From a virus, in IMG/VR virus record IMGVR_UViG_3300022198_003988, positions 1 to 40,017 of that record: a stretch of 40,017 bases of DNA; one strand, written 5' to 3'. The stretch's first letter is position 1. Every line of letters begins with the position of its first letter. A program made the translations under genes and the position numbers. The notes under the pieces were generated by a model. The model was not told where the DNA came from. It did no database searches and saw nothing but the letters and a program-made list of their open reading frames with translations. This document shows positions 1 through 40,017 of the stretch, piece by piece.

Positions 1-132
1 AACACTACCCACGGTAAAAAGTCCTCTTCGCGCTCTACAAGTAAATGCTTGCCTTTGGTTGCCAAAATACAATACTTAAACCCCATAACCTTTTCAGTTT
101 TTTGCACTCCGCCGATCATATAGGTTGCTGTG
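1..132. repeat. Terminal redundancy, left copy (assembly circle closure)
   Basis: Bases 1..132 match 39886..40017 at a constant offset of 39885, with a single mismatch (T at 6 against C at 39891). Bases 7..132 are identical. The repeat lies wholly inside the portal gene and keeps its reading frame across the join (791 + 811 = 1602 bases, 534 codons). This fits an overlap from assembling a circular or circularly permuted molecule. A T7-style packaged direct repeat would normally sit outside genes. The mismatch is synonymous (Val GTA/GTG). Confidence 0.93.
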
Positions 133-791
133 ATTTCTTCGGGGTACATCCCCTCTATCAGCTCGCACTCCTCCATGGGTTTTTCTGCGTAGGCGTCCTG
201 CATCTCTTTTGGTATTTTTGCATCCGGCCACGTGTCCATAATGTTTCGGTATTGCACTTTCATTTTTCTAAACACGGTATCCACAGTGTTGTCAGCACCG
301 GTGGCAATGTATAATTTGGCAATTGGCACAGCTTCCACCAGTAGCGGCTGCCTAATTGTTCCGGGGCGGATAAGTAAAGCTCCTGTTCCAGCTGCAACGT
401 CATACAACGCTTCGGACACTGCTTGATCAAACGCCGACGCATGAAGACACTTAAACAGTCTATCCTCCATGGTTTCTAACTCTTTAAGTATTTTGGCGTC
501 GTCTTTCTCATCCTCCCCTTTCAAAAACATACCCGCTTTTAACCGAGCCCACTTTTTCATTGGCGGCACCAACACGTTTTGGATATTCGACACAAACTTT
601 TGCGTCCCGTTTACCGCAGTTGAATCAAAAACAATTTGAGCGTTATCCTTCTTTTCGCCATGCGCAGTTTCGCTAAATAAATTCCGTTGCGGCATACAAT
701 ACTCGTACACTTCTTCATACGTCGAGTCCCACTGTTGCTTGCGCGACTCAAGTGTTTTGAACGTCGCTAAAAACTTGTCTTTGACGTTCAT
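1..791 (-). CDS. Portal (head-tail connector) protein, N-terminal part
   Basis: The reading frame starts at ATG 791 (MNVKDKFLATFKTLESRKQQ...) and runs off the window start; it continues at the other end of the window (39885 down to 39075). The joined protein has 533 residues, close to the T7 gp8 connector (536). The N-terminal part resembles the T7-type head-to-tail connector family: a helical start, then DSTAVNGTQKFVSNI and a segment ending in ALYDVAAGTGALLIRP. Such proteins form the dodecameric ring at one capsid vertex through which DNA enters and leaves and to which the tail attaches. The start overlaps the stop of the upstream 68-residue gene (ATGA), which indicates translational coupling. 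It is part of the leftward late operon. Confidence 0.9.
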   Translation of the reverse strand, partial: MNVKDKFLATFKTLESRKQQWDSTYEEVYEYCMPQRNLFSETAHGEKKDNAQIVFDSTAVNGTQKFVSNIQNVLVPPMKKWARLKAGMFLKGEDEKDDAKILKELETMEDRLFKCLHASAFDQAVSEALYDVAAGTGALLIRPGTIRQPLLVEAVPIAKLYIATGADNTVDTVFRKMKVQYRNIMDTWPDAKIPKEMQDAYAEKPMEECELIEGMYPEEITATYMIGGVQKTEKVMGFKYCILATKGKHLLVEREEDFLPWVV

Positions 792-994
792 ACAACGCCT
801 CGCTCAGACGTGGACAGAAGCGACCGTCGCCCCATTGTTCCGCGCCTTAAAGCCAACAAAGCCGTAGTATTTTCAAGCGCAATTTGCTCTCTTTGTGCTC
901 GGCTTTCTTCTTCCTGAGCTAATAATTGTTCTTGCTGCATCTTTAATTGAGCACGCTGTGCTGAATCGTCGTATTTTGGTCCGCCGCCACCCAT
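788..994 (-). CDS. Small conserved podovirus protein upstream of portal
   Basis: Encodes 68 residues. It begins MGGGGPKYDD, has a Gln/Glu-rich probable coiled coil (about 10-45) and ends with a basic GRRSLLST segment. From memory, small proteins with a Gly-rich start and a GRRSLL tail sit just before the portal gene in many T7-like phages; their function is unknown. ATG 994 has a GGAGG site 7 bases upstream. The gene starts 52 bases before the end of the upstream gene, and its stop overlaps the portal start (ATGA). The close packing argues for a real gene with a role in head or portal assembly, but that role is inferred from position only. Confidence 0.75.
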   Translation of the reverse strand: MGGGGPKYDDSAQRAQLKMQQEQLLAQEEESRAQREQIALENTTALLALRRGTMGRRSLLSTSERGVV

Positions 995-1428
995 AGTTTA
1001 CCTCCATGTTTTTCATTTGCCAAACATATTTTGCCACCGTTCAGCACCAACCACCGGTACAAACTGTACGGCGTAAACGCATAATTAGTTACTCCTAGTG
1101 CCATTTTAACTATACTAACACATCCGGGTACAATATTTCCAATATGAACCCCCAACTTACAATCTTTTTCTTCAGTTTCATATTTGACGACTACATATTT
1201 TGGCCGGTCAAAATACTGGGCCAGAACTTCCTCGGCCGTTTGATTTTCATATAGTTTAGTGTTTATATTAAACCCTGTATAATCAATAGCCACCGTGTGC
1301 GGGCTAACTGTTCGTAACGCAAACACGTGCTGAATATTACGGTTTAGAAGTTTTTTTAAGAGCCGCATAGTTGGGTGTTTTGTAGGCGCAATGCGTCGAA
1401 ACACAACATACCATTTAATTTTTTTCAT
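943..1428 (-). CDS. Conserved phage protein beside terminase, function unknown
   Basis: 161 residues from ATG 1428 (MKKIKWYVVFRR). An in-frame GTG two codons earlier (1434) is possible, and neither start has a clear ribosome site. The protein has a central QHVFALR segment and a later CVSIVKMALGV followed by FTPYSLYRWLV. Similar short proteins with a His segment, then Cys and a TPxxLYRWL ending, are common next to large terminase genes in podoviruses. The His-before-Cys order could fit a permuted papain/NlpC-like fold, but this is only a guess. It lies between the large terminase and the 68-residue gene in the late operon. Confidence 0.75.
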   Translation of the reverse strand: MKKIKWYVVFRRIAPTKHPTMRLLKKLLNRNIQHVFALRTVSPHTVAIDYTGFNINTKLYENQTAEEVLAQYFDRPKYVVVKYETEEKDCKLGVHIGNIVPGCVSIVKMALGVTNYAFTPYSLYRWLVLNGGKICLANEKHGGKLWVAADQNTTIQHSVLN

Positions 1429-1440
1429 GCCCACAGTATA

Positions 1441-2859
1441 CTAAAATATGTTAAATTTTGGAAGTACAGTCGGTTTTTGCATTTTTTCGTTTCGACCTAA
1501 CATTGTTTTATGCTCGCCCCCGCCCAACAACGCATACTGCAACGCATCGTGTGGGTGGCTAAACCTATTCTTCTCCGGCTCTAATTTATACTTGGCTTCG
1601 CCCCCAACGTTCAATCGCTTATAATGATACCCGCCATTAAACCCTCGGCGCACCATAGGAGCTTTCTGCCGGCTTACTACAATTCCCGGGAGGCCATTGC
1701 TCGACCGCAACAACGGCGACAATACCGCTTCTCGGCGAACCTCAAACTTATTGGACGGAGCCGGGCGAATAAATAAGTTTTCTTTCTTAAACAAATCAAA
1801 CGCTGTAATCCCTTGCTGATCCCTAAAGCCACCTGACGGATCGCCCCATAACTCAATATTCGCTTGGCTATACTCTTTTGTTAAATACTTATTAAAATTT
1901 CTAGCAAAGTCTTGCAGCGGCCACGTCTCGCCATCGGGCGTTAAAAATTCATCAATCACCCGCCATCGCCCAAAGGGGTCCCTCTGAGCCATGACGGCCG
2001 ACGGGGTGAGTCCAAAGTCCACGCCCACAATTAGCGGCAATACCGAGTCATATTTCACATCCGCCCTTGAATGTGTGGCGTCCACATAATTTTCCCCATA
2101 CACCGGCTTGCCTTCCTGTATAAACCCATACTTTCCATGCACATACACGTCGATCCATTCTTGAGGCTTCCCCGCCATCATGTTGTTATAATAACCGGGC
2201 GGCAAATTCTCCACATTCTCTGCGTCTTCACTAAGCCCAGACGGTTGATCAAAAAACACCCACCCCTCCGGCTGTTGAATCTCAGCCATGTTGTACCACC
2301 AGCTAGAATCATCGGGCGGGTTAGTGTCCGCTATAACGCCAAACCGTGTCGGCCATTGCCCCTCAAACCCTTCGGGCTTCTCCCTGTGCGACGGATACCG
2401 ACCTACCCGCCCCGTAGCCGCGTCTAAAATCTCCTTCAAAATATAGCGCGCCTCGTTAAACCAGATCATTGTAGCCTCTAACGACAATAATTTCTTAACG
2501 TCTTCCGGGCGGTCTAATGCTAAAAAAATAACTTCTGACTCCACATCGTCAATCTTAATATGATGCGAGATCGGCGGCTTTCGGTTTACCTTGCCAAACA
2601 CTTCTTCCGGGAACCAGTCCAGCCAAGTCTTTAACGTCGTCGTTTCAAGCTCCGGTGCCGTATTCCTAACTACGATATGCCGCGTCCGACGAATCCCGTC
2701 TTTTGATTTTGCTTGGGTCTTCATAACCACAAACAACTCAAAACACATACCCACCGATTTGCCAGATCCAATCGGCCCTTTCACTCCTCGGAAAAACGCA
2801 TCCGAGTTATGAAACTTCGAAAGCGTTGGCGAAGCCTTATAATTTAATTCAAACTTCAT
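1441..2859 (-). CDS. Terminase large subunit
   Basis: 472 residues, a usual size. This is the packaging motor ATPase and genome-cutting nuclease, acting at the portal. Walker A is GPIGSGKS (28-35). A Walker B-like strand is TMIWFNEA (130-137) with catalytic Glu136. The RNase H-fold nuclease starts at IVGVDFGLTPSA (Asp281), followed by LWGDPSGG (Asp340) and a late SHPHDALQYALLGG with a further Asp. It directly abuts the stop of the preceding 134-residue gene, with only a weak ribosome site, so translation is probably coupled. The T7-like virion genes make it the partner of the small subunit encoded at 3833..4375. Confidence 0.95.
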   Translation of the reverse strand: MKFELNYKASPTLSKFHNSDAFFRGVKGPIGSGKSVGMCFELFVVMKTQAKSKDGIRRTRHIVVRNTAPELETTTLKTWLDWFPEEVFGKVNRKPPISHHIKIDDVESEVIFLALDRPEDVKKLLSLEATMIWFNEARYILKEILDAATGRVGRYPSHREKPEGFEGQWPTRFGVIADTNPPDDSSWWYNMAEIQQPEGWVFFDQPSGLSEDAENVENLPPGYYNNMMAGKPQEWIDVYVHGKYGFIQEGKPVYGENYVDATHSRADVKYDSVLPLIVGVDFGLTPSAVMAQRDPFGRWRVIDEFLTPDGETWPLQDFARNFNKYLTKEYSQANIELWGDPSGGFRDQQGITAFDLFKKENLFIRPAPSNKFEVRREAVLSPLLRSSNGLPGIVVSRQKAPMVRRGFNGGYHYKRLNVGGEAKYKLEPEKNRFSHPHDALQYALLGGGEHKTMLGRNEKMQKPTVLPKFNIF

Positions 2860-3264
2860 TTACTTTTTCGGCGCCCAATCTGCAAGCGTTTTGAAGTCGG
2901 CAAAGGGATCAGTGTTAGATCGACGATCAAGTTCCTTTTTTCTATCGCCAGTCTGATTTAAAAGTTCTGCTGAAATCTCATTTTCCAAATCGTAATAAGA
3001 ATTATAGTACGGAACAGGGAAGGCCGGTAGCCAACCCTCACCTACAGAACCATCCGGCATCCGATCCACAAATACTAACATGAGTTTTGGGTCTGTTATG
3101 CAAGACCTGCCCCTGTAAATTATAAAATACTTATCCGTTAACCCACATATCGGAAAGTTAGTTGAGTTCCAACACTTAAACTTATCTCTTAATTGCGGGC
3201 CGTACTTTTCAGCCCGCGCACGAAATTCCAACTTCTTTTGCGTATCTTCTTTTAAGTCAATCAC
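2860..3264 (-). CDS. Hypothetical protein with TDKYF...PDG module
   Basis: 134 residues from a GTG start at 3264. The GTG overlaps the previous stop (GTGA), and GGAG lies about 8 bases upstream; a nearby ATG is out of frame and stops at once. I do not recognise a named family. The middle part (TDKYFIIYR, then DRMPDGSVGEG, then LENEISAELL) matches the pattern of the early-arm gene at 21917..22267 (TDKYFVIEW, GRQPDGTLGD, IRDEINTL), so the two look like paralogues. The C-terminus is charged. It sits between the terminase subunits in the late operon, which suggests but does not prove a packaging role. Confidence 0.75.
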   Translation of the reverse strand: MIDLKEDTQKKLEFRARAEKYGPQLRDKFKCWNSTNFPICGLTDKYFIIYRGRSCITDPKLMLVFVDRMPDGSVGEGWLPAFPVPYYNSYYDLENEISAELLNQTGDRKKELDRRSNTDPFADFKTLADWAPKK

Positions 3265-3614
3265 GTTTCATTCTCCAAATCGGAGATCTCATTCGGGTAT
3301 GGCCACTCCTCCCATTTTTCTTTTATCTTTTCTGGCGGAAAATCTTTAGGGCTCCGTATGGCCCCCCAACTTACATAAAACTCTTTAAATTGAAGCTCCT
3401 GGGCTATGTCGCCTTTGGCCGTTCTGGGGTAAATGCGATACTGTTGGAAATCCCCCGGCGCCCTCAAAACTAAAAAGTCATCACTAGCCGATACCGTGAA
3501 CTTCCACAAACGTTTCGGAACTCGATTTGCCGCCAACCACTGCTCCCATTCAATCTGTTCAATTATGGTTTCGTCCTTCCGCAACCACTGAAATAATTTA
3601 ATCTTTATCCGCAT
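3261..3614 (-). CDS. Hypothetical protein, late operon
   Basis: 117 residues when started at ATG 3614, which has an AAGGAAG site 5 bases upstream. The frame is open further upstream but would then overlap the zinc-ribbon gene deeply. It begins MRIKIKLFQWLRKDET and has a basic, Trp-rich middle (EQWLAANRVPKRLWKF). A segment SASDDFLVLRAPG might be a distant relative of the TDKYF module in its downstream neighbour, but the similarity is weak. It ends with an acidic tail that overlaps the next GTG start. No function can be assigned. Confidence 0.7.
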   Translation of the reverse strand: MRIKIKLFQWLRKDETIIEQIEWEQWLAANRVPKRLWKFTVSASDDFLVLRAPGDFQQYRIYPRTAKGDIAQELQFKEFYVSWGAIRSPKDFPPEKIKEKWEEWPYPNEISDLENET

Positions 3615-3840
3615 TGTCTTCCTTTTTAGCCCGTGTGCGCTTTGGCTGTAACACCTTAGCTTGATACGCTTCCTTATCATGCGGGTTTAAATTCCCCCAT
3701 GCCAAAATAGACGACACAGGCCGAGGCTCACCACAAACATCACACTCCCTCAAAACTAAATGCGGATTAACAAACCCCTTATCCAACACGCCGCCATTCG
3801 CCGTCGCACAACTAATACAAATAACCTGAATCTTAGACAT
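3598..3840 (-). CDS. Small zinc-ribbon protein
   Basis: 80 residues. Two Cys pairs, CISC (8-11) and CDVC (33-36), make a likely four-Cys zinc ribbon in the N-terminal half. The C-terminal half is highly charged (KRTRAKKEDNADKD). Zinc ribbons of this kind bind nucleic acid or proteins; here the target is unknown. It overlaps the small terminase gene by 8 bases upstream and the next gene by 17 bases downstream, so it is part of the packaging gene cluster. It could assist DNA recognition by the terminase, which is an inference from position. Confidence 0.75.
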   Translation of the reverse strand: MSKIQVICISCATANGGVLDKGFVNPHLVLRECDVCGEPRPVSSILAWGNLNPHDKEAYQAKVLQPKRTRAKKEDNADKD

Positions 3841-4375
3841 CTATAACTTCTCCTTTTTCTTGCTTAACCGATCCTAAATCAATGTTTATGTTTATCTGAG
3901 TCTTACTGCCAGTATCCTCCACACCACCATGACCCGTAAACTTCATCTTATTACTCACCATACTCGCCAACGCCCCCGATACCCGAGAATCCCCCTCCTC
4001 AAACCGCTGCATCAACGACTGCAACACATCCTCAAACTGCCCCGCCGCAATTTTTGCGTCCAACATCACCGCCTTCACATACGTCTTGTGAACACTCACC
4101 ACAACTTCCTCAATATGCGGCTTCTTCATCCACGTCGCCGCCACTCGCTTATCAATCCCAGCCGCTTTCGCAGCCTTGTCCGGATCCAACGTCTTCTTGT
4201 ACTCCTCTAAAAAAGCAATTTGTGCCATCGTATACGCATAATGCTCCGGTATTTGTACCGGGTTGTTCCTATCCGCTACCAACTCCACCGGCGGATTATC
4301 CCTATCCACCTCTTTAAACTTCTTTTTTACACGAGCCATAACGTCCTTATCTATTTTCTTATTAATCTCTTTCAT
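3833..4375 (-). CDS. Terminase small subunit
   Basis: Up to 180 residues. The segment FLEEYKKTLDPDKAAKAAGI followed by DKRVAATWMKKPHIEE (about 55-90) is a helix-turn-helix typical of small terminases that bind the packaging site. A helical oligomerisation region and a Gly-rich tail (TGHGGVEDTGSKT) follow. The first ATG (4375) has no clear ribosome site; the in-frame ATG at 4339 (MARVKKKF, 168 residues) has AAGGA 5 bases upstream and may be the real start. It is the first gene of the leftward late operon, downstream of the promoter-like site at 4528..4556. Confidence 0.85.
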   Translation of the reverse strand: MKEINKKIDKDVMARVKKKFKEVDRDNPPVELVADRNNPVQIPEHYAYTMAQIAFLEEYKKTLDPDKAAKAAGIDKRVAATWMKKPHIEEVVVSVHKTYVKAVMLDAKIAAGQFEDVLQSLMQRFEEGDSRVSGALASMVSNKMKFTGHGGVEDTGSKTQININIDLGSVKQEKGEVIDV

Positions 4376-4926
4376 ACATTTGTTATGGCAGCAGCGTATT
4401 GTCGGTTGATTGTTTTAGTTTGTGAGAGAGAGAAAGAGAGTGAAATGATTTTAATCTCCACCACTACCATAACTCCCACCACTGTACCATACCCCCTAAA
4501 CTCTGTCAAGCACCTACCCACGTTAAGATAATACTAAAGCTTTTTGAGTACGTTAAACTATTCCTGATGCTTTTTAAACTTTACCCTTTTTGTAAAGCTC
4601 AAAAAATACAGAGGCTCTTTAGATAACGCATAGGGAAAAACGCGCTCGGCGGGTGCCCCCACCGAATTATGACCCCCCGGGGGGCTATCGTTTTCGTTGT
4701 AAACTCAAGCAATTATTGACGTATGTCGCATAATCTACATTATGTATAGTTTTACAAAAAGCCTGTAATCACAAGCAATTTGTACCGTGTCCAGTGTTTC
4801 AACAGCGGCCTATGAATAGCAGCGTCCGAGGCGCAGAGGGTAGACGTCTTCTTACCGCTTTAAACCGCTTAAATAGTCAACAGAGCGATAATTTTGTACC
4901 ATTTTGAGCATTTAGATACTTGGTGT
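4376..4926. other. Non-coding left part of the divergent control region, with GC-rich hairpins
   Basis: No convincing gene. Two GC-rich hairpins stand out in AT-rich surroundings. The first, at 4647..4664, reads on the minus strand as CGGTGGG, loop GGCA, CCCGCCG, with one T-G wobble; five T residues follow six bases later in the leftward direction. The second, at 4673..4684, is the perfect palindrome CCCCCCGGGGGG. A rightward TTGACG (4716..4721) has only poor -10 partners (ATTATG at 17 bases, TATGTA at 19). A GA-rich tract lies at 4424..4441. The hairpins could block read-through between the arms or mark a protein-binding or packaging site. Confidence 0.45.
4528..4556 (-). promoter_or_regulatory. 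Candidate sigma70 promoter for the late (terminase) operon
   Basis: Read leftward: TTAACG (4556..4551), a 17-base spacer, then TATTAT (4533..4528). This matches 4 of 6 and 5 of 6 consensus bases. Transcription would start near 4521 and give a leader of about 145 bases before the small terminase gene. It is the best leftward match I found in the divergent gap, and the only late-operon promoter candidate there. Confidence 0.5.
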
Positions 4927-4954
4927 TTGTGGATAGTAGCAAATAGTATATAAT
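4927..4954 (+). promoter_or_regulatory. Candidate rightward promoter
   Basis: TTGTGG (4927..4932), a 16-base spacer, then a perfect TATAAT (4949..4954). The predicted start is near 4961, just after the ATG at 4953 of the following small gene, so either that gene starts at the GTG at 4962 on a leaderless message, or it is read from a promoter further upstream. Confidence 0.4.
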
Positions 4955-5237
4955 GTTGCTTGTGAGCGTTAATAGATACCTAGTACGTATTAGTTTTAAA
5001 CGGGAAGTCAAGGCGCAAGTGTGGGTTAAGGCCAGAAGTACAAACCAAGCACTAGTAAATGCCTTGAATTCCATTAAGCATGACGTTAGCCATATCACTA
5101 GCTGTTGCGTCATCGGCCAACCAATTCCAGTGTGTAAGAGACGGCGAAAACAACAACAAGCCGAACAGCTACCAGAGCGGGCAGAGCGTTACAAAGCCAA
5201 AGAGCGTCCGAAGCCGCCAAGCGTATTCGACATTTAA
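4953..5237 (+). CDS. Small basic hypothetical protein next to the putative origin
   Basis: 94 residues from ATG 4953 (or GTG 4962). The first half, YLVRISFKREVKAQVWVKA then a helix TNQALVNALNSI, has the alternating strand-helix pattern of a genuine small domain. The second half is strongly basic and Gln-rich (CKRRRKQQQAEQLPERAERY) and ends KPPSVFDI. It is isolated between the divergent promoters and the box array. A basic tail next to an origin would suit a DNA-binding initiator or regulator, but I recognise no family. The ribosome site is poor, so its expression is uncertain. Confidence 0.5.
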   Translation: MLLVSVNRYLVRISFKREVKAQVWVKARSTNQALVNALNSIKHDVSHITSCCVIGQPIPVCKRRRKQQQAEQLPERAERYKAKERPKPPSVFDI

Positions 5238-5262
5238 TCAATAAAACCCCTTGCACAAAAAA

Positions 5263-5308
5263 TAGTAAAATATATATTTGTTATTATATATAAATATATA
5301 TTTTACTA
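5263..5308. repeat. 17-bp perfect AT-rich inverted repeat
   Basis: The left arm is 5263..5279 (TAGTAAAATATATATTT) and the right arm is 5292..5308, its exact reverse complement, with a 12-base AT-only loop apart from one G. As DNA it could extrude as a cruciform or melt easily. As RNA it could end transcription of the small gene that stops 25 bases upstream. It opens a very AT- and T-rich stretch that continues to about 5400, just before the TGTAATAC boxes. Confidence 0.8.
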
Positions 5309-5409
5309 CCCATATACGTTACTGTAGTTTTTTGGAATTTTATTTTTATTTTTATTTTAGTGTATTTTACAACGATTATTGAAAAAAAACAAAAATTTGT
5401 AAAAAACAG

Positions 5410-5623
5410 TGTATTACAAGTTTACGCCTACTGCAATATATACAAAATAAAATGATGTATTTTAGCCTATTTTTGTAATACAACCTTAAGCGTAAATTTG
5501 TAATACCGTATTACAGGATTACACGTAGTTTTGTAATACGTATATCAGCCGCTAGGCGTGGTTTTGTAATACGCAAAACAGGCTAAAATACAGCATTTTG
5601 TTTTTTGCGATTTTTGTATTACA
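5410..5623. repeat. TGTAATAC box array (candidate origin iterons or operators)
   Basis: Seven copies of TGTAATAC or its complement occur at 5410, 5474, 5499, 5508, 5532, 5565 and 5615 (start of each copy). Those at 5499 and 5508 form a perfect palindrome, TGTAATAC-C-GTATTACA. Three copies share a longer 18-base unit (rough form nnCGTrrwTTTGTAATAC) starting at 5489, 5522 and 5555, exactly 33 bp apart. A fourth unit lies inverted at 5411..5428. Two 17-base arms, 5457..5473 and 5575..5591, are inverted copies (16 of 17) that flank the core. Regular spacing near three helical turns is typical of replication iterons or cooperative operators. The array ends about 40 bp upstream of an early promoter. 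Confidence 0.75.
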
Positions 5624-5660
5624 GGCTCAGGCGTAATATCATACATCAAGAAATTTCGAT

Positions 5661-5689
5661 TTGACGACACTGGTCACGGTTGATACTAT
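5661..5689 (+). promoter_or_regulatory. Early promoter with extended -10
   Basis: TTGACG (5661..5666), a 17-base spacer ending in TGA, then TACTAT (5684..5689). The -35 matches 5 of 6 consensus bases and the TGn gives an extended -10. Transcription would start near 5696, leaving a leader of about 45 bases before the first early gene at 5740. The nearest TGTAATAC box ends 37 bp upstream, so a protein on the array could control it. Confidence 0.6.
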
Positions 5690-5739
5690 TGGTTTTGTCG
5701 ATAGTTTTAGTGGTTTTATTAGTTTAAAAGGAGTGAAAA

Positions 5740-5904
5740 ATGATTAACATAAACAGTACAAAACCAGAAGTGATGGAAGCAGTGAAGCGCAACGGCCTTT
5801 GGTTGCAGTATGCTAGTGATGATTTGAAGTCAGACCGTGAAGTGGTGTCGGTAGCAGTGAAAGAAAATCCATATGCTATTTTCCACGCTAGATTGGAGGC
5901 ATAG
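5740..5904 (+). CDS. Mini DUF4116-type repeat protein
   Basis: 54 residues, with AAAGGAG 7 bases before ATG 5740. It begins MININSTKPEVMEAVKRNG, the same start style as the DUF4116-type genes at 6955, 15158 and 15601 (MINxxSTK). It has one good repeat unit (VMEAVKRNGLWLQYASDDLK) and one decayed unit starting SDREVVSVAVKENP. It is the first gene after the early promoter. It may be a remnant of a longer array or a stand-alone two-unit module. The molecular function of DUF4116 is unknown. Confidence 0.75.
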   Translation: MININSTKPEVMEAVKRNGLWLQYASDDLKSDREVVSVAVKENPYAIFHARLEA

Positions 5905-5907
5905 AAA

Positions 5908-6105
5908 ATGAATACGTTTAAAACTTGGTTGGATTGTGCGCGACTGGCGCGGTTGTGTATTAAAGGCCCTGGACGGGAAATATACATTGATACATATTGT
6001 AAAGAAGTCCGATCAAGTAAGTATGGCCGGCCGGCTTTTACTTACGCTCACGACAAACTAGGTATAGATGACTATTGCCGCGAACGGTTTGAGGAAACTA
6101 AATAA
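5908..6105 (+). CDS. Small hypothetical early protein
   Basis: 65 residues starting at ATG 5908, with GGAGG about 9 bases upstream inside the end of the preceding gene. It is a mixed, charged, probably soluble protein (MNTFKTWLDCARLARLCIKG; later DKLGIDDYCRERFEETK) with four Cys that form no clear motif. The stop overlaps the start of the next small gene (TAATG). I recognise no family. Its position at the head of the early arm fits a host-takeover role, which is inference only. Confidence 0.65.
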   Translation: MNTFKTWLDCARLARLCIKGPGREIYIDTYCKEVRSSKYGRPAFTYAHDKLGIDDYCRERFEETK

Positions 6106-6236
6106 TGATAAGAATATCTAAAATTCATGGCCGTGTATGGCTTAAAGTGTTTGATGACACTGGCTTAGTGTATAGTGATGGCGATTTTGACACCATCAGT
6201 GACGCCATGGTTGCCGCGGCTTATTATTTAAAGTAA
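6105..6236 (+). CDS. Very small hypothetical early protein
   Basis: 43 residues, reading MIRISKIHGRVWLKVFDDTG and ending MVAAAYYLK. ATG 6105 overlaps the preceding TAA by one base, and GAGGA lies about 9 bases upstream. The pattern of short strands followed by a helix looks like a real small domain. No family is recognised. Confidence 0.6.
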   Translation: MIRISKIHGRVWLKVFDDTGLVYSDGDFDTISDAMVAAAYYLK

Positions 6237-6262
6237 TTAATTAAAATAGGAGAAAAAACAAA

Positions 6263-6937
6263 ATGAATATACAAACACATGCTTACAACTTAAAATGCGA
6301 TTCAAGCGTAAGATTCACAAAGAAAGACGCGCCAGAAACCCTGGAGCAATTGTATAACGCTACTGATGACGTTGACTTGCGAGAAAAACTGGCCTTGCTA
6401 TATTCAACAATGACAACAAAGCCAGCCGTGAAAAATAATCCGTTGGCATGGGTAGCAACGGCAACGGATCCAAAGTGTTATAGGAACCAGTTTGACAAAA
6501 TGCTTGTTGCTAACGGCTATGCGATTGGTTGCGACGGGTACCGTGTCCACGGCTACAAATTGCCGGCCAGCCAAGCGGCTGATCTTGAGGGCCAGTATAT
6601 CGACGCTAATGGCAACATTTTAGCTATTGACACGCGGACCAATTTACCGGTTGATCACATGTTAAAAATGCTTATTGAAGATGAGTACCCGCTAACTGAT
6701 ACCTTTGACATAGCAAAATGCGTTGTTGAAGCTGATGAGTACAGTTCTGATAAGTTTTTTGATCTAGACTTGTTTGGCCAGAAATGCCGTTTCATCAAAA
6801 AGTTTATTGAACAAGCCTTTAATGGCCGGCAAGCTGTCAAGGTGTGCACGTCAGCTGAATTCAAGGGCCAGCAAGCAGTAAGGTTTATGTTAAGCGATAC
6901 CGAGACAGCCGTTGTTATGCCGGTACGCATTCGGTAA
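6263..6937 (+). CDS. Possible sliding-clamp-like protein
   Basis: 224 residues, with AGGAG before ATG 6263. Two segments recall bacterial DNA polymerase clamp subunits (DnaN): GYAIGCDGYRVHGYKLP (compare the ATDGHRL turn) and the extreme C-terminus ETAVVMPVRIR (compare YVVMPMRL, which ends E. coli DnaN). The length would fit two clamp domains rather than the three of DnaN, as in the T4 clamp gp45 (228 residues, a trimer). If so, it would tether the family A polymerase encoded at 19730. The rest of the protein is too divergent to be sure; it may simply be a hypothetical early protein. Confidence 0.45.
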   Translation: MNIQTHAYNLKCDSSVRFTKKDAPETLEQLYNATDDVDLREKLALLYSTMTTKPAVKNNPLAWVATATDPKCYRNQFDKMLVANGYAIGCDGYRVHGYKLPASQAADLEGQYIDANGNILAIDTRTNLPVDHMLKMLIEDEYPLTDTFDIAKCVVEADEYSSDKFFDLDLFGQKCRFIKKFIEQAFNGRQAVKVCTSAEFKGQQAVRFMLSDTETAVVMPVRIR

Positions 6938-6954
6938 ATAGGGAGTCAACAAAA

Positions 6955-7362
6955 ATGATAAACGAAAAAAGCACAAAAAGTGAAGTAATGGAAGCCGTAA
7001 AACAGAATGGGTATGTGTTGTGTTATGCTAGTGAGGAATTGCGGAACGATCGGGATGTAGTGTTGGAAGCAATAAAGCAGTATGGGTATGCGTTGTATTA
7101 TGCTAGTGAGGCATTGCGGGCTGATCGTGAATTTGTACTGGAAGCAGTAAAGCAGAATGGCTTGGCGTTGTATTATGCTAGTGAGGTATTGAAAGCTGAT
7201 TGTGAGGTTGTTATGGAAGCAATAAAACAGGACGGGCGGGCATTGTATTATGCTAGTGAGGCATTGCGGGCTGATCGTGAGATAGTGCGGGAAGCAATTA
7301 AACAAGATGAGTATGCGTTGATGTATGCAAGTGATGAGTTAAGAAAGGAATTAAGCAAATGA
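6955..7362 (+). CDS. DUF4116-type repeat protein, five units
   Basis: 135 residues. After the start MINEKSTKSEVMEAVKQNG there are five units of exactly 25 residues, with the form DR(D/E)xVLEAxKQxGxALYYASEx(L)xA. Each unit should form a helical hairpin and the whole a small solenoid. At the DNA level this is a 75-bp tandem repeat in which Asp-Arg is mostly written GATCG. Residues after KQ and after G vary most between units. The stop overlaps the next start (ATGA). DUF4116 is known mainly as a repeated domain of unknown role; I cannot assign a target. Confidence 0.85.
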   Translation: MINEKSTKSEVMEAVKQNGYVLCYASEELRNDRDVVLEAIKQYGYALYYASEALRADREFVLEAVKQNGLALYYASEVLKADCEVVMEAIKQDGRALYYASEALRADREIVREAIKQDEYALMYASDELRKELSK

Positions 7363-7871
7363 TAAAGAAAAAAAGCGCTACACAAAAAGCAATTGAAAAT
7401 TCAAACGTACCCAAGGCCGCGCAAGCGGCCCTAGAGGATTTGTTTGCCGAGGCCTTTAGTCACTGCTGGGATTTTGAAACGGATATTCAGGGGACGGCCT
7501 TAACCATAAAAGACTTGTTCATTAAATTTTGTGAACAAGAATTCAAATCAGACCAACACGTTGCGGCTAGCGGGTATTTAGGGTTGGCCCGGGGGTATTT
7601 AGGCATAACTGCGGCTGAATGTTACAAACTGTATTTTGAAAAAGAGATTTTAAAAACTGGAAAATTTAACGGATATGACTACCTACCTTTTCAAGGCTAT
7701 GAGTATTTAGCCGTTGAGTTTAATAATGTACGAACAAGCAAGGGAACGGGCAAGCCATGCGACGTGTATTTTATCGAATTGAGGCAACACAATCGGTTTA
7801 TCAATTCATGGGTTGTTAAGGATTACCCACAAGACCATGATCCGTATCATCGTTACGCAAAAAGATCATGA
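7359..7871 (+). CDS. Hypothetical early protein
   Basis: 170 residues, ATG 7359 overlapping the preceding stop, with AAAGGA about 8 bases upstream. The first residues (MIKKKSATQKAIENS) echo the MIN-x-x-STK starts of the repeat genes, but no 25-residue units follow. The body is a mixed alpha/beta sequence with aromatic-rich stretches (YLGLARGYLGITAAECYKLY; GYDYLPFQGYEYLAVEF). It ends with HDPYHRYAKRS and overlaps the next gene by four bases. No family is recognised. Confidence 0.7.
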   Translation: MIKKKSATQKAIENSNVPKAAQAALEDLFAEAFSHCWDFETDIQGTALTIKDLFIKFCEQEFKSDQHVAASGYLGLARGYLGITAAECYKLYFEKEILKTGKFNGYDYLPFQGYEYLAVEFNNVRTSKGTGKPCDVYFIELRQHNRFINSWVVKDYPQDHDPYHRYAKRS

Positions 7872-8245
7872 CTAACAAACAGATTACAATACTCATACCC
7901 AAACTCAAAACCCCCGGAGCGTCCGGGGGCGCAGTAGTATTAAACCCGTTAGAGGTCCACACAACGCAAGCGGCTTATCTATACATTGGCCATGAGTTAG
8001 TAGCAGTACACCTATTTAATGGCCCAGCAGTGTTACCGTTCAAATGGTGTACGGGCGTACGTTCAGTAGATTTTGTGTGCGCCTTTCTGGTCCAGTATGG
8101 CCACAAGGTATCCGAGGGCAAGGCCGCAATCGACGCGGCTATTGCCGCCGGTACGATTTTGGTGAAAAATGCAAGGCCGGGTGGACGTTTAACGGTTGAG
8201 ATCAAGGGCGACATGGCAAAAAGTAAAAACAAGGAGCAAAAATAA
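7868..8245 (+). CDS. Hypothetical early protein with cassette-type tail
   Basis: 125 residues. The body includes TQAAYLYIGHELVAVHLFNG and an Ala-rich helix (KAAIDAAIAAGTILV); no family is recognised. The tail DMAKSKNKEQK is nearly repeated at the end of the following gene (NMAKSNNTEVKQ), and the DNA there also matches (8205..8235 against 8695..8725, 3 differences in 31 bases). Its stop overlaps the next ATG (TAATG). The shared tail is best read as the scar of a cassette duplication, not as a functional motif. Confidence 0.65.
   Translation: MTNKQITILIPKLKTPGASGGAVVLNPLEVHTTQAAYLYIGHELVAVHLFNGPAVLPFKWCTGVRSVDFVCAFLVQYGHKVSEGKAAIDAAIAAGTILVKNARPGGRLTVEIKGDMAKSKNKEQK
7912..7930 (+). other. Perfect GC-rich hairpin inside a coding region
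   Basis: CCCCCGGA (7912..7919), loop GCG, TCCGGGGG (7923..7930): an 8-bp perfect stem with a three-base loop, about 45 bases after the start of the 125-residue gene. It encodes TPGASGG. No T-run follows, so it is not a standard terminator, but it could slow ribosomes or polymerase or protect the message. Confidence 0.5.
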
Positions 8246-8736
8246 TGGATACAGCTACATGGAGTACAAAAGAAAAGGTTTTGCAATTGGTTAAGCACCA
8301 CGGGCGTGCGTTGCAGTATGCCAGTGAGGATTTGCAGAATGATCGGGACGTCGTCATGGCAGCGGTGAGGGACAACGGGCATGCTGTGATCTATGCAAGT
8401 TGGGAATTGCTACATGACCGCGAGGTCGTTCTGGCAGCAGTGAGAGAAAACGGACAAGCGTTGTTGAGCATTCACGAGAAATTTCGCAATGATAAAGAGG
8501 TCGTCATGGAGGCGGTGAAGCAGGATGGGACTGCGTTGCGGTTTTTAGCGTTGAGTCCAGTATCTGCTAAATTGCTGGCCGATCGGGATGTTGTCATGGC
8601 GGCGGTGCAGCAATCCGGGCGTGCGTTGCGGTGGGCGGCTGACGGATTGCTGGATGATCGGGGTTTTCTTCTGGAAGCGTTGCAGCAGGATGAGGGCAAC
8701 ATGGCAAAAAGTAATAACACGGAGGTAAAACAATGA
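8245..8736 (+). CDS. DUF4116-type repeat protein, diverged
   Basis: 163 residues with five recognisable 25-residue units and a partial sixth. The units are more diverged than in the other copies: the third lost YAS (ALLSIHEKFRN), and the fourth carries an insertion (ALRFLALSPVSAKLLA). It starts MDTATWSTKEKVLQLVKHHG, so the STK start is kept after a different leader. The start site belongs to the repeated AACAAGGAGCAAAAATAATG family. Its tail NMAKSNNTEVKQ matches the tail of the upstream neighbour. The stop overlaps the next start (ATGA). Confidence 0.8.
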   Translation: MDTATWSTKEKVLQLVKHHGRALQYASEDLQNDRDVVMAAVRDNGHAVIYASWELLHDREVVLAAVRENGQALLSIHEKFRNDKEVVMEAVKQDGTALRFLALSPVSAKLLADRDVVMAAVQQSGRALRWAADGLLDDRGFLLEALQQDEGNMAKSNNTEVKQ

Positions 8737-8945
8737 TTTTTAAACAGCATTTTCTATTGATTGCGGGGGCATTTATTATGAACGTCTTTTTACTGTGGCT
8801 TTCGCATATAGGTATTTTTATGGTAAAACAATCGCTAAATGACTTGGACGGTGAGATTATATTTTTTGGCTGTATGTTTATTATCGCTAGTTTTGGGCTT
8901 CAATGGTTTGCGTTAGCGTATTGGTTAAAGTCTTTTTATGAATAA
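8733..8945 (+). CDS. Small membrane protein, two helices
   Basis: 70 residues with two hydrophobic stretches: about 8-30 (LLIAGAFIMNVFLLWLSHIG) and 44-64 (FFGCMFIIASFGLQWFALAY). The short loop between them is acidic (NDLDGE). It is likely an inner-membrane protein with both ends on the same side. ATG 8733 overlaps the preceding stop and has GGAGG 8 bases upstream. Early phage membrane proteins often modify the host envelope or exclude other phages, but nothing here identifies the role. Confidence 0.65.
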   Translation: MIFKQHFLLIAGAFIMNVFLLWLSHIGIFMVKQSLNDLDGEIIFFGCMFIIASFGLQWFALAYWLKSFYE

Positions 8946-8960
8946 CAAGGAGCAAAAATA

Positions 8961-9401
8961 ATGATATCGTATAGGGTAAAAGAAAAAATAGGAATGAATT
9001 GGAAACCCCTTGGCCATTTTTATGTTGATAAAGATATTCTCCCGGACTTAGACTCTTTCCGACATAAAGTTCCAAGCGGACGTATTGCAGTGATTAGAAA
9101 TGATATAGCGAACGGGCCCGCTCAGGTTTGCATTATAGGTTTACCGAGCCTATTTGCACCGAGAGATAAAGAGTTTGTTCAGATTCTTGCTACTGTGGCC
9201 TTTTACGTGTTTGAGCTTAAAATTAAGTTTGACGGGCCCGAATGTGTTACCTTTCAGTTTGACGGTTCAGAGGACGAATACATGAACGACGGTGTTTTTC
9301 GGTGCCGGATTAGAACTGGTCGCAGAGGGGGTTTTGGTTGCCGTTTTGGGTGCTGGGATACGTCCTTTACCATGCGTTTACAAACAAAGGAGCAAAAATA
9401 A
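8961..9401 (+). CDS. Hypothetical early protein
   Basis: 146 residues. ATG 8961 lies in the repeated start-site sequence. The body is rich in beta strands (RIAVIRNDIANGPAQVCIIG; FVQILATVAFYVFELKIKF) with a Gly/Arg/Cys-rich stretch near the end (RTGRRGGFGCRFGCWDTSF). It ends LQTKEQK because the reading frame runs into the next repeated start site, and its stop overlaps the next ATG. No family is recognised. Confidence 0.65.
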   Translation: MISYRVKEKIGMNWKPLGHFYVDKDILPDLDSFRHKVPSGRIAVIRNDIANGPAQVCIIGLPSLFAPRDKEFVQILATVAFYVFELKIKFDGPECVTFQFDGSEDEYMNDGVFRCRIRTGRRGGFGCRFGCWDTSFTMRLQTKEQK

Positions 9402-9961
9402 TGATTTTTTTAGCAAAAGATAGCAGTAGTGAAAATAGCGGTAGTAAAGATAGCAGTAGTGTTTTTAATTTTAGGCGTATTGAAAAGTCCGATACAACTA
9501 AAATGATAGAAAGACTAGAGCAGTTAGGATCGTTTATAGAGTTAAAAAACTATGTAAAAACATATGAAAAGTATAATTTTAGTGGGTTAGAAACATATAG
9601 CTGGTGGAAAAATCCGTTTATGTTTGACAATTCAAAGCCCACAGGTGAGGAATATAGCCAAAAAGAGAGGGAAAAAGCCACGGTTATGAGAACTCTCTTT
9701 GAAAAACTAGGGGGCCAAGGCGATGCCTGTTGGTGTATAGAATTTATCAGTGGCAGTATAGTTGCGCTTAAGTTTTATCAGAGATTGTCAGGTTGTCTTA
9801 TAAAACTGTCACATGCTGAGGTGGCTTTTTGTGAAGTACCAGAAGTAGATAGTAATTTCATTGATGCACTAAACCAATTTACCGAAGAGTTTTCAGCAAT
9901 TATGGACGATACAGACCTAGCGAAACACGCTAAAAAACTACAAGACTTTATTGATCTTTAA
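9401..9961 (+). CDS. Hypothetical early protein with Ser-rich N-terminus
   Basis: 186 residues from ATG 9401, chosen over an earlier in-frame ATG because the repeated AAAGGAG start site lies directly upstream. Residues 8-20 are low-complexity (SSSENSGSKDSSS), coded by a near-duplicate of AGATAGCAGTAGTG. The remainder looks globular and helical (MIERLEQLGSFIELKNYVKT; KEREKATVMRTLFEKLGG), with CWCIEF in the middle. No family is recognised. The Ser-rich head may be a flexible tail and is an odd feature shared in kind with genes at 10596 and 11566. Confidence 0.65.
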   Translation: MIFLAKDSSSENSGSKDSSSVFNFRRIEKSDTTKMIERLEQLGSFIELKNYVKTYEKYNFSGLETYSWWKNPFMFDNSKPTGEEYSQKEREKATVMRTLFEKLGGQGDACWCIEFISGSIVALKFYQRLSGCLIKLSHAEVAFCEVPEVDSNFIDALNQFTEEFSAIMDDTDLAKHAKKLQDFIDL

Positions 9962-9980
9962 TAAACAAGGAGCAAAAATA

Positions 9981-10331
9981 ATGAATAAACAAGAAATGAT
10001 TGAGCTGTTAAAAACGGACGTACCGGCATGGAACCAATGGCGGGAGGACAACCCCTATGCGGTTATTGACTTATCGGAAACTGACTTTAGGTATGCAAAC
10101 CTTAGATGTGCAAACTTTATACGTGCAGACCTTTCTAGGGCGGACTTTTATAAAGCAGACCTCCGGGGGGCAAATTTTAGGGACGCAGATTTTTGGCCCG
10201 TACACTGTTATGGGGCGGACTTTAGAGGCGCATACTTTAGAGGCGCATATCTTAGACGTGCAGACTTTTGGGGCGCAAACTTTTATTTTGCAGACCTCTT
10301 TGCGCCATTTTCACTCACGGAGACAAAATAA
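9981..10331 (+). CDS. Pentapeptide-repeat protein
   Basis: 116 residues from ATG 9981 (repeated start site). After a helical lead (MNKQEMIELLKTDVPAWNQW) come about 14 pentapeptide units of the form A(D/N)(L/F)xx, from SETDF to YFADL, with one irregular unit (WPVHCYGADF). Pentapeptide repeats fold into a right-handed square helix. Some (MfpA, Qnr) mimic DNA and bind gyrase, while many have unknown roles. This one is short, so gyrase binding is only a possibility. The stop overlaps the next ATG. Confidence 0.85.
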   Translation: MNKQEMIELLKTDVPAWNQWREDNPYAVIDLSETDFRYANLRCANFIRADLSRADFYKADLRGANFRDADFWPVHCYGADFRGAYFRGAYLRRADFWGANFYFADLFAPFSLTETK

Positions 10332-10612
10332 TGAATAAACAACACATGGTAACATTTAGAACAGAAGAAGTAGTGGCACGACTATTTAAAGCGTATTGCA
10401 AAGACAAGGGCGTGACGGTCACATGGGCGTTGTCAGCGTTCATGGCTATGGTAGTATCCAAAGTTTATGAAGCCGACACAGAGATTGACACGATTTTAGC
10501 GAAAAAGATAGCGGGTTCGACTTGTTATCAGCAAGAATTTCTGCTATTAATTAGAGACTTAATGGGCGATATGATAACAAAATTGGAGGCAACAAGTGAC
10601 GCCACGGATTGA
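10331..10612 (+). CDS. Ribbon-helix-helix-like DNA-binding protein
   Basis: 93 residues from ATG 10331, which overlaps the previous stop and has CACGGAGA upstream. The first 45 residues fit a ribbon-helix-helix fold: a short strand HMVTFRTEE, helix VVARLFKAYCKDKG, turn VTVTW, helix ALSAFMAMVVSKVYE. A helical C-terminal part (FLLLIRDLMGDMITKLEA) could aid oligomerisation. Such proteins bind short palindromic boxes cooperatively as dimers. The TGTAATAC array at 5410..5623 is an obvious candidate target, by inference only. Confidence 0.6.
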   Translation: MNKQHMVTFRTEEVVARLFKAYCKDKGVTVTWALSAFMAMVVSKVYEADTEIDTILAKKIAGSTCYQQEFLLLIRDLMGDMITKLEATSDATD

Positions 10613-11102
10613 GACCGTTAAAATGAGCCAGCCAACGTTAAACAGGCACGTTGGCGCACAAACAAAGAAAATGCCGATGGTTGCAATTGAGAGCCGGCAC
10701 ATTGATTGCATTCATGGTCCGATAATAGTGAGTCCGTTAGACCTTATTAACCTTAAAAAAAGCGGTAGTGATGACGTAAGCGGTAGTAGTGACAGAAGTG
10801 GTAAACAAACAAAAGCCACACAAACAGAGTTTGAACATTTAAAACCGCCGGTGAAGTCAGAAACATCCGTCGAGGTTCAAACAGAGTTTACAAGTTTTAC
10901 CCGCACCCCACATTATTATTTGCCGGAAAATCATTTTGACAAGTATTTGATTGTGGATTCCTGCGAAGACTTAGATTCGCAAGCGATAACGCAAAAAGCT
11001 AAAGCGTTCAATCAAGACTTTCTTACACGCTTCGGGCATTTGTTTCCGATAAACTTTATCATTTCGTATTTCCATGAAACGTACCGACAATCAAAACTAT
11101 AG
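10596..11102 (+). CDS. Hypothetical early protein with Ser/Gly linker
   Basis: 168 residues from a GTG start at 10596, supported by TTGGAGGC with the GGAGG 5-6 bases upstream. It overlaps the preceding gene by 17 bases. A central flexible part (GSDDVSGSSDRSGKQTK) precedes two related short segments, KATQTEFEHL and VEVQTEFTSF. The C-terminal third (FNQDFLTRFGHLFPINFIIS, then YFHETYRQ) looks folded. No family is recognised. The Ser/Gly segment is coded with the same agcggtagt bases seen in the gene at 9401. Confidence 0.6.
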   Translation: MTPRIETVKMSQPTLNRHVGAQTKKMPMVAIESRHIDCIHGPIIVSPLDLINLKKSGSDDVSGSSDRSGKQTKATQTEFEHLKPPVKSETSVEVQTEFTSFTRTPHYYLPENHFDKYLIVDSCEDLDSQAITQKAKAFNQDFLTRFGHLFPINFIISYFHETYRQSKL

Positions 11103-11113
11103 GAGGATTATTG

Positions 11114-11581
11114 ATGAGACCAAACAACATTAAACCGGGCATTGCAAAATACACGCATTTAAAATATGAGTATCAGCGAGATAAATCCGAGCCAAAACCA
11201 CGGTATGGCCAACCGACTTTTCCATATTCGTATAATAAAAACGCACGCGTTAGTTTTTTAGACCAGCTCCAAGCTCTAAAGTATCAGCGAGAAGTGCCGA
11301 AAGCGCAAAACCCACAATACGGCCAGCCACTTCCGTCGTACAATAAAAACGAACGAGTAAGTTTGGTAGATGAACTCCGAGCTATAGAGCGTCAGTATCC
11401 ACAAGCAAAGCAGCGCAAGTCCCGTTACGAATATAGTAAAAACAAACGAGTAAGTTTTTTAGATCAAATCCAAGCAATTCCGTATAAAGAGATCGAGCCG
11501 CCAACGCCAAGGAAAGTCCCGATGCCTTATAAATTGTTAAGCGAGATACAGTTGTTAAGGATTTTATGGATGATCCGCTAA
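11114..11581 (+). CDS. Repeat protein with three KNxRVS(F/L)xD units
   Basis: 155 residues from ATG 11114 (AGGAGG 8 bases upstream). Three units, Y-N-K-N-A-R-V-S-F-L-D-Q-L-Q-A-L, YNKNERVSLVDELRAI and YSKNKRVSFLDQIQAI, are separated by variable Tyr/Gln/Pro-rich spacers (KPRYGQPTFPYS; QYGQPLPS). The protein is strongly basic and largely unstructured outside the units, each of which could form an extended strand plus a short helix that binds a partner. No family is recognised. Three copies suggest a scaffold that recruits several partner molecules. It overlaps the next gene by 16 bases. Confidence 0.65.
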   Translation: MRPNNIKPGIAKYTHLKYEYQRDKSEPKPRYGQPTFPYSYNKNARVSFLDQLQALKYQREVPKAQNPQYGQPLPSYNKNERVSLVDELRAIERQYPQAKQRKSRYEYSKNKRVSFLDQIQAIPYKEIEPPTPRKVPMPYKLLSEIQLLRILWMIR

Positions 11582-12069
11582 TGGACGGTATCCGAGGGTG
11601 CACGGTATCAAGCAGTTCCGGCGGTTCAGATCGTGCGGAAAGACCGTTTGTTCCGGTTTTTGTAAACAATCGAGTTGTTTATGTGCCGGAGTATGCGAGA
11701 GGGGCTTTTTCTGACGCAGTTAACGACATTTGGATGGACTATACACTGGCGTTGAAAGTAGATAAAAAATTAATATTAGACCCCGACATGTTGATCGAAC
11801 TTTTAAACCACGCCAAGTATCATTGGCACGACAGGCTTGCTTACTTTTCGCCAGACGCTGAGGTTAGCGCATCGGAGCGGATAGAAAACTTGTTTATTAA
11901 CAACCTGCATCTTTGTGCGGAAGAAAGTCACTTGGTGCGGGATATTATCAGGGGGTACAAATCTCTCGTTGAAGAAACAGTGGCTCAGAACAATACGGCT
12001 CCGATTGTGCCAATGTGGATGCTTAACAGCGCATCGAGTCGGAGCAGTCGTATTTGTGCCATATTGTAA
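11566..12069 (+). CDS. Hypothetical early protein
   Basis: 167 residues; ATG 11566 with AAGGA about 4 bases upstream, overlapping the previous gene. After a short Ser/Gly segment (VSSSSGGSDRAER) comes VNNRVVYVPEYARGAFSDAV and a helical body (MLIELLNHAKYHWHDRLAYF; AEESHLVRDIIRGYKSLVEE). No family is recognised. It is the last gene before a new promoter, so it probably closes the accessory early operon. Confidence 0.65.
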   Translation: MDDPLMDGIRGCTVSSSSGGSDRAERPFVPVFVNNRVVYVPEYARGAFSDAVNDIWMDYTLALKVDKKLILDPDMLIELLNHAKYHWHDRLAYFSPDAEVSASERIENLFINNLHLCAEESHLVRDIIRGYKSLVEETVAQNNTAPIVPMWMLNSASSRSSRICAIL

Positions 12070-12073
12070 ACGC

Positions 12074-12102
12074 TTTACAAGCGCGACTAAGTAGTTTATA
12101 GT
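12074..12102 (+). promoter_or_regulatory. Sigma70 promoter for the replication block
   Basis: TTTACA (12074..12079), a 17-base spacer, TATAGT (12097..12102): 5 of 6 matches at both boxes and ideal spacing. It lies in the only sizeable gap of this part of the arm (12070..12146), 45 bp before the primase-helicase gene. The -35 overlaps a small hairpin (CGCTT-TAC-AAGCG, 12071..12083). Confidence 0.6.
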
Positions 12103-12146
12103 TATATTACTTTATCAATATCAATATCAAATCAGGAGAACAGCCA

Positions 12147-14297
12147 ATGACCCGATTACAGCCCAGTGAGGCACTATTAAAAACAGTTAAAACTTTTTAT
12201 AACAACGGACTGATAACCATGCCACTTAGGGGCAAGGTGCCGATGGTAAAAAACTGGACGCAGTTAGAGCTACCAGAAGCCTTTGACCCAAACTACTACA
12301 CAACCAGCTCAGCGGGCTGGGTGATTCGTGAGCCTTATCTGGTTATCGATGTGGACGTGCGCTCAGAAATTAATGGAATGGTTGGCCTACAACGGCTATC
12401 TGATGACCTTGGGTTTGATTTTTTAAACAACGCGGGCGTTATGGTGCGCACACCGACTGGGGGCTTGCATTTGTACTACAAGATCTTCCAGAGCGGCGTG
12501 AGTTACAAGAAAAACTTGGCAGCTTACGAAGGTTTGGACTTTTTGAGAGACGGCCACCAAGTATTGATACCACATAGCGAGACGGAGGCGGGTATATACC
12601 AACTGGATGGCGGCGAAAACAAATTCTCAAACATTGTCGAGATACCAGAAGGATTACACTTGTTATTGGGGCAAAAAGAAACCGAGTCGTGTGGGGGCAC
12701 TGGTTATTTTACGGACACTAAAACAGATAAGTTACTCTTGACAGGCTACGTTAAACAGTTTGGTGTTGTTGGTGAGGGCGAGCGTAACAATGCCTTGTAT
12801 AAGATGGCTTGTCGGGGATACGATTTAGGGTTGTCGCCCGAAGTGGTATTGGGTATTGTATCGGAGGCGGATTGTTTCGCGCCTCCGTTGTGCACTAAAG
12901 AGCTGGCTACCACGCTTGTAAGCGCATTGAGCGCAAGACAAAACGAGATTGGTTCGCATTCTGTTGAGGAAGCACTGAAAGCCTTAGGCCCCATAGATTC
13001 TGGCTGTTCTCCGGGCCAAGGGCTTAATGACGTGCTTCCCCAAGAGAAGGCGGCCGCTCAGTTTGATGAAGTGTGCCCATGGCACGACAAGCTACATAAA
13101 ACCAAACATGGCACCGTGAGTTCTCAGAATTTTTGTGTAAGAAACTGCGCTATATTCTTAAAGAACATGAAAGAGTTTAAAGGCAAGTTGGGCTACAACG
13201 AGTGGAGTCGTGAGACTGTGTGGTTAGAGCCATGTAGTTGGCACGCATTTTATAAAGAGGACTGTATGCCCAATGGCATTGCGGTTACTGATGACGATCT
13301 GTTGTCTATCAAGACGTTGTTTAACGACATGGAGTTTGACCCGTTGGTTAACCAGATCTACCAAGCGGCTCGGACTGTTGGGTTTGAGAAAAGTTTTCAC
13401 CCGGTCAAGAAGTGGTTTAGTGAGTTGCCGGAGTGGGACGGTGTCGAGCGGGTACGTGGGTTGTTCCCAAACTACTGCAACGCTGATGATACTGCGTTTA
13501 ATCGGGAGGTTGGCGAGGTGTTGATGTGTGCGATTGTTAAACGCATTTATGAGCCGGGCTGCAAGTACGATCACATGGTTGTGTTGGTTGGCCCGGAGGA
13601 GCAAGGGAAGTCAACAGCGATTAAGGCCTTGTCGGTGTTTAATAGTTGGTTCACGGATTCGCTGGGCGATATTAACAAGACTGGCGATGCTATCCAGCAG
13701 ATCAAAGGGAAGCTGATCGTGGAGGACTCGGAGCTTAATGCTTTTATGAGCCGGTCGAATACGGTTGCGAGTGTTAAGGCGTTTATATCTCGGGAGGTTG
13801 ACCGAGCGCGATTGGCGTATGCGAAGTTGACCGAGGACGTTCCGCGCCAGTGTGTGTTTATGGGCACAACAAACGAGAACCAATTTTTGAATAGCGTCAC
13901 AGGTAACCGCCGGATATGGCCGGTTGAGGTGTACGACATTGACGTGCCAACGCTTACCAACGATTTACCACAGTTGTATGCGGAGGCCTTGGTTGTTTAC
14001 AAAAAGCGGTACGCTGGGTTAAAGAATGGGTTGGTGTTGCAATCGGCAGAAGCTATTGAGCAAGCCAAGAAAGCTCAAACTAGCCGAATTGAAGTGGACG
14101 AGCTTGAAAGGGTTATTCAAGAGTGGTTAAATAAAGGCGTGAGAGACGGTTTCCAGTTGAGTGATGTATGGGATGGTTTAGGTCGAGATATAATCCACTT
14201 AAGCATTAAGGAACAAAAGCGTCTTGAGCGTGCGTTGTTGAAGTTGCAGTATAAACGCAGTGATAATGGGTTTGTGAAAATTGGAGGTAAAAAATGA
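12147..14297 (+). CDS. Prim-pol / VirE-type primase-helicase
   Basis: 716 residues. The N-terminal primase-polymerase domain shows VIDVDVR (Asp68 and Asp70), TPTGGLHLYYK (102-112) and GLDFLRDGHQVLIP (from about 129), the three metal and nucleotide motifs of this family. A Cys/His cluster follows in the middle (CPWHDKLH ... NFCVRNC), perhaps a zinc site. The C-terminal part is a VirE/VapE-type ATPase with Walker A VGPEEQGKST (481-490) and the typical IKGKLIVEDSEL and MGTTNENQFL segments. It should unwind DNA and make primers for the family A polymerase. AGGAG lies about 8 bases before ATG 12147, and it heads the replication operon. Confidence 0.9.
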   Translation: MTRLQPSEALLKTVKTFYNNGLITMPLRGKVPMVKNWTQLELPEAFDPNYYTTSSAGWVIREPYLVIDVDVRSEINGMVGLQRLSDDLGFDFLNNAGVMVRTPTGGLHLYYKIFQSGVSYKKNLAAYEGLDFLRDGHQVLIPHSETEAGIYQLDGGENKFSNIVEIPEGLHLLLGQKETESCGGTGYFTDTKTDKLLLTGYVKQFGVVGEGERNNALYKMACRGYDLGLSPEVVLGIVSEADCFAPPLCTKELATTLVSALSARQNEIGSHSVEEALKALGPIDSGCSPGQGLNDVLPQEKAAAQFDEVCPWHDKLHKTKHGTVSSQNFCVRNCAIFLKNMKEFKGKLGYNEWSRETVWLEPCSWHAFYKEDCMPNGIAVTDDDLLSIKTLFNDMEFDPLVNQIYQAARTVGFEKSFHPVKKWFSELPEWDGVERVRGLFPNYCNADDTAFNREVGEVLMCAIVKRIYEPGCKYDHMVVLVGPEEQGKSTAIKALSVFNSWFTDSLGDINKTGDAIQQIKGKLIVEDSELNAFMSRSNTVASVKAFISREVDRARLAYAKLTEDVPRQCVFMGTTNENQFLNSVTGNRRIWPVEVYDIDVPTLTNDLPQLYAEALVVYKKRYAGLKNGLVLQSAEAIEQAKKAQTSRIEVDELERVIQEWLNKGVRDGFQLSDVWDGLGRDIIHLSIKEQKRLERALLKLQYKRSDNGFVKIGGKK

Positions 14298-14536
14298 TTG
14301 ACATATTAACATATTTTCAAAGAGTTATATTTACAATAGCGTATTGGGGCTCGCTGATAGGGGCCATGTGGTTTGTTTGTCGCGGCCCAAACTTAGACGA
14401 CAACGATAAGACCTTAGGCGGAGTATGCTACAACGTTCTAATACGAACAATACTGGCGGCGGTTGCGTTAGTTGTATGGTACTATGCGTTCACATTTATA
14501 TTCTTTTTATTCTTTGAAACAGTGGGAGCGTTGTGA
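14294..14536 (+). CDS. Small membrane protein
   Basis: 80 residues. Two hydrophobic stretches (about 8-27 VIFTIAYWGSLIGAMWFVC and 50-75 ending VVWYYAFTFIFFLFFETV) flank a polar loop (RGPNLDDNDKTLGG). It is probably an inner-membrane protein. ATG 14294 overlaps the primase-helicase stop and uses the GGAGGT 7 bases upstream. It sits oddly between the primase-helicase and the repeat-protein genes; there is no family match. Confidence 0.6.
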   Translation: MIDILTYFQRVIFTIAYWGSLIGAMWFVCRGPNLDDNDKTLGGVCYNVLIRTILAAVALVVWYYAFTFIFFLFFETVGAL

Positions 14537-15165
14537 TGAGTGACGATATCCGATCACATAACGTCGGAGCCTCGGACTATTCAAAATATAAAATACAGCC
14601 ATGGGACATTTGGCTTGAGTACAATTTAAACCCATGGGACGCTGATATTGTTAAACGTGTATTACGCAACAAACCGGGTGAGCGACGACTGGATTATGAA
14701 AAGATTATTCATGTGTGTCAGGAACGTATCAGGCAAATAGATGAAGTTTATTATTCTGGGCTGGGCGTGCCGGCCAATTCGATTCAAACTTTGGGGCGTG
14801 GGGATTTGACTCAGGTGAATTTAGATGCTGAAAATAGTGCGGAGACAAAAAAGGAAGAAATGTTAGAAGCTGTGAAGCAGTATGGGCTTAATTTGCTGCA
14901 TGCGAGTGAGGAATTGAAGGGTGATCGGGATGTCGTGATGGCAGCGGTGAAGCAGAATGGTCTTGCGTTGGATTATGCAAGTGAAGAATTGCAGAATGAT
15001 CGTGATATAGTCATGGCAGCGGTGGAGCAGTGGGGGAGTGCGTTGCGGTATGCGAGTGAGGAATTACGTGCTGATCGTGAAATAGTCAGGGCAGCGGTGA
15101 TGAAGTTTCGGGGTGCGTTGGAGTATGCGAGTGAGGAATTGAGGGGTGAGTTCGATAATGATTAA
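14536..15165 (+). CDS. DUF3310-like domain fused to DUF4116-type repeats
   Basis: 209 residues from ATG 14536, which overlaps the previous stop; GGGAG lies 7 bases upstream. A GTG just before is possible but too close to the ribosome site. Residues about 12-70 (YSKYKIQPWDIWLEYNLNPW, then DADIVKRVLR and LDYEKIIHVCQERIRQ) resemble the small DUF3310 domain, found for example in T7 gp1.7. A short linker leads to four 25-residue DUF4116-type units ending YASEELRGEFDND. DUF3310 is linked to nucleotide metabolism in T7; whether this one has any enzyme activity is unknown. Confidence 0.75.
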   Translation: MSDDIRSHNVGASDYSKYKIQPWDIWLEYNLNPWDADIVKRVLRNKPGERRLDYEKIIHVCQERIRQIDEVYYSGLGVPANSIQTLGRGDLTQVNLDAENSAETKKEEMLEAVKQYGLNLLHASEELKGDRDVVMAAVKQNGLALDYASEELQNDRDIVMAAVEQWGSALRYASEELRADREIVRAAVMKFRGALEYASEELRGEFDND

Positions 15166-15353
15166 TAAAAATAGCACAAAAGCAGAAGTGATGGCAGCGG
15201 TGAAGCAGAATGGTCTTGCGTTGGATTATGCAAGTGAGGCATTGCAGAATGATCGTGATATAGTCATGGCAGCGGTGAAGCAGTATGGGCGTGCGTTGCG
15301 GTATGCGAGTGAGGAATTACGTGGAGATCGTGAGGTGGTGCTGGCAGCGGTGG
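14938..15353 (+). repeat. Near-identical repeat shared by two adjacent DUF4116 genes
   Basis: The 86 bases from 14938 match those from 15191 with two differences, and weaker matching continues for about 75 more. The copies lie in different genes and different absolute frames (offset 253), but each is in the repeat frame of its own gene. The 24 bases from 15021 recur at 15350. This is direct evidence of recent 75-bp-unit duplication or gene conversion. Confidence 0.9.
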
Positions 15354-15604
15354 AGCAGTGGGGGAGTGCGTTCTGTTATGCGAGTGAGGAATTGCAAGGC
15401 GATCGGGATGTTGTACTGGCAGCGGTGGAGCAGCGGGGGAGTGCGTTGAAATATGCGAGTGAGGAATTGAGGAATGATATAGATGTGGTTAGGGCAGCGG
15501 TGACGCAGAGTATCCACGCGTGGCGGTTTGTTAGTGAGAGAGCGCGAATTGAAATAGCGGAATGTTGGGCTAAGTGTAAAGATTGCGCAGGAGGTAAAAA
15601 ATGA
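15158..15604 (+). CDS. DUF4116-type repeat protein with Cys-rich tail
   Basis: 148 residues from ATG 15158 (MINKNSTKAEVMAAVKQNG), preferred over an upstream GTG because it restores the family's usual start. It overlaps the end of the preceding gene by 8 bases. There are five 25-residue units; the fifth is decayed (AAVTQSIHAWRFVSERARI). The tail IEIAECWAKCKDCAGGKK has three Cys in a C-x3-C-x2-C pattern not seen in the sister proteins, perhaps a metal or disulfide site. The DNA is almost identical to parts of the gene before it. Confidence 0.8.
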   Translation: MINKNSTKAEVMAAVKQNGLALDYASEALQNDRDIVMAAVKQYGRALRYASEELRGDREVVLAAVEQWGSAFCYASEELQGDRDVVLAAVEQRGSALKYASEELRNDIDVVRAAVTQSIHAWRFVSERARIEIAECWAKCKDCAGGKK

Positions 15605-16011
15605 TTAATAAAAAGAGTACGAAAGAGAAAATACTGTCGAGCCTAAAGTTTAACACAATTGGGTTGGTTTATGCGGGTGATGACTTGCTGGCTGATCGTG
15701 AGTTTATCCTTGAAGCGATGGAGCGGCAAGTAAGTGCGTTGGCGTATGCGAGTGGAGACCTGCTGGCTGATCGTGAGTTTATGCTTGACGCGATGAAGCG
15801 GCAAGTAAGTGCGTTGGAGTATGCGAGTACTGAGCTGAGGGTTGATCGTGATTTTATGCTTGAAGCCGTGAAAACGAACGGGCTCGCCTTGGCGTACACA
15901 AGTAAGAGGTTGCAGGCTGATCGCAACCTCGTCATGGCGGCGGTTAAGCAGGATGTTCGGGCGTTGCGGTGGGCAAGTAAGGAATTAAAAGGTGAGTTCG
16001 ACGATGATTAA
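15601..16011 (+). CDS. DUF4116-type repeat protein, five units
   Basis: 136 residues from ATG 15601, with GGAGG 7 bases upstream, overlapping the previous stop (ATGA). It starts MINKKSTKEKILSSLKFN. Units 1-3 form a distinct sub-type (DREFxLxAMxRQVSALxYAS), while the last two resemble the other genes. The sequence around its end, GGTGAGTTCGA followed by the next ATG, is the same as at the end of the gene at 14536, so the 3' boundary was copied with the cassette. The C-terminus is GEFDDD. Confidence 0.8.
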   Translation: MINKKSTKEKILSSLKFNTIGLVYAGDDLLADREFILEAMERQVSALAYASGDLLADREFMLDAMKRQVSALEYASTELRVDRDFMLEAVKTNGLALAYTSKRLQADRNLVMAAVKQDVRALRWASKELKGEFDDD

Positions 16012-17614
16012 GCCAACTTTAACTTATGATCCGTTAACGCAAGAGTATTTTTATGCTTGCAGTCGCGAGGAGAAAGACATACCGAAACAATGCCGGATGA
16101 AGTGGTCGGCTGGAAACACAGCTTGGAAAACTAAAGACTGGGCATTAGCCATGAGAGCCGCAGAGCTTTCAGGTATAGGGACTGCCATGTTCAAAGATAA
16201 ACTAATTAAGCCACCAGCTCGACTCACCCTCCCGGATTTTCTGTACGACTACCAGAAGGAAGGCATCCGAACGATTGTGGCTAATAAAAATCTATTGTTA
16301 GCCGACGAGCAAGGGCTAGGAAAAACGGTACAAACCATTGAGGCCTTGCGGTACATAGACGCTCGACGCATTTTAGTATTGTGTCCGGCATCGCTAAAGT
16401 ATATGTGGCAGGAACAATTTGACCAATGGTCGGATAACCTACTCACCCAAGTAGTAAAAAACGGTAAATCGACAATTGCCCCACCCAGCAATTGGGAGAT
16501 CCCGCCTTATGACCCGGTACAATTTAACCCAGAGGACGAACACCCATTAACTCCGGTTCAGATTAACGGTGAGTCCAGAATCATACAGCCATGCAACGTC
16601 GTCATTGCTAACTACGATCTGGTGTCTAAACGGTATATCTATGAGCAGTTACGCGCATGGGCCCCCGATATGGTGATCTATGATGAAGCGCATTATCTCA
16701 AGAACCCCACGTCCAAGCGGGCCAAGGCTTCGTTTCTACTGGGGGCTAACGCTGATCGGCGACTGATGCTTACTGGTACCCCAATGCTTAACCGGCCTAT
16801 CGAGCTTTATAGCATACTTCGGTTTTTAAAACGAGAAGCTGTGGAACCGTATGACAATTATAAAAAGTACGGGTATAAGTTTTGTAACGGTAAAGAAGGC
16901 CCATTTGGTTTTGATGTTAAGGGAGCCAGTTGTACCGACGAGTTAAACTACCGCCTCAAACGCACAGTGATGTTGCGGCGACTAAAGGCCGATGTGCTTA
17001 CCGATCTACCAAGCAAGACGATGCAGATTATTCCCATGGAGCAAACCAAGGACACTAAAAAGATAGTCAAGCAGGAAGGATTGTTCGACGTGAATAGGAT
17101 TTTAGAGAAGCCGGACGCCAACCTTATTGGCGAGATGGCTACTATCCGTCGAGAGCTTGGAGAAGCTAAGCTACCCCAGAGCATCAGCTACATTAAAGAT
17201 GTAATGGCGAGTGGCGTTGAAAAGGTTGTGGTGTTTGCGTACCACAAGGCAGTATGTGAGGGGCTGTACGAAGCGTTTAAAGACGACGGTGCGGTGCTAG
17301 TCTATGGCGGTACGGCTTCAACTGATCGCCAACGCTACGTCGATCGGTTTCAAAAAGACGCAGACACCAAAGTCTTTATCGGCCAGATACAAGCAGCCGG
17401 CACTGGGCTTACCCTAACCGCAGCCAGTCATGTAGTGTTTGTAGAGAACAGTTGGGTGCCCGGAGAGATGGACCAAGCAGTTGACCGCTGCCACCGCATT
17501 GGTCAGAACAATAAAGTAACAGCGCAAGTATTGGTTGTTAAGGATAGCATCGACCATGTTATAATGAGATCAATGTTTTTTAAAAAGAGAAGGATTAAGG
17601 AGGTTTTAAAATAA
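16004..17614 (+). CDS. SNF2-family helicase
   Basis: 536 residues from ATG 16004. A short N-terminal region (about 1-75) recalls the lead of HARP/SMARCAL1-type proteins. Motif I is ADEQGLGKT (100-108), motif II DEAH (227-230), motif III LTGTP, motif V QAAGTGLTLT and motif VI DQAVDRCHRIGQ. These ATP-driven translocases move on double-stranded DNA and may remodel forks or strip proteins. Phage copies typically lie in replication blocks with VirE-type primases, DUF2800 and DUF2815 genes, as here. ATG 16004 overlaps the preceding gene by 8 bases; an upstream in-frame GTG is less likely. Confidence 0.93.
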   Translation: MIKPTLTYDPLTQEYFYACSREEKDIPKQCRMKWSAGNTAWKTKDWALAMRAAELSGIGTAMFKDKLIKPPARLTLPDFLYDYQKEGIRTIVANKNLLLADEQGLGKTVQTIEALRYIDARRILVLCPASLKYMWQEQFDQWSDNLLTQVVKNGKSTIAPPSNWEIPPYDPVQFNPEDEHPLTPVQINGESRIIQPCNVVIANYDLVSKRYIYEQLRAWAPDMVIYDEAHYLKNPTSKRAKASFLLGANADRRLMLTGTPMLNRPIELYSILRFLKREAVEPYDNYKKYGYKFCNGKEGPFGFDVKGASCTDELNYRLKRTVMLRRLKADVLTDLPSKTMQIIPMEQTKDTKKIVKQEGLFDVNRILEKPDANLIGEMATIRRELGEAKLPQSISYIKDVMASGVEKVVVFAYHKAVCEGLYEAFKDDGAVLVYGGTASTDRQRYVDRFQKDADTKVFIGQIQAAGTGLTLTAASHVVFVENSWVPGEMDQAVDRCHRIGQNNKVTAQVLVVKDSIDHVIMRSMFFKKRRIKEVLK

Positions 17615-17970
17615 TGGAAGTAATTGATCACAGAAAAGAGAAACTTAGTAAGATTGTTGGGCTAGAGAAGAACCTAGAGATGACTGCTCAATACGCGCCT
17701 CGACTCGTTAAACGCTTGGGGGTGGGTAGTAAACACGCGTTCCCAAGCTGTTATAGTTTCGATGCAACGTATGGGTATTTCGTAGCCAAGGACGGCAGCA
17801 AGCTCCCGGGCGCACGGGTGCATATACACCACAACCTATTGGACTTATCGGTTGTGGAAAACTGGGGGCTATCATACATTGACGAAATACTAGACCCAAA
17901 GAACCGAGCATTAGATGATCTGGTTAAGCGCATGGCAAACTCGTTCAGAGCCGGGACGCAAGTACTATGA
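17614..17970 (+). CDS. Hypothetical protein in the replication block
   Basis: 118 residues. ATG 17614 overlaps the helicase stop (TAATG), with AAGGAGG about 8 bases upstream. It begins MEVIDHRKEKLSKIVGLEKN and has YGYFVAKDGSKLPGARVHIH in the middle and a helical end (NRALDDLVKRMANSFRAG). Many phages carry a small nuclease (VRR-NUC) at this place, but its motifs are not visible here. It overlaps the DUF2800 gene by four bases, so co-translation is likely. Function is unknown. Confidence 0.7.
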   Translation: MEVIDHRKEKLSKIVGLEKNLEMTAQYAPRLVKRLGVGSKHAFPSCYSFDATYGYFVAKDGSKLPGARVHIHHNLLDLSVVENWGLSYIDEILDPKNRALDDLVKRMANSFRAGTQVL

Positions 17971-19109
17971 GCGCGCATTCACTATTCGGCGCATCAGCCG
18001 CACACATTTGGACTAACTGTACGGCCCAGCCATGCTTGGCTTCACAAGCTAAAACGTTTGAGGAGTCAAGCGATTATGCTAACGAAGGAACCACGGCGCA
18101 CGATATAGCCGCTGATATTTTAAGAGGCGAGTTCTTACAAAGTGGGAAGGGGGCGTATCGCAACGGATCGATCGGCACTTTGCCCAACGAGATGGTCGAC
18201 GCTATTATCACGTACGTCAAGTACGTTCGGCGACACGTTAAGAAAACCAGTAAGCTATATGTCGAGCAACGCATCCGATTAGACTCTATTGACGGTGGCC
18301 GCTTTTTTGGCACGGCGGATGCTATTGTTTCTTCCAAAACCACATTGACCGTCATTGATTTTAAATACGGCCAAGGCATTAGTGTGCAACCAGAGAACAA
18401 TCCTCAACTGCTTTACTATTTGTTGGGGGCTATTGAGCTTGAAGGGCTGGACATTATGTGCGGGAAAAAGTTTTATGTAGCGATTGTGCAACCACGGATG
18501 GAGAAAGACCCAATTCGTAGAGTGGAGGTGCCCGCTCGATCGTTGGTTGCGTTTCAAGCGTTTCTTGAAGGAAGATACGAGAAAGTAAAAGAAGACCCAG
18601 AATACAACCAAGGCCCATGGTGCCAGTTTTGTAAAGTGAAAGGTGTGTGCCCGGAGCTTAAACGCATCAGCAACGTCACGACTAAAACTGATATTGAAGG
18701 CGACGTTACGTCATTGCCGGAGGTCGAGCAGTTGAGCATGGAAACAATTAGCAAGGTACTAGAAAACGCCAGTGCTATAAAGAAGTGGTTGACAGCGGTT
18801 GAAGCCTATGGTTATAATCTAGCGTTAGAAGGTTGTGAGATTCCGAGACATAAATTAGTATTAGGTGGCCGAGCCACCCGAAAATGGATTAATGAGAGTA
18901 AAGTTGCAGAAGAATTACAGAGCAAATATGGCCTCGATATTTTCGATATTAAACTCAAGTCTCCAGCCCAGATGGAAAAGTTAGTCGATGACAAGGAGGT
19001 TGTGCAACAATATGTAATGGTGCCAGAAAAGAAACCAGTGTTGGTTTCGGACACCGATAAAAGAGAGCCTTACACTTTAGGCAACGAGTTAACAAGCGTA
19101 GTAGATTAA
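17967..19109 (+). CDS. DUF2800-family nuclease (PD-(D/E)XK)
   Basis: 380 residues. The start (SLFGASAAHIWTNCTA) and ANEGTTAHDIAADIL match the DUF2800 family. The RecB/Cas4-like catalytic set is VEQRI (Glu100), GTADAIV (Asp118), VIDFKYGQG (Asp131 and Lys133) and Gln147. A Cys in WTNC (18) plus WCQFCKVKGVC (about 220-235) could bind an iron-sulfur cluster as in Cas4/AddB. It probably acts as an exonuclease with the ssDNA-binding partner encoded next. ATG 17967 overlaps the previous stop. Confidence 0.9.
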   Translation: MSAHSLFGASAAHIWTNCTAQPCLASQAKTFEESSDYANEGTTAHDIAADILRGEFLQSGKGAYRNGSIGTLPNEMVDAIITYVKYVRRHVKKTSKLYVEQRIRLDSIDGGRFFGTADAIVSSKTTLTVIDFKYGQGISVQPENNPQLLYYLLGAIELEGLDIMCGKKFYVAIVQPRMEKDPIRRVEVPARSLVAFQAFLEGRYEKVKEDPEYNQGPWCQFCKVKGVCPELKRISNVTTKTDIEGDVTSLPEVEQLSMETISKVLENASAIKKWLTAVEAYGYNLALEGCEIPRHKLVLGGRATRKWINESKVAEELQSKYGLDIFDIKLKSPAQMEKLVDDKEVVQQYVMVPEKKPVLVSDTDKREPYTLGNELTSVVD

Positions 19110-19119
19110 GGAGATTTAT

Positions 19120-19725
19120 ATGGCAAAACACAGTTACAGAAATAATGTTATCACCCCAGAGGCTAGACTGTCGTACCCGTATGTGGTCGATCAGTTAGTC
19201 ACTCAAATTGATGGGCGTGTTGTTAAGAAGTGGTGCGTAGACTTGTTGTTTTCTAAAGACACAGACTTGTCCGCATTAGACAACATCGTTAAAGAGTTAA
19301 TAAAAGAGCAATGGCCGGATGCGACACCACAGCTAGTTAAGAAAATCCGAACCCCCTTTAAAGACGGGAACGACAAACTGGATAAAGAGGGTAATGTTAA
19401 ACCCGGGTACCACGACACGATCTATATTACTATTGATACTAAACGAGCGGCCCCCGTTTTAAGAGCCGCTAATGGCGAGCCAATGACTGCCGACCAAGGA
19501 CGCGAGGAAATTTACGGTGGTTGTTACGGTCGCGCGTTAGTTAACGGCGGAACCTATGACCACATGGGCAACAAGGGCGTTAAGTTTTATTTATCCGCTT
19601 TACAAAAAACCCGCGACGGAGAACCGTTGGGCGAAGGCAACACAACGTCCGAGCAAGTCGATAGACTTATGGCCGCATTTGGCAAGCAAGAGACCACAAC
19701 AGATAACTCTGATTTATTGAGCTAG
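19120..19725 (+). CDS. DUF2815-family ssDNA-binding protein
   Basis: 201 residues with the characteristic DUF2815 path: VDLLFSKDTDLSALDNIVKE, a PFKDGND loop, EIYGGCYGRALVNGGTYD, then GNKGVKFYLSALQKTRDGEP and an acidic tail (TTDNSDLLS). This family is regarded as a phage single-stranded DNA-binding (OB-fold) protein, and the acidic tail fits recruitment of replication partners. It follows the DUF2800 nuclease by 10 bases with AAGGAG upstream, and precedes the polymerase by four bases. Confidence 0.88.
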   Translation: MAKHSYRNNVITPEARLSYPYVVDQLVTQIDGRVVKKWCVDLLFSKDTDLSALDNIVKELIKEQWPDATPQLVKKIRTPFKDGNDKLDKEGNVKPGYHDTIYITIDTKRAAPVLRAANGEPMTADQGREEIYGGCYGRALVNGGTYDHMGNKGVKFYLSALQKTRDGEPLGEGNTTSEQVDRLMAAFGKQETTTDNSDLLS

Positions 19726-19729
19726 GCTC

Positions 19730-21655
19730 ATGTTATACATCGACTTCGAAACAAGGTCATACTGTGACCTAACAGCCAGTGGTTCGTGGCGATACGCACA
19801 AGACCCAACAACCGAGATCTTGTGCATGGCCTACGCTTTCTCAGATACTGAGCCTAAACTAGTAATAGGCTCAGAGCTGCCAGATATAGTAGCCTTGCAC
19901 ATTGATATGGGTGGGATCGTTGAGGCGCACAATGCCATGTTTGAGCGAGCACTATGGGAGTCTATATGCGTAAAAAAATATGGATGGCCAGAGATCAAGC
20001 CAGAGCAATGGCGATGCTCCGCAGCATTGTGCGCCCGATGGGGCGTGCCCCGAGATTTGAAGACTGCTCCAATCGCCTTGGATCTACAAGAACATAAAGA
20101 CACCGAAGGCCGGACTATCATGCTTCAACTAAGTAAGCCCCGGAAGACTAAAGACGGGCTTGCCTATCTCGAGGACGATACTAAACTCAAGAAGCTGTAC
20201 GACTACTGTCTCCAAGACGTTCGTACTGAACGAGCAATCAGCCATCAATTCACCCAAGACTTTGGTTTTGAGAAGAAAGTGTGGGCGCTAGACCAGCGGA
20301 TCAATTACCGTGGCGTACCTGTTGATCGGCAAGGCGTTGAGAACGCACTAGAGCTACTTGCCCTATACGCCGAACAGCTTGACGCAGAAGCCAAAGCCAT
20401 AACCGGCGGTATTGCCGTAAGCCAACGAGATAAATTAATCGAGTGGGCCAACGCGCGCAGTGTCGGTTTACAATCCTTGACTAAAGAAGCCGTGGCCGAT
20501 TGTCTCGACTGGGTAAAGGATAAAGAAGTAAAGCGAGTCTTGGAGATTCGCTCACAATATAAAACGTCCACCGCCAAGTATCAACGGCTTTTATCCAGTA
20601 TGTCAGAAGGCGACCGGATCCGAGATGCGTTTGTTTACTATGGAGCACTAACCGGACGATGGGCTGGCCGCTTGGTTCAGTTCCAAAATTTACCAAAAGG
20701 TTCCGTCGCGTCCGATCAGATCGACGACGTGGTGGATTCTGTGGTTAAAAAGGATATTGCCAAAATAAACGCACACGAGGTTGCCCCTATGTTGCAATTA
20801 TCGAGTTGCCTTAGGGGTATGATAGCCTCGCCCGAAGGGAAGTCCCTATATGTGGCGGATTTCGCCGCTATTGAAGCCCGGGTTGTTTCGTGGCTTGCGA
20901 ATTGTAATTTAGCGTTAGATCAATTTAAAAAAGGAGATGATTTGTATGTTACCATGGCCGCCAAAATATATAACGTTACTGAAACCGAGGTTACCAAAGC
21001 CCAGAGGCAATTGGGCAAGGCTGCTATTCTCGGTGCTGGTTATGGCATGGGCCATAAAACCTTTCATCGGACTTGCGCGTCGTGGGGGATGGAAGTCTCG
21101 GAGGAGTTAGCGCAGTCCGCCATTGCCACGTACCGTTCTGTGTACAGTGAGATTCGGGATTTGTGGAGACACACCGAGCTGGCTGCTACCAACGCCATTC
21201 GGTATGGTAAGCCTGTGACTGTGGGGAAGGTCACATGGTTTATGCACGACGGCAATCTACACTGTAAGTTACCGAGCGGTCGCAGCTTGACGTATCGTAA
21301 GGCTCGACTCAAAGCCAAAGAAACCCCATGGGGCGGCGAGAGCTATGAGATACTATACTATGGTTCCCGAGAGAAGGGGGCCAAGTGGGTTGAGATAGAC
21401 ACGTACGGTGGGAAGCTGGTGGAGAACATCACGCAAGCCATTGCCCGAGACCTATTAGCCGAAGCTATGTTTAGATTAGAGGATGCGGGGTATGACATAG
21501 TCATGCACGTACACGACGAGGTAGTGTGTGAGGTTCCCGACAACTCTACTAAATCGTTGGCAGAGTATGAAGCTATCATGGCTCAGGTGCCTACATGGGC
21601 GGAGGGTATGCCGATTGACGTTGAAGGTTGGGTCGGTAAGAGATTTAAAAAATAG
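19730..21655 (+). CDS. Family A DNA polymerase with 3'-5' exonuclease
   Basis: 641 residues. Exonuclease motifs: YIDFETRS (Asp5, Glu7), EAHNAMFER (from 65) and YDYCLQD (Asp163). Polymerase motif A is DFAAIEAR (377-384), motif B is RQLGKAAILGAGYGMG (426-441, with Lys430 and Tyr438) and motif C is HDE (595-597). It copies the phage genome. Tyr at the O-helix position may allow dideoxynucleotide use, as in T7. No thioredoxin-binding insertion is obvious, so the processivity factor is open; the clamp-like protein at 6263 is a candidate. The ribosome site is weak, and the gene is probably coupled to the one before. Confidence 0.95.
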   Translation: MLYIDFETRSYCDLTASGSWRYAQDPTTEILCMAYAFSDTEPKLVIGSELPDIVALHIDMGGIVEAHNAMFERALWESICVKKYGWPEIKPEQWRCSAALCARWGVPRDLKTAPIALDLQEHKDTEGRTIMLQLSKPRKTKDGLAYLEDDTKLKKLYDYCLQDVRTERAISHQFTQDFGFEKKVWALDQRINYRGVPVDRQGVENALELLALYAEQLDAEAKAITGGIAVSQRDKLIEWANARSVGLQSLTKEAVADCLDWVKDKEVKRVLEIRSQYKTSTAKYQRLLSSMSEGDRIRDAFVYYGALTGRWAGRLVQFQNLPKGSVASDQIDDVVDSVVKKDIAKINAHEVAPMLQLSSCLRGMIASPEGKSLYVADFAAIEARVVSWLANCNLALDQFKKGDDLYVTMAAKIYNVTETEVTKAQRQLGKAAILGAGYGMGHKTFHRTCASWGMEVSEELAQSAIATYRSVYSEIRDLWRHTELAATNAIRYGKPVTVGKVTWFMHDGNLHCKLPSGRSLTYRKARLKAKETPWGGESYEILYYGSREKGAKWVEIDTYGGKLVENITQAIARDLLAEAMFRLEDAGYDIVMHVHDEVVCEVPDNSTKSLAEYEAIMAQVPTWAEGMPIDVEGWVGKRFKK

Positions 21656-21667
21656 GAGAGTAAAGAT

Positions 21668-21892
21668 ATGGATTTTGAGTATTTCATGATAGTGGCTTTT
21701 ATGTTTGCATTTTCATTGCCTTTTAACCTGGCGGTAATTTTGTTTTTTCTAATGGCTAGAGATATTCATGACTTTGGCGGTAGGGTAATCGGTTATTCTG
21801 GCGTTTTTTGTTATGCCTTTTTTATGGTTGTATTTGATGTTATTATGGTTCACGTGCTGATCACACACGCAAAAACGTACATACCGTCCTAA
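21668..21892 (+). CDS. Small membrane protein
   Basis: 74 residues from ATG 21668 with AGGAG 9 bases upstream. There are two hydrophobic stretches: about 7-28 (IVAFMFAFSLPFNLAVILFF) and 44-68 (GVFCYAFFMVVFDVIMVHVL). The loop has ARDIHDFGG. It is probably an inner-membrane protein of unknown role, placed just after the polymerase. Confidence 0.6.
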   Translation: MDFEYFMIVAFMFAFSLPFNLAVILFFLMARDIHDFGGRVIGYSGVFCYAFFMVVFDVIMVHVLITHAKTYIPS

Positions 21893-21916
21893 AAGATTTA
21901 AAAAATGGGAGTTGCC

Positions 21917-22267
21917 ATGATAAATTGGTTTAGAAAAAAGAAGTTGATAGAAAAGTTGATAAAAAAGTACAACGTGCCAACAGAGCTACAAAAAGACTTA
22001 GTCGCTGTTACAGATAAGTATTTTGTAATTGAGTGGTTCTACGATAATTATGAGGATGTCATTCGTTGCTTTATTTACGGCCGCCAACCCGATGGTACCT
22101 TAGGTGACCGCAAAGGAACGACATGGTTCGAGAGGACTGGTCTCGCCGTTTGGGAAACGGACAACTTAGATAGAATACGCGACGAAATAAATACGCTGTG
22201 CGACTTAGAAGTTCAAGCTGATTCGTTAAAAAGAAGACGACGTGTTATGCGAGATAGATTTTTATGA
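21917..22267 (+). CDS. Hypothetical protein, paralogue of the 2860..3264 product
   Basis: 116 residues from ATG 21917 (GGGAG 6 bases upstream), preferred to an in-frame ATG at 21905. It begins MINWFRKKKLIEKLIKKYNV, then TDKYFVIEW, IYGRQPDGTLGD and DRIRDEINTL. These match, in order, the segments of the late-arm gene between the terminase subunits. It ends in a basic helix (SLKRRRRVMRDRF). The function is unknown. Having copies in both arms suggests duplication inside the genome. Confidence 0.7.
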   Translation: MINWFRKKKLIEKLIKKYNVPTELQKDLVAVTDKYFVIEWFYDNYEDVIRCFIYGRQPDGTLGDRKGTTWFERTGLAVWETDNLDRIRDEINTLCDLEVQADSLKRRRRVMRDRFL

Positions 22268-22287
22268 GGATTTGAGGTATACTATAA

Positions 22288-22403
22288 GTACGCATTTGAT
22301 AGCTATGCTGTCTGTGCCTTGATAAAATATACTATCGAATGTGTACCGCAGGCCCAATATCAGTTAACAAAAAAAATAATTACTTGAGCATTTGATTGGG
22401 CCT
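22288..22403 (+). ncRNA. Candidate structured RNA: two long stems before the resolvase gene
   Basis: Stem 1 pairs GTACGCATTTGATAG (22288..22302) with CTATCGAATGTGTAC (22332..22346): 15 pairs with two G-U wobbles on the plus-strand RNA and a 29-base loop. Stem 2 pairs AGGCCCAAT (22350..22358) with ATTGGGCCT (22395..22403), nine perfect pairs and a 36-base loop with an A-run. TATACT at 22278..22283 would place a transcript start close to the stem 1 base, but no good -35 is visible. There is no T-run after stem 2. It may be a small RNA, a leader that controls the next gene (which lacks a ribosome site), or a cruciform site. Confidence 0.5.
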
Positions 22404-22414
22404 TACAATTTACT

Positions 22415-22894
22415 ATGACAAACAAACAATCTATTATTGCACTTGATCTAGGAACCACTTGCGGGTGGGCAATTAAACACAATAACCGTACGCATTCTGG
22501 TGTGTTTAAACTGGCTCCCAGTCGGTTTGACTCTTACGACCAACGGTTTATTACGTTTCGTAAAAGCCTACAAGAGCTAATAGCCAAACGATTTAAGGAC
22601 GCAGATCTCAGTACGGTACAAGTGTTCTATGAAGAAGTGAGGCAGTCCCAAGCTCCCGATGCAGCCCATATGTATGGCGGCTATAAGACGGTACTGACTA
22701 GTTTCTGTATTGATAACGCCATATCGTATAAAGGCGTTGGCGTCAAGACGATCAAGAAGTTTATCACGGGCACCGGCTCCGCTGGTAAAGAGAAAGTTAT
22801 GGATAGTGTACGGAAGCTAGGTCATTACCCGGACGACGACAACGAAGCCGATGCCCTAGCTATTCTCTACTATGGCCTCGATTATTTATCGTAG
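22415..22894 (+). CDS. RuvC-like Holliday junction resolvase
   Basis: 159 residues of RNase H-like fold. IALDLGTTCGWAI carries the first catalytic Asp (11), VQVFYEEV the Glu (about 72), and DDDNEADALAILYYGL the C-terminal acidic pair (140-146). It matches phage RuvC-type resolvases that cut branched DNA before packaging. ATG 22415 has no clear ribosome site; the two-stem structure ends 11 bases upstream. It is the last rightward gene, and its stop lies inside the end of the opposing nuclease gene (13-base overlap). Confidence 0.85.
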   Translation: MTNKQSIIALDLGTTCGWAIKHNNRTHSGVFKLAPSRFDSYDQRFITFRKSLQELIAKRFKDADLSTVQVFYEEVRQSQAPDAAHMYGGYKTVLTSFCIDNAISYKGVGVKTIKKFITGTGSAGKEKVMDSVRKLGHYPDDDNEADALAILYYGLDYLS

Positions 22895-23292
22895 CGTTTA
22901 ACTAGCCCAGTCTCAAGCATAATGTCGCTGAGCTTGACATTGTCGATATACACGTCAGCGATTAACCGAAAGTATTTGCCTCGCTTAACGTTTCTCAATT
23001 CAATGCGTTGCGCGTTCTCTAATAGATCTCTTAATTGATCGCGAGCCGCAATAGCATCCGCCTTATTTGTAGCCCCCCGAAGCTCCATAGCATCGTACCC
23101 CGCTGGACGAATAGAAATGTTTTTACAAAATAAAACAATGTCGCAATTTAGGTCGCCTTTAAACGTATCGCCGTCGTACACACTGGTCACGTTAACTACT
23201 TGCAAGGGTGCTGGTTCTGACAGAGCGAACGGACTAAACCCGAATACCGCAATGACCATAGCAAAGATTAAATAGGCCAAGTCTGTTTTCAT
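22882..23292 (-). CDS. Secreted thermonuclease-like nuclease (SNase fold)
   Basis: 136 residues. Residues 1-25 form a signal peptide (Lys, then LAYLIFAMVIAVFGFSPFAL). The mature part fits staphylococcal nuclease: VYDGDTF (Asp40), IRPAGYDAMELRG with Arg62 and Glu70, and KYFRLIADVYIDNVKLSDIM with Arg109, the three active-site positions. It would cut DNA or RNA outside the cytoplasm or in the periplasm. It is the last gene of the late arm, directly after the lysis-type genes and overlapping the preceding stop by one base, so it should appear late, around lysis. Confidence 0.8.
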   Translation of the reverse strand: MKTDLAYLIFAMVIAVFGFSPFALSEPAPLQVVNVTSVYDGDTFKGDLNCDIVLFCKNISIRPAGYDAMELRGATNKADAIAARDQLRDLLENAQRIELRNVKRGKYFRLIADVYIDNVKLSDIMLETGLVKRYDK

Positions 23293-23690
23293 TAGACAAC
23301 CTCCAATCTAAAGCCAGTCGGATAGGTTGCCAGTAGCCGATTCAGCGTGTTGTTGGAATACGACACCGCCAATTGGCGGGGGTGCCCCATAAACTCCCAT
23401 TCCTCTCCAACGAGTATACAGCCGTTGGTATCTGTTACATAATTACCTGCGTGGATAAGTATACCGGATCGCCCCGGTACACTCAACACAACAAAGGCCG
23501 ATGGATACTTGACGCTTGTGTAGTCAGTCACAACGTAGTTTCCGCACGGTATGCACGAAATGTTTTGCTGGTTCCGTTCCCACGGTAGCTCTAAAGTCTT
23601 ACACACCTGCTCCCCATCCGAAGTGCATATCGTTCCGAGTATACCCCGATTACTTTCTATCTCTCGCTTAAGAGTTAGCAAATGGGTCAT
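23292..23690 (-). CDS. DUF5675-like protein, lysis-type cluster
   Basis: 132 residues from ATG 23690 (MTHLLTLKREIESNRGILG); an upstream in-frame TTG is possible. The path TSDGEQVCKTLELPW, QNISCIPCGNY and ILIHAGNYVTDTNGCILVG matches the DUF5675 family. The HAGN...GCI arrangement resembles the His/Cys site of L,D-transpeptidase-like enzymes, which suggests action on the cell wall. No other endolysin is visible, so this is the best lysis enzyme candidate, though this is inferred. It overlaps its upstream neighbour by 23 bases. Confidence 0.7.
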   Translation of the reverse strand: MTHLLTLKREIESNRGILGTICTSDGEQVCKTLELPWERNQQNISCIPCGNYVVTDYTSVKYPSAFVVLSVPGRSGILIHAGNYVTDTNGCILVGEEWEFMGHPRQLAVSYSNNTLNRLLATYPTGFRLEVV

Positions 23691-23916
23691 TTTGCGCTTT
23701 GTCGAAGTTACAAGCAATCAAGTTTACTAAAGCCATTAGCCCTTGTAGCTTTTTATCTTTAACGGCTGATGACACTGTGGAAGCAATGGCTGCTCCGCCA
23801 GTAATGGCCAGTGCTAAACCTTGAGGGTCGTCTAGGTACTTAACACTAACGCCCACTGCACTTGCGCCCGAAGCTGCCAGTAAAACCTTATACGCTGTTT
23901 TTAAAAATCTAATCAT
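23668..23916 (-). CDS. Small hydrophobic protein, possible holin
   Basis: 82 residues from ATG 23916, which sits 6 bases after AAGGAG. An ATG two codons earlier is too close to the ribosome site. There are two weakly hydrophobic helices (about 5-24 and 30-48: FLKTAYKVLLAASGASAVGV and GLALAITGGAAIASTVSSAV) followed by a polar tail (NFDKAQNDPFANS). Small size, two helices and place in the lysis cluster suggest a holin or pinholin, but no family match is certain. Confidence 0.6.
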   Translation of the reverse strand: MIRFLKTAYKVLLAASGASAVGVSVKYLDDPQGLALAITGGAAIASTVSSAVKDKKLQGLMALVNLIACNFDKAQNDPFANS

Positions 23917-23926
23917 AATCATCTCC

Positions 23927-24154
23927 TTATTTATAATATAATGCGCTGATAAGCGCGCCAATAACGCTCAGTAATCCAGTGATAAAAGTTGCGTTAAGCC
24001 GCAACATAATTGTTTTAACGTTCTTCCTATGTTCGTCCAGTAACTGAGTCATGTGTGCCAGCTCTCTACTTATCTCCGCAACGCGAACTTCAAGTCTATG
24101 CGCTCGTTCTGATACATCATCCAGTTTGCGTTTGTCGTAGGCGTCCACACACAA
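23927..24154 (-). CDS. XhlA-like membrane-anchored protein (holin-associated)
   Basis: About 75 residues. It has a charged coiled-coil region (KRKLDDVSERAHRLEVRVAE through QLLDEHRKN) and a single C-terminal helix (NATFITGLLSVIGALISALY), the layout of the XhlA haemolysin/holin-associated family. The start is uncertain: the frame opens with TTG 24154, then GTG 24148, with no ribosome site before either. It lies next to the possible holin and 10 bases upstream of it. Confidence 0.6.
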   Translation of the reverse strand: MCVDAYDKRKLDDVSERAHRLEVRVAEISRELAHMTQLLDEHRKNVKTIMLRLNATFITGLLSVIGALISALYYK

Positions 24155-24202
24155 GTATTATGCCACGGTCTCAATAGTTTTGTCTAGTTAAAAACAGGCT
24201 TT

Positions 24203-24445
24203 TTATGCTACATTAATGTACTGATCGAGCAACGCTTGGATCTCTTGTTTTTCCGCATCATCAGCAATGTCGTCATAGTGTGGATTGGCGATAAGAGTTT
24301 CAATGGCCGTTTTTAAATTAGCCTTAAGCGATAAAAGCGTAGCTTCACTTTGGATTTTTGCGCTTTCGATGGCGTCTTGAGCGGTTAACATATTATTATA
24401 AGCGTTTAATAATTCTTGATTGTCTTTTATATCTTTAATTGTCAT
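24203..24445 (-). CDS. Small helical hypothetical protein
   Basis: 80 residues, almost wholly helical and acidic (MTIKDIKDNQELLNAYNNML; AQDAIESAKIQSEATLLSLK; AEKQEIQALLDQYINVA). ATG 24445 overlaps the end of the fibre gene by 11 bases, with AAGGAG about 10 bases upstream. It could be a fibre chaperone or a minor virion part, judging by position only. Confidence 0.65.
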   Translation of the reverse strand: MTIKDIKDNQELLNAYNNMLTAQDAIESAKIQSEATLLSLKANLKTAIETLIANPHYDDIADDAEKQEIQALLDQYINVA

Positions 24446-26345
24446 TTGTTGTTTTCTCCTTGGTGCTGTTCACCTTATATTCTACACCGTATTTCGTAAA
24501 TTCGTCCACTGCCAACTTGTCTTTTCGGTCGCCAAAAATCAGAATATTATATACCCCACTTTGCTCTACAACAATTTTTGCTCGTTTCCCACCGTCAATC
24601 ACTTCGCCCCATGCTCTTCCAAAATGTTTGAATGGGTTTACCCACACTAAACTATCTTGATTCAAATGCTCAAAATAATCGGGTAAGTCAATATAGTTAT
24701 CGCCATCATTGCAATCAATTTGGTACTTGTATATGTTACCTCCGGCGCTTGGTGTTTCTACAAAGTAATGACGCAATCGGTGGGTATCTTTCTTGGCCGG
24801 ATCTGGGTGAGCAATATCAAATGAACCTGAACCCTTTGATAATGAACCAGAAACAACGGCGTTTCCGTTTACATGCAATTTTTGTGACGGGCTAGTTGTG
24901 CCTATCCCAACATTGCCACTATTGGTTATTCGCATTCGCTCAGTTTGATTTGTTCCAAGGATTAAGCCGTGATTACTAAATGTTCTCAAAACTGCTTGGC
25001 TACCCCCAGCATAGAATTGGCCTAAAACCCCTCCATTATTTCCAAAAAGATTTAAAACCGCATAGCTGTTTCCACTTGCTGTGTTTTTTAAATTGATTTG
25101 TGCCCCTGACCCCGCACTCACTGACTTCTCCATATCCAAAGCAGCGTACTGTGTCGGACTCATTCCTATACCCAGGCTGTCGTTAATTTTAACTTTTCCG
25201 TCATTTTCGATTCTCATGCGCTCGGTTGCGTTTGTTCCCAATGATAATGGATGGTTAGTAAAGGTTCTCAGATAAGCTGTTCCATTAAATCCATCCGCGT
25301 AATATTGAGCCTGAACCGCTCCATTGTTGCCCTCTAAGACAAGGGTTGCATGGCTTCTACCGTTGTTTGATGTGTCGGTGTTGGTGTTTTTTAGCCGAAT
25401 GGATAAGCCCCCCCCACCCTTTTCAGATCGCTCCATATCCAAAATAGTAGTATCTGTTGCCACTTTCCCAATGCCAAGTTTGCCACTAATAGTTGCGTTT
25501 CCGCTTACGTCTAACTTTTCGCTTGGGTTATCGTTGCCAACACCAACATTACCACCATTGTGGGCTAGATACACATTAGCATTATCTGGTTGTATGTAAA
25601 TGGGCACCCCAATACTATTGCCGTAATTATAAGAAAAAAGTTTCGACCATGATCCGGAATTTTGTAGCCCAATAATACTATTATTATCTTCGGCTCCCGT
25701 AACTATTGCGCCTTCGACACCAAGACCAAACGCTTGAATACTCGAACCTAAACTTGCCCCAATGGACACATTTTGAACAGGGTTGTTATTCCCAATACCC
25801 ACTTTGCCATTATCGGCAATAAAAATTCCACTACCGCCATCGTTGTATAATTTCAAGCCATTTACGTTTCTCGCACGAATTTCACTAGCCAAAAGCTGTA
25901 TAATAATATCGACTACTCCAGCGTCCGAAACGGTAACGCCAGCGGTCCCAGCAGCATTAAGCAATGCTACCCCACCAATATCTCTAGCCCGGATACCTTC
26001 TGTCGCTATGTGCTGTCCTGAATTTTGTGTAAAAGAATTTCTGGGATCTACTCCCGACCCGGTTTTAGCGTCCAGTTCGTCTAGTGCGGCTTTCACCGTA
26101 CCGGATGTTAGCGACGAGTCGGCGTTATTGTAAATCACCTTGTTGGCTTCAATACCGTCCGCAAACACCCACGCCGCTCCATCCCACCGGTAAAGCCCTT
26201 TGATTTTTCGGTTAATGCCGATAACGCCTGTGGTTGTCTTTACAACAAATAAATCGCCTAACTCACCAGTGGCGGGTAAATCTGCAAACGCGTTAACTTG
26301 TCCCTTGATCGGGGAGTCCGCCCCGACAAATAAATCTTCTAGCAC
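24435..26345 (-). CDS. Tail fibre / receptor-binding protein with duplicated block
   Basis: 636 residues from a GTG start (26345) that overlaps the previous TAG and has GGAGG 7 bases upstream. The N-terminal part contains GDLFVVKTTTGVIGIN and LYRWDGAAWVFADG, typical of fibre head regions. Several GxVGIGxxxPSxKLxVxGN segments follow. Two consecutive blocks of about 80 residues (LDMERSEK... ending ERMRIENDG and LDMEKSVS... ending ERMRITNSG) are clear copies of each other. The C-terminal domain (DTHRLRHYFVETPSAGGNIY) differs from the S74 self-cleaving chaperone. It probably contacts the host surface. Confidence 0.8.
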   Translation of the reverse strand: MLEDLFVGADSPIKGQVNAFADLPATGELGDLFVVKTTTGVIGINRKIKGLYRWDGAAWVFADGIEANKVIYNNADSSLTSGTVKAALDELDAKTGSGVDPRNSFTQNSGQHIATEGIRARDIGGVALLNAAGTAGVTVSDAGVVDIIIQLLASEIRARNVNGLKLYNDGGSGIFIADNGKVGIGNNNPVQNVSIGASLGSSIQAFGLGVEGAIVTGAEDNNSIIGLQNSGSWSKLFSYNYGNSIGVPIYIQPDNANVYLAHNGGNVGVGNDNPSEKLDVSGNATISGKLGIGKVATDTTILDMERSEKGGGGLSIRLKNTNTDTSNNGRSHATLVLEGNNGAVQAQYYADGFNGTAYLRTFTNHPLSLGTNATERMRIENDGKVKINDSLGIGMSPTQYAALDMEKSVSAGSGAQINLKNTASGNSYAVLNLFGNNGGVLGQFYAGGSQAVLRTFSNHGLILGTNQTERMRITNSGNVGIGTTSPSQKLHVNGNAVVSGSLSKGSGSFDIAHPDPAKKDTHRLRHYFVETPSAGGNIYKYQIDCNDGDNYIDLPDYFEHLNQDSLVWVNPFKHFGRAWGEVIDGGKRAKIVVEQSGVYNILIFGDRKDKLAVDEFTKYGVEYKVNSTKEKTTNDN

Positions 26346-26665
26346 TATACTACCTCCGAAACGCGTACGCTAAACGTTATACTTGTTGACGCATTAGTGA
26401 CTATGTTAATCCCCAACGCTACCATTGGAGCTGATGTCGCTTTGATCCACACATTGCCAGTAACGCCAGCTAACACGTTGGTCGCAATCGTGTCTCGAAT
26501 TTGTGGGTTCGTTGAAACCAATACCGCCTCCAAGTTAATGTTATCGGAGGAAGACCCGCCCTCGATACGCACGGTCGCGCGCGCGTTACCTTGCAAGTAA
26601 ATCAGCGGTTGCTGCCCCGTCTCGGTGGTGTAAGTCTGTATAATGTCCCGTGAATAATGCGCCAT
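26345..26665 (-). CDS. Hypothetical structural-type protein
   Basis: 106 residues from ATG 26665, overlapping the preceding TGA, with a GGCGGA site. It is rich in Thr, Asn and Val strands (ARATVRIEGGSSSDNINLEA; ASTSITFSVRVSEVV), like small beta proteins of the tail. Its stop overlaps the fibre start (TAGTG). It is probably a minor fibre component or adaptor, judging by position. Confidence 0.6.
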   Translation of the reverse strand: MAHYSRDIIQTYTTETGQQPLIYLQGNARATVRIEGGSSSDNINLEAVLVSTNPQIRDTIATNVLAGVTGNVWIKATSAPMVALGINIVTNASTSITFSVRVSEVV

Positions 26666-27039
26666 CAATCCGCCCAGTGTTTGTCATCGGAGCAATCAAA
26701 CGTCTCTAATTGCTTCACTGTATATTTTGCAATTTTTAACTCTAGCGCGTTTGACTTCATCCGTATGTTTTCAATAAACGTCACCATGGCTCGATAAGCG
26801 TCTTGCTCAAACGATTGAGAATAAATTAAGTTAAGCTGCTTTGTAATCGGGTAAATAGCCGTAATGCGAGTGTGCGCTTCTTGTTTAATACACGGTATGT
26901 GTTTCTCAACCAAATACGGTTTGACTTCTTGCGCCGTTGCTTGCCTCCAATGCTCTGTTCGTAAGTTTTTAGATAAAGTATAGTAATCTTGATCGTATTC
27001 GACAATATCGTTTGATTGTGTGTTGATTAAGTAATTCAT
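26665..27039 (-). CDS. Hypothetical protein, possible fibre assembly factor
   Basis: 124 residues from ATG 27039, which overlaps the preceding stop (ATGA) and has GGAGG 7 bases upstream. It begins MNYLINTQSNDIVEYDQDYY and has a long helical second half (QDAYRAMVTFIENIRMKSNA). It ends DCSDDKHWAD. Small helical proteins directly after fibre genes often assist fibre folding; nothing in the sequence proves it here. Confidence 0.6.
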   Translation of the reverse strand: MNYLINTQSNDIVEYDQDYYTLSKNLRTEHWRQATAQEVKPYLVEKHIPCIKQEAHTRITAIYPITKQLNLIYSQSFEQDAYRAMVTFIENIRMKSNALELKIAKYTVKQLETFDCSDDKHWAD

Positions 27040-28463
27040 AACATTTCCTCCCAGCCTAAAGTAATCCACTTAAAAAAAGTCACTGTCCCGTATGTGCTAC
27101 GTAAATAAATTTGACTGGTAGAATTAACTTTAGCAGTTATTTCTACAGTGTTGTTCCAAAAATATGCGGCCCCATTATAATACGCATTTATAGTCGGAAA
27201 TGTCGAAGGCGACACATCTGCTTCATCTTCTTCGGTAACAACAATGCTTACGACAGAAGATATGTTAGGTGCTTGCAAATACAGCGATGCACTTGCCACG
27301 GCGTGAGGTGGGCTTGAGATTGTTTCTGCGCTTCGACTTGATGTAGATAGCCCTGACGTTTTGTTTAAATCTAAAATCCGAGTCGAATAACGAAACCGAT
27401 AATTCGATTCGCTAAACGTATAATCGCCTGAGCGGATATTGGCCGACCCATCAGTATACAACGCAGCTATATGCTTTTTTTTAGTATACCCACTTGGGAG
27501 CGTTGGGTTAGTTTTACTTGCTGAAAACAACGCATCGCTGGTTTGTGTTGTCGGATTATAAATTGCAAACAGATAATAGAAAGTATCCGCAGCTACCGTT
27601 CCAGTATCAAGTCCACCAGCGTTTGTCCCTTCTGCCCATGCTGCATCGATCTGCTTGGTTATGGCCGATAAAGTAGCCTGCCCAGATTGATCGTCGAAAT
27701 CAAAATTGCCAGTCGTAAAATCAATATCGTGGTCGGCATCCGTACCGTTAACTATGGTAATCTGTTTTGGTAATATGCGTTGTGCTGGTATCTCTAAAGT
27801 AGCTCGAGCCGTTGCAGCGTCCGGATCGTCTAAAAGCGTTTGAGCAAACGCGCTAATACCCAACGTTGCCAACGCAGTAGCAGCATCGGGATCGTCAATA
27901 AGCGCTTGCCCAAATTCCGATACTGCGTAATCGCCAACAGAAACTCCGGGCCCCGCTCTCAAAACCCCCGTAATGTTATCAAAAAACGCGTACTTGCCCT
28001 TGCGCGTGTCAAGGGGTGGGAGCTCAATGGGCGAAGCCCCAGTATCTGACGGCGACTGGCGAATTGTCCGCTCGCCATCTCTCTGAACTTGCTGTATAAG
28101 AGCAATAATTTTATTTAATTCCAAATTCATAGCGGCCGCGCGGAATGCCCCCGACGTTGGGAACCCAGTTGTTCGCTCCGCCGGTATATCGCGAAAAAGC
28201 GTGACGTTGTCGTTTAATGCTAAGCCGGTGCTAAAAACAACTTTACCGCCAGCTAAACCATCCGCCAGATCATCCGCAGTGATACTTGACCCGTCGGAGT
28301 TTTTAACTGTATAATCGGTAGTCTCCGTTTTAAGTACATCATTAAGATACACTTTTATGTCGGACGTTTCATAAATCACATACGTAAATATAAAGTCGGT
28401 CTGGCCTGCTGTAGCCACATACTGATGAATTGGATTTATATCGTTTACTGGTACATTTGCCAT
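27036..28463 (-). CDS. Tail fibre with T7 gp17-type N-terminal anchor
   Basis: 475 residues. The first 140 or so (VATAGQTDFIFTYVIYETSD, DIKVYLND, TDYTV, LFRDIPAERTTGFPTSGAFR, and LNKIIALIQQVQRDGERTIR) match the N-terminal domain of T7 gp17, which fixes the fibre to the tail. A repeat-like part follows (two DDPDAATALATLGI-type units), then beta-rich segments ending WITLGWEEML. It therefore links the T7-like tail to distal receptor-binding proteins such as the 636-residue product. AGGAG lies 7 bases before ATG 28463. Confidence 0.88.
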   Translation of the reverse strand: MANVPVNDINPIHQYVATAGQTDFIFTYVIYETSDIKVYLNDVLKTETTDYTVKNSDGSSITADDLADGLAGGKVVFSTGLALNDNVTLFRDIPAERTTGFPTSGAFRAAAMNLELNKIIALIQQVQRDGERTIRQSPSDTGASPIELPPLDTRKGKYAFFDNITGVLRAGPGVSVGDYAVSEFGQALIDDPDAATALATLGISAFAQTLLDDPDAATARATLEIPAQRILPKQITIVNGTDADHDIDFTTGNFDFDDQSGQATLSAITKQIDAAWAEGTNAGGLDTGTVAADTFYYLFAIYNPTTQTSDALFSASKTNPTLPSGYTKKKHIAALYTDGSANIRSGDYTFSESNYRFRYSTRILDLNKTSGLSTSSRSAETISSPPHAVASASLYLQAPNISSVVSIVVTEEDEADVSPSTFPTINAYYNGAAYFWNNTVEITAKVNSTSQIYLRSTYGTVTFFKWITLGWEEML

Positions 28464-28486
28464 GGTCTATCTCCTATAGTATAATA

Positions 28487-31400
28487 TCATTTCTCATTCG
28501 GTGCAAACCGAGTTACGGGGGCAGTTTTTCCCTCAACAAAGTATTCTTTTTTATCGGCCACCGCCCGAGCCGTAATCTCTGGGTATTCAAGTAATAGCTG
28601 ATCCTGTGCCAGTTTCAAATATGTCTGATACAGTTTTCGCAAGGCTCCACCACGGGTCGCCGTTGGTTTCCCAATCTTTTCCATCTCTTTAGCCGGTATA
28701 GCTGGCAACGACTGGTAGAAGGGCGACTCAGTCAATTTTAACATTTTGTCATACGTCCCTAACTCGCCCATCAACTCTAGTAATCGGTTGTATTCATCGG
28801 CATTTAAACGCGCTTGTCCTACCGGGGTGGGTAACCGACGACTGGGCTTACTAATAATAGTACCGTTGTTTAACTCCTCAATTGCAAGTTTGTCGTTCGC
28901 GCCATATTGCGTCAACGATAACGGAAGTATATTACCCACCGCTGTTGAACGCCTTGGAATCGGTCTGCCAAATTTATCAAGTTTGTCCTCGCCTAAATTT
29001 AATCGAGCCAGTACACTTTCCCACAACGTATCGGTTTGTTTTTTATTGTCTTCAAAAAACCGAGACGTCCAAGCTACTGCGCCCGGGACAGTCAAACCGG
29101 TGACTAAACTCTTACCGGCTCGTTTCAACCCATACTCGTCTTGTTCAGTTACAATATTAAACAAGTCTCCAAATTGCCCCGTGAAGTTTGAACTCGCCAT
29201 CTGATCGGCAATCCCAAGTATACCCGCAGCTATATAGTTAGTCATATCTTCGGCAACACTGTCTTCAATAGTATCGCCGTCCATGTAGTGAAACAACTCC
29301 ACCACATTAGCCGCTCTGATAAATGGCGCGCTCAATGGGCTAAAATCGTTTAGGCCGATAACCGTATTACCAATGCGCATCGAGTTTTCAAACATACCAG
29401 CATTGTCTAGAGTAGCCCGTTGTCCCGGATCTTTTATGACCGATCCGCGAATGAAGCCATCATATGCCATCTTAAAGGCCAATACTTGCGCGCCCGTAGC
29501 TATAGACATTCGGCCAATGGCTAAATCCCGCTCACGGCCGGCTCCGCTGCGTAATGCTTTTTGAGTTAGCGAAGTGCCTCGCACATTTAACAAACTAAGT
29601 GGCGATTTTGCCAACTCGTACTTAGTCAAATTGTAAGTGGTCTTCACAAACGGGAATAGCAGGAACCCTCCGGGTATTTCATTAACCACGGACTCAAAAC
29701 CCTTCCCGATGCCGGTTAGCTCCTCGGTTAAACTTACGCGCTTGGCTTCGCTCCACGCCTGCCGACCTGCCGCCATTTGCTGCGCAACCGTTTTATCGTT
29801 TAGCGAGCGTAAGTTTTTTTTGTTTATAAAATCGTATAAACTTTCTTGTTCCCAAAGATCTGTAGACAGCTCTTTTACTCGAGCATTAAACGCTTCTCCC
29901 GTCAGCCCTTCATTTGTCGCTCTTGAGATAGCTCGCGCCTTAAGCTCTGAACGAAACACAATCGCTTGCCCCACGTGGTCTTTGTTGCGGTAAAAACCAA
30001 GTACAGGCTCCATTGCCGACGTTGCGTAGTCTAGCGCACGTAAGGCCACGTTGTCTGGCCGCCCAACTAAATCTGCAATTTTAACGTCGGTCTCTTGAAC
30101 GTTTAATTTTGTACTTGAATCCAACCTAACCGACTTAGCTTTTTCTGCCATGTCGTCCAAAAACCCTCGAACTCCAGTTTTTAAACCTCGAATAGGCCCT
30201 TGCTCAACCACGGCTTCGGCACCTTTTTTAGCATTTAATTTTGCAATCTTGCCGGTGCCAACGATCACCTGTTTCCAATACTCGGTGTATCCAGCCGCTA
30301 ACGCCTTAGCCTCAGTGAACGTAATATCCGTTGCCTCAGTCGCTTGTCGAAACACGCCATTGCGATACGCCTCGTCAACGAATCCCGCCCAGCCTTTTTC
30401 TTGCTTAATCGTTTTTGCTGCTTTCGCCCCGCGTCGCGCAGAACTGACCGTCGCCCCCGCAAACCGGTCCGCCACTTCCCACGTATGCCGATACATATCC
30501 GCAGACACGTCGCGGAGCATAGACACTGGGGATGATAGTAGAAAACTTTTAAACCGACGAGCAATCAAGTCGTTAATATCTTTAACTTTTGTAAGCGTTT
30601 GTTTACTTGGCCCGCCAAGAAAACCCGCAACGTCACCGTCTAATTCAGCCAACGATACAATCGCTTTAGCTAAATCTTGCCGATCCTCAACGCTAATTTG
30701 CCCCTCAGCTAACGATTTCTGCAACGAGTTAAAAAAACTGACGCTACTCTCTTTGCTTCGGCGTTGCATACCCCTAGCCGCTTCGCCCGCAACATCCTGT
30801 GCAGTCCGCGCAATTTTTAAGTAATCTTCGGCCAGCTCCAACGCGGTGGTTACTGCTTGCTCGTCACCCGCTTTAATAAGGGGCTCTAAATCAGTAAACG
30901 CTCTTTTAAGCTCTTGATATTGATTATCTTGGATAACAGTTACCGCCGCAATCTGCTCGTCAATCTTTAACTCCTTAGCTGCTTTATATGCGTCTCGCGA
31001 CTTTAAATCCTCGACCGTTGTGCCAAGAAGTTTCGCGGCTTCGTCTAACTCTTTTCGGGTTTTAGTTTCTTTAGCTGGCTCCTCAACCGCTTTCTTTAAC
31101 CGCTGTACCGCCTCGGGGGGTTGTGCCTGTTCCTTAGCTAATTTCTCCAAACGGGTACGAACTTTAGCCATTTTCTCCCGTGCGGGTTTAACCGTCTTTT
31201 CGACTACCGTTCGAGCTTGGTTTACTCGAGCCATGTCGCGCACGGACCGAAGGCCTTTGAGTACAAAATTGACAGGGAGCCCAAAACCGAAGGCCTCGAA
31301 CGCATTAACCAAACGTGTCTCAAACGGCGAGCCCTCTGCGTCTTCTTTTAAATACGCCGGTAATTTTTTAGCCAGCTCGGGATCTACTGCCTTAACTAAA

Positions 31401-32203
31401 TTTTCGGTTAAGGCCATTCGCTCCTCAAATCCTATAAACGTTGCGGCTGCCTCTTGCGCTGCGACTTTTATACCCTTCGGTACTTTGGCTGCTGCTTTAG
31501 CAACCCCCGTCGCACGGGATGCCTGACTGATAGGTAAAAACGCTGTTGCAAACTGTGTGATAGCCTCCGCAACTTTTCCAGCCGCTGTTTTAGGCTCAGA
31601 GATAAGCCCCTCAACGCTGAGGCGTTCCCGTAAGTTATCTAAGATTTCATCCGCCCCCGGACCTAAAACGACATCGGCTACGTCAAACCCTAAATTTTTT
31701 GCTGACTCAACGGCTTTTAACGCACCTGATGCCACCCCCTTCGACACGTCTGCTCCTTGCGTGCCTATTGCTTTTAGCTTTTCTGGGTCTGGGGGCCTAT
31801 CAGTTAACGTTCTTGGGGTAAGGTCTTTAACGCTATACACGTCCCTCTCCACATCTAGCGACCGTTGAGTTACCACCTCTGCTACATTAAAAGCTAAATT
31901 TTTTAAAGACTCGACAGTGGTTAACACGCTGGCGACCGCCCCTTTAGGTAAGTCAAGAAGAAGACTGACTTGATCTGGACTCGCCCCCATAATTTCCTCC
32001 GGGGTCGCTTCAAGCGCGGCTTTAATTTTTTTTGTACGACGAACCCGCTCTTGAACTCGCGCTTTAATATTATCTTTTATTTGCTCTAGCTGTGCTAATC
32101 GAGCCGCTTGCGCCTCCTCTTTATCAGTAAGAACTTCTAATCCGGCTGCTATACCCGCTTGGTTAGTTTTATCTTGTTGCTCTTCTAAATCATTCACTTG
32201 CAT
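28487..32203 (-). CDS. Large internal virion protein (T7 gp16-like position)
   Basis: 1238 residues, close in size to T7 gp16 (1318). It is mostly helical and rich in Ala, Lys and Glu, with a long charged start (KEEAQAARLAQLEQIKDNIK). The middle contains an amphipathic or membrane-type segment (LFPFVKTTYNLTKYELAKSP). By size and place it should be the core protein ejected into the cell to help DNA cross the envelope. I see no clear lytic transglycosylase motif like that at the gp16 N-terminus. It overlaps the preceding gene by 14 bases, with GGAG upstream. Confidence 0.8.
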   Translation of the reverse strand: MQVNDLEEQQDKTNQAGIAAGLEVLTDKEEAQAARLAQLEQIKDNIKARVQERVRRTKKIKAALEATPEEIMGASPDQVSLLLDLPKGAVASVLTTVESLKNLAFNVAEVVTQRSLDVERDVYSVKDLTPRTLTDRPPDPEKLKAIGTQGADVSKGVASGALKAVESAKNLGFDVADVVLGPGADEILDNLRERLSVEGLISEPKTAAGKVAEAITQFATAFLPISQASRATGVAKAAAKVPKGIKVAAQEAAATFIGFEERMALTENLVKAVDPELAKKLPAYLKEDAEGSPFETRLVNAFEAFGFGLPVNFVLKGLRSVRDMARVNQARTVVEKTVKPAREKMAKVRTRLEKLAKEQAQPPEAVQRLKKAVEEPAKETKTRKELDEAAKLLGTTVEDLKSRDAYKAAKELKIDEQIAAVTVIQDNQYQELKRAFTDLEPLIKAGDEQAVTTALELAEDYLKIARTAQDVAGEAARGMQRRSKESSVSFFNSLQKSLAEGQISVEDRQDLAKAIVSLAELDGDVAGFLGGPSKQTLTKVKDINDLIARRFKSFLLSSPVSMLRDVSADMYRHTWEVADRFAGATVSSARRGAKAAKTIKQEKGWAGFVDEAYRNGVFRQATEATDITFTEAKALAAGYTEYWKQVIVGTGKIAKLNAKKGAEAVVEQGPIRGLKTGVRGFLDDMAEKAKSVRLDSSTKLNVQETDVKIADLVGRPDNVALRALDYATSAMEPVLGFYRNKDHVGQAIVFRSELKARAISRATNEGLTGEAFNARVKELSTDLWEQESLYDFINKKNLRSLNDKTVAQQMAAGRQAWSEAKRVSLTEELTGIGKGFESVVNEIPGGFLLFPFVKTTYNLTKYELAKSPLSLLNVRGTSLTQKALRSGAGRERDLAIGRMSIATGAQVLAFKMAYDGFIRGSVIKDPGQRATLDNAGMFENSMRIGNTVIGLNDFSPLSAPFIRAANVVELFHYMDGDTIEDSVAEDMTNYIAAGILGIADQMASSNFTGQFGDLFNIVTEQDEYGLKRAGKSLVTGLTVPGAVAWTSRFFEDNKKQTDTLWESVLARLNLGEDKLDKFGRPIPRRSTAVGNILPLSLTQYGANDKLAIEELNNGTIISKPSRRLPTPVGQARLNADEYNRLLELMGELGTYDKMLKLTESPFYQSLPAIPAKEMEKIGKPTATRGGALRKLYQTYLKLAQDQLLLEYPEITARAVADKKEYFVEGKTAPVTRFAPNEK

Positions 32204-33764
32204 TGAGTATCTCCTCTAACTGTGCTTGGTATTCTTTAATGGTGATTTCACCTTCCATAAATTGTTTATCTAACATTTCTACAGTTTTATCCCCCCCGTT
32301 TTCGGCTGCCTCCGGCCCCTCCATGGCTTCTCGAAGTGCTGGATACACGTTTTGCTCAGCGTATTGCTTTAACTCAAGCGTCGTTTTTATCTCGCCACGC
32401 TTGTAAGCGTCTGCCATAGCTTCCATCTGGGTAGCAATTAGCTCATCGGCATTGGCTTCTCGTTCTGTAATTTGCCCCGTTGAGGCCGCCGCAAACGCCG
32501 CAAACACATCAAGCGGCTTGCCGCCGACAATTGCGTACATCCGCTCTTTAATGCTATTCATCGCCGGTGACTGAAAAAACTCATTTTCTTGCTGTTTTAT
32601 TGTATTCATGACATACGTCAAATCGCCCGAGCTCAACCCAGCGGGGTACTCCCCCCTTAAAATTTCCTGTTTAACAACTTGGCCATCGCCTTGGTAAATC
32701 CTCAGTGCCAACTCCCGTTTAAGTAATGGATCTGTCTCCGTCGCTTGGTTTCGCCAACTTTGGCTAAACTCTCTTAATTGTTGTCGCTCCTGAAACGTTT
32801 TACCAGTAGAAACAAACGCTTCTTCTGCTGCCCCAACATTAGGATCGCTAGGGTCCATACTTATCAACTGCTCCCCTGCAGCCAGCTGATTCTCAACGCG
32901 TTGCTGTTCTTGTTGCTTCTCTGCATAGTTTTCTGCCTGTAATTGTGTGTTAAACGCTTGCTTAACCCTTTCAGCAGCTTTTAATTTTACGTCGTCAGGT
33001 AACGTATCAAACGCTTCAACGCCTGTGTCACCGGTTTGTACTGCGGCCATGAAGCCAATCATATCGTCCTGCCCAATCGCATACGTAGTAAGCTGGGACA
33101 CCTGAATACTCTCAATTTCTGCCGTGCGTTCCACTGCATACTTCCGATCTAGTAACGCAACTTGCTCTGGCGTTTGATACCCCTTTCGCAACACCTCACT
33201 TTGTAGCCGGCGTTCCCGACTGTCTTCCAGCTCCTCTAAATAAATTGCAGTTAGTTGTTGCCCTTCCGGCGTAGACACGTCGACATTTTTTAAACTTTCA
33301 ACAATCTGTTCATGATGGCTCTCGTTGGCTTTTTGTTGATCTAATTGTAAATTGTTACTAAACGTCTCACGGGATTTAACCACCCGCTGATTAACAATTG
33401 CGTTGCTCATTACCGCTAACCGGTCCCTGTATTGCTCGGGAGCTTCGCTAACTAGCGCGTCCACATACGCCGTTGCTAAACCTTGGGCCTTGTCTGGGTT
33501 TGGGTTTTCATCAAAAATTCGGGCAACATTTGTTTGAACCCCAGAAGCCGCCGACGTATAATATAGATCGTCAGTGGCTTGTTGTGCAATAAGATTTTGA
33601 CGTTGAAACGCAACAAGCGTTGAACTAGCCAAGCCAAGTACACCCTGTTTAGCTTGCTCTGCGCCAGCCATTCCAGCAGGATTAATCGACGGAGCCTGAA
33701 CCGGAGCCGAACGCAACGACACGCCTTGCCCCCCATATCGCGGTGTTCGAGAAGATAAACTCAC
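32190..33764 (-). CDS. Internal virion protein (T7 gp15-like position)
   Basis: 524 residues from a GTG start (33764) overlapping the previous TGA (GTGA). Helical and rich in Gln, Glu and Ala (NYAEKQQEQQRVENQLAAGE), with an N-terminal Pro/Ser-rich part (SSRTPRYGGQGVSLRSAPVQ). T7 gp15 is larger (747). The order gp14-like, gp15-like, gp16-like is the T7 order, so this is assigned mainly by position. It should be part of the internal core and be ejected with the DNA. Confidence 0.78.
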   Translation of the reverse strand: MSLSSRTPRYGGQGVSLRSAPVQAPSINPAGMAGAEQAKQGVLGLASSTLVAFQRQNLIAQQATDDLYYTSAASGVQTNVARIFDENPNPDKAQGLATAYVDALVSEAPEQYRDRLAVMSNAIVNQRVVKSRETFSNNLQLDQQKANESHHEQIVESLKNVDVSTPEGQQLTAIYLEELEDSRERRLQSEVLRKGYQTPEQVALLDRKYAVERTAEIESIQVSQLTTYAIGQDDMIGFMAAVQTGDTGVEAFDTLPDDVKLKAAERVKQAFNTQLQAENYAEKQQEQQRVENQLAAGEQLISMDPSDPNVGAAEEAFVSTGKTFQERQQLREFSQSWRNQATETDPLLKRELALRIYQGDGQVVKQEILRGEYPAGLSSGDLTYVMNTIKQQENEFFQSPAMNSIKERMYAIVGGKPLDVFAAFAAASTGQITEREANADELIATQMEAMADAYKRGEIKTTLELKQYAEQNVYPALREAMEGPEAAENGGDKTVEMLDKQFMEGEITIKEYQAQLEEILNASE

Positions 33765-34240
33765 CGCGCCCCGCCTCGCATACCGTAATACGACGATAAG
33801 CCCGCTAACGGTGCCCCCAGTAGCCCACTAGTCCGAGCTGCGCCCGCTGCATATCCATATTGCCTTGCTTGAGCCCGCTCTTGAGCAATGCTTGTTCGCA
33901 ACCCAAGCTCTCGAGTAGACGTAGCCAGTTTACCAAGTCGGTCTGCCCGCGCTACTTTACCGACGTCTGCGGTTTGCAACGCCTCAAATGACCGGCCAGA
34001 TACCCCAGCCGATCCAAACGCCGCTTGTTGCGCCGACATAACTTCTCGCAATTGTTGCTGTCGTTGTAGCTCGTCTTCCGCCGCTTGCGTTCTCTCCGCC
34101 TGTACTTGTAGCTCCAATTGTTTTGCTTGCAATTCAGATTGTCGTTTTTGAAACTGAGCCATGTTTGCTTGCGCTTGCGACTGGCTATACACCGAGTACG
34201 CTGAGATGGCTGCTATAATTGCTACGAATGGTACTGCCAT
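33761..34240 (-). CDS. Internal virion protein (T7 gp14-like)
   Basis: 159 residues. There is an N-terminal hydrophobic helix (VPFVAIIAAISAYSVYSQSQ), then a long Gln/Glu-rich coiled coil (KRQSELQAKQLELQVQAERT), a conserved-looking SAGVSGRSFEALQTADVGKV, and a Gly/Ala-rich end. T7 gp14 is 196 residues and joins the ejection channel in the outer membrane. ATG 34240 has GGAG about 5 bases upstream. The stop overlaps the next GTG. Confidence 0.82.
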   Translation of the reverse strand: MAVPFVAIIAAISAYSVYSQSQAQANMAQFQKRQSELQAKQLELQVQAERTQAAEDELQRQQQLREVMSAQQAAFGSAGVSGRSFEALQTADVGKVARADRLGKLATSTRELGLRTSIAQERAQARQYGYAAGAARTSGLLGAPLAGLSSYYGMRGGAR

Positions 34241-34248
34241 AATTACTC

Positions 34249-36207
34249 CTATTTTACCTCAACTAGTGTCCCCAATACAATAAATTCTAAAGGTTCGGTT
34301 TGGGTAATAGTTATCGTTGGCTCTCGATCGACACCGTTTAAATACACTTTTTTATACCCAGAAAAAGTTTGAACGGGTGAGTCTAATAAATCGCCAAACT
34401 GTCGAAACGCCGGTTCGTAGGTGTTATTTAAAAATTTTACAGATATGTTCCTAGAATTGTGCAACCGAATTTGAGCACTAACTAGCCGCCGGTATTGGCC
34501 AGCCATTGAATAGCCGCCAAGGTCAACGTCAATCGGCAACGTCTCAATGATCGCTGAAAAATTAATACCGGCTTCAATAGCACTAACTTTTTCAGAACTC
34601 GTAAAATTACCACTGGCAATCGTGACGTTTTGTAAAATATAATCGTCTCCCCGCACCGCGACCGTCTCACCGTCCAAATGGTCATAACCCGCCCACGTAT
34701 CTGTAGGCGAGCCGCTAGTTGAAAGTTTGGAAGCGTCCATATACGCAGCTTCGTTAAACTTCTCAATATAGCGTACCGTACTCCCATTGATTGTCCGTTT
34801 AACCACGACATAGACAACCTCATTAACGACCGTGACATCTTCAAATTCGCCCTCAGTTGTAAACAAACTCCATGCCGCCAGCCCAACCGAACGCAATGCA
34901 CTAAATACCGCAATCGTCCCGTCAGTGTTTAGCAGATAGACAAAATCGGCAGGCACCGTACTAGTCGCTTTTCGTACAACCAAACTCCGAGAAGCATTAA
35001 TCAAATGCGACGAATAAATCGAAACGTTGGCCGCATTATAACTTTTTTCCACATCGTTGTACACAAACTCTCGGATAACACGACCATTGTTTTGAACAAA
35101 GATTGTTGCGCCATCCACCGACACCGGCGTAACCGCACTAGCTCCGTGTCCAGTTGCCGGTAATACCGATATGTTTTCTGGCGTAATCGGTTCAGTATCT
35201 CGGTTCGGTATGTAGTATTCCCCAGCCGTCGTAAAGATTTGAAACGTCCGTCCGGGATACACTCGCTGAATCGCATTAAGCTCATCACTATCTAGGGTCA
35301 CATCAATAGCGTCGGCGGCATTGCTCCCATTAAGATCAAAGTTGTAAAAGTAGCTAACCTTAGATCCCCAAAGAGTTTGCGGACGCGATTTGCTTCCGCC
35401 AAACCACAACCGCGATTGATAAAAAGTTAAGCTAACCGGCCACCCCCGACTTGCGCTCCATGCCGGTTCGTACCCCGACTCGTACTCCCACTCGCCCGCG
35501 TCAATGGTTGTGTCTGGAAAATCAACGTGAACATCCCCAATAACTTGAGTTGCGCTGACATATTGAGTAATAAACAATATGCCTCCTTTTTTCCCGATTA
35601 TGTACTGATTGACACTATTTGCATCAAAAATATTGTGCGTAGAAGTTGCGGTAACGTCTCGGCCACTTACCGAGCTTAAAGTCAAATGGTTCGTTACTGG
35701 CTCCGTCACGGTAACGCCATTAAACGCATACACCGGAATGTGCTCAAACGTAATGTAAGCCGCTGTCCACGCTGTGTGCGACGTTCGCTGAATTTGAATC
35801 GGCGCAACATCCGGGTGCACTAAAATTAAAGTGTCCGCTGATTGCGTAAAATCCATCTCTTGTATTTGCGCTAACGTTAACGTGGATACCGGCGAGCTGC
35901 TAACCGTCGCTTGCAAAACATCATCCTTATACACTTTGAACTCGCCAGCAGTAAACACCAACAAATATGTTTGAATGTTATTAAACTCAAAATTAATCAA
36001 GCGAGCTTCTTGGTTCGACGTTGTGGTAGCAACATACTCTAGCCCTTCCCGGCGAAACGCATACCCCTCGGGGCTTACGTACACGTTCCGTAATCGCTTA
36101 GCTGAATCTGCGTACCGCTCCCGCCGAATATCCATTATCGACGTAGGGCTAATCTCGCCCCCCACGAACGATCGTTGTGCGGCTATAAGTTTTGTTTTAC
36201 GCGCCAT
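34249..36207 (-). CDS. Tail tubular protein B (T7 gp12-like nozzle)
   Basis: 652 residues. The start matches the podovirus nozzle family: QRSFVGGEISPTSIMDIRRE, RLRNVYVSPEGYAFRREGLE, then repeated beta-rich blocks. A segment GWPVSLTFYQSRLWFGGSKS is typical. T7 gp12 has 794 residues. It forms the end of the short tail and the channel for DNA. ATG 36207 overlaps the stop of the gp11-like gene (TAATG). Confidence 0.9.
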   Translation of the reverse strand: MARKTKLIAAQRSFVGGEISPTSIMDIRRERYADSAKRLRNVYVSPEGYAFRREGLEYVATTTSNQEARLINFEFNNIQTYLLVFTAGEFKVYKDDVLQATVSSSPVSTLTLAQIQEMDFTQSADTLILVHPDVAPIQIQRTSHTAWTAAYITFEHIPVYAFNGVTVTEPVTNHLTLSSVSGRDVTATSTHNIFDANSVNQYIIGKKGGILFITQYVSATQVIGDVHVDFPDTTIDAGEWEYESGYEPAWSASRGWPVSLTFYQSRLWFGGSKSRPQTLWGSKVSYFYNFDLNGSNAADAIDVTLDSDELNAIQRVYPGRTFQIFTTAGEYYIPNRDTEPITPENISVLPATGHGASAVTPVSVDGATIFVQNNGRVIREFVYNDVEKSYNAANVSIYSSHLINASRSLVVRKATSTVPADFVYLLNTDGTIAVFSALRSVGLAAWSLFTTEGEFEDVTVVNEVVYVVVKRTINGSTVRYIEKFNEAAYMDASKLSTSGSPTDTWAGYDHLDGETVAVRGDDYILQNVTIASGNFTSSEKVSAIEAGINFSAIIETLPIDVDLGGYSMAGQYRRLVSAQIRLHNSRNISVKFLNNTYEPAFRQFGDLLDSPVQTFSGYKKVYLNGVDREPTITITQTEPLEFIVLGTLVEVK

Positions 36208-36770
36208 TAGCCCCTAACCGCAAGGTAGCTCTGCGTGCCCGGTGCCGTTCCCTTCCCCCCTGAATTTTGAGAATCTATTAACTTAGCGTCAATCAATTGC
36301 TGTTTTAATAGATTGCCATAGACCATCGCTTTATCTGAGTCTTCTTGCAATGCAATCGCCAATAGTCGAGCCATAGCAAACTCAAGCGCGCGGACAAAAT
36401 ACGCCGGGAACTTATTTTCGGGCGGAGAGAACGCATACGTGATTTTTAATGCCGTTGCGTTACAGTATATTTTATCCTCGTGAATCTCGTACTCTAACGT
36501 AGGCGGATCTTTCTTAACTAACCGTAGATAGTTAGCTGGCAACTGAAACGCCGAAGAAAACCCGTATAGCGGAGCTGCCGCTAATTTATTAAGCTCAACT
36601 TGATTAATCGCAAACCGCCAAGGATGGCTCTGTAACAAGCCATCCTTAGTCGTGTCATACAACGCTTTACATAGTTTAGCCTCGCGCGTACTATCTGAAA
36701 ACGACGTGATCTCGTCGGCCCCAATTAGAAGTAGCGCGGCGGTGCATAGGCTAACTTTTGTAAGCGTCAT
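36207..36770 (-). CDS. Tail tubular protein A (T7 gp11-like gatekeeper)
   Basis: 187 residues, close to T7 gp11 (196). Typical segments: LCTAALLLIGADEITSFSDS, REAKLCKALYDTTKDGLLQS, and HPWRFAI. It binds below the portal and closes the head after packaging. It lies between a decoration-type protein and the nozzle, the T7 order. The ribosome site is weak. Confidence 0.9.
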   Translation of the reverse strand: MTLTKVSLCTAALLLIGADEITSFSDSTREAKLCKALYDTTKDGLLQSHPWRFAINQVELNKLAAAPLYGFSSAFQLPANYLRLVKKDPPTLEYEIHEDKIYCNATALKITYAFSPPENKFPAYFVRALEFAMARLLAIALQEDSDKAMVYGNLLKQQLIDAKLIDSQNSGGKGTAPGTQSYLAVRG

Positions 36771-36775
36771 AAGCT

Positions 36776-37051
36776 CTAGTTTGTGTCAGTAGCTGTGATA
36801 ACAAGCCCATCGGTTACGTCAACGACGCCACCAGTGTTGCTGTTAACAACGTTAAAACTGTGAACGGGAGTACCGCCAGTTGAAGACACAACAAGAATTA
36901 TGTCGTTCACTTTCAAGTTTACAGACCGATCATTAAAATACCCGGCTGCTCGAATTACAGACAACGCATCGGGCGAGCTGTAAATAAACAAATCGGGAGT
37001 CTCTTGTCCGTACTGAGTGATCGCTTTAAACGAATTAATATCAAATGCCAT
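36776..37051 (-). CDS. Small capsid-associated protein
   Basis: 91 residues: MAFDINSFKAITQYGQETPD, LFIYSSPDALSVIRAAGYFN, then a beta-rich half (LKVNDIILVVSSTGGTPVHS). From memory, proteins of this pattern (ADALxxIxxxGYFN followed by a KVGD-type strand) often lie directly after major capsid genes and are thought to be head decoration or head-fibre parts. GGAGG lies upstream of ATG 37051, and the gene follows the capsid gene by 13 bases. Confidence 0.7.
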   Translation of the reverse strand: MAFDINSFKAITQYGQETPDLFIYSSPDALSVIRAAGYFNDRSVNLKVNDIILVVSSTGGTPVHSFNVVNSNTGGVVDVTDGLVITATDTN

Positions 37052-37064
37052 TTACCTGTCCTCC

Positions 37065-37913
37065 TTATGACTCGTCAGTAGTAATTTTAACGACACCTAA
37101 CTGATCGATAACGCCAGCTTCCGCCGAAAAATACATAACAATCTCGTCAGATATGATATTTGCATTATATTCTACGCGCATTGTAAAGTCTCGGTTCATT
37201 ACATACCCAACCGCGGTTTTAGCGTAAGCAAAGTTTGTTCGGTCATAAGTAGCCAAAGGCAATCCGCCTTCCTCTCCGTTCTTCCCAATAAATTTAAAAT
37301 CAAACCCGTAAAAGCTGGAAATACTTCCATTAACCAAAGTTTTTACCACGCTCGTATCAATCGTTTTTACGTCAGCTTCTTGAGTTAAGTGATGCTTACC
37401 TCGCACTCCCGCGACAAGGTAGAGAGGCGACTCATCACTAGCCCCGTCCTCTTCCAACAATAGTAATGCCTGAGCAATCATTGCGACGTTTAGGTTATCA
37501 TTACTACCCGATATGTTTTTTGGAACAGTTTTTGTCAAAGAAGCCGCAGCCAAAGCGTCAATAATGATCTGATCTTCTTTTCGGCGACAAGCTCCGGTAA
37601 TTGCCGGTTTTAACTCCGCAAGCGCATCGTAGGGAACTTCGCTTTTTAGAAAATCATCACACTGAACACGACCTGCGTAGCGTTTGATTGTGATTGTTAC
37701 TTTAGTGACCGGGGGGTTACTAACTAAAACTTCCGTAGCAACAGAGTGCTCGGTCATTCGCATCGCTCCGTATTTTGTAAACTGATGCGACTCTCCGCCT
37801 GTAGTTTTAACCCGTACGGTATCTCTTAACTGCCCGCCCTTTTCAACAAATTCGTGATGGACATCCGCTTCAAATGTTTTGAATTGGACTGTGTTTAAAA
37901 TATTATATGACAT
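37065..37913 (-). CDS. Major capsid protein
   Basis: 282 residues, shorter than T7 gp10A (345). It has the HK97-fold look of small podovirus capsids: an N-arm with FEADVHHEFVEKGGQLRDTV, GAMRMTEHSVATEVLVSNPP, ITIKRYAGRVQCDDFLKSEV, a helical spine (ALAELKPAITGACRRKEDQI) and a C-terminal domain ending VIDQLGVVKITTDES. It follows the scaffold gene and has its own strong promoter and a structured leader. GAGGA lies 7 bases before ATG 37913. Confidence 0.9.
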   Translation of the reverse strand: MSYNILNTVQFKTFEADVHHEFVEKGGQLRDTVRVKTTGGESHQFTKYGAMRMTEHSVATEVLVSNPPVTKVTITIKRYAGRVQCDDFLKSEVPYDALAELKPAITGACRRKEDQIIIDALAAASLTKTVPKNISGSNDNLNVAMIAQALLLLEEDGASDESPLYLVAGVRGKHHLTQEADVKTIDTSVVKTLVNGSISSFYGFDFKFIGKNGEEGGLPLATYDRTNFAYAKTAVGYVMNRDFTMRVEYNANIISDEIVMYFSAEAGVIDQLGVVKITTDES

Positions 37914-38050
37914 GGTTTATCCTCAATTCTTAACAACTAGTACAACAATCGAATTGGGTTATCGCCACTCAGCGGGCCTCATCTGCCATTTAAAGTTTGG
38001 GTCAACTTTAGCTTTTATGGGCTTCGTAAAAAGGTTACCATAAAAAAACT
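37914..38050 (-). other. Structured leader of the capsid message
   Basis: A 137-base non-coding stretch between the predicted start near 38050 and the capsid ATG. Read leftward, TTTTATGG and CCATAAAA form a perfect 8-bp stem (17-base loop), followed by AAAGTT/AACTTT, a 6-bp stem with a 6-base loop. Such leaders can stabilise an abundant message or regulate translation. Confidence 0.5.
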
Positions 38051-38056
38051 ACAAAT

Positions 38057-38085
38057 AGTATAACTTACTTTTTTTTAATTGTCAA
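38057..38085 (-). promoter_or_regulatory. Strong sigma70 promoter for the capsid gene
   Basis: Read leftward: perfect TTGACA (38085..38080), 17-base A-rich spacer, TATACT (38062..38057; 5 of 6). The spacer includes the TAA stop of the scaffold gene and an eight-A run. This is the best promoter match in the window, and fits the need for more capsid than other late products. Confidence 0.72.
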
Positions 38086-38830
38086 GTTTTGTGCCCTTCG
38101 CAACAAAGTAATTTCGCATCTTACTTAAATACTCTTTTTGTTTGTCCGGGTACGCCTCAAACAAATGCTCGTTTTCTTTCTGATACTTTCTGGCTTCGAT
38201 TAAAAGTTCGTCAGCCGATTGTTTTGGGGCTGCAGCTGCGTTGCCGGATGGAATAGTTAAATTCGGTTTAACTAGATTTCGGTGTAAAAAATCCAAGGCC
38301 TCTCCACTCACCGCTAGGCTATCCAGTATTTTTTGATCGGCTTCGCTCAATCCTTTTTTATAATTATTGAGCTCACCAATCACTTGCTCTTTTCGATGGC
38401 CAAGTTTCAGCAACTCATCTTCGGGTTTAACTTTTGAGGCTTCTATTGACTCTAAATAGCTTTGAAGTACCCCTTCCGCTTGCTCTTTATTTAATCCGTT
38501 TTTCTTAAAAACTTCTGACAGATACTGCAAGTCTAAAGTTTCGCTTAACTCTTTGTACTTTTCTAACTGTCCTCCCTCTTCAAAATTAAAATCGTAGTTT
38601 TCTGGCGCAGCGTATTTAGCCTCCATCTCTTTAACGTTCTTACGCAACTCCCCAATGTATTTACTTTGTTCGCTATAAGCAGCCGCTAGATCGCCAGCGG
38701 TTTTATACTTACCCCCCAATAAATCCGCCGTTTCCGTCTCCGCACTAACAACTTCTGCCGATGCTTCTACACTTTCTGCTTGCGCGTTTTCTGTTTTCAC
38801 TGCTTCTGTTGGGGTTTCAAGTAATGACAT
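38075..38830 (-). CDS. Capsid assembly (scaffold) protein
   Basis: 251 residues, very rich in Glu, Lys and Ala and almost all helical: an acidic disordered start (AVKTENAQAESVEASAEVVS), GGKYKTAGDLAAAYSEQSKY, coiled-coil middle, and a C-terminal helix (KQKEYLSKMRNYFVAKGTKL) likely to bind the capsid protein. It occupies the T7 gp9 place between portal and capsid (gp9 has 307 residues). ATG 38830 overlaps the preceding stop, with GGAGG 7 bases upstream. Confidence 0.88.
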   Translation of the reverse strand: MSLLETPTEAVKTENAQAESVEASAEVVSAETETADLLGGKYKTAGDLAAAYSEQSKYIGELRKNVKEMEAKYAAPENYDFNFEEGGQLEKYKELSETLDLQYLSEVFKKNGLNKEQAEGVLQSYLESIEASKVKPEDELLKLGHRKEQVIGELNNYKKGLSEADQKILDSLAVSGEALDFLHRNLVKPNLTIPSGNAAAAPKQSADELLIEARKYQKENEHLFEAYPDKQKEYLSKMRNYFVAKGTKLDN

Positions 38831-39078
38831 TAATTAGCCTCCTTAGCTTTATTTTTTACCTGCTCTAAAAGTCGTTTAAGTTGTCGTACTACACTGTTCT
38901 GTCCTTCTCGTTGTGCTGCTGCCATTAAAGTATTACCGCTATCGGGATGCACCATTTGAATAACTGGTTTTCCGATTGTGTTTTCTTCCAAAATTTTCAA
39001 CGCTTGTTGCCCGTCCGGGGTTCTAAATAGCCGAATTAACACTAATTTTTCAGCTTCGCTAAACGGAATCTGTATCAT
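38830..39078 (-). CDS. Small hypothetical protein between portal and scaffold
   Basis: 82 residues: MIQIPFSEAEKLVLIRLFRT, then PDGQQALKILEENT and a helical basic end (SVVRQLKRLLEQVKNKAKEA). ATG 39078 overlaps the portal stop (ATGA), with GAGG about 8 bases upstream. Position and helical content suggest a head assembly factor. No family is recognised. Confidence 0.7.
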   Translation of the reverse strand: MIQIPFSEAEKLVLIRLFRTPDGQQALKILEENTIGKPVIQMVHPDSGNTLMAAAQREGQNSVVRQLKRLLEQVKNKAKEAN

Positions 39079-40017
39079 TGAGCTGCCTCTGGCGTTTGTT
39101 GGCTTAATTGCTGTTGCGCCATGCCAATAATGTTCTGCTGAATTTGAGCCGATTGCTCCTCTGTTGGTACAAGCCCCGCCGGTAAACTCAAATGCCCGGC
39201 AATTTTACGTGCGTATTCTGCTGTATTTAACACTGTCTCTAGCATTTCGGGGCCTTTAATCTCCATCATGTGCCGCGAATAGCGCATTAAATTAAGTATT
39301 TCTTCCTCCTCTTGCAACGTAGCCAGCGGTGACAGACTCTGAACGTCAATCTCGAGCCCACTTACCCGGAACGCACCAAGCTCTACCATGGGGTTGCCGT
39401 CGGGATCGATCACTTTCTCTAATGTTTTTAACGACACGTCAACCGTTTTTGCCACAAGCTCTTTAAACAGCCGCCCAAACGAGGAGCCCGATCGATTAGC
39501 GTATTCTTGCTGCCGAATCGTTTGCTCGGTAGCCGTCTTCACTGGCGCATCGATTGGGCCTAGCGGGTCGGTAAATAACATTTCATTAATGTTTTTCCGC
39601 AAGTCCTCAACGATAATCCGTTGTAAATTAGAATACGGCGGTGGATTTAAGTATTGAATTTTTGGCCCAGCCATATCCCAGTACACAGGTATCGCAATAC
39701 CCGGTTCAAGTTTCATGTTCTCCAAACTCATAACGCCATCGTCCCCAACCAACAACGGCGGCTGCCCAGTCATTGCTGCTGCTTTTAAGTCAAATTCTAT
39801 CGACTTGTTAAGCGTTTTAATATCGGGCAACGCATACATAAGCGGCCCGCGGCCGTACCACTCGCCCGAAATTACAGACCACCGAAACACCACCCACGGT
39901 AAAAAGTCCTCTTCGCGCTCTACAAGTAAATGCTTGCCTTTGGTTGCCAAAATACAATACTTAAACCCCATAACCTTTTCAGTTTTTTGCACTCCGCCGA
40001 TCATATAGGTTGCTGTG
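39075..40017 (-). CDS. Portal protein, C-terminal part
   Basis: Continuation of the gene that starts at 791; the frame is open to the window edge. Once the 132-base overlap is removed, the parts join to 533 residues. This part holds VVFRWSVISGEWYGRGPLMY, ALPDIKTLN, LFTDPLGPIDAPVKTATEQT and a helical end (LVPTEEQSAQIQQNIIGMAQ), matching the T7-type connector family's wing, stem and crown parts. The GRGP and LNKSIE segments are typical. Its stop overlaps the next start. Confidence 0.93.
   Translation of the reverse strand, partial: TATYMIGGVQKTEKVMGFKYCILATKGKHLLVEREEDFLPWVVFRWSVISGEWYGRGPLMYALPDIKTLNKSIEFDLKAAAMTGQPPLLVGDDGVMSLENMKLEPGIAIPVYWDMAGPKIQYLNPPPYSNLQRIIVEDLRKNINEMLFTDPLGPIDAPVKTATEQTIRQQEYANRSGSSFGRLFKELVAKTVDVSLKTLEKVIDPDGNPMVELGAFRVSGLEIDVQSLSPLATLQEEEEILNLMRYSRHMMEIKGPEMLETVLNTAEYARKIAGHLSLPAGLVPTEEQSAQIQQNIIGMAQQQLSQQTPEAAQ
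39886..40017. repeat. Terminal redundancy, right copy
   Basis: Matches bases 1..132 (one mismatch, C at 39891 against T at 6; third codon position of a Val codon in the portal gene). Confidence 0.93.

Follow-up and report, generated by a model that had tools for sequence, protein, structure and literature searches.

The locus considered here raises the question of why a phage genome of about 40 kb should carry six genes built of repeats of a single family, DUF4116, which occurs in bacteria, giant viruses and phages alike and has no assigned function.

The window and its early region

The window is the whole stretch of DNA that was analysed, an IMG/VR virus record 40,017 bases in length with a GC content of 0.45. 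Its ends are near-exact repeats, with bases 1 to about 122 present again from about 39,895, and it is thus probably a complete circularised genome. The half on the plus strand encodes a primase-helicase (Prim-Pol/VapE-type), an SNF2 helicase, a DUF2800 nuclease-like protein, an Enc34-type ssDNA-binding protein, a family A polymerase and RuvC, and the half on the minus strand encodes the terminase, portal/adaptor, major head protein, internal virion protein and tail proteins. The initial annotation called this a podovirus, and the internal virion protein and the tail and portal/adaptor families agree with that label. All of the DUF4116 genes are within the replication/early half, with none among the virion genes.

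The GTAWTAC sites listed in Table 1 have a spacing of 64, 25, 8, 25, 33 and 50 that is identical in the relative L121. Similar clusters are present in L118, L123 and L127, and there are only five further sites in the rest of the window. The cluster is a probable operator, or set of origin iterons, of the early operon. The early region also includes a gene for a pentapeptide-repeat protein (9981-10331), separate from the six DUF4116 genes, and as the versions in relatives are only 37-47% identical it represents a second repeat family that is turning over in this region. Among the virion genes of relatives, TerL is of 578 residues instead of 472, in a single open frame, in L131:1782-3518, L125:13882-15618, L033 and L034, which suggests an in-frame insertion, possibly intein-like.

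Table 1. Positions of the DUF4116 genes and associated features in the window
Feature	Position	Strand	Remarks
Seven GTAWTAC sites	5411..5622	.	AT-rich gap upstream of rep1
rep1	5740..5904	+	54 aa, 2 units, MININSTK leader; first gene past the intergenic repeat cluster
rep2	6955..7362	+	135 aa, 5 units, MINEKSTK leader
rep3	8245..8736	+	163 aa, 5 units (one of 30 residues), MDTATWSTK start
Primase-helicase (Prim-Pol, VapE-like)	12147..14297	+	conserved; flanks the variable sites on the left
rep4	14536..15165	+	fusion of a conserved small phage protein (residues 1-~80) and 4 DUF4116 units
253-bp direct repeat, 87%	14935..15394	+	joins rep4 and rep5
rep5	15158..15604	+	148 aa, 5 units, MINKNSTK leader
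rep6	15601..16011	+	136 aa, 5 units, MINKKSTK leader
SNF2-type helicase	16004..17614	+	conserved right border of the variable sites

The six DUF4116 genes

The six repeat genes first proposed by inspection were all found as plus strand ORFs, and their assignment to DUF4116 is confirmed, as all six proteins match PF13475 with E values of 6e-16 to 7e-72 and scores of 58-237 bits, well above the curated gathering cut-off of 24.9 bits. A six-frame HMM search of the window gave 15 PF13475 matches, every one of them inside the six ORFs. The proteins also match the profile of PHROG 31839 (E 9e-5 to 5e-34). Ankyrin, TPR, HEAT and pentapeptide Pfam repeat models are not among the matches of the six proteins, and PADLOC, for which the models are of defence and not counter-defence, gave only weak matches that are probably compositional.

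With regard to the number of units, 25 were detected with a 25-column unit profile and a 26th, which is degenerate, can be seen by eye at the start of rep6, in accord with the earlier count of about 26. The profile found no units in shuffled sequences (200 trials per gene) and gave no score in any other protein of the window. Units had been described as of 25 residues, and this spacing is found in about 91% of neighbouring unit pairs in the phage set, but one unit of rep3 is longer. The MINxxSTK start reported for four of the genes, and the retention of STK by rep3, were both seen again.

In the case of rep4, residues 1 to ~80 correspond to a small ORF that stands by itself in near relatives (92-98% identity), and the units come after a linker, at residues 105-204 (from nt 14848), without the STK leader. 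The first rep4 units and rep5 both match one six-unit gene in L090, and this, together with the direct repeat that joins the two genes, indicates that one repeat gene was recently duplicated and became fused to the conserved small gene.

Predicted fold and variability of the units

The initial annotation suggested a modular helical solenoid, and the AlphaFold2 models bear this out as a predicted fold, with mean pLDDT of 90.9 for rep5 (34 sequences) and 93.6 for a 392-residue relative. Each unit has three short helices in the models, at positions 2-11, 13-18 and 21-24, and DUF4116 units are confidently predicted to fold as an alpha-solenoid, as was already predicted for the family (PMC8078820). 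A fold search of the PDB gave no similar solved structure at E<=0.001 (best E 0.25) and a PDB sequence search gave no convincing relative; of the viral models, those of giant-virus DUF4116 proteins matched best.

Variability is far from even along the unit, and the strict framework that had been described is clearly seen. For 250 distinct units the entropy is 3.54 bits at position 14, 3.46 at 17, 2.96 at 12, 2.88 at 25 and 2.65 at 21, against 0.6-1.1 bits at the framework positions 5, 8, 15, 16, 19, 20 and 23. Position 14 is 37% F/W/Y/H and 6% D/E. The ratio of pN to overall pS for nearest-neighbour unit pairs is 1.40 (95% CI 1.12-1.74) at position 14, but as the pairs mix paralogues and orthologues and are non-independent, a value above 1 at this position is not proof of selection. 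The ratio is 1.18 (0.90-1.44) at position 17, 1.12 at position 25 and 0.51 overall, and it is 0.04-0.3 at most framework sites.

It had been thought that the exposed residues are being diversified, and this stands only in part. The variability is indeed uneven and position-specific, and surface exposure of the variable positions is what the predicted helix pattern would lead one to expect. However 911 cellular DUF4116 units vary at the same positions (Spearman 0.88), and the pattern is thus family-wide and not specific to this phage. Being common to cellular DUF4116, the variable positions need not reflect phage-host conflict, and the pattern is what one would expect of a binding face common to the whole family. 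Nor are changes between recently shared genes concentrated there: the six most variable positions account for 9 of 24, and position 14 for none (four gene comparisons, which are non-independent; p=0.10). Ongoing point mutation as the main mechanism of diversification was dropped on this ground. It is gene and unit content that diversify, mostly via recombination.

The variable positions of each unit are in a turn between two helices, a layout similar to that of TALE and PPR proteins, and one could think of modular binding of nucleic acid with one residue set per unit. We consider this very improbable, as the DUF4116 proteins are acidic (pI 4.8-5.7), the units are of 25 residues and not 33-35, and solved TALE and PPR structures were not matched by fold.

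Turnover in related phages

The initial annotation also raised the matter of repeat numbers in related phages, and DUF4116 genes were found to differ there in number, length and order at fixed sites. In close relatives they range from 60 to 392 or more aa. The order VirE, g14294, rep4 core and SNF2 is conserved and the DUF4116 genes between these vary, such that relatives with VirE and SNF2 88-98% identical (VirE 93-98% in the near group) carry different DUF4116 sets in the same sites. DUF4116 genes of 392, 301 and 136 residues are found after the core in G002, and of 147, 123 and 321 residues before g14294 in G010. G056 has one of 306 residues before g14294 and one of 173 after; in G057 there are genes of 73, 131 and 205 residues before and of 242 and 190 after. 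G053 has an additional gene of 93 residues between the DUF2800 and ssDNA-binding genes. Other accessory genes in the early region turn over too. No DUF4116 was seen in the sister lineages for which TerL identity is below ~56%, the records of these being fragments.

The shared repeat genes are younger than the backbone. For recently shared rep genes dS, computed on named gene pairs, is 0.02-0.06, as against 0.2-0.4 for the backbone in the same pairs of phages. In comparison with G056, dS is 0.031 for rep2 and 0.043 for rep3 but 0.30-0.38 for VirE, SNF2 and TerL, and in comparison with G002 it is 0.023 for rep6 but 0.21-0.34 for VirE, SNF2, PolA and TerL. The range for rep2 against relatives is 0.02-0.14.

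Changes can also be seen within arrays. In the phage contigs L106 and L111 the DNA is about 99.9% identical, and what sets them apart is the loss of exactly two units, or 150 bp. Three nucleotide-identical inner units are common to rep5 and L090, the end units differing at both sides, and L102 and L105 have one array stretch that is identical and one array that is mosaic. Unit loss and exchange, like the family, the repeat architecture, the fixed sites and the turnover, can be read from the sequences themselves.

Recombination between repeats is easy, there are only two units in rep1 and the recently shared copies have dN/dS that is high relative to the backbone, all of which would suit a largely selfish or neutral expansion, in which recombination duplicates and spreads tandem 75-bp units of little function and short genes like rep1 are decaying remnants. 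However reading frames are intact in 110 distinct phage proteins, the framework positions are strongly constrained (pN/pS 0.04-0.2), and the leader and Shine-Dalgarno region are conserved. We think this explanation unlikely.

A leader shared by unrelated phages

The start M-I/V-[NDK]-x-x-S-T-K/R is found in 73 of the 110 distinct phage DUF4116 proteins. Its nucleotide sequence is conserved as well, and this conservation takes in the Shine-Dalgarno region (GGAG..AAAAA ATGATT.AT.AAAA.AGTACAAA) and reaches as far as the first unit. The leader is also present in phages with GC of 0.33-0.37 (L245, L247, L248, L250 and others), which have no structural or replication proteins in common with the window at E<=1e-6, and in one of these lineages the portal belongs to another family and there is a baseplate-like protein. 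The 79 cellular loci gave a single leader-like string, which is outside the DUF4116 frame. With the leader present in unrelated phages and not in the DUF4116 frames of these cellular loci, the leader-tagged genes look like a phage gene family that is moving between phage lineages. L245, a phage contig of low GC and without relation to the window, has eight consecutive DUF4116 ORFs (1559-5490), mostly with an MI[ND]xxSTK leader.

Finding leader-tagged cassettes in unrelated backbones is as expected of phages that meet in the same cells, and the solenoids could be directed at proteins of co-infecting phages or satellites in the same host, in which case the turnover would reflect conflict between phages. 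However co-infection alone suffices for cassette exchange, and we regard a conflict of phages with each other or with satellites as quite unlikely to be the explanation.

Proposed role

We infer for these proteins a binding face, intracellular host targets and a part in counter-defence. The framework would give a fixed rod of stacked 25-residue units, with varied side chains at positions 12, 14, 17 and 21, in the turn and second helix. This row of residues, aromatic-rich at position 14, may be the ligand-binding face, and we liken it to that of ankyrin, TPR and designed repeat proteins. The proteins would act inside the infected cell on host proteins, such that defence is blocked or host factors are taken over; action inside the cell is most likely because the genes belong to the early/replication operon rather than to the virion set. 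Along with this location, the repeat-only architecture, the probable binding face and the rapid turnover of cassettes at fixed sites would suit intracellular binders of variable partners. The use that we consider likeliest for such early binders of host proteins is counter-defence or takeover of the host, with a probability that we would put a little short of even.

The near-identical leader and 75-bp units would provide the homology for gain and loss of units, for mosaic arrays and for transfer of whole genes between phages, and recombination could in this way generate new binding specificities. It is conceivable, but we hold it doubtful, that aquatic phages draw on a common stock of leader-tagged solenoid cassettes, recombined one 75-bp unit at a time to give antibody-like combinatorial binders against variable proteins of hosts or rival phages. 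If variable host proteins are indeed bound, the phages would carry a naturally occurring collection of repeat binders, and these genes may represent a new counter-defence class. The system is a tractable one, with small proteins of confidently predicted structure and natural variants that have known unit changes and are exchanged at fixed sites.

Comparison with cellular DUF4116 and other repeat systems

The cellular DUF4116 loci that were retrieved are from intracellular bacteria, environmental Chlamydiae and Legionellales among them, from Clostridia and Bacilli of the gut, and from a small number of marine single cells. Some of the proteins have ankyrin, TPR, U-box, pentapeptide or PipB2_N regions, a mix that is consistent with DUF4116 being a general protein-binding scaffold. 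The backbone of this phage was found in none of the 79 cellular loci, the only match being one of pentapeptide repeats.

There are two cases of plasmid association, which we treat as a lead. In a Bacteroides plasmid operon (L220:4904-14120) an ArdC-like anti-restriction protein adjoins a DUF4116 protein, with DUF1896 and a giant helicase, and this operon is a candidate anti-restriction neighbourhood. In a Fusobacterium plasmid DUF4116 is fused to RadC, adjoining a PBECR4 nuclease. Mycoplasmopsis cynos (L221, NZ_LR214986) has four adjacent large DUF4116 genes, and at least 40 match places in its genome, about 60% identical to rep5, and is a large bacterial expansion of the rep5-type repeat.

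Ankyphages are a precedent for phage-encoded ankyrin effectors (PMC7064744), and the DUF4116 proteins could likewise be released from the infected cell to bind eukaryotic proteins, be they those of a symbiont host or of a grazer. The frequency of cellular DUF4116 in Chlamydiae, Legionellales and intracellular bacteria, and the domains found with it there, would suit such a role, as would the presence of DUF4116 in giant viruses, where some of the proteins are named as F-box or kinase proteins. However the genes are in an early DNA-replication operon, no integrase was found among the family matches of the window proteins and no N-terminal hydrophobic signal is visible, which makes a moron role less natural; nor was the phage leader found in the cellular homologues retrieved. 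An effector role of this kind appears quite improbable, and we prefer binding of host proteins within the infected cell.

DUF4116 and its presence in phages were already known. Phage genes of this type are on record as PHROG 31839, a phage DUF4116-like family without functional annotation, and a DUF4116 gene is recorded in Fusobacterium phage phiFN37. In a literature search that was thin on subscription journals we found no description of multi-gene, leader-tagged, recombining DUF4116 sets, and it is these that appear to be new. Cellular members of PF13475 are often long, with further regions or domains, whereas those of phages are small, repeat-only and leader-tagged, and occur in shuffled sets of several genes. 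The giant-virus proteins have a similar predicted fold, but are from viruses of eukaryotes and mostly larger. Ankyphages and phage WO likewise carry helical repeat scaffolds for binding proteins, but ankyphage proteins are of a different repeat family with a eukaryotic host as target, whereas the genes of the window are part of a replication operon.
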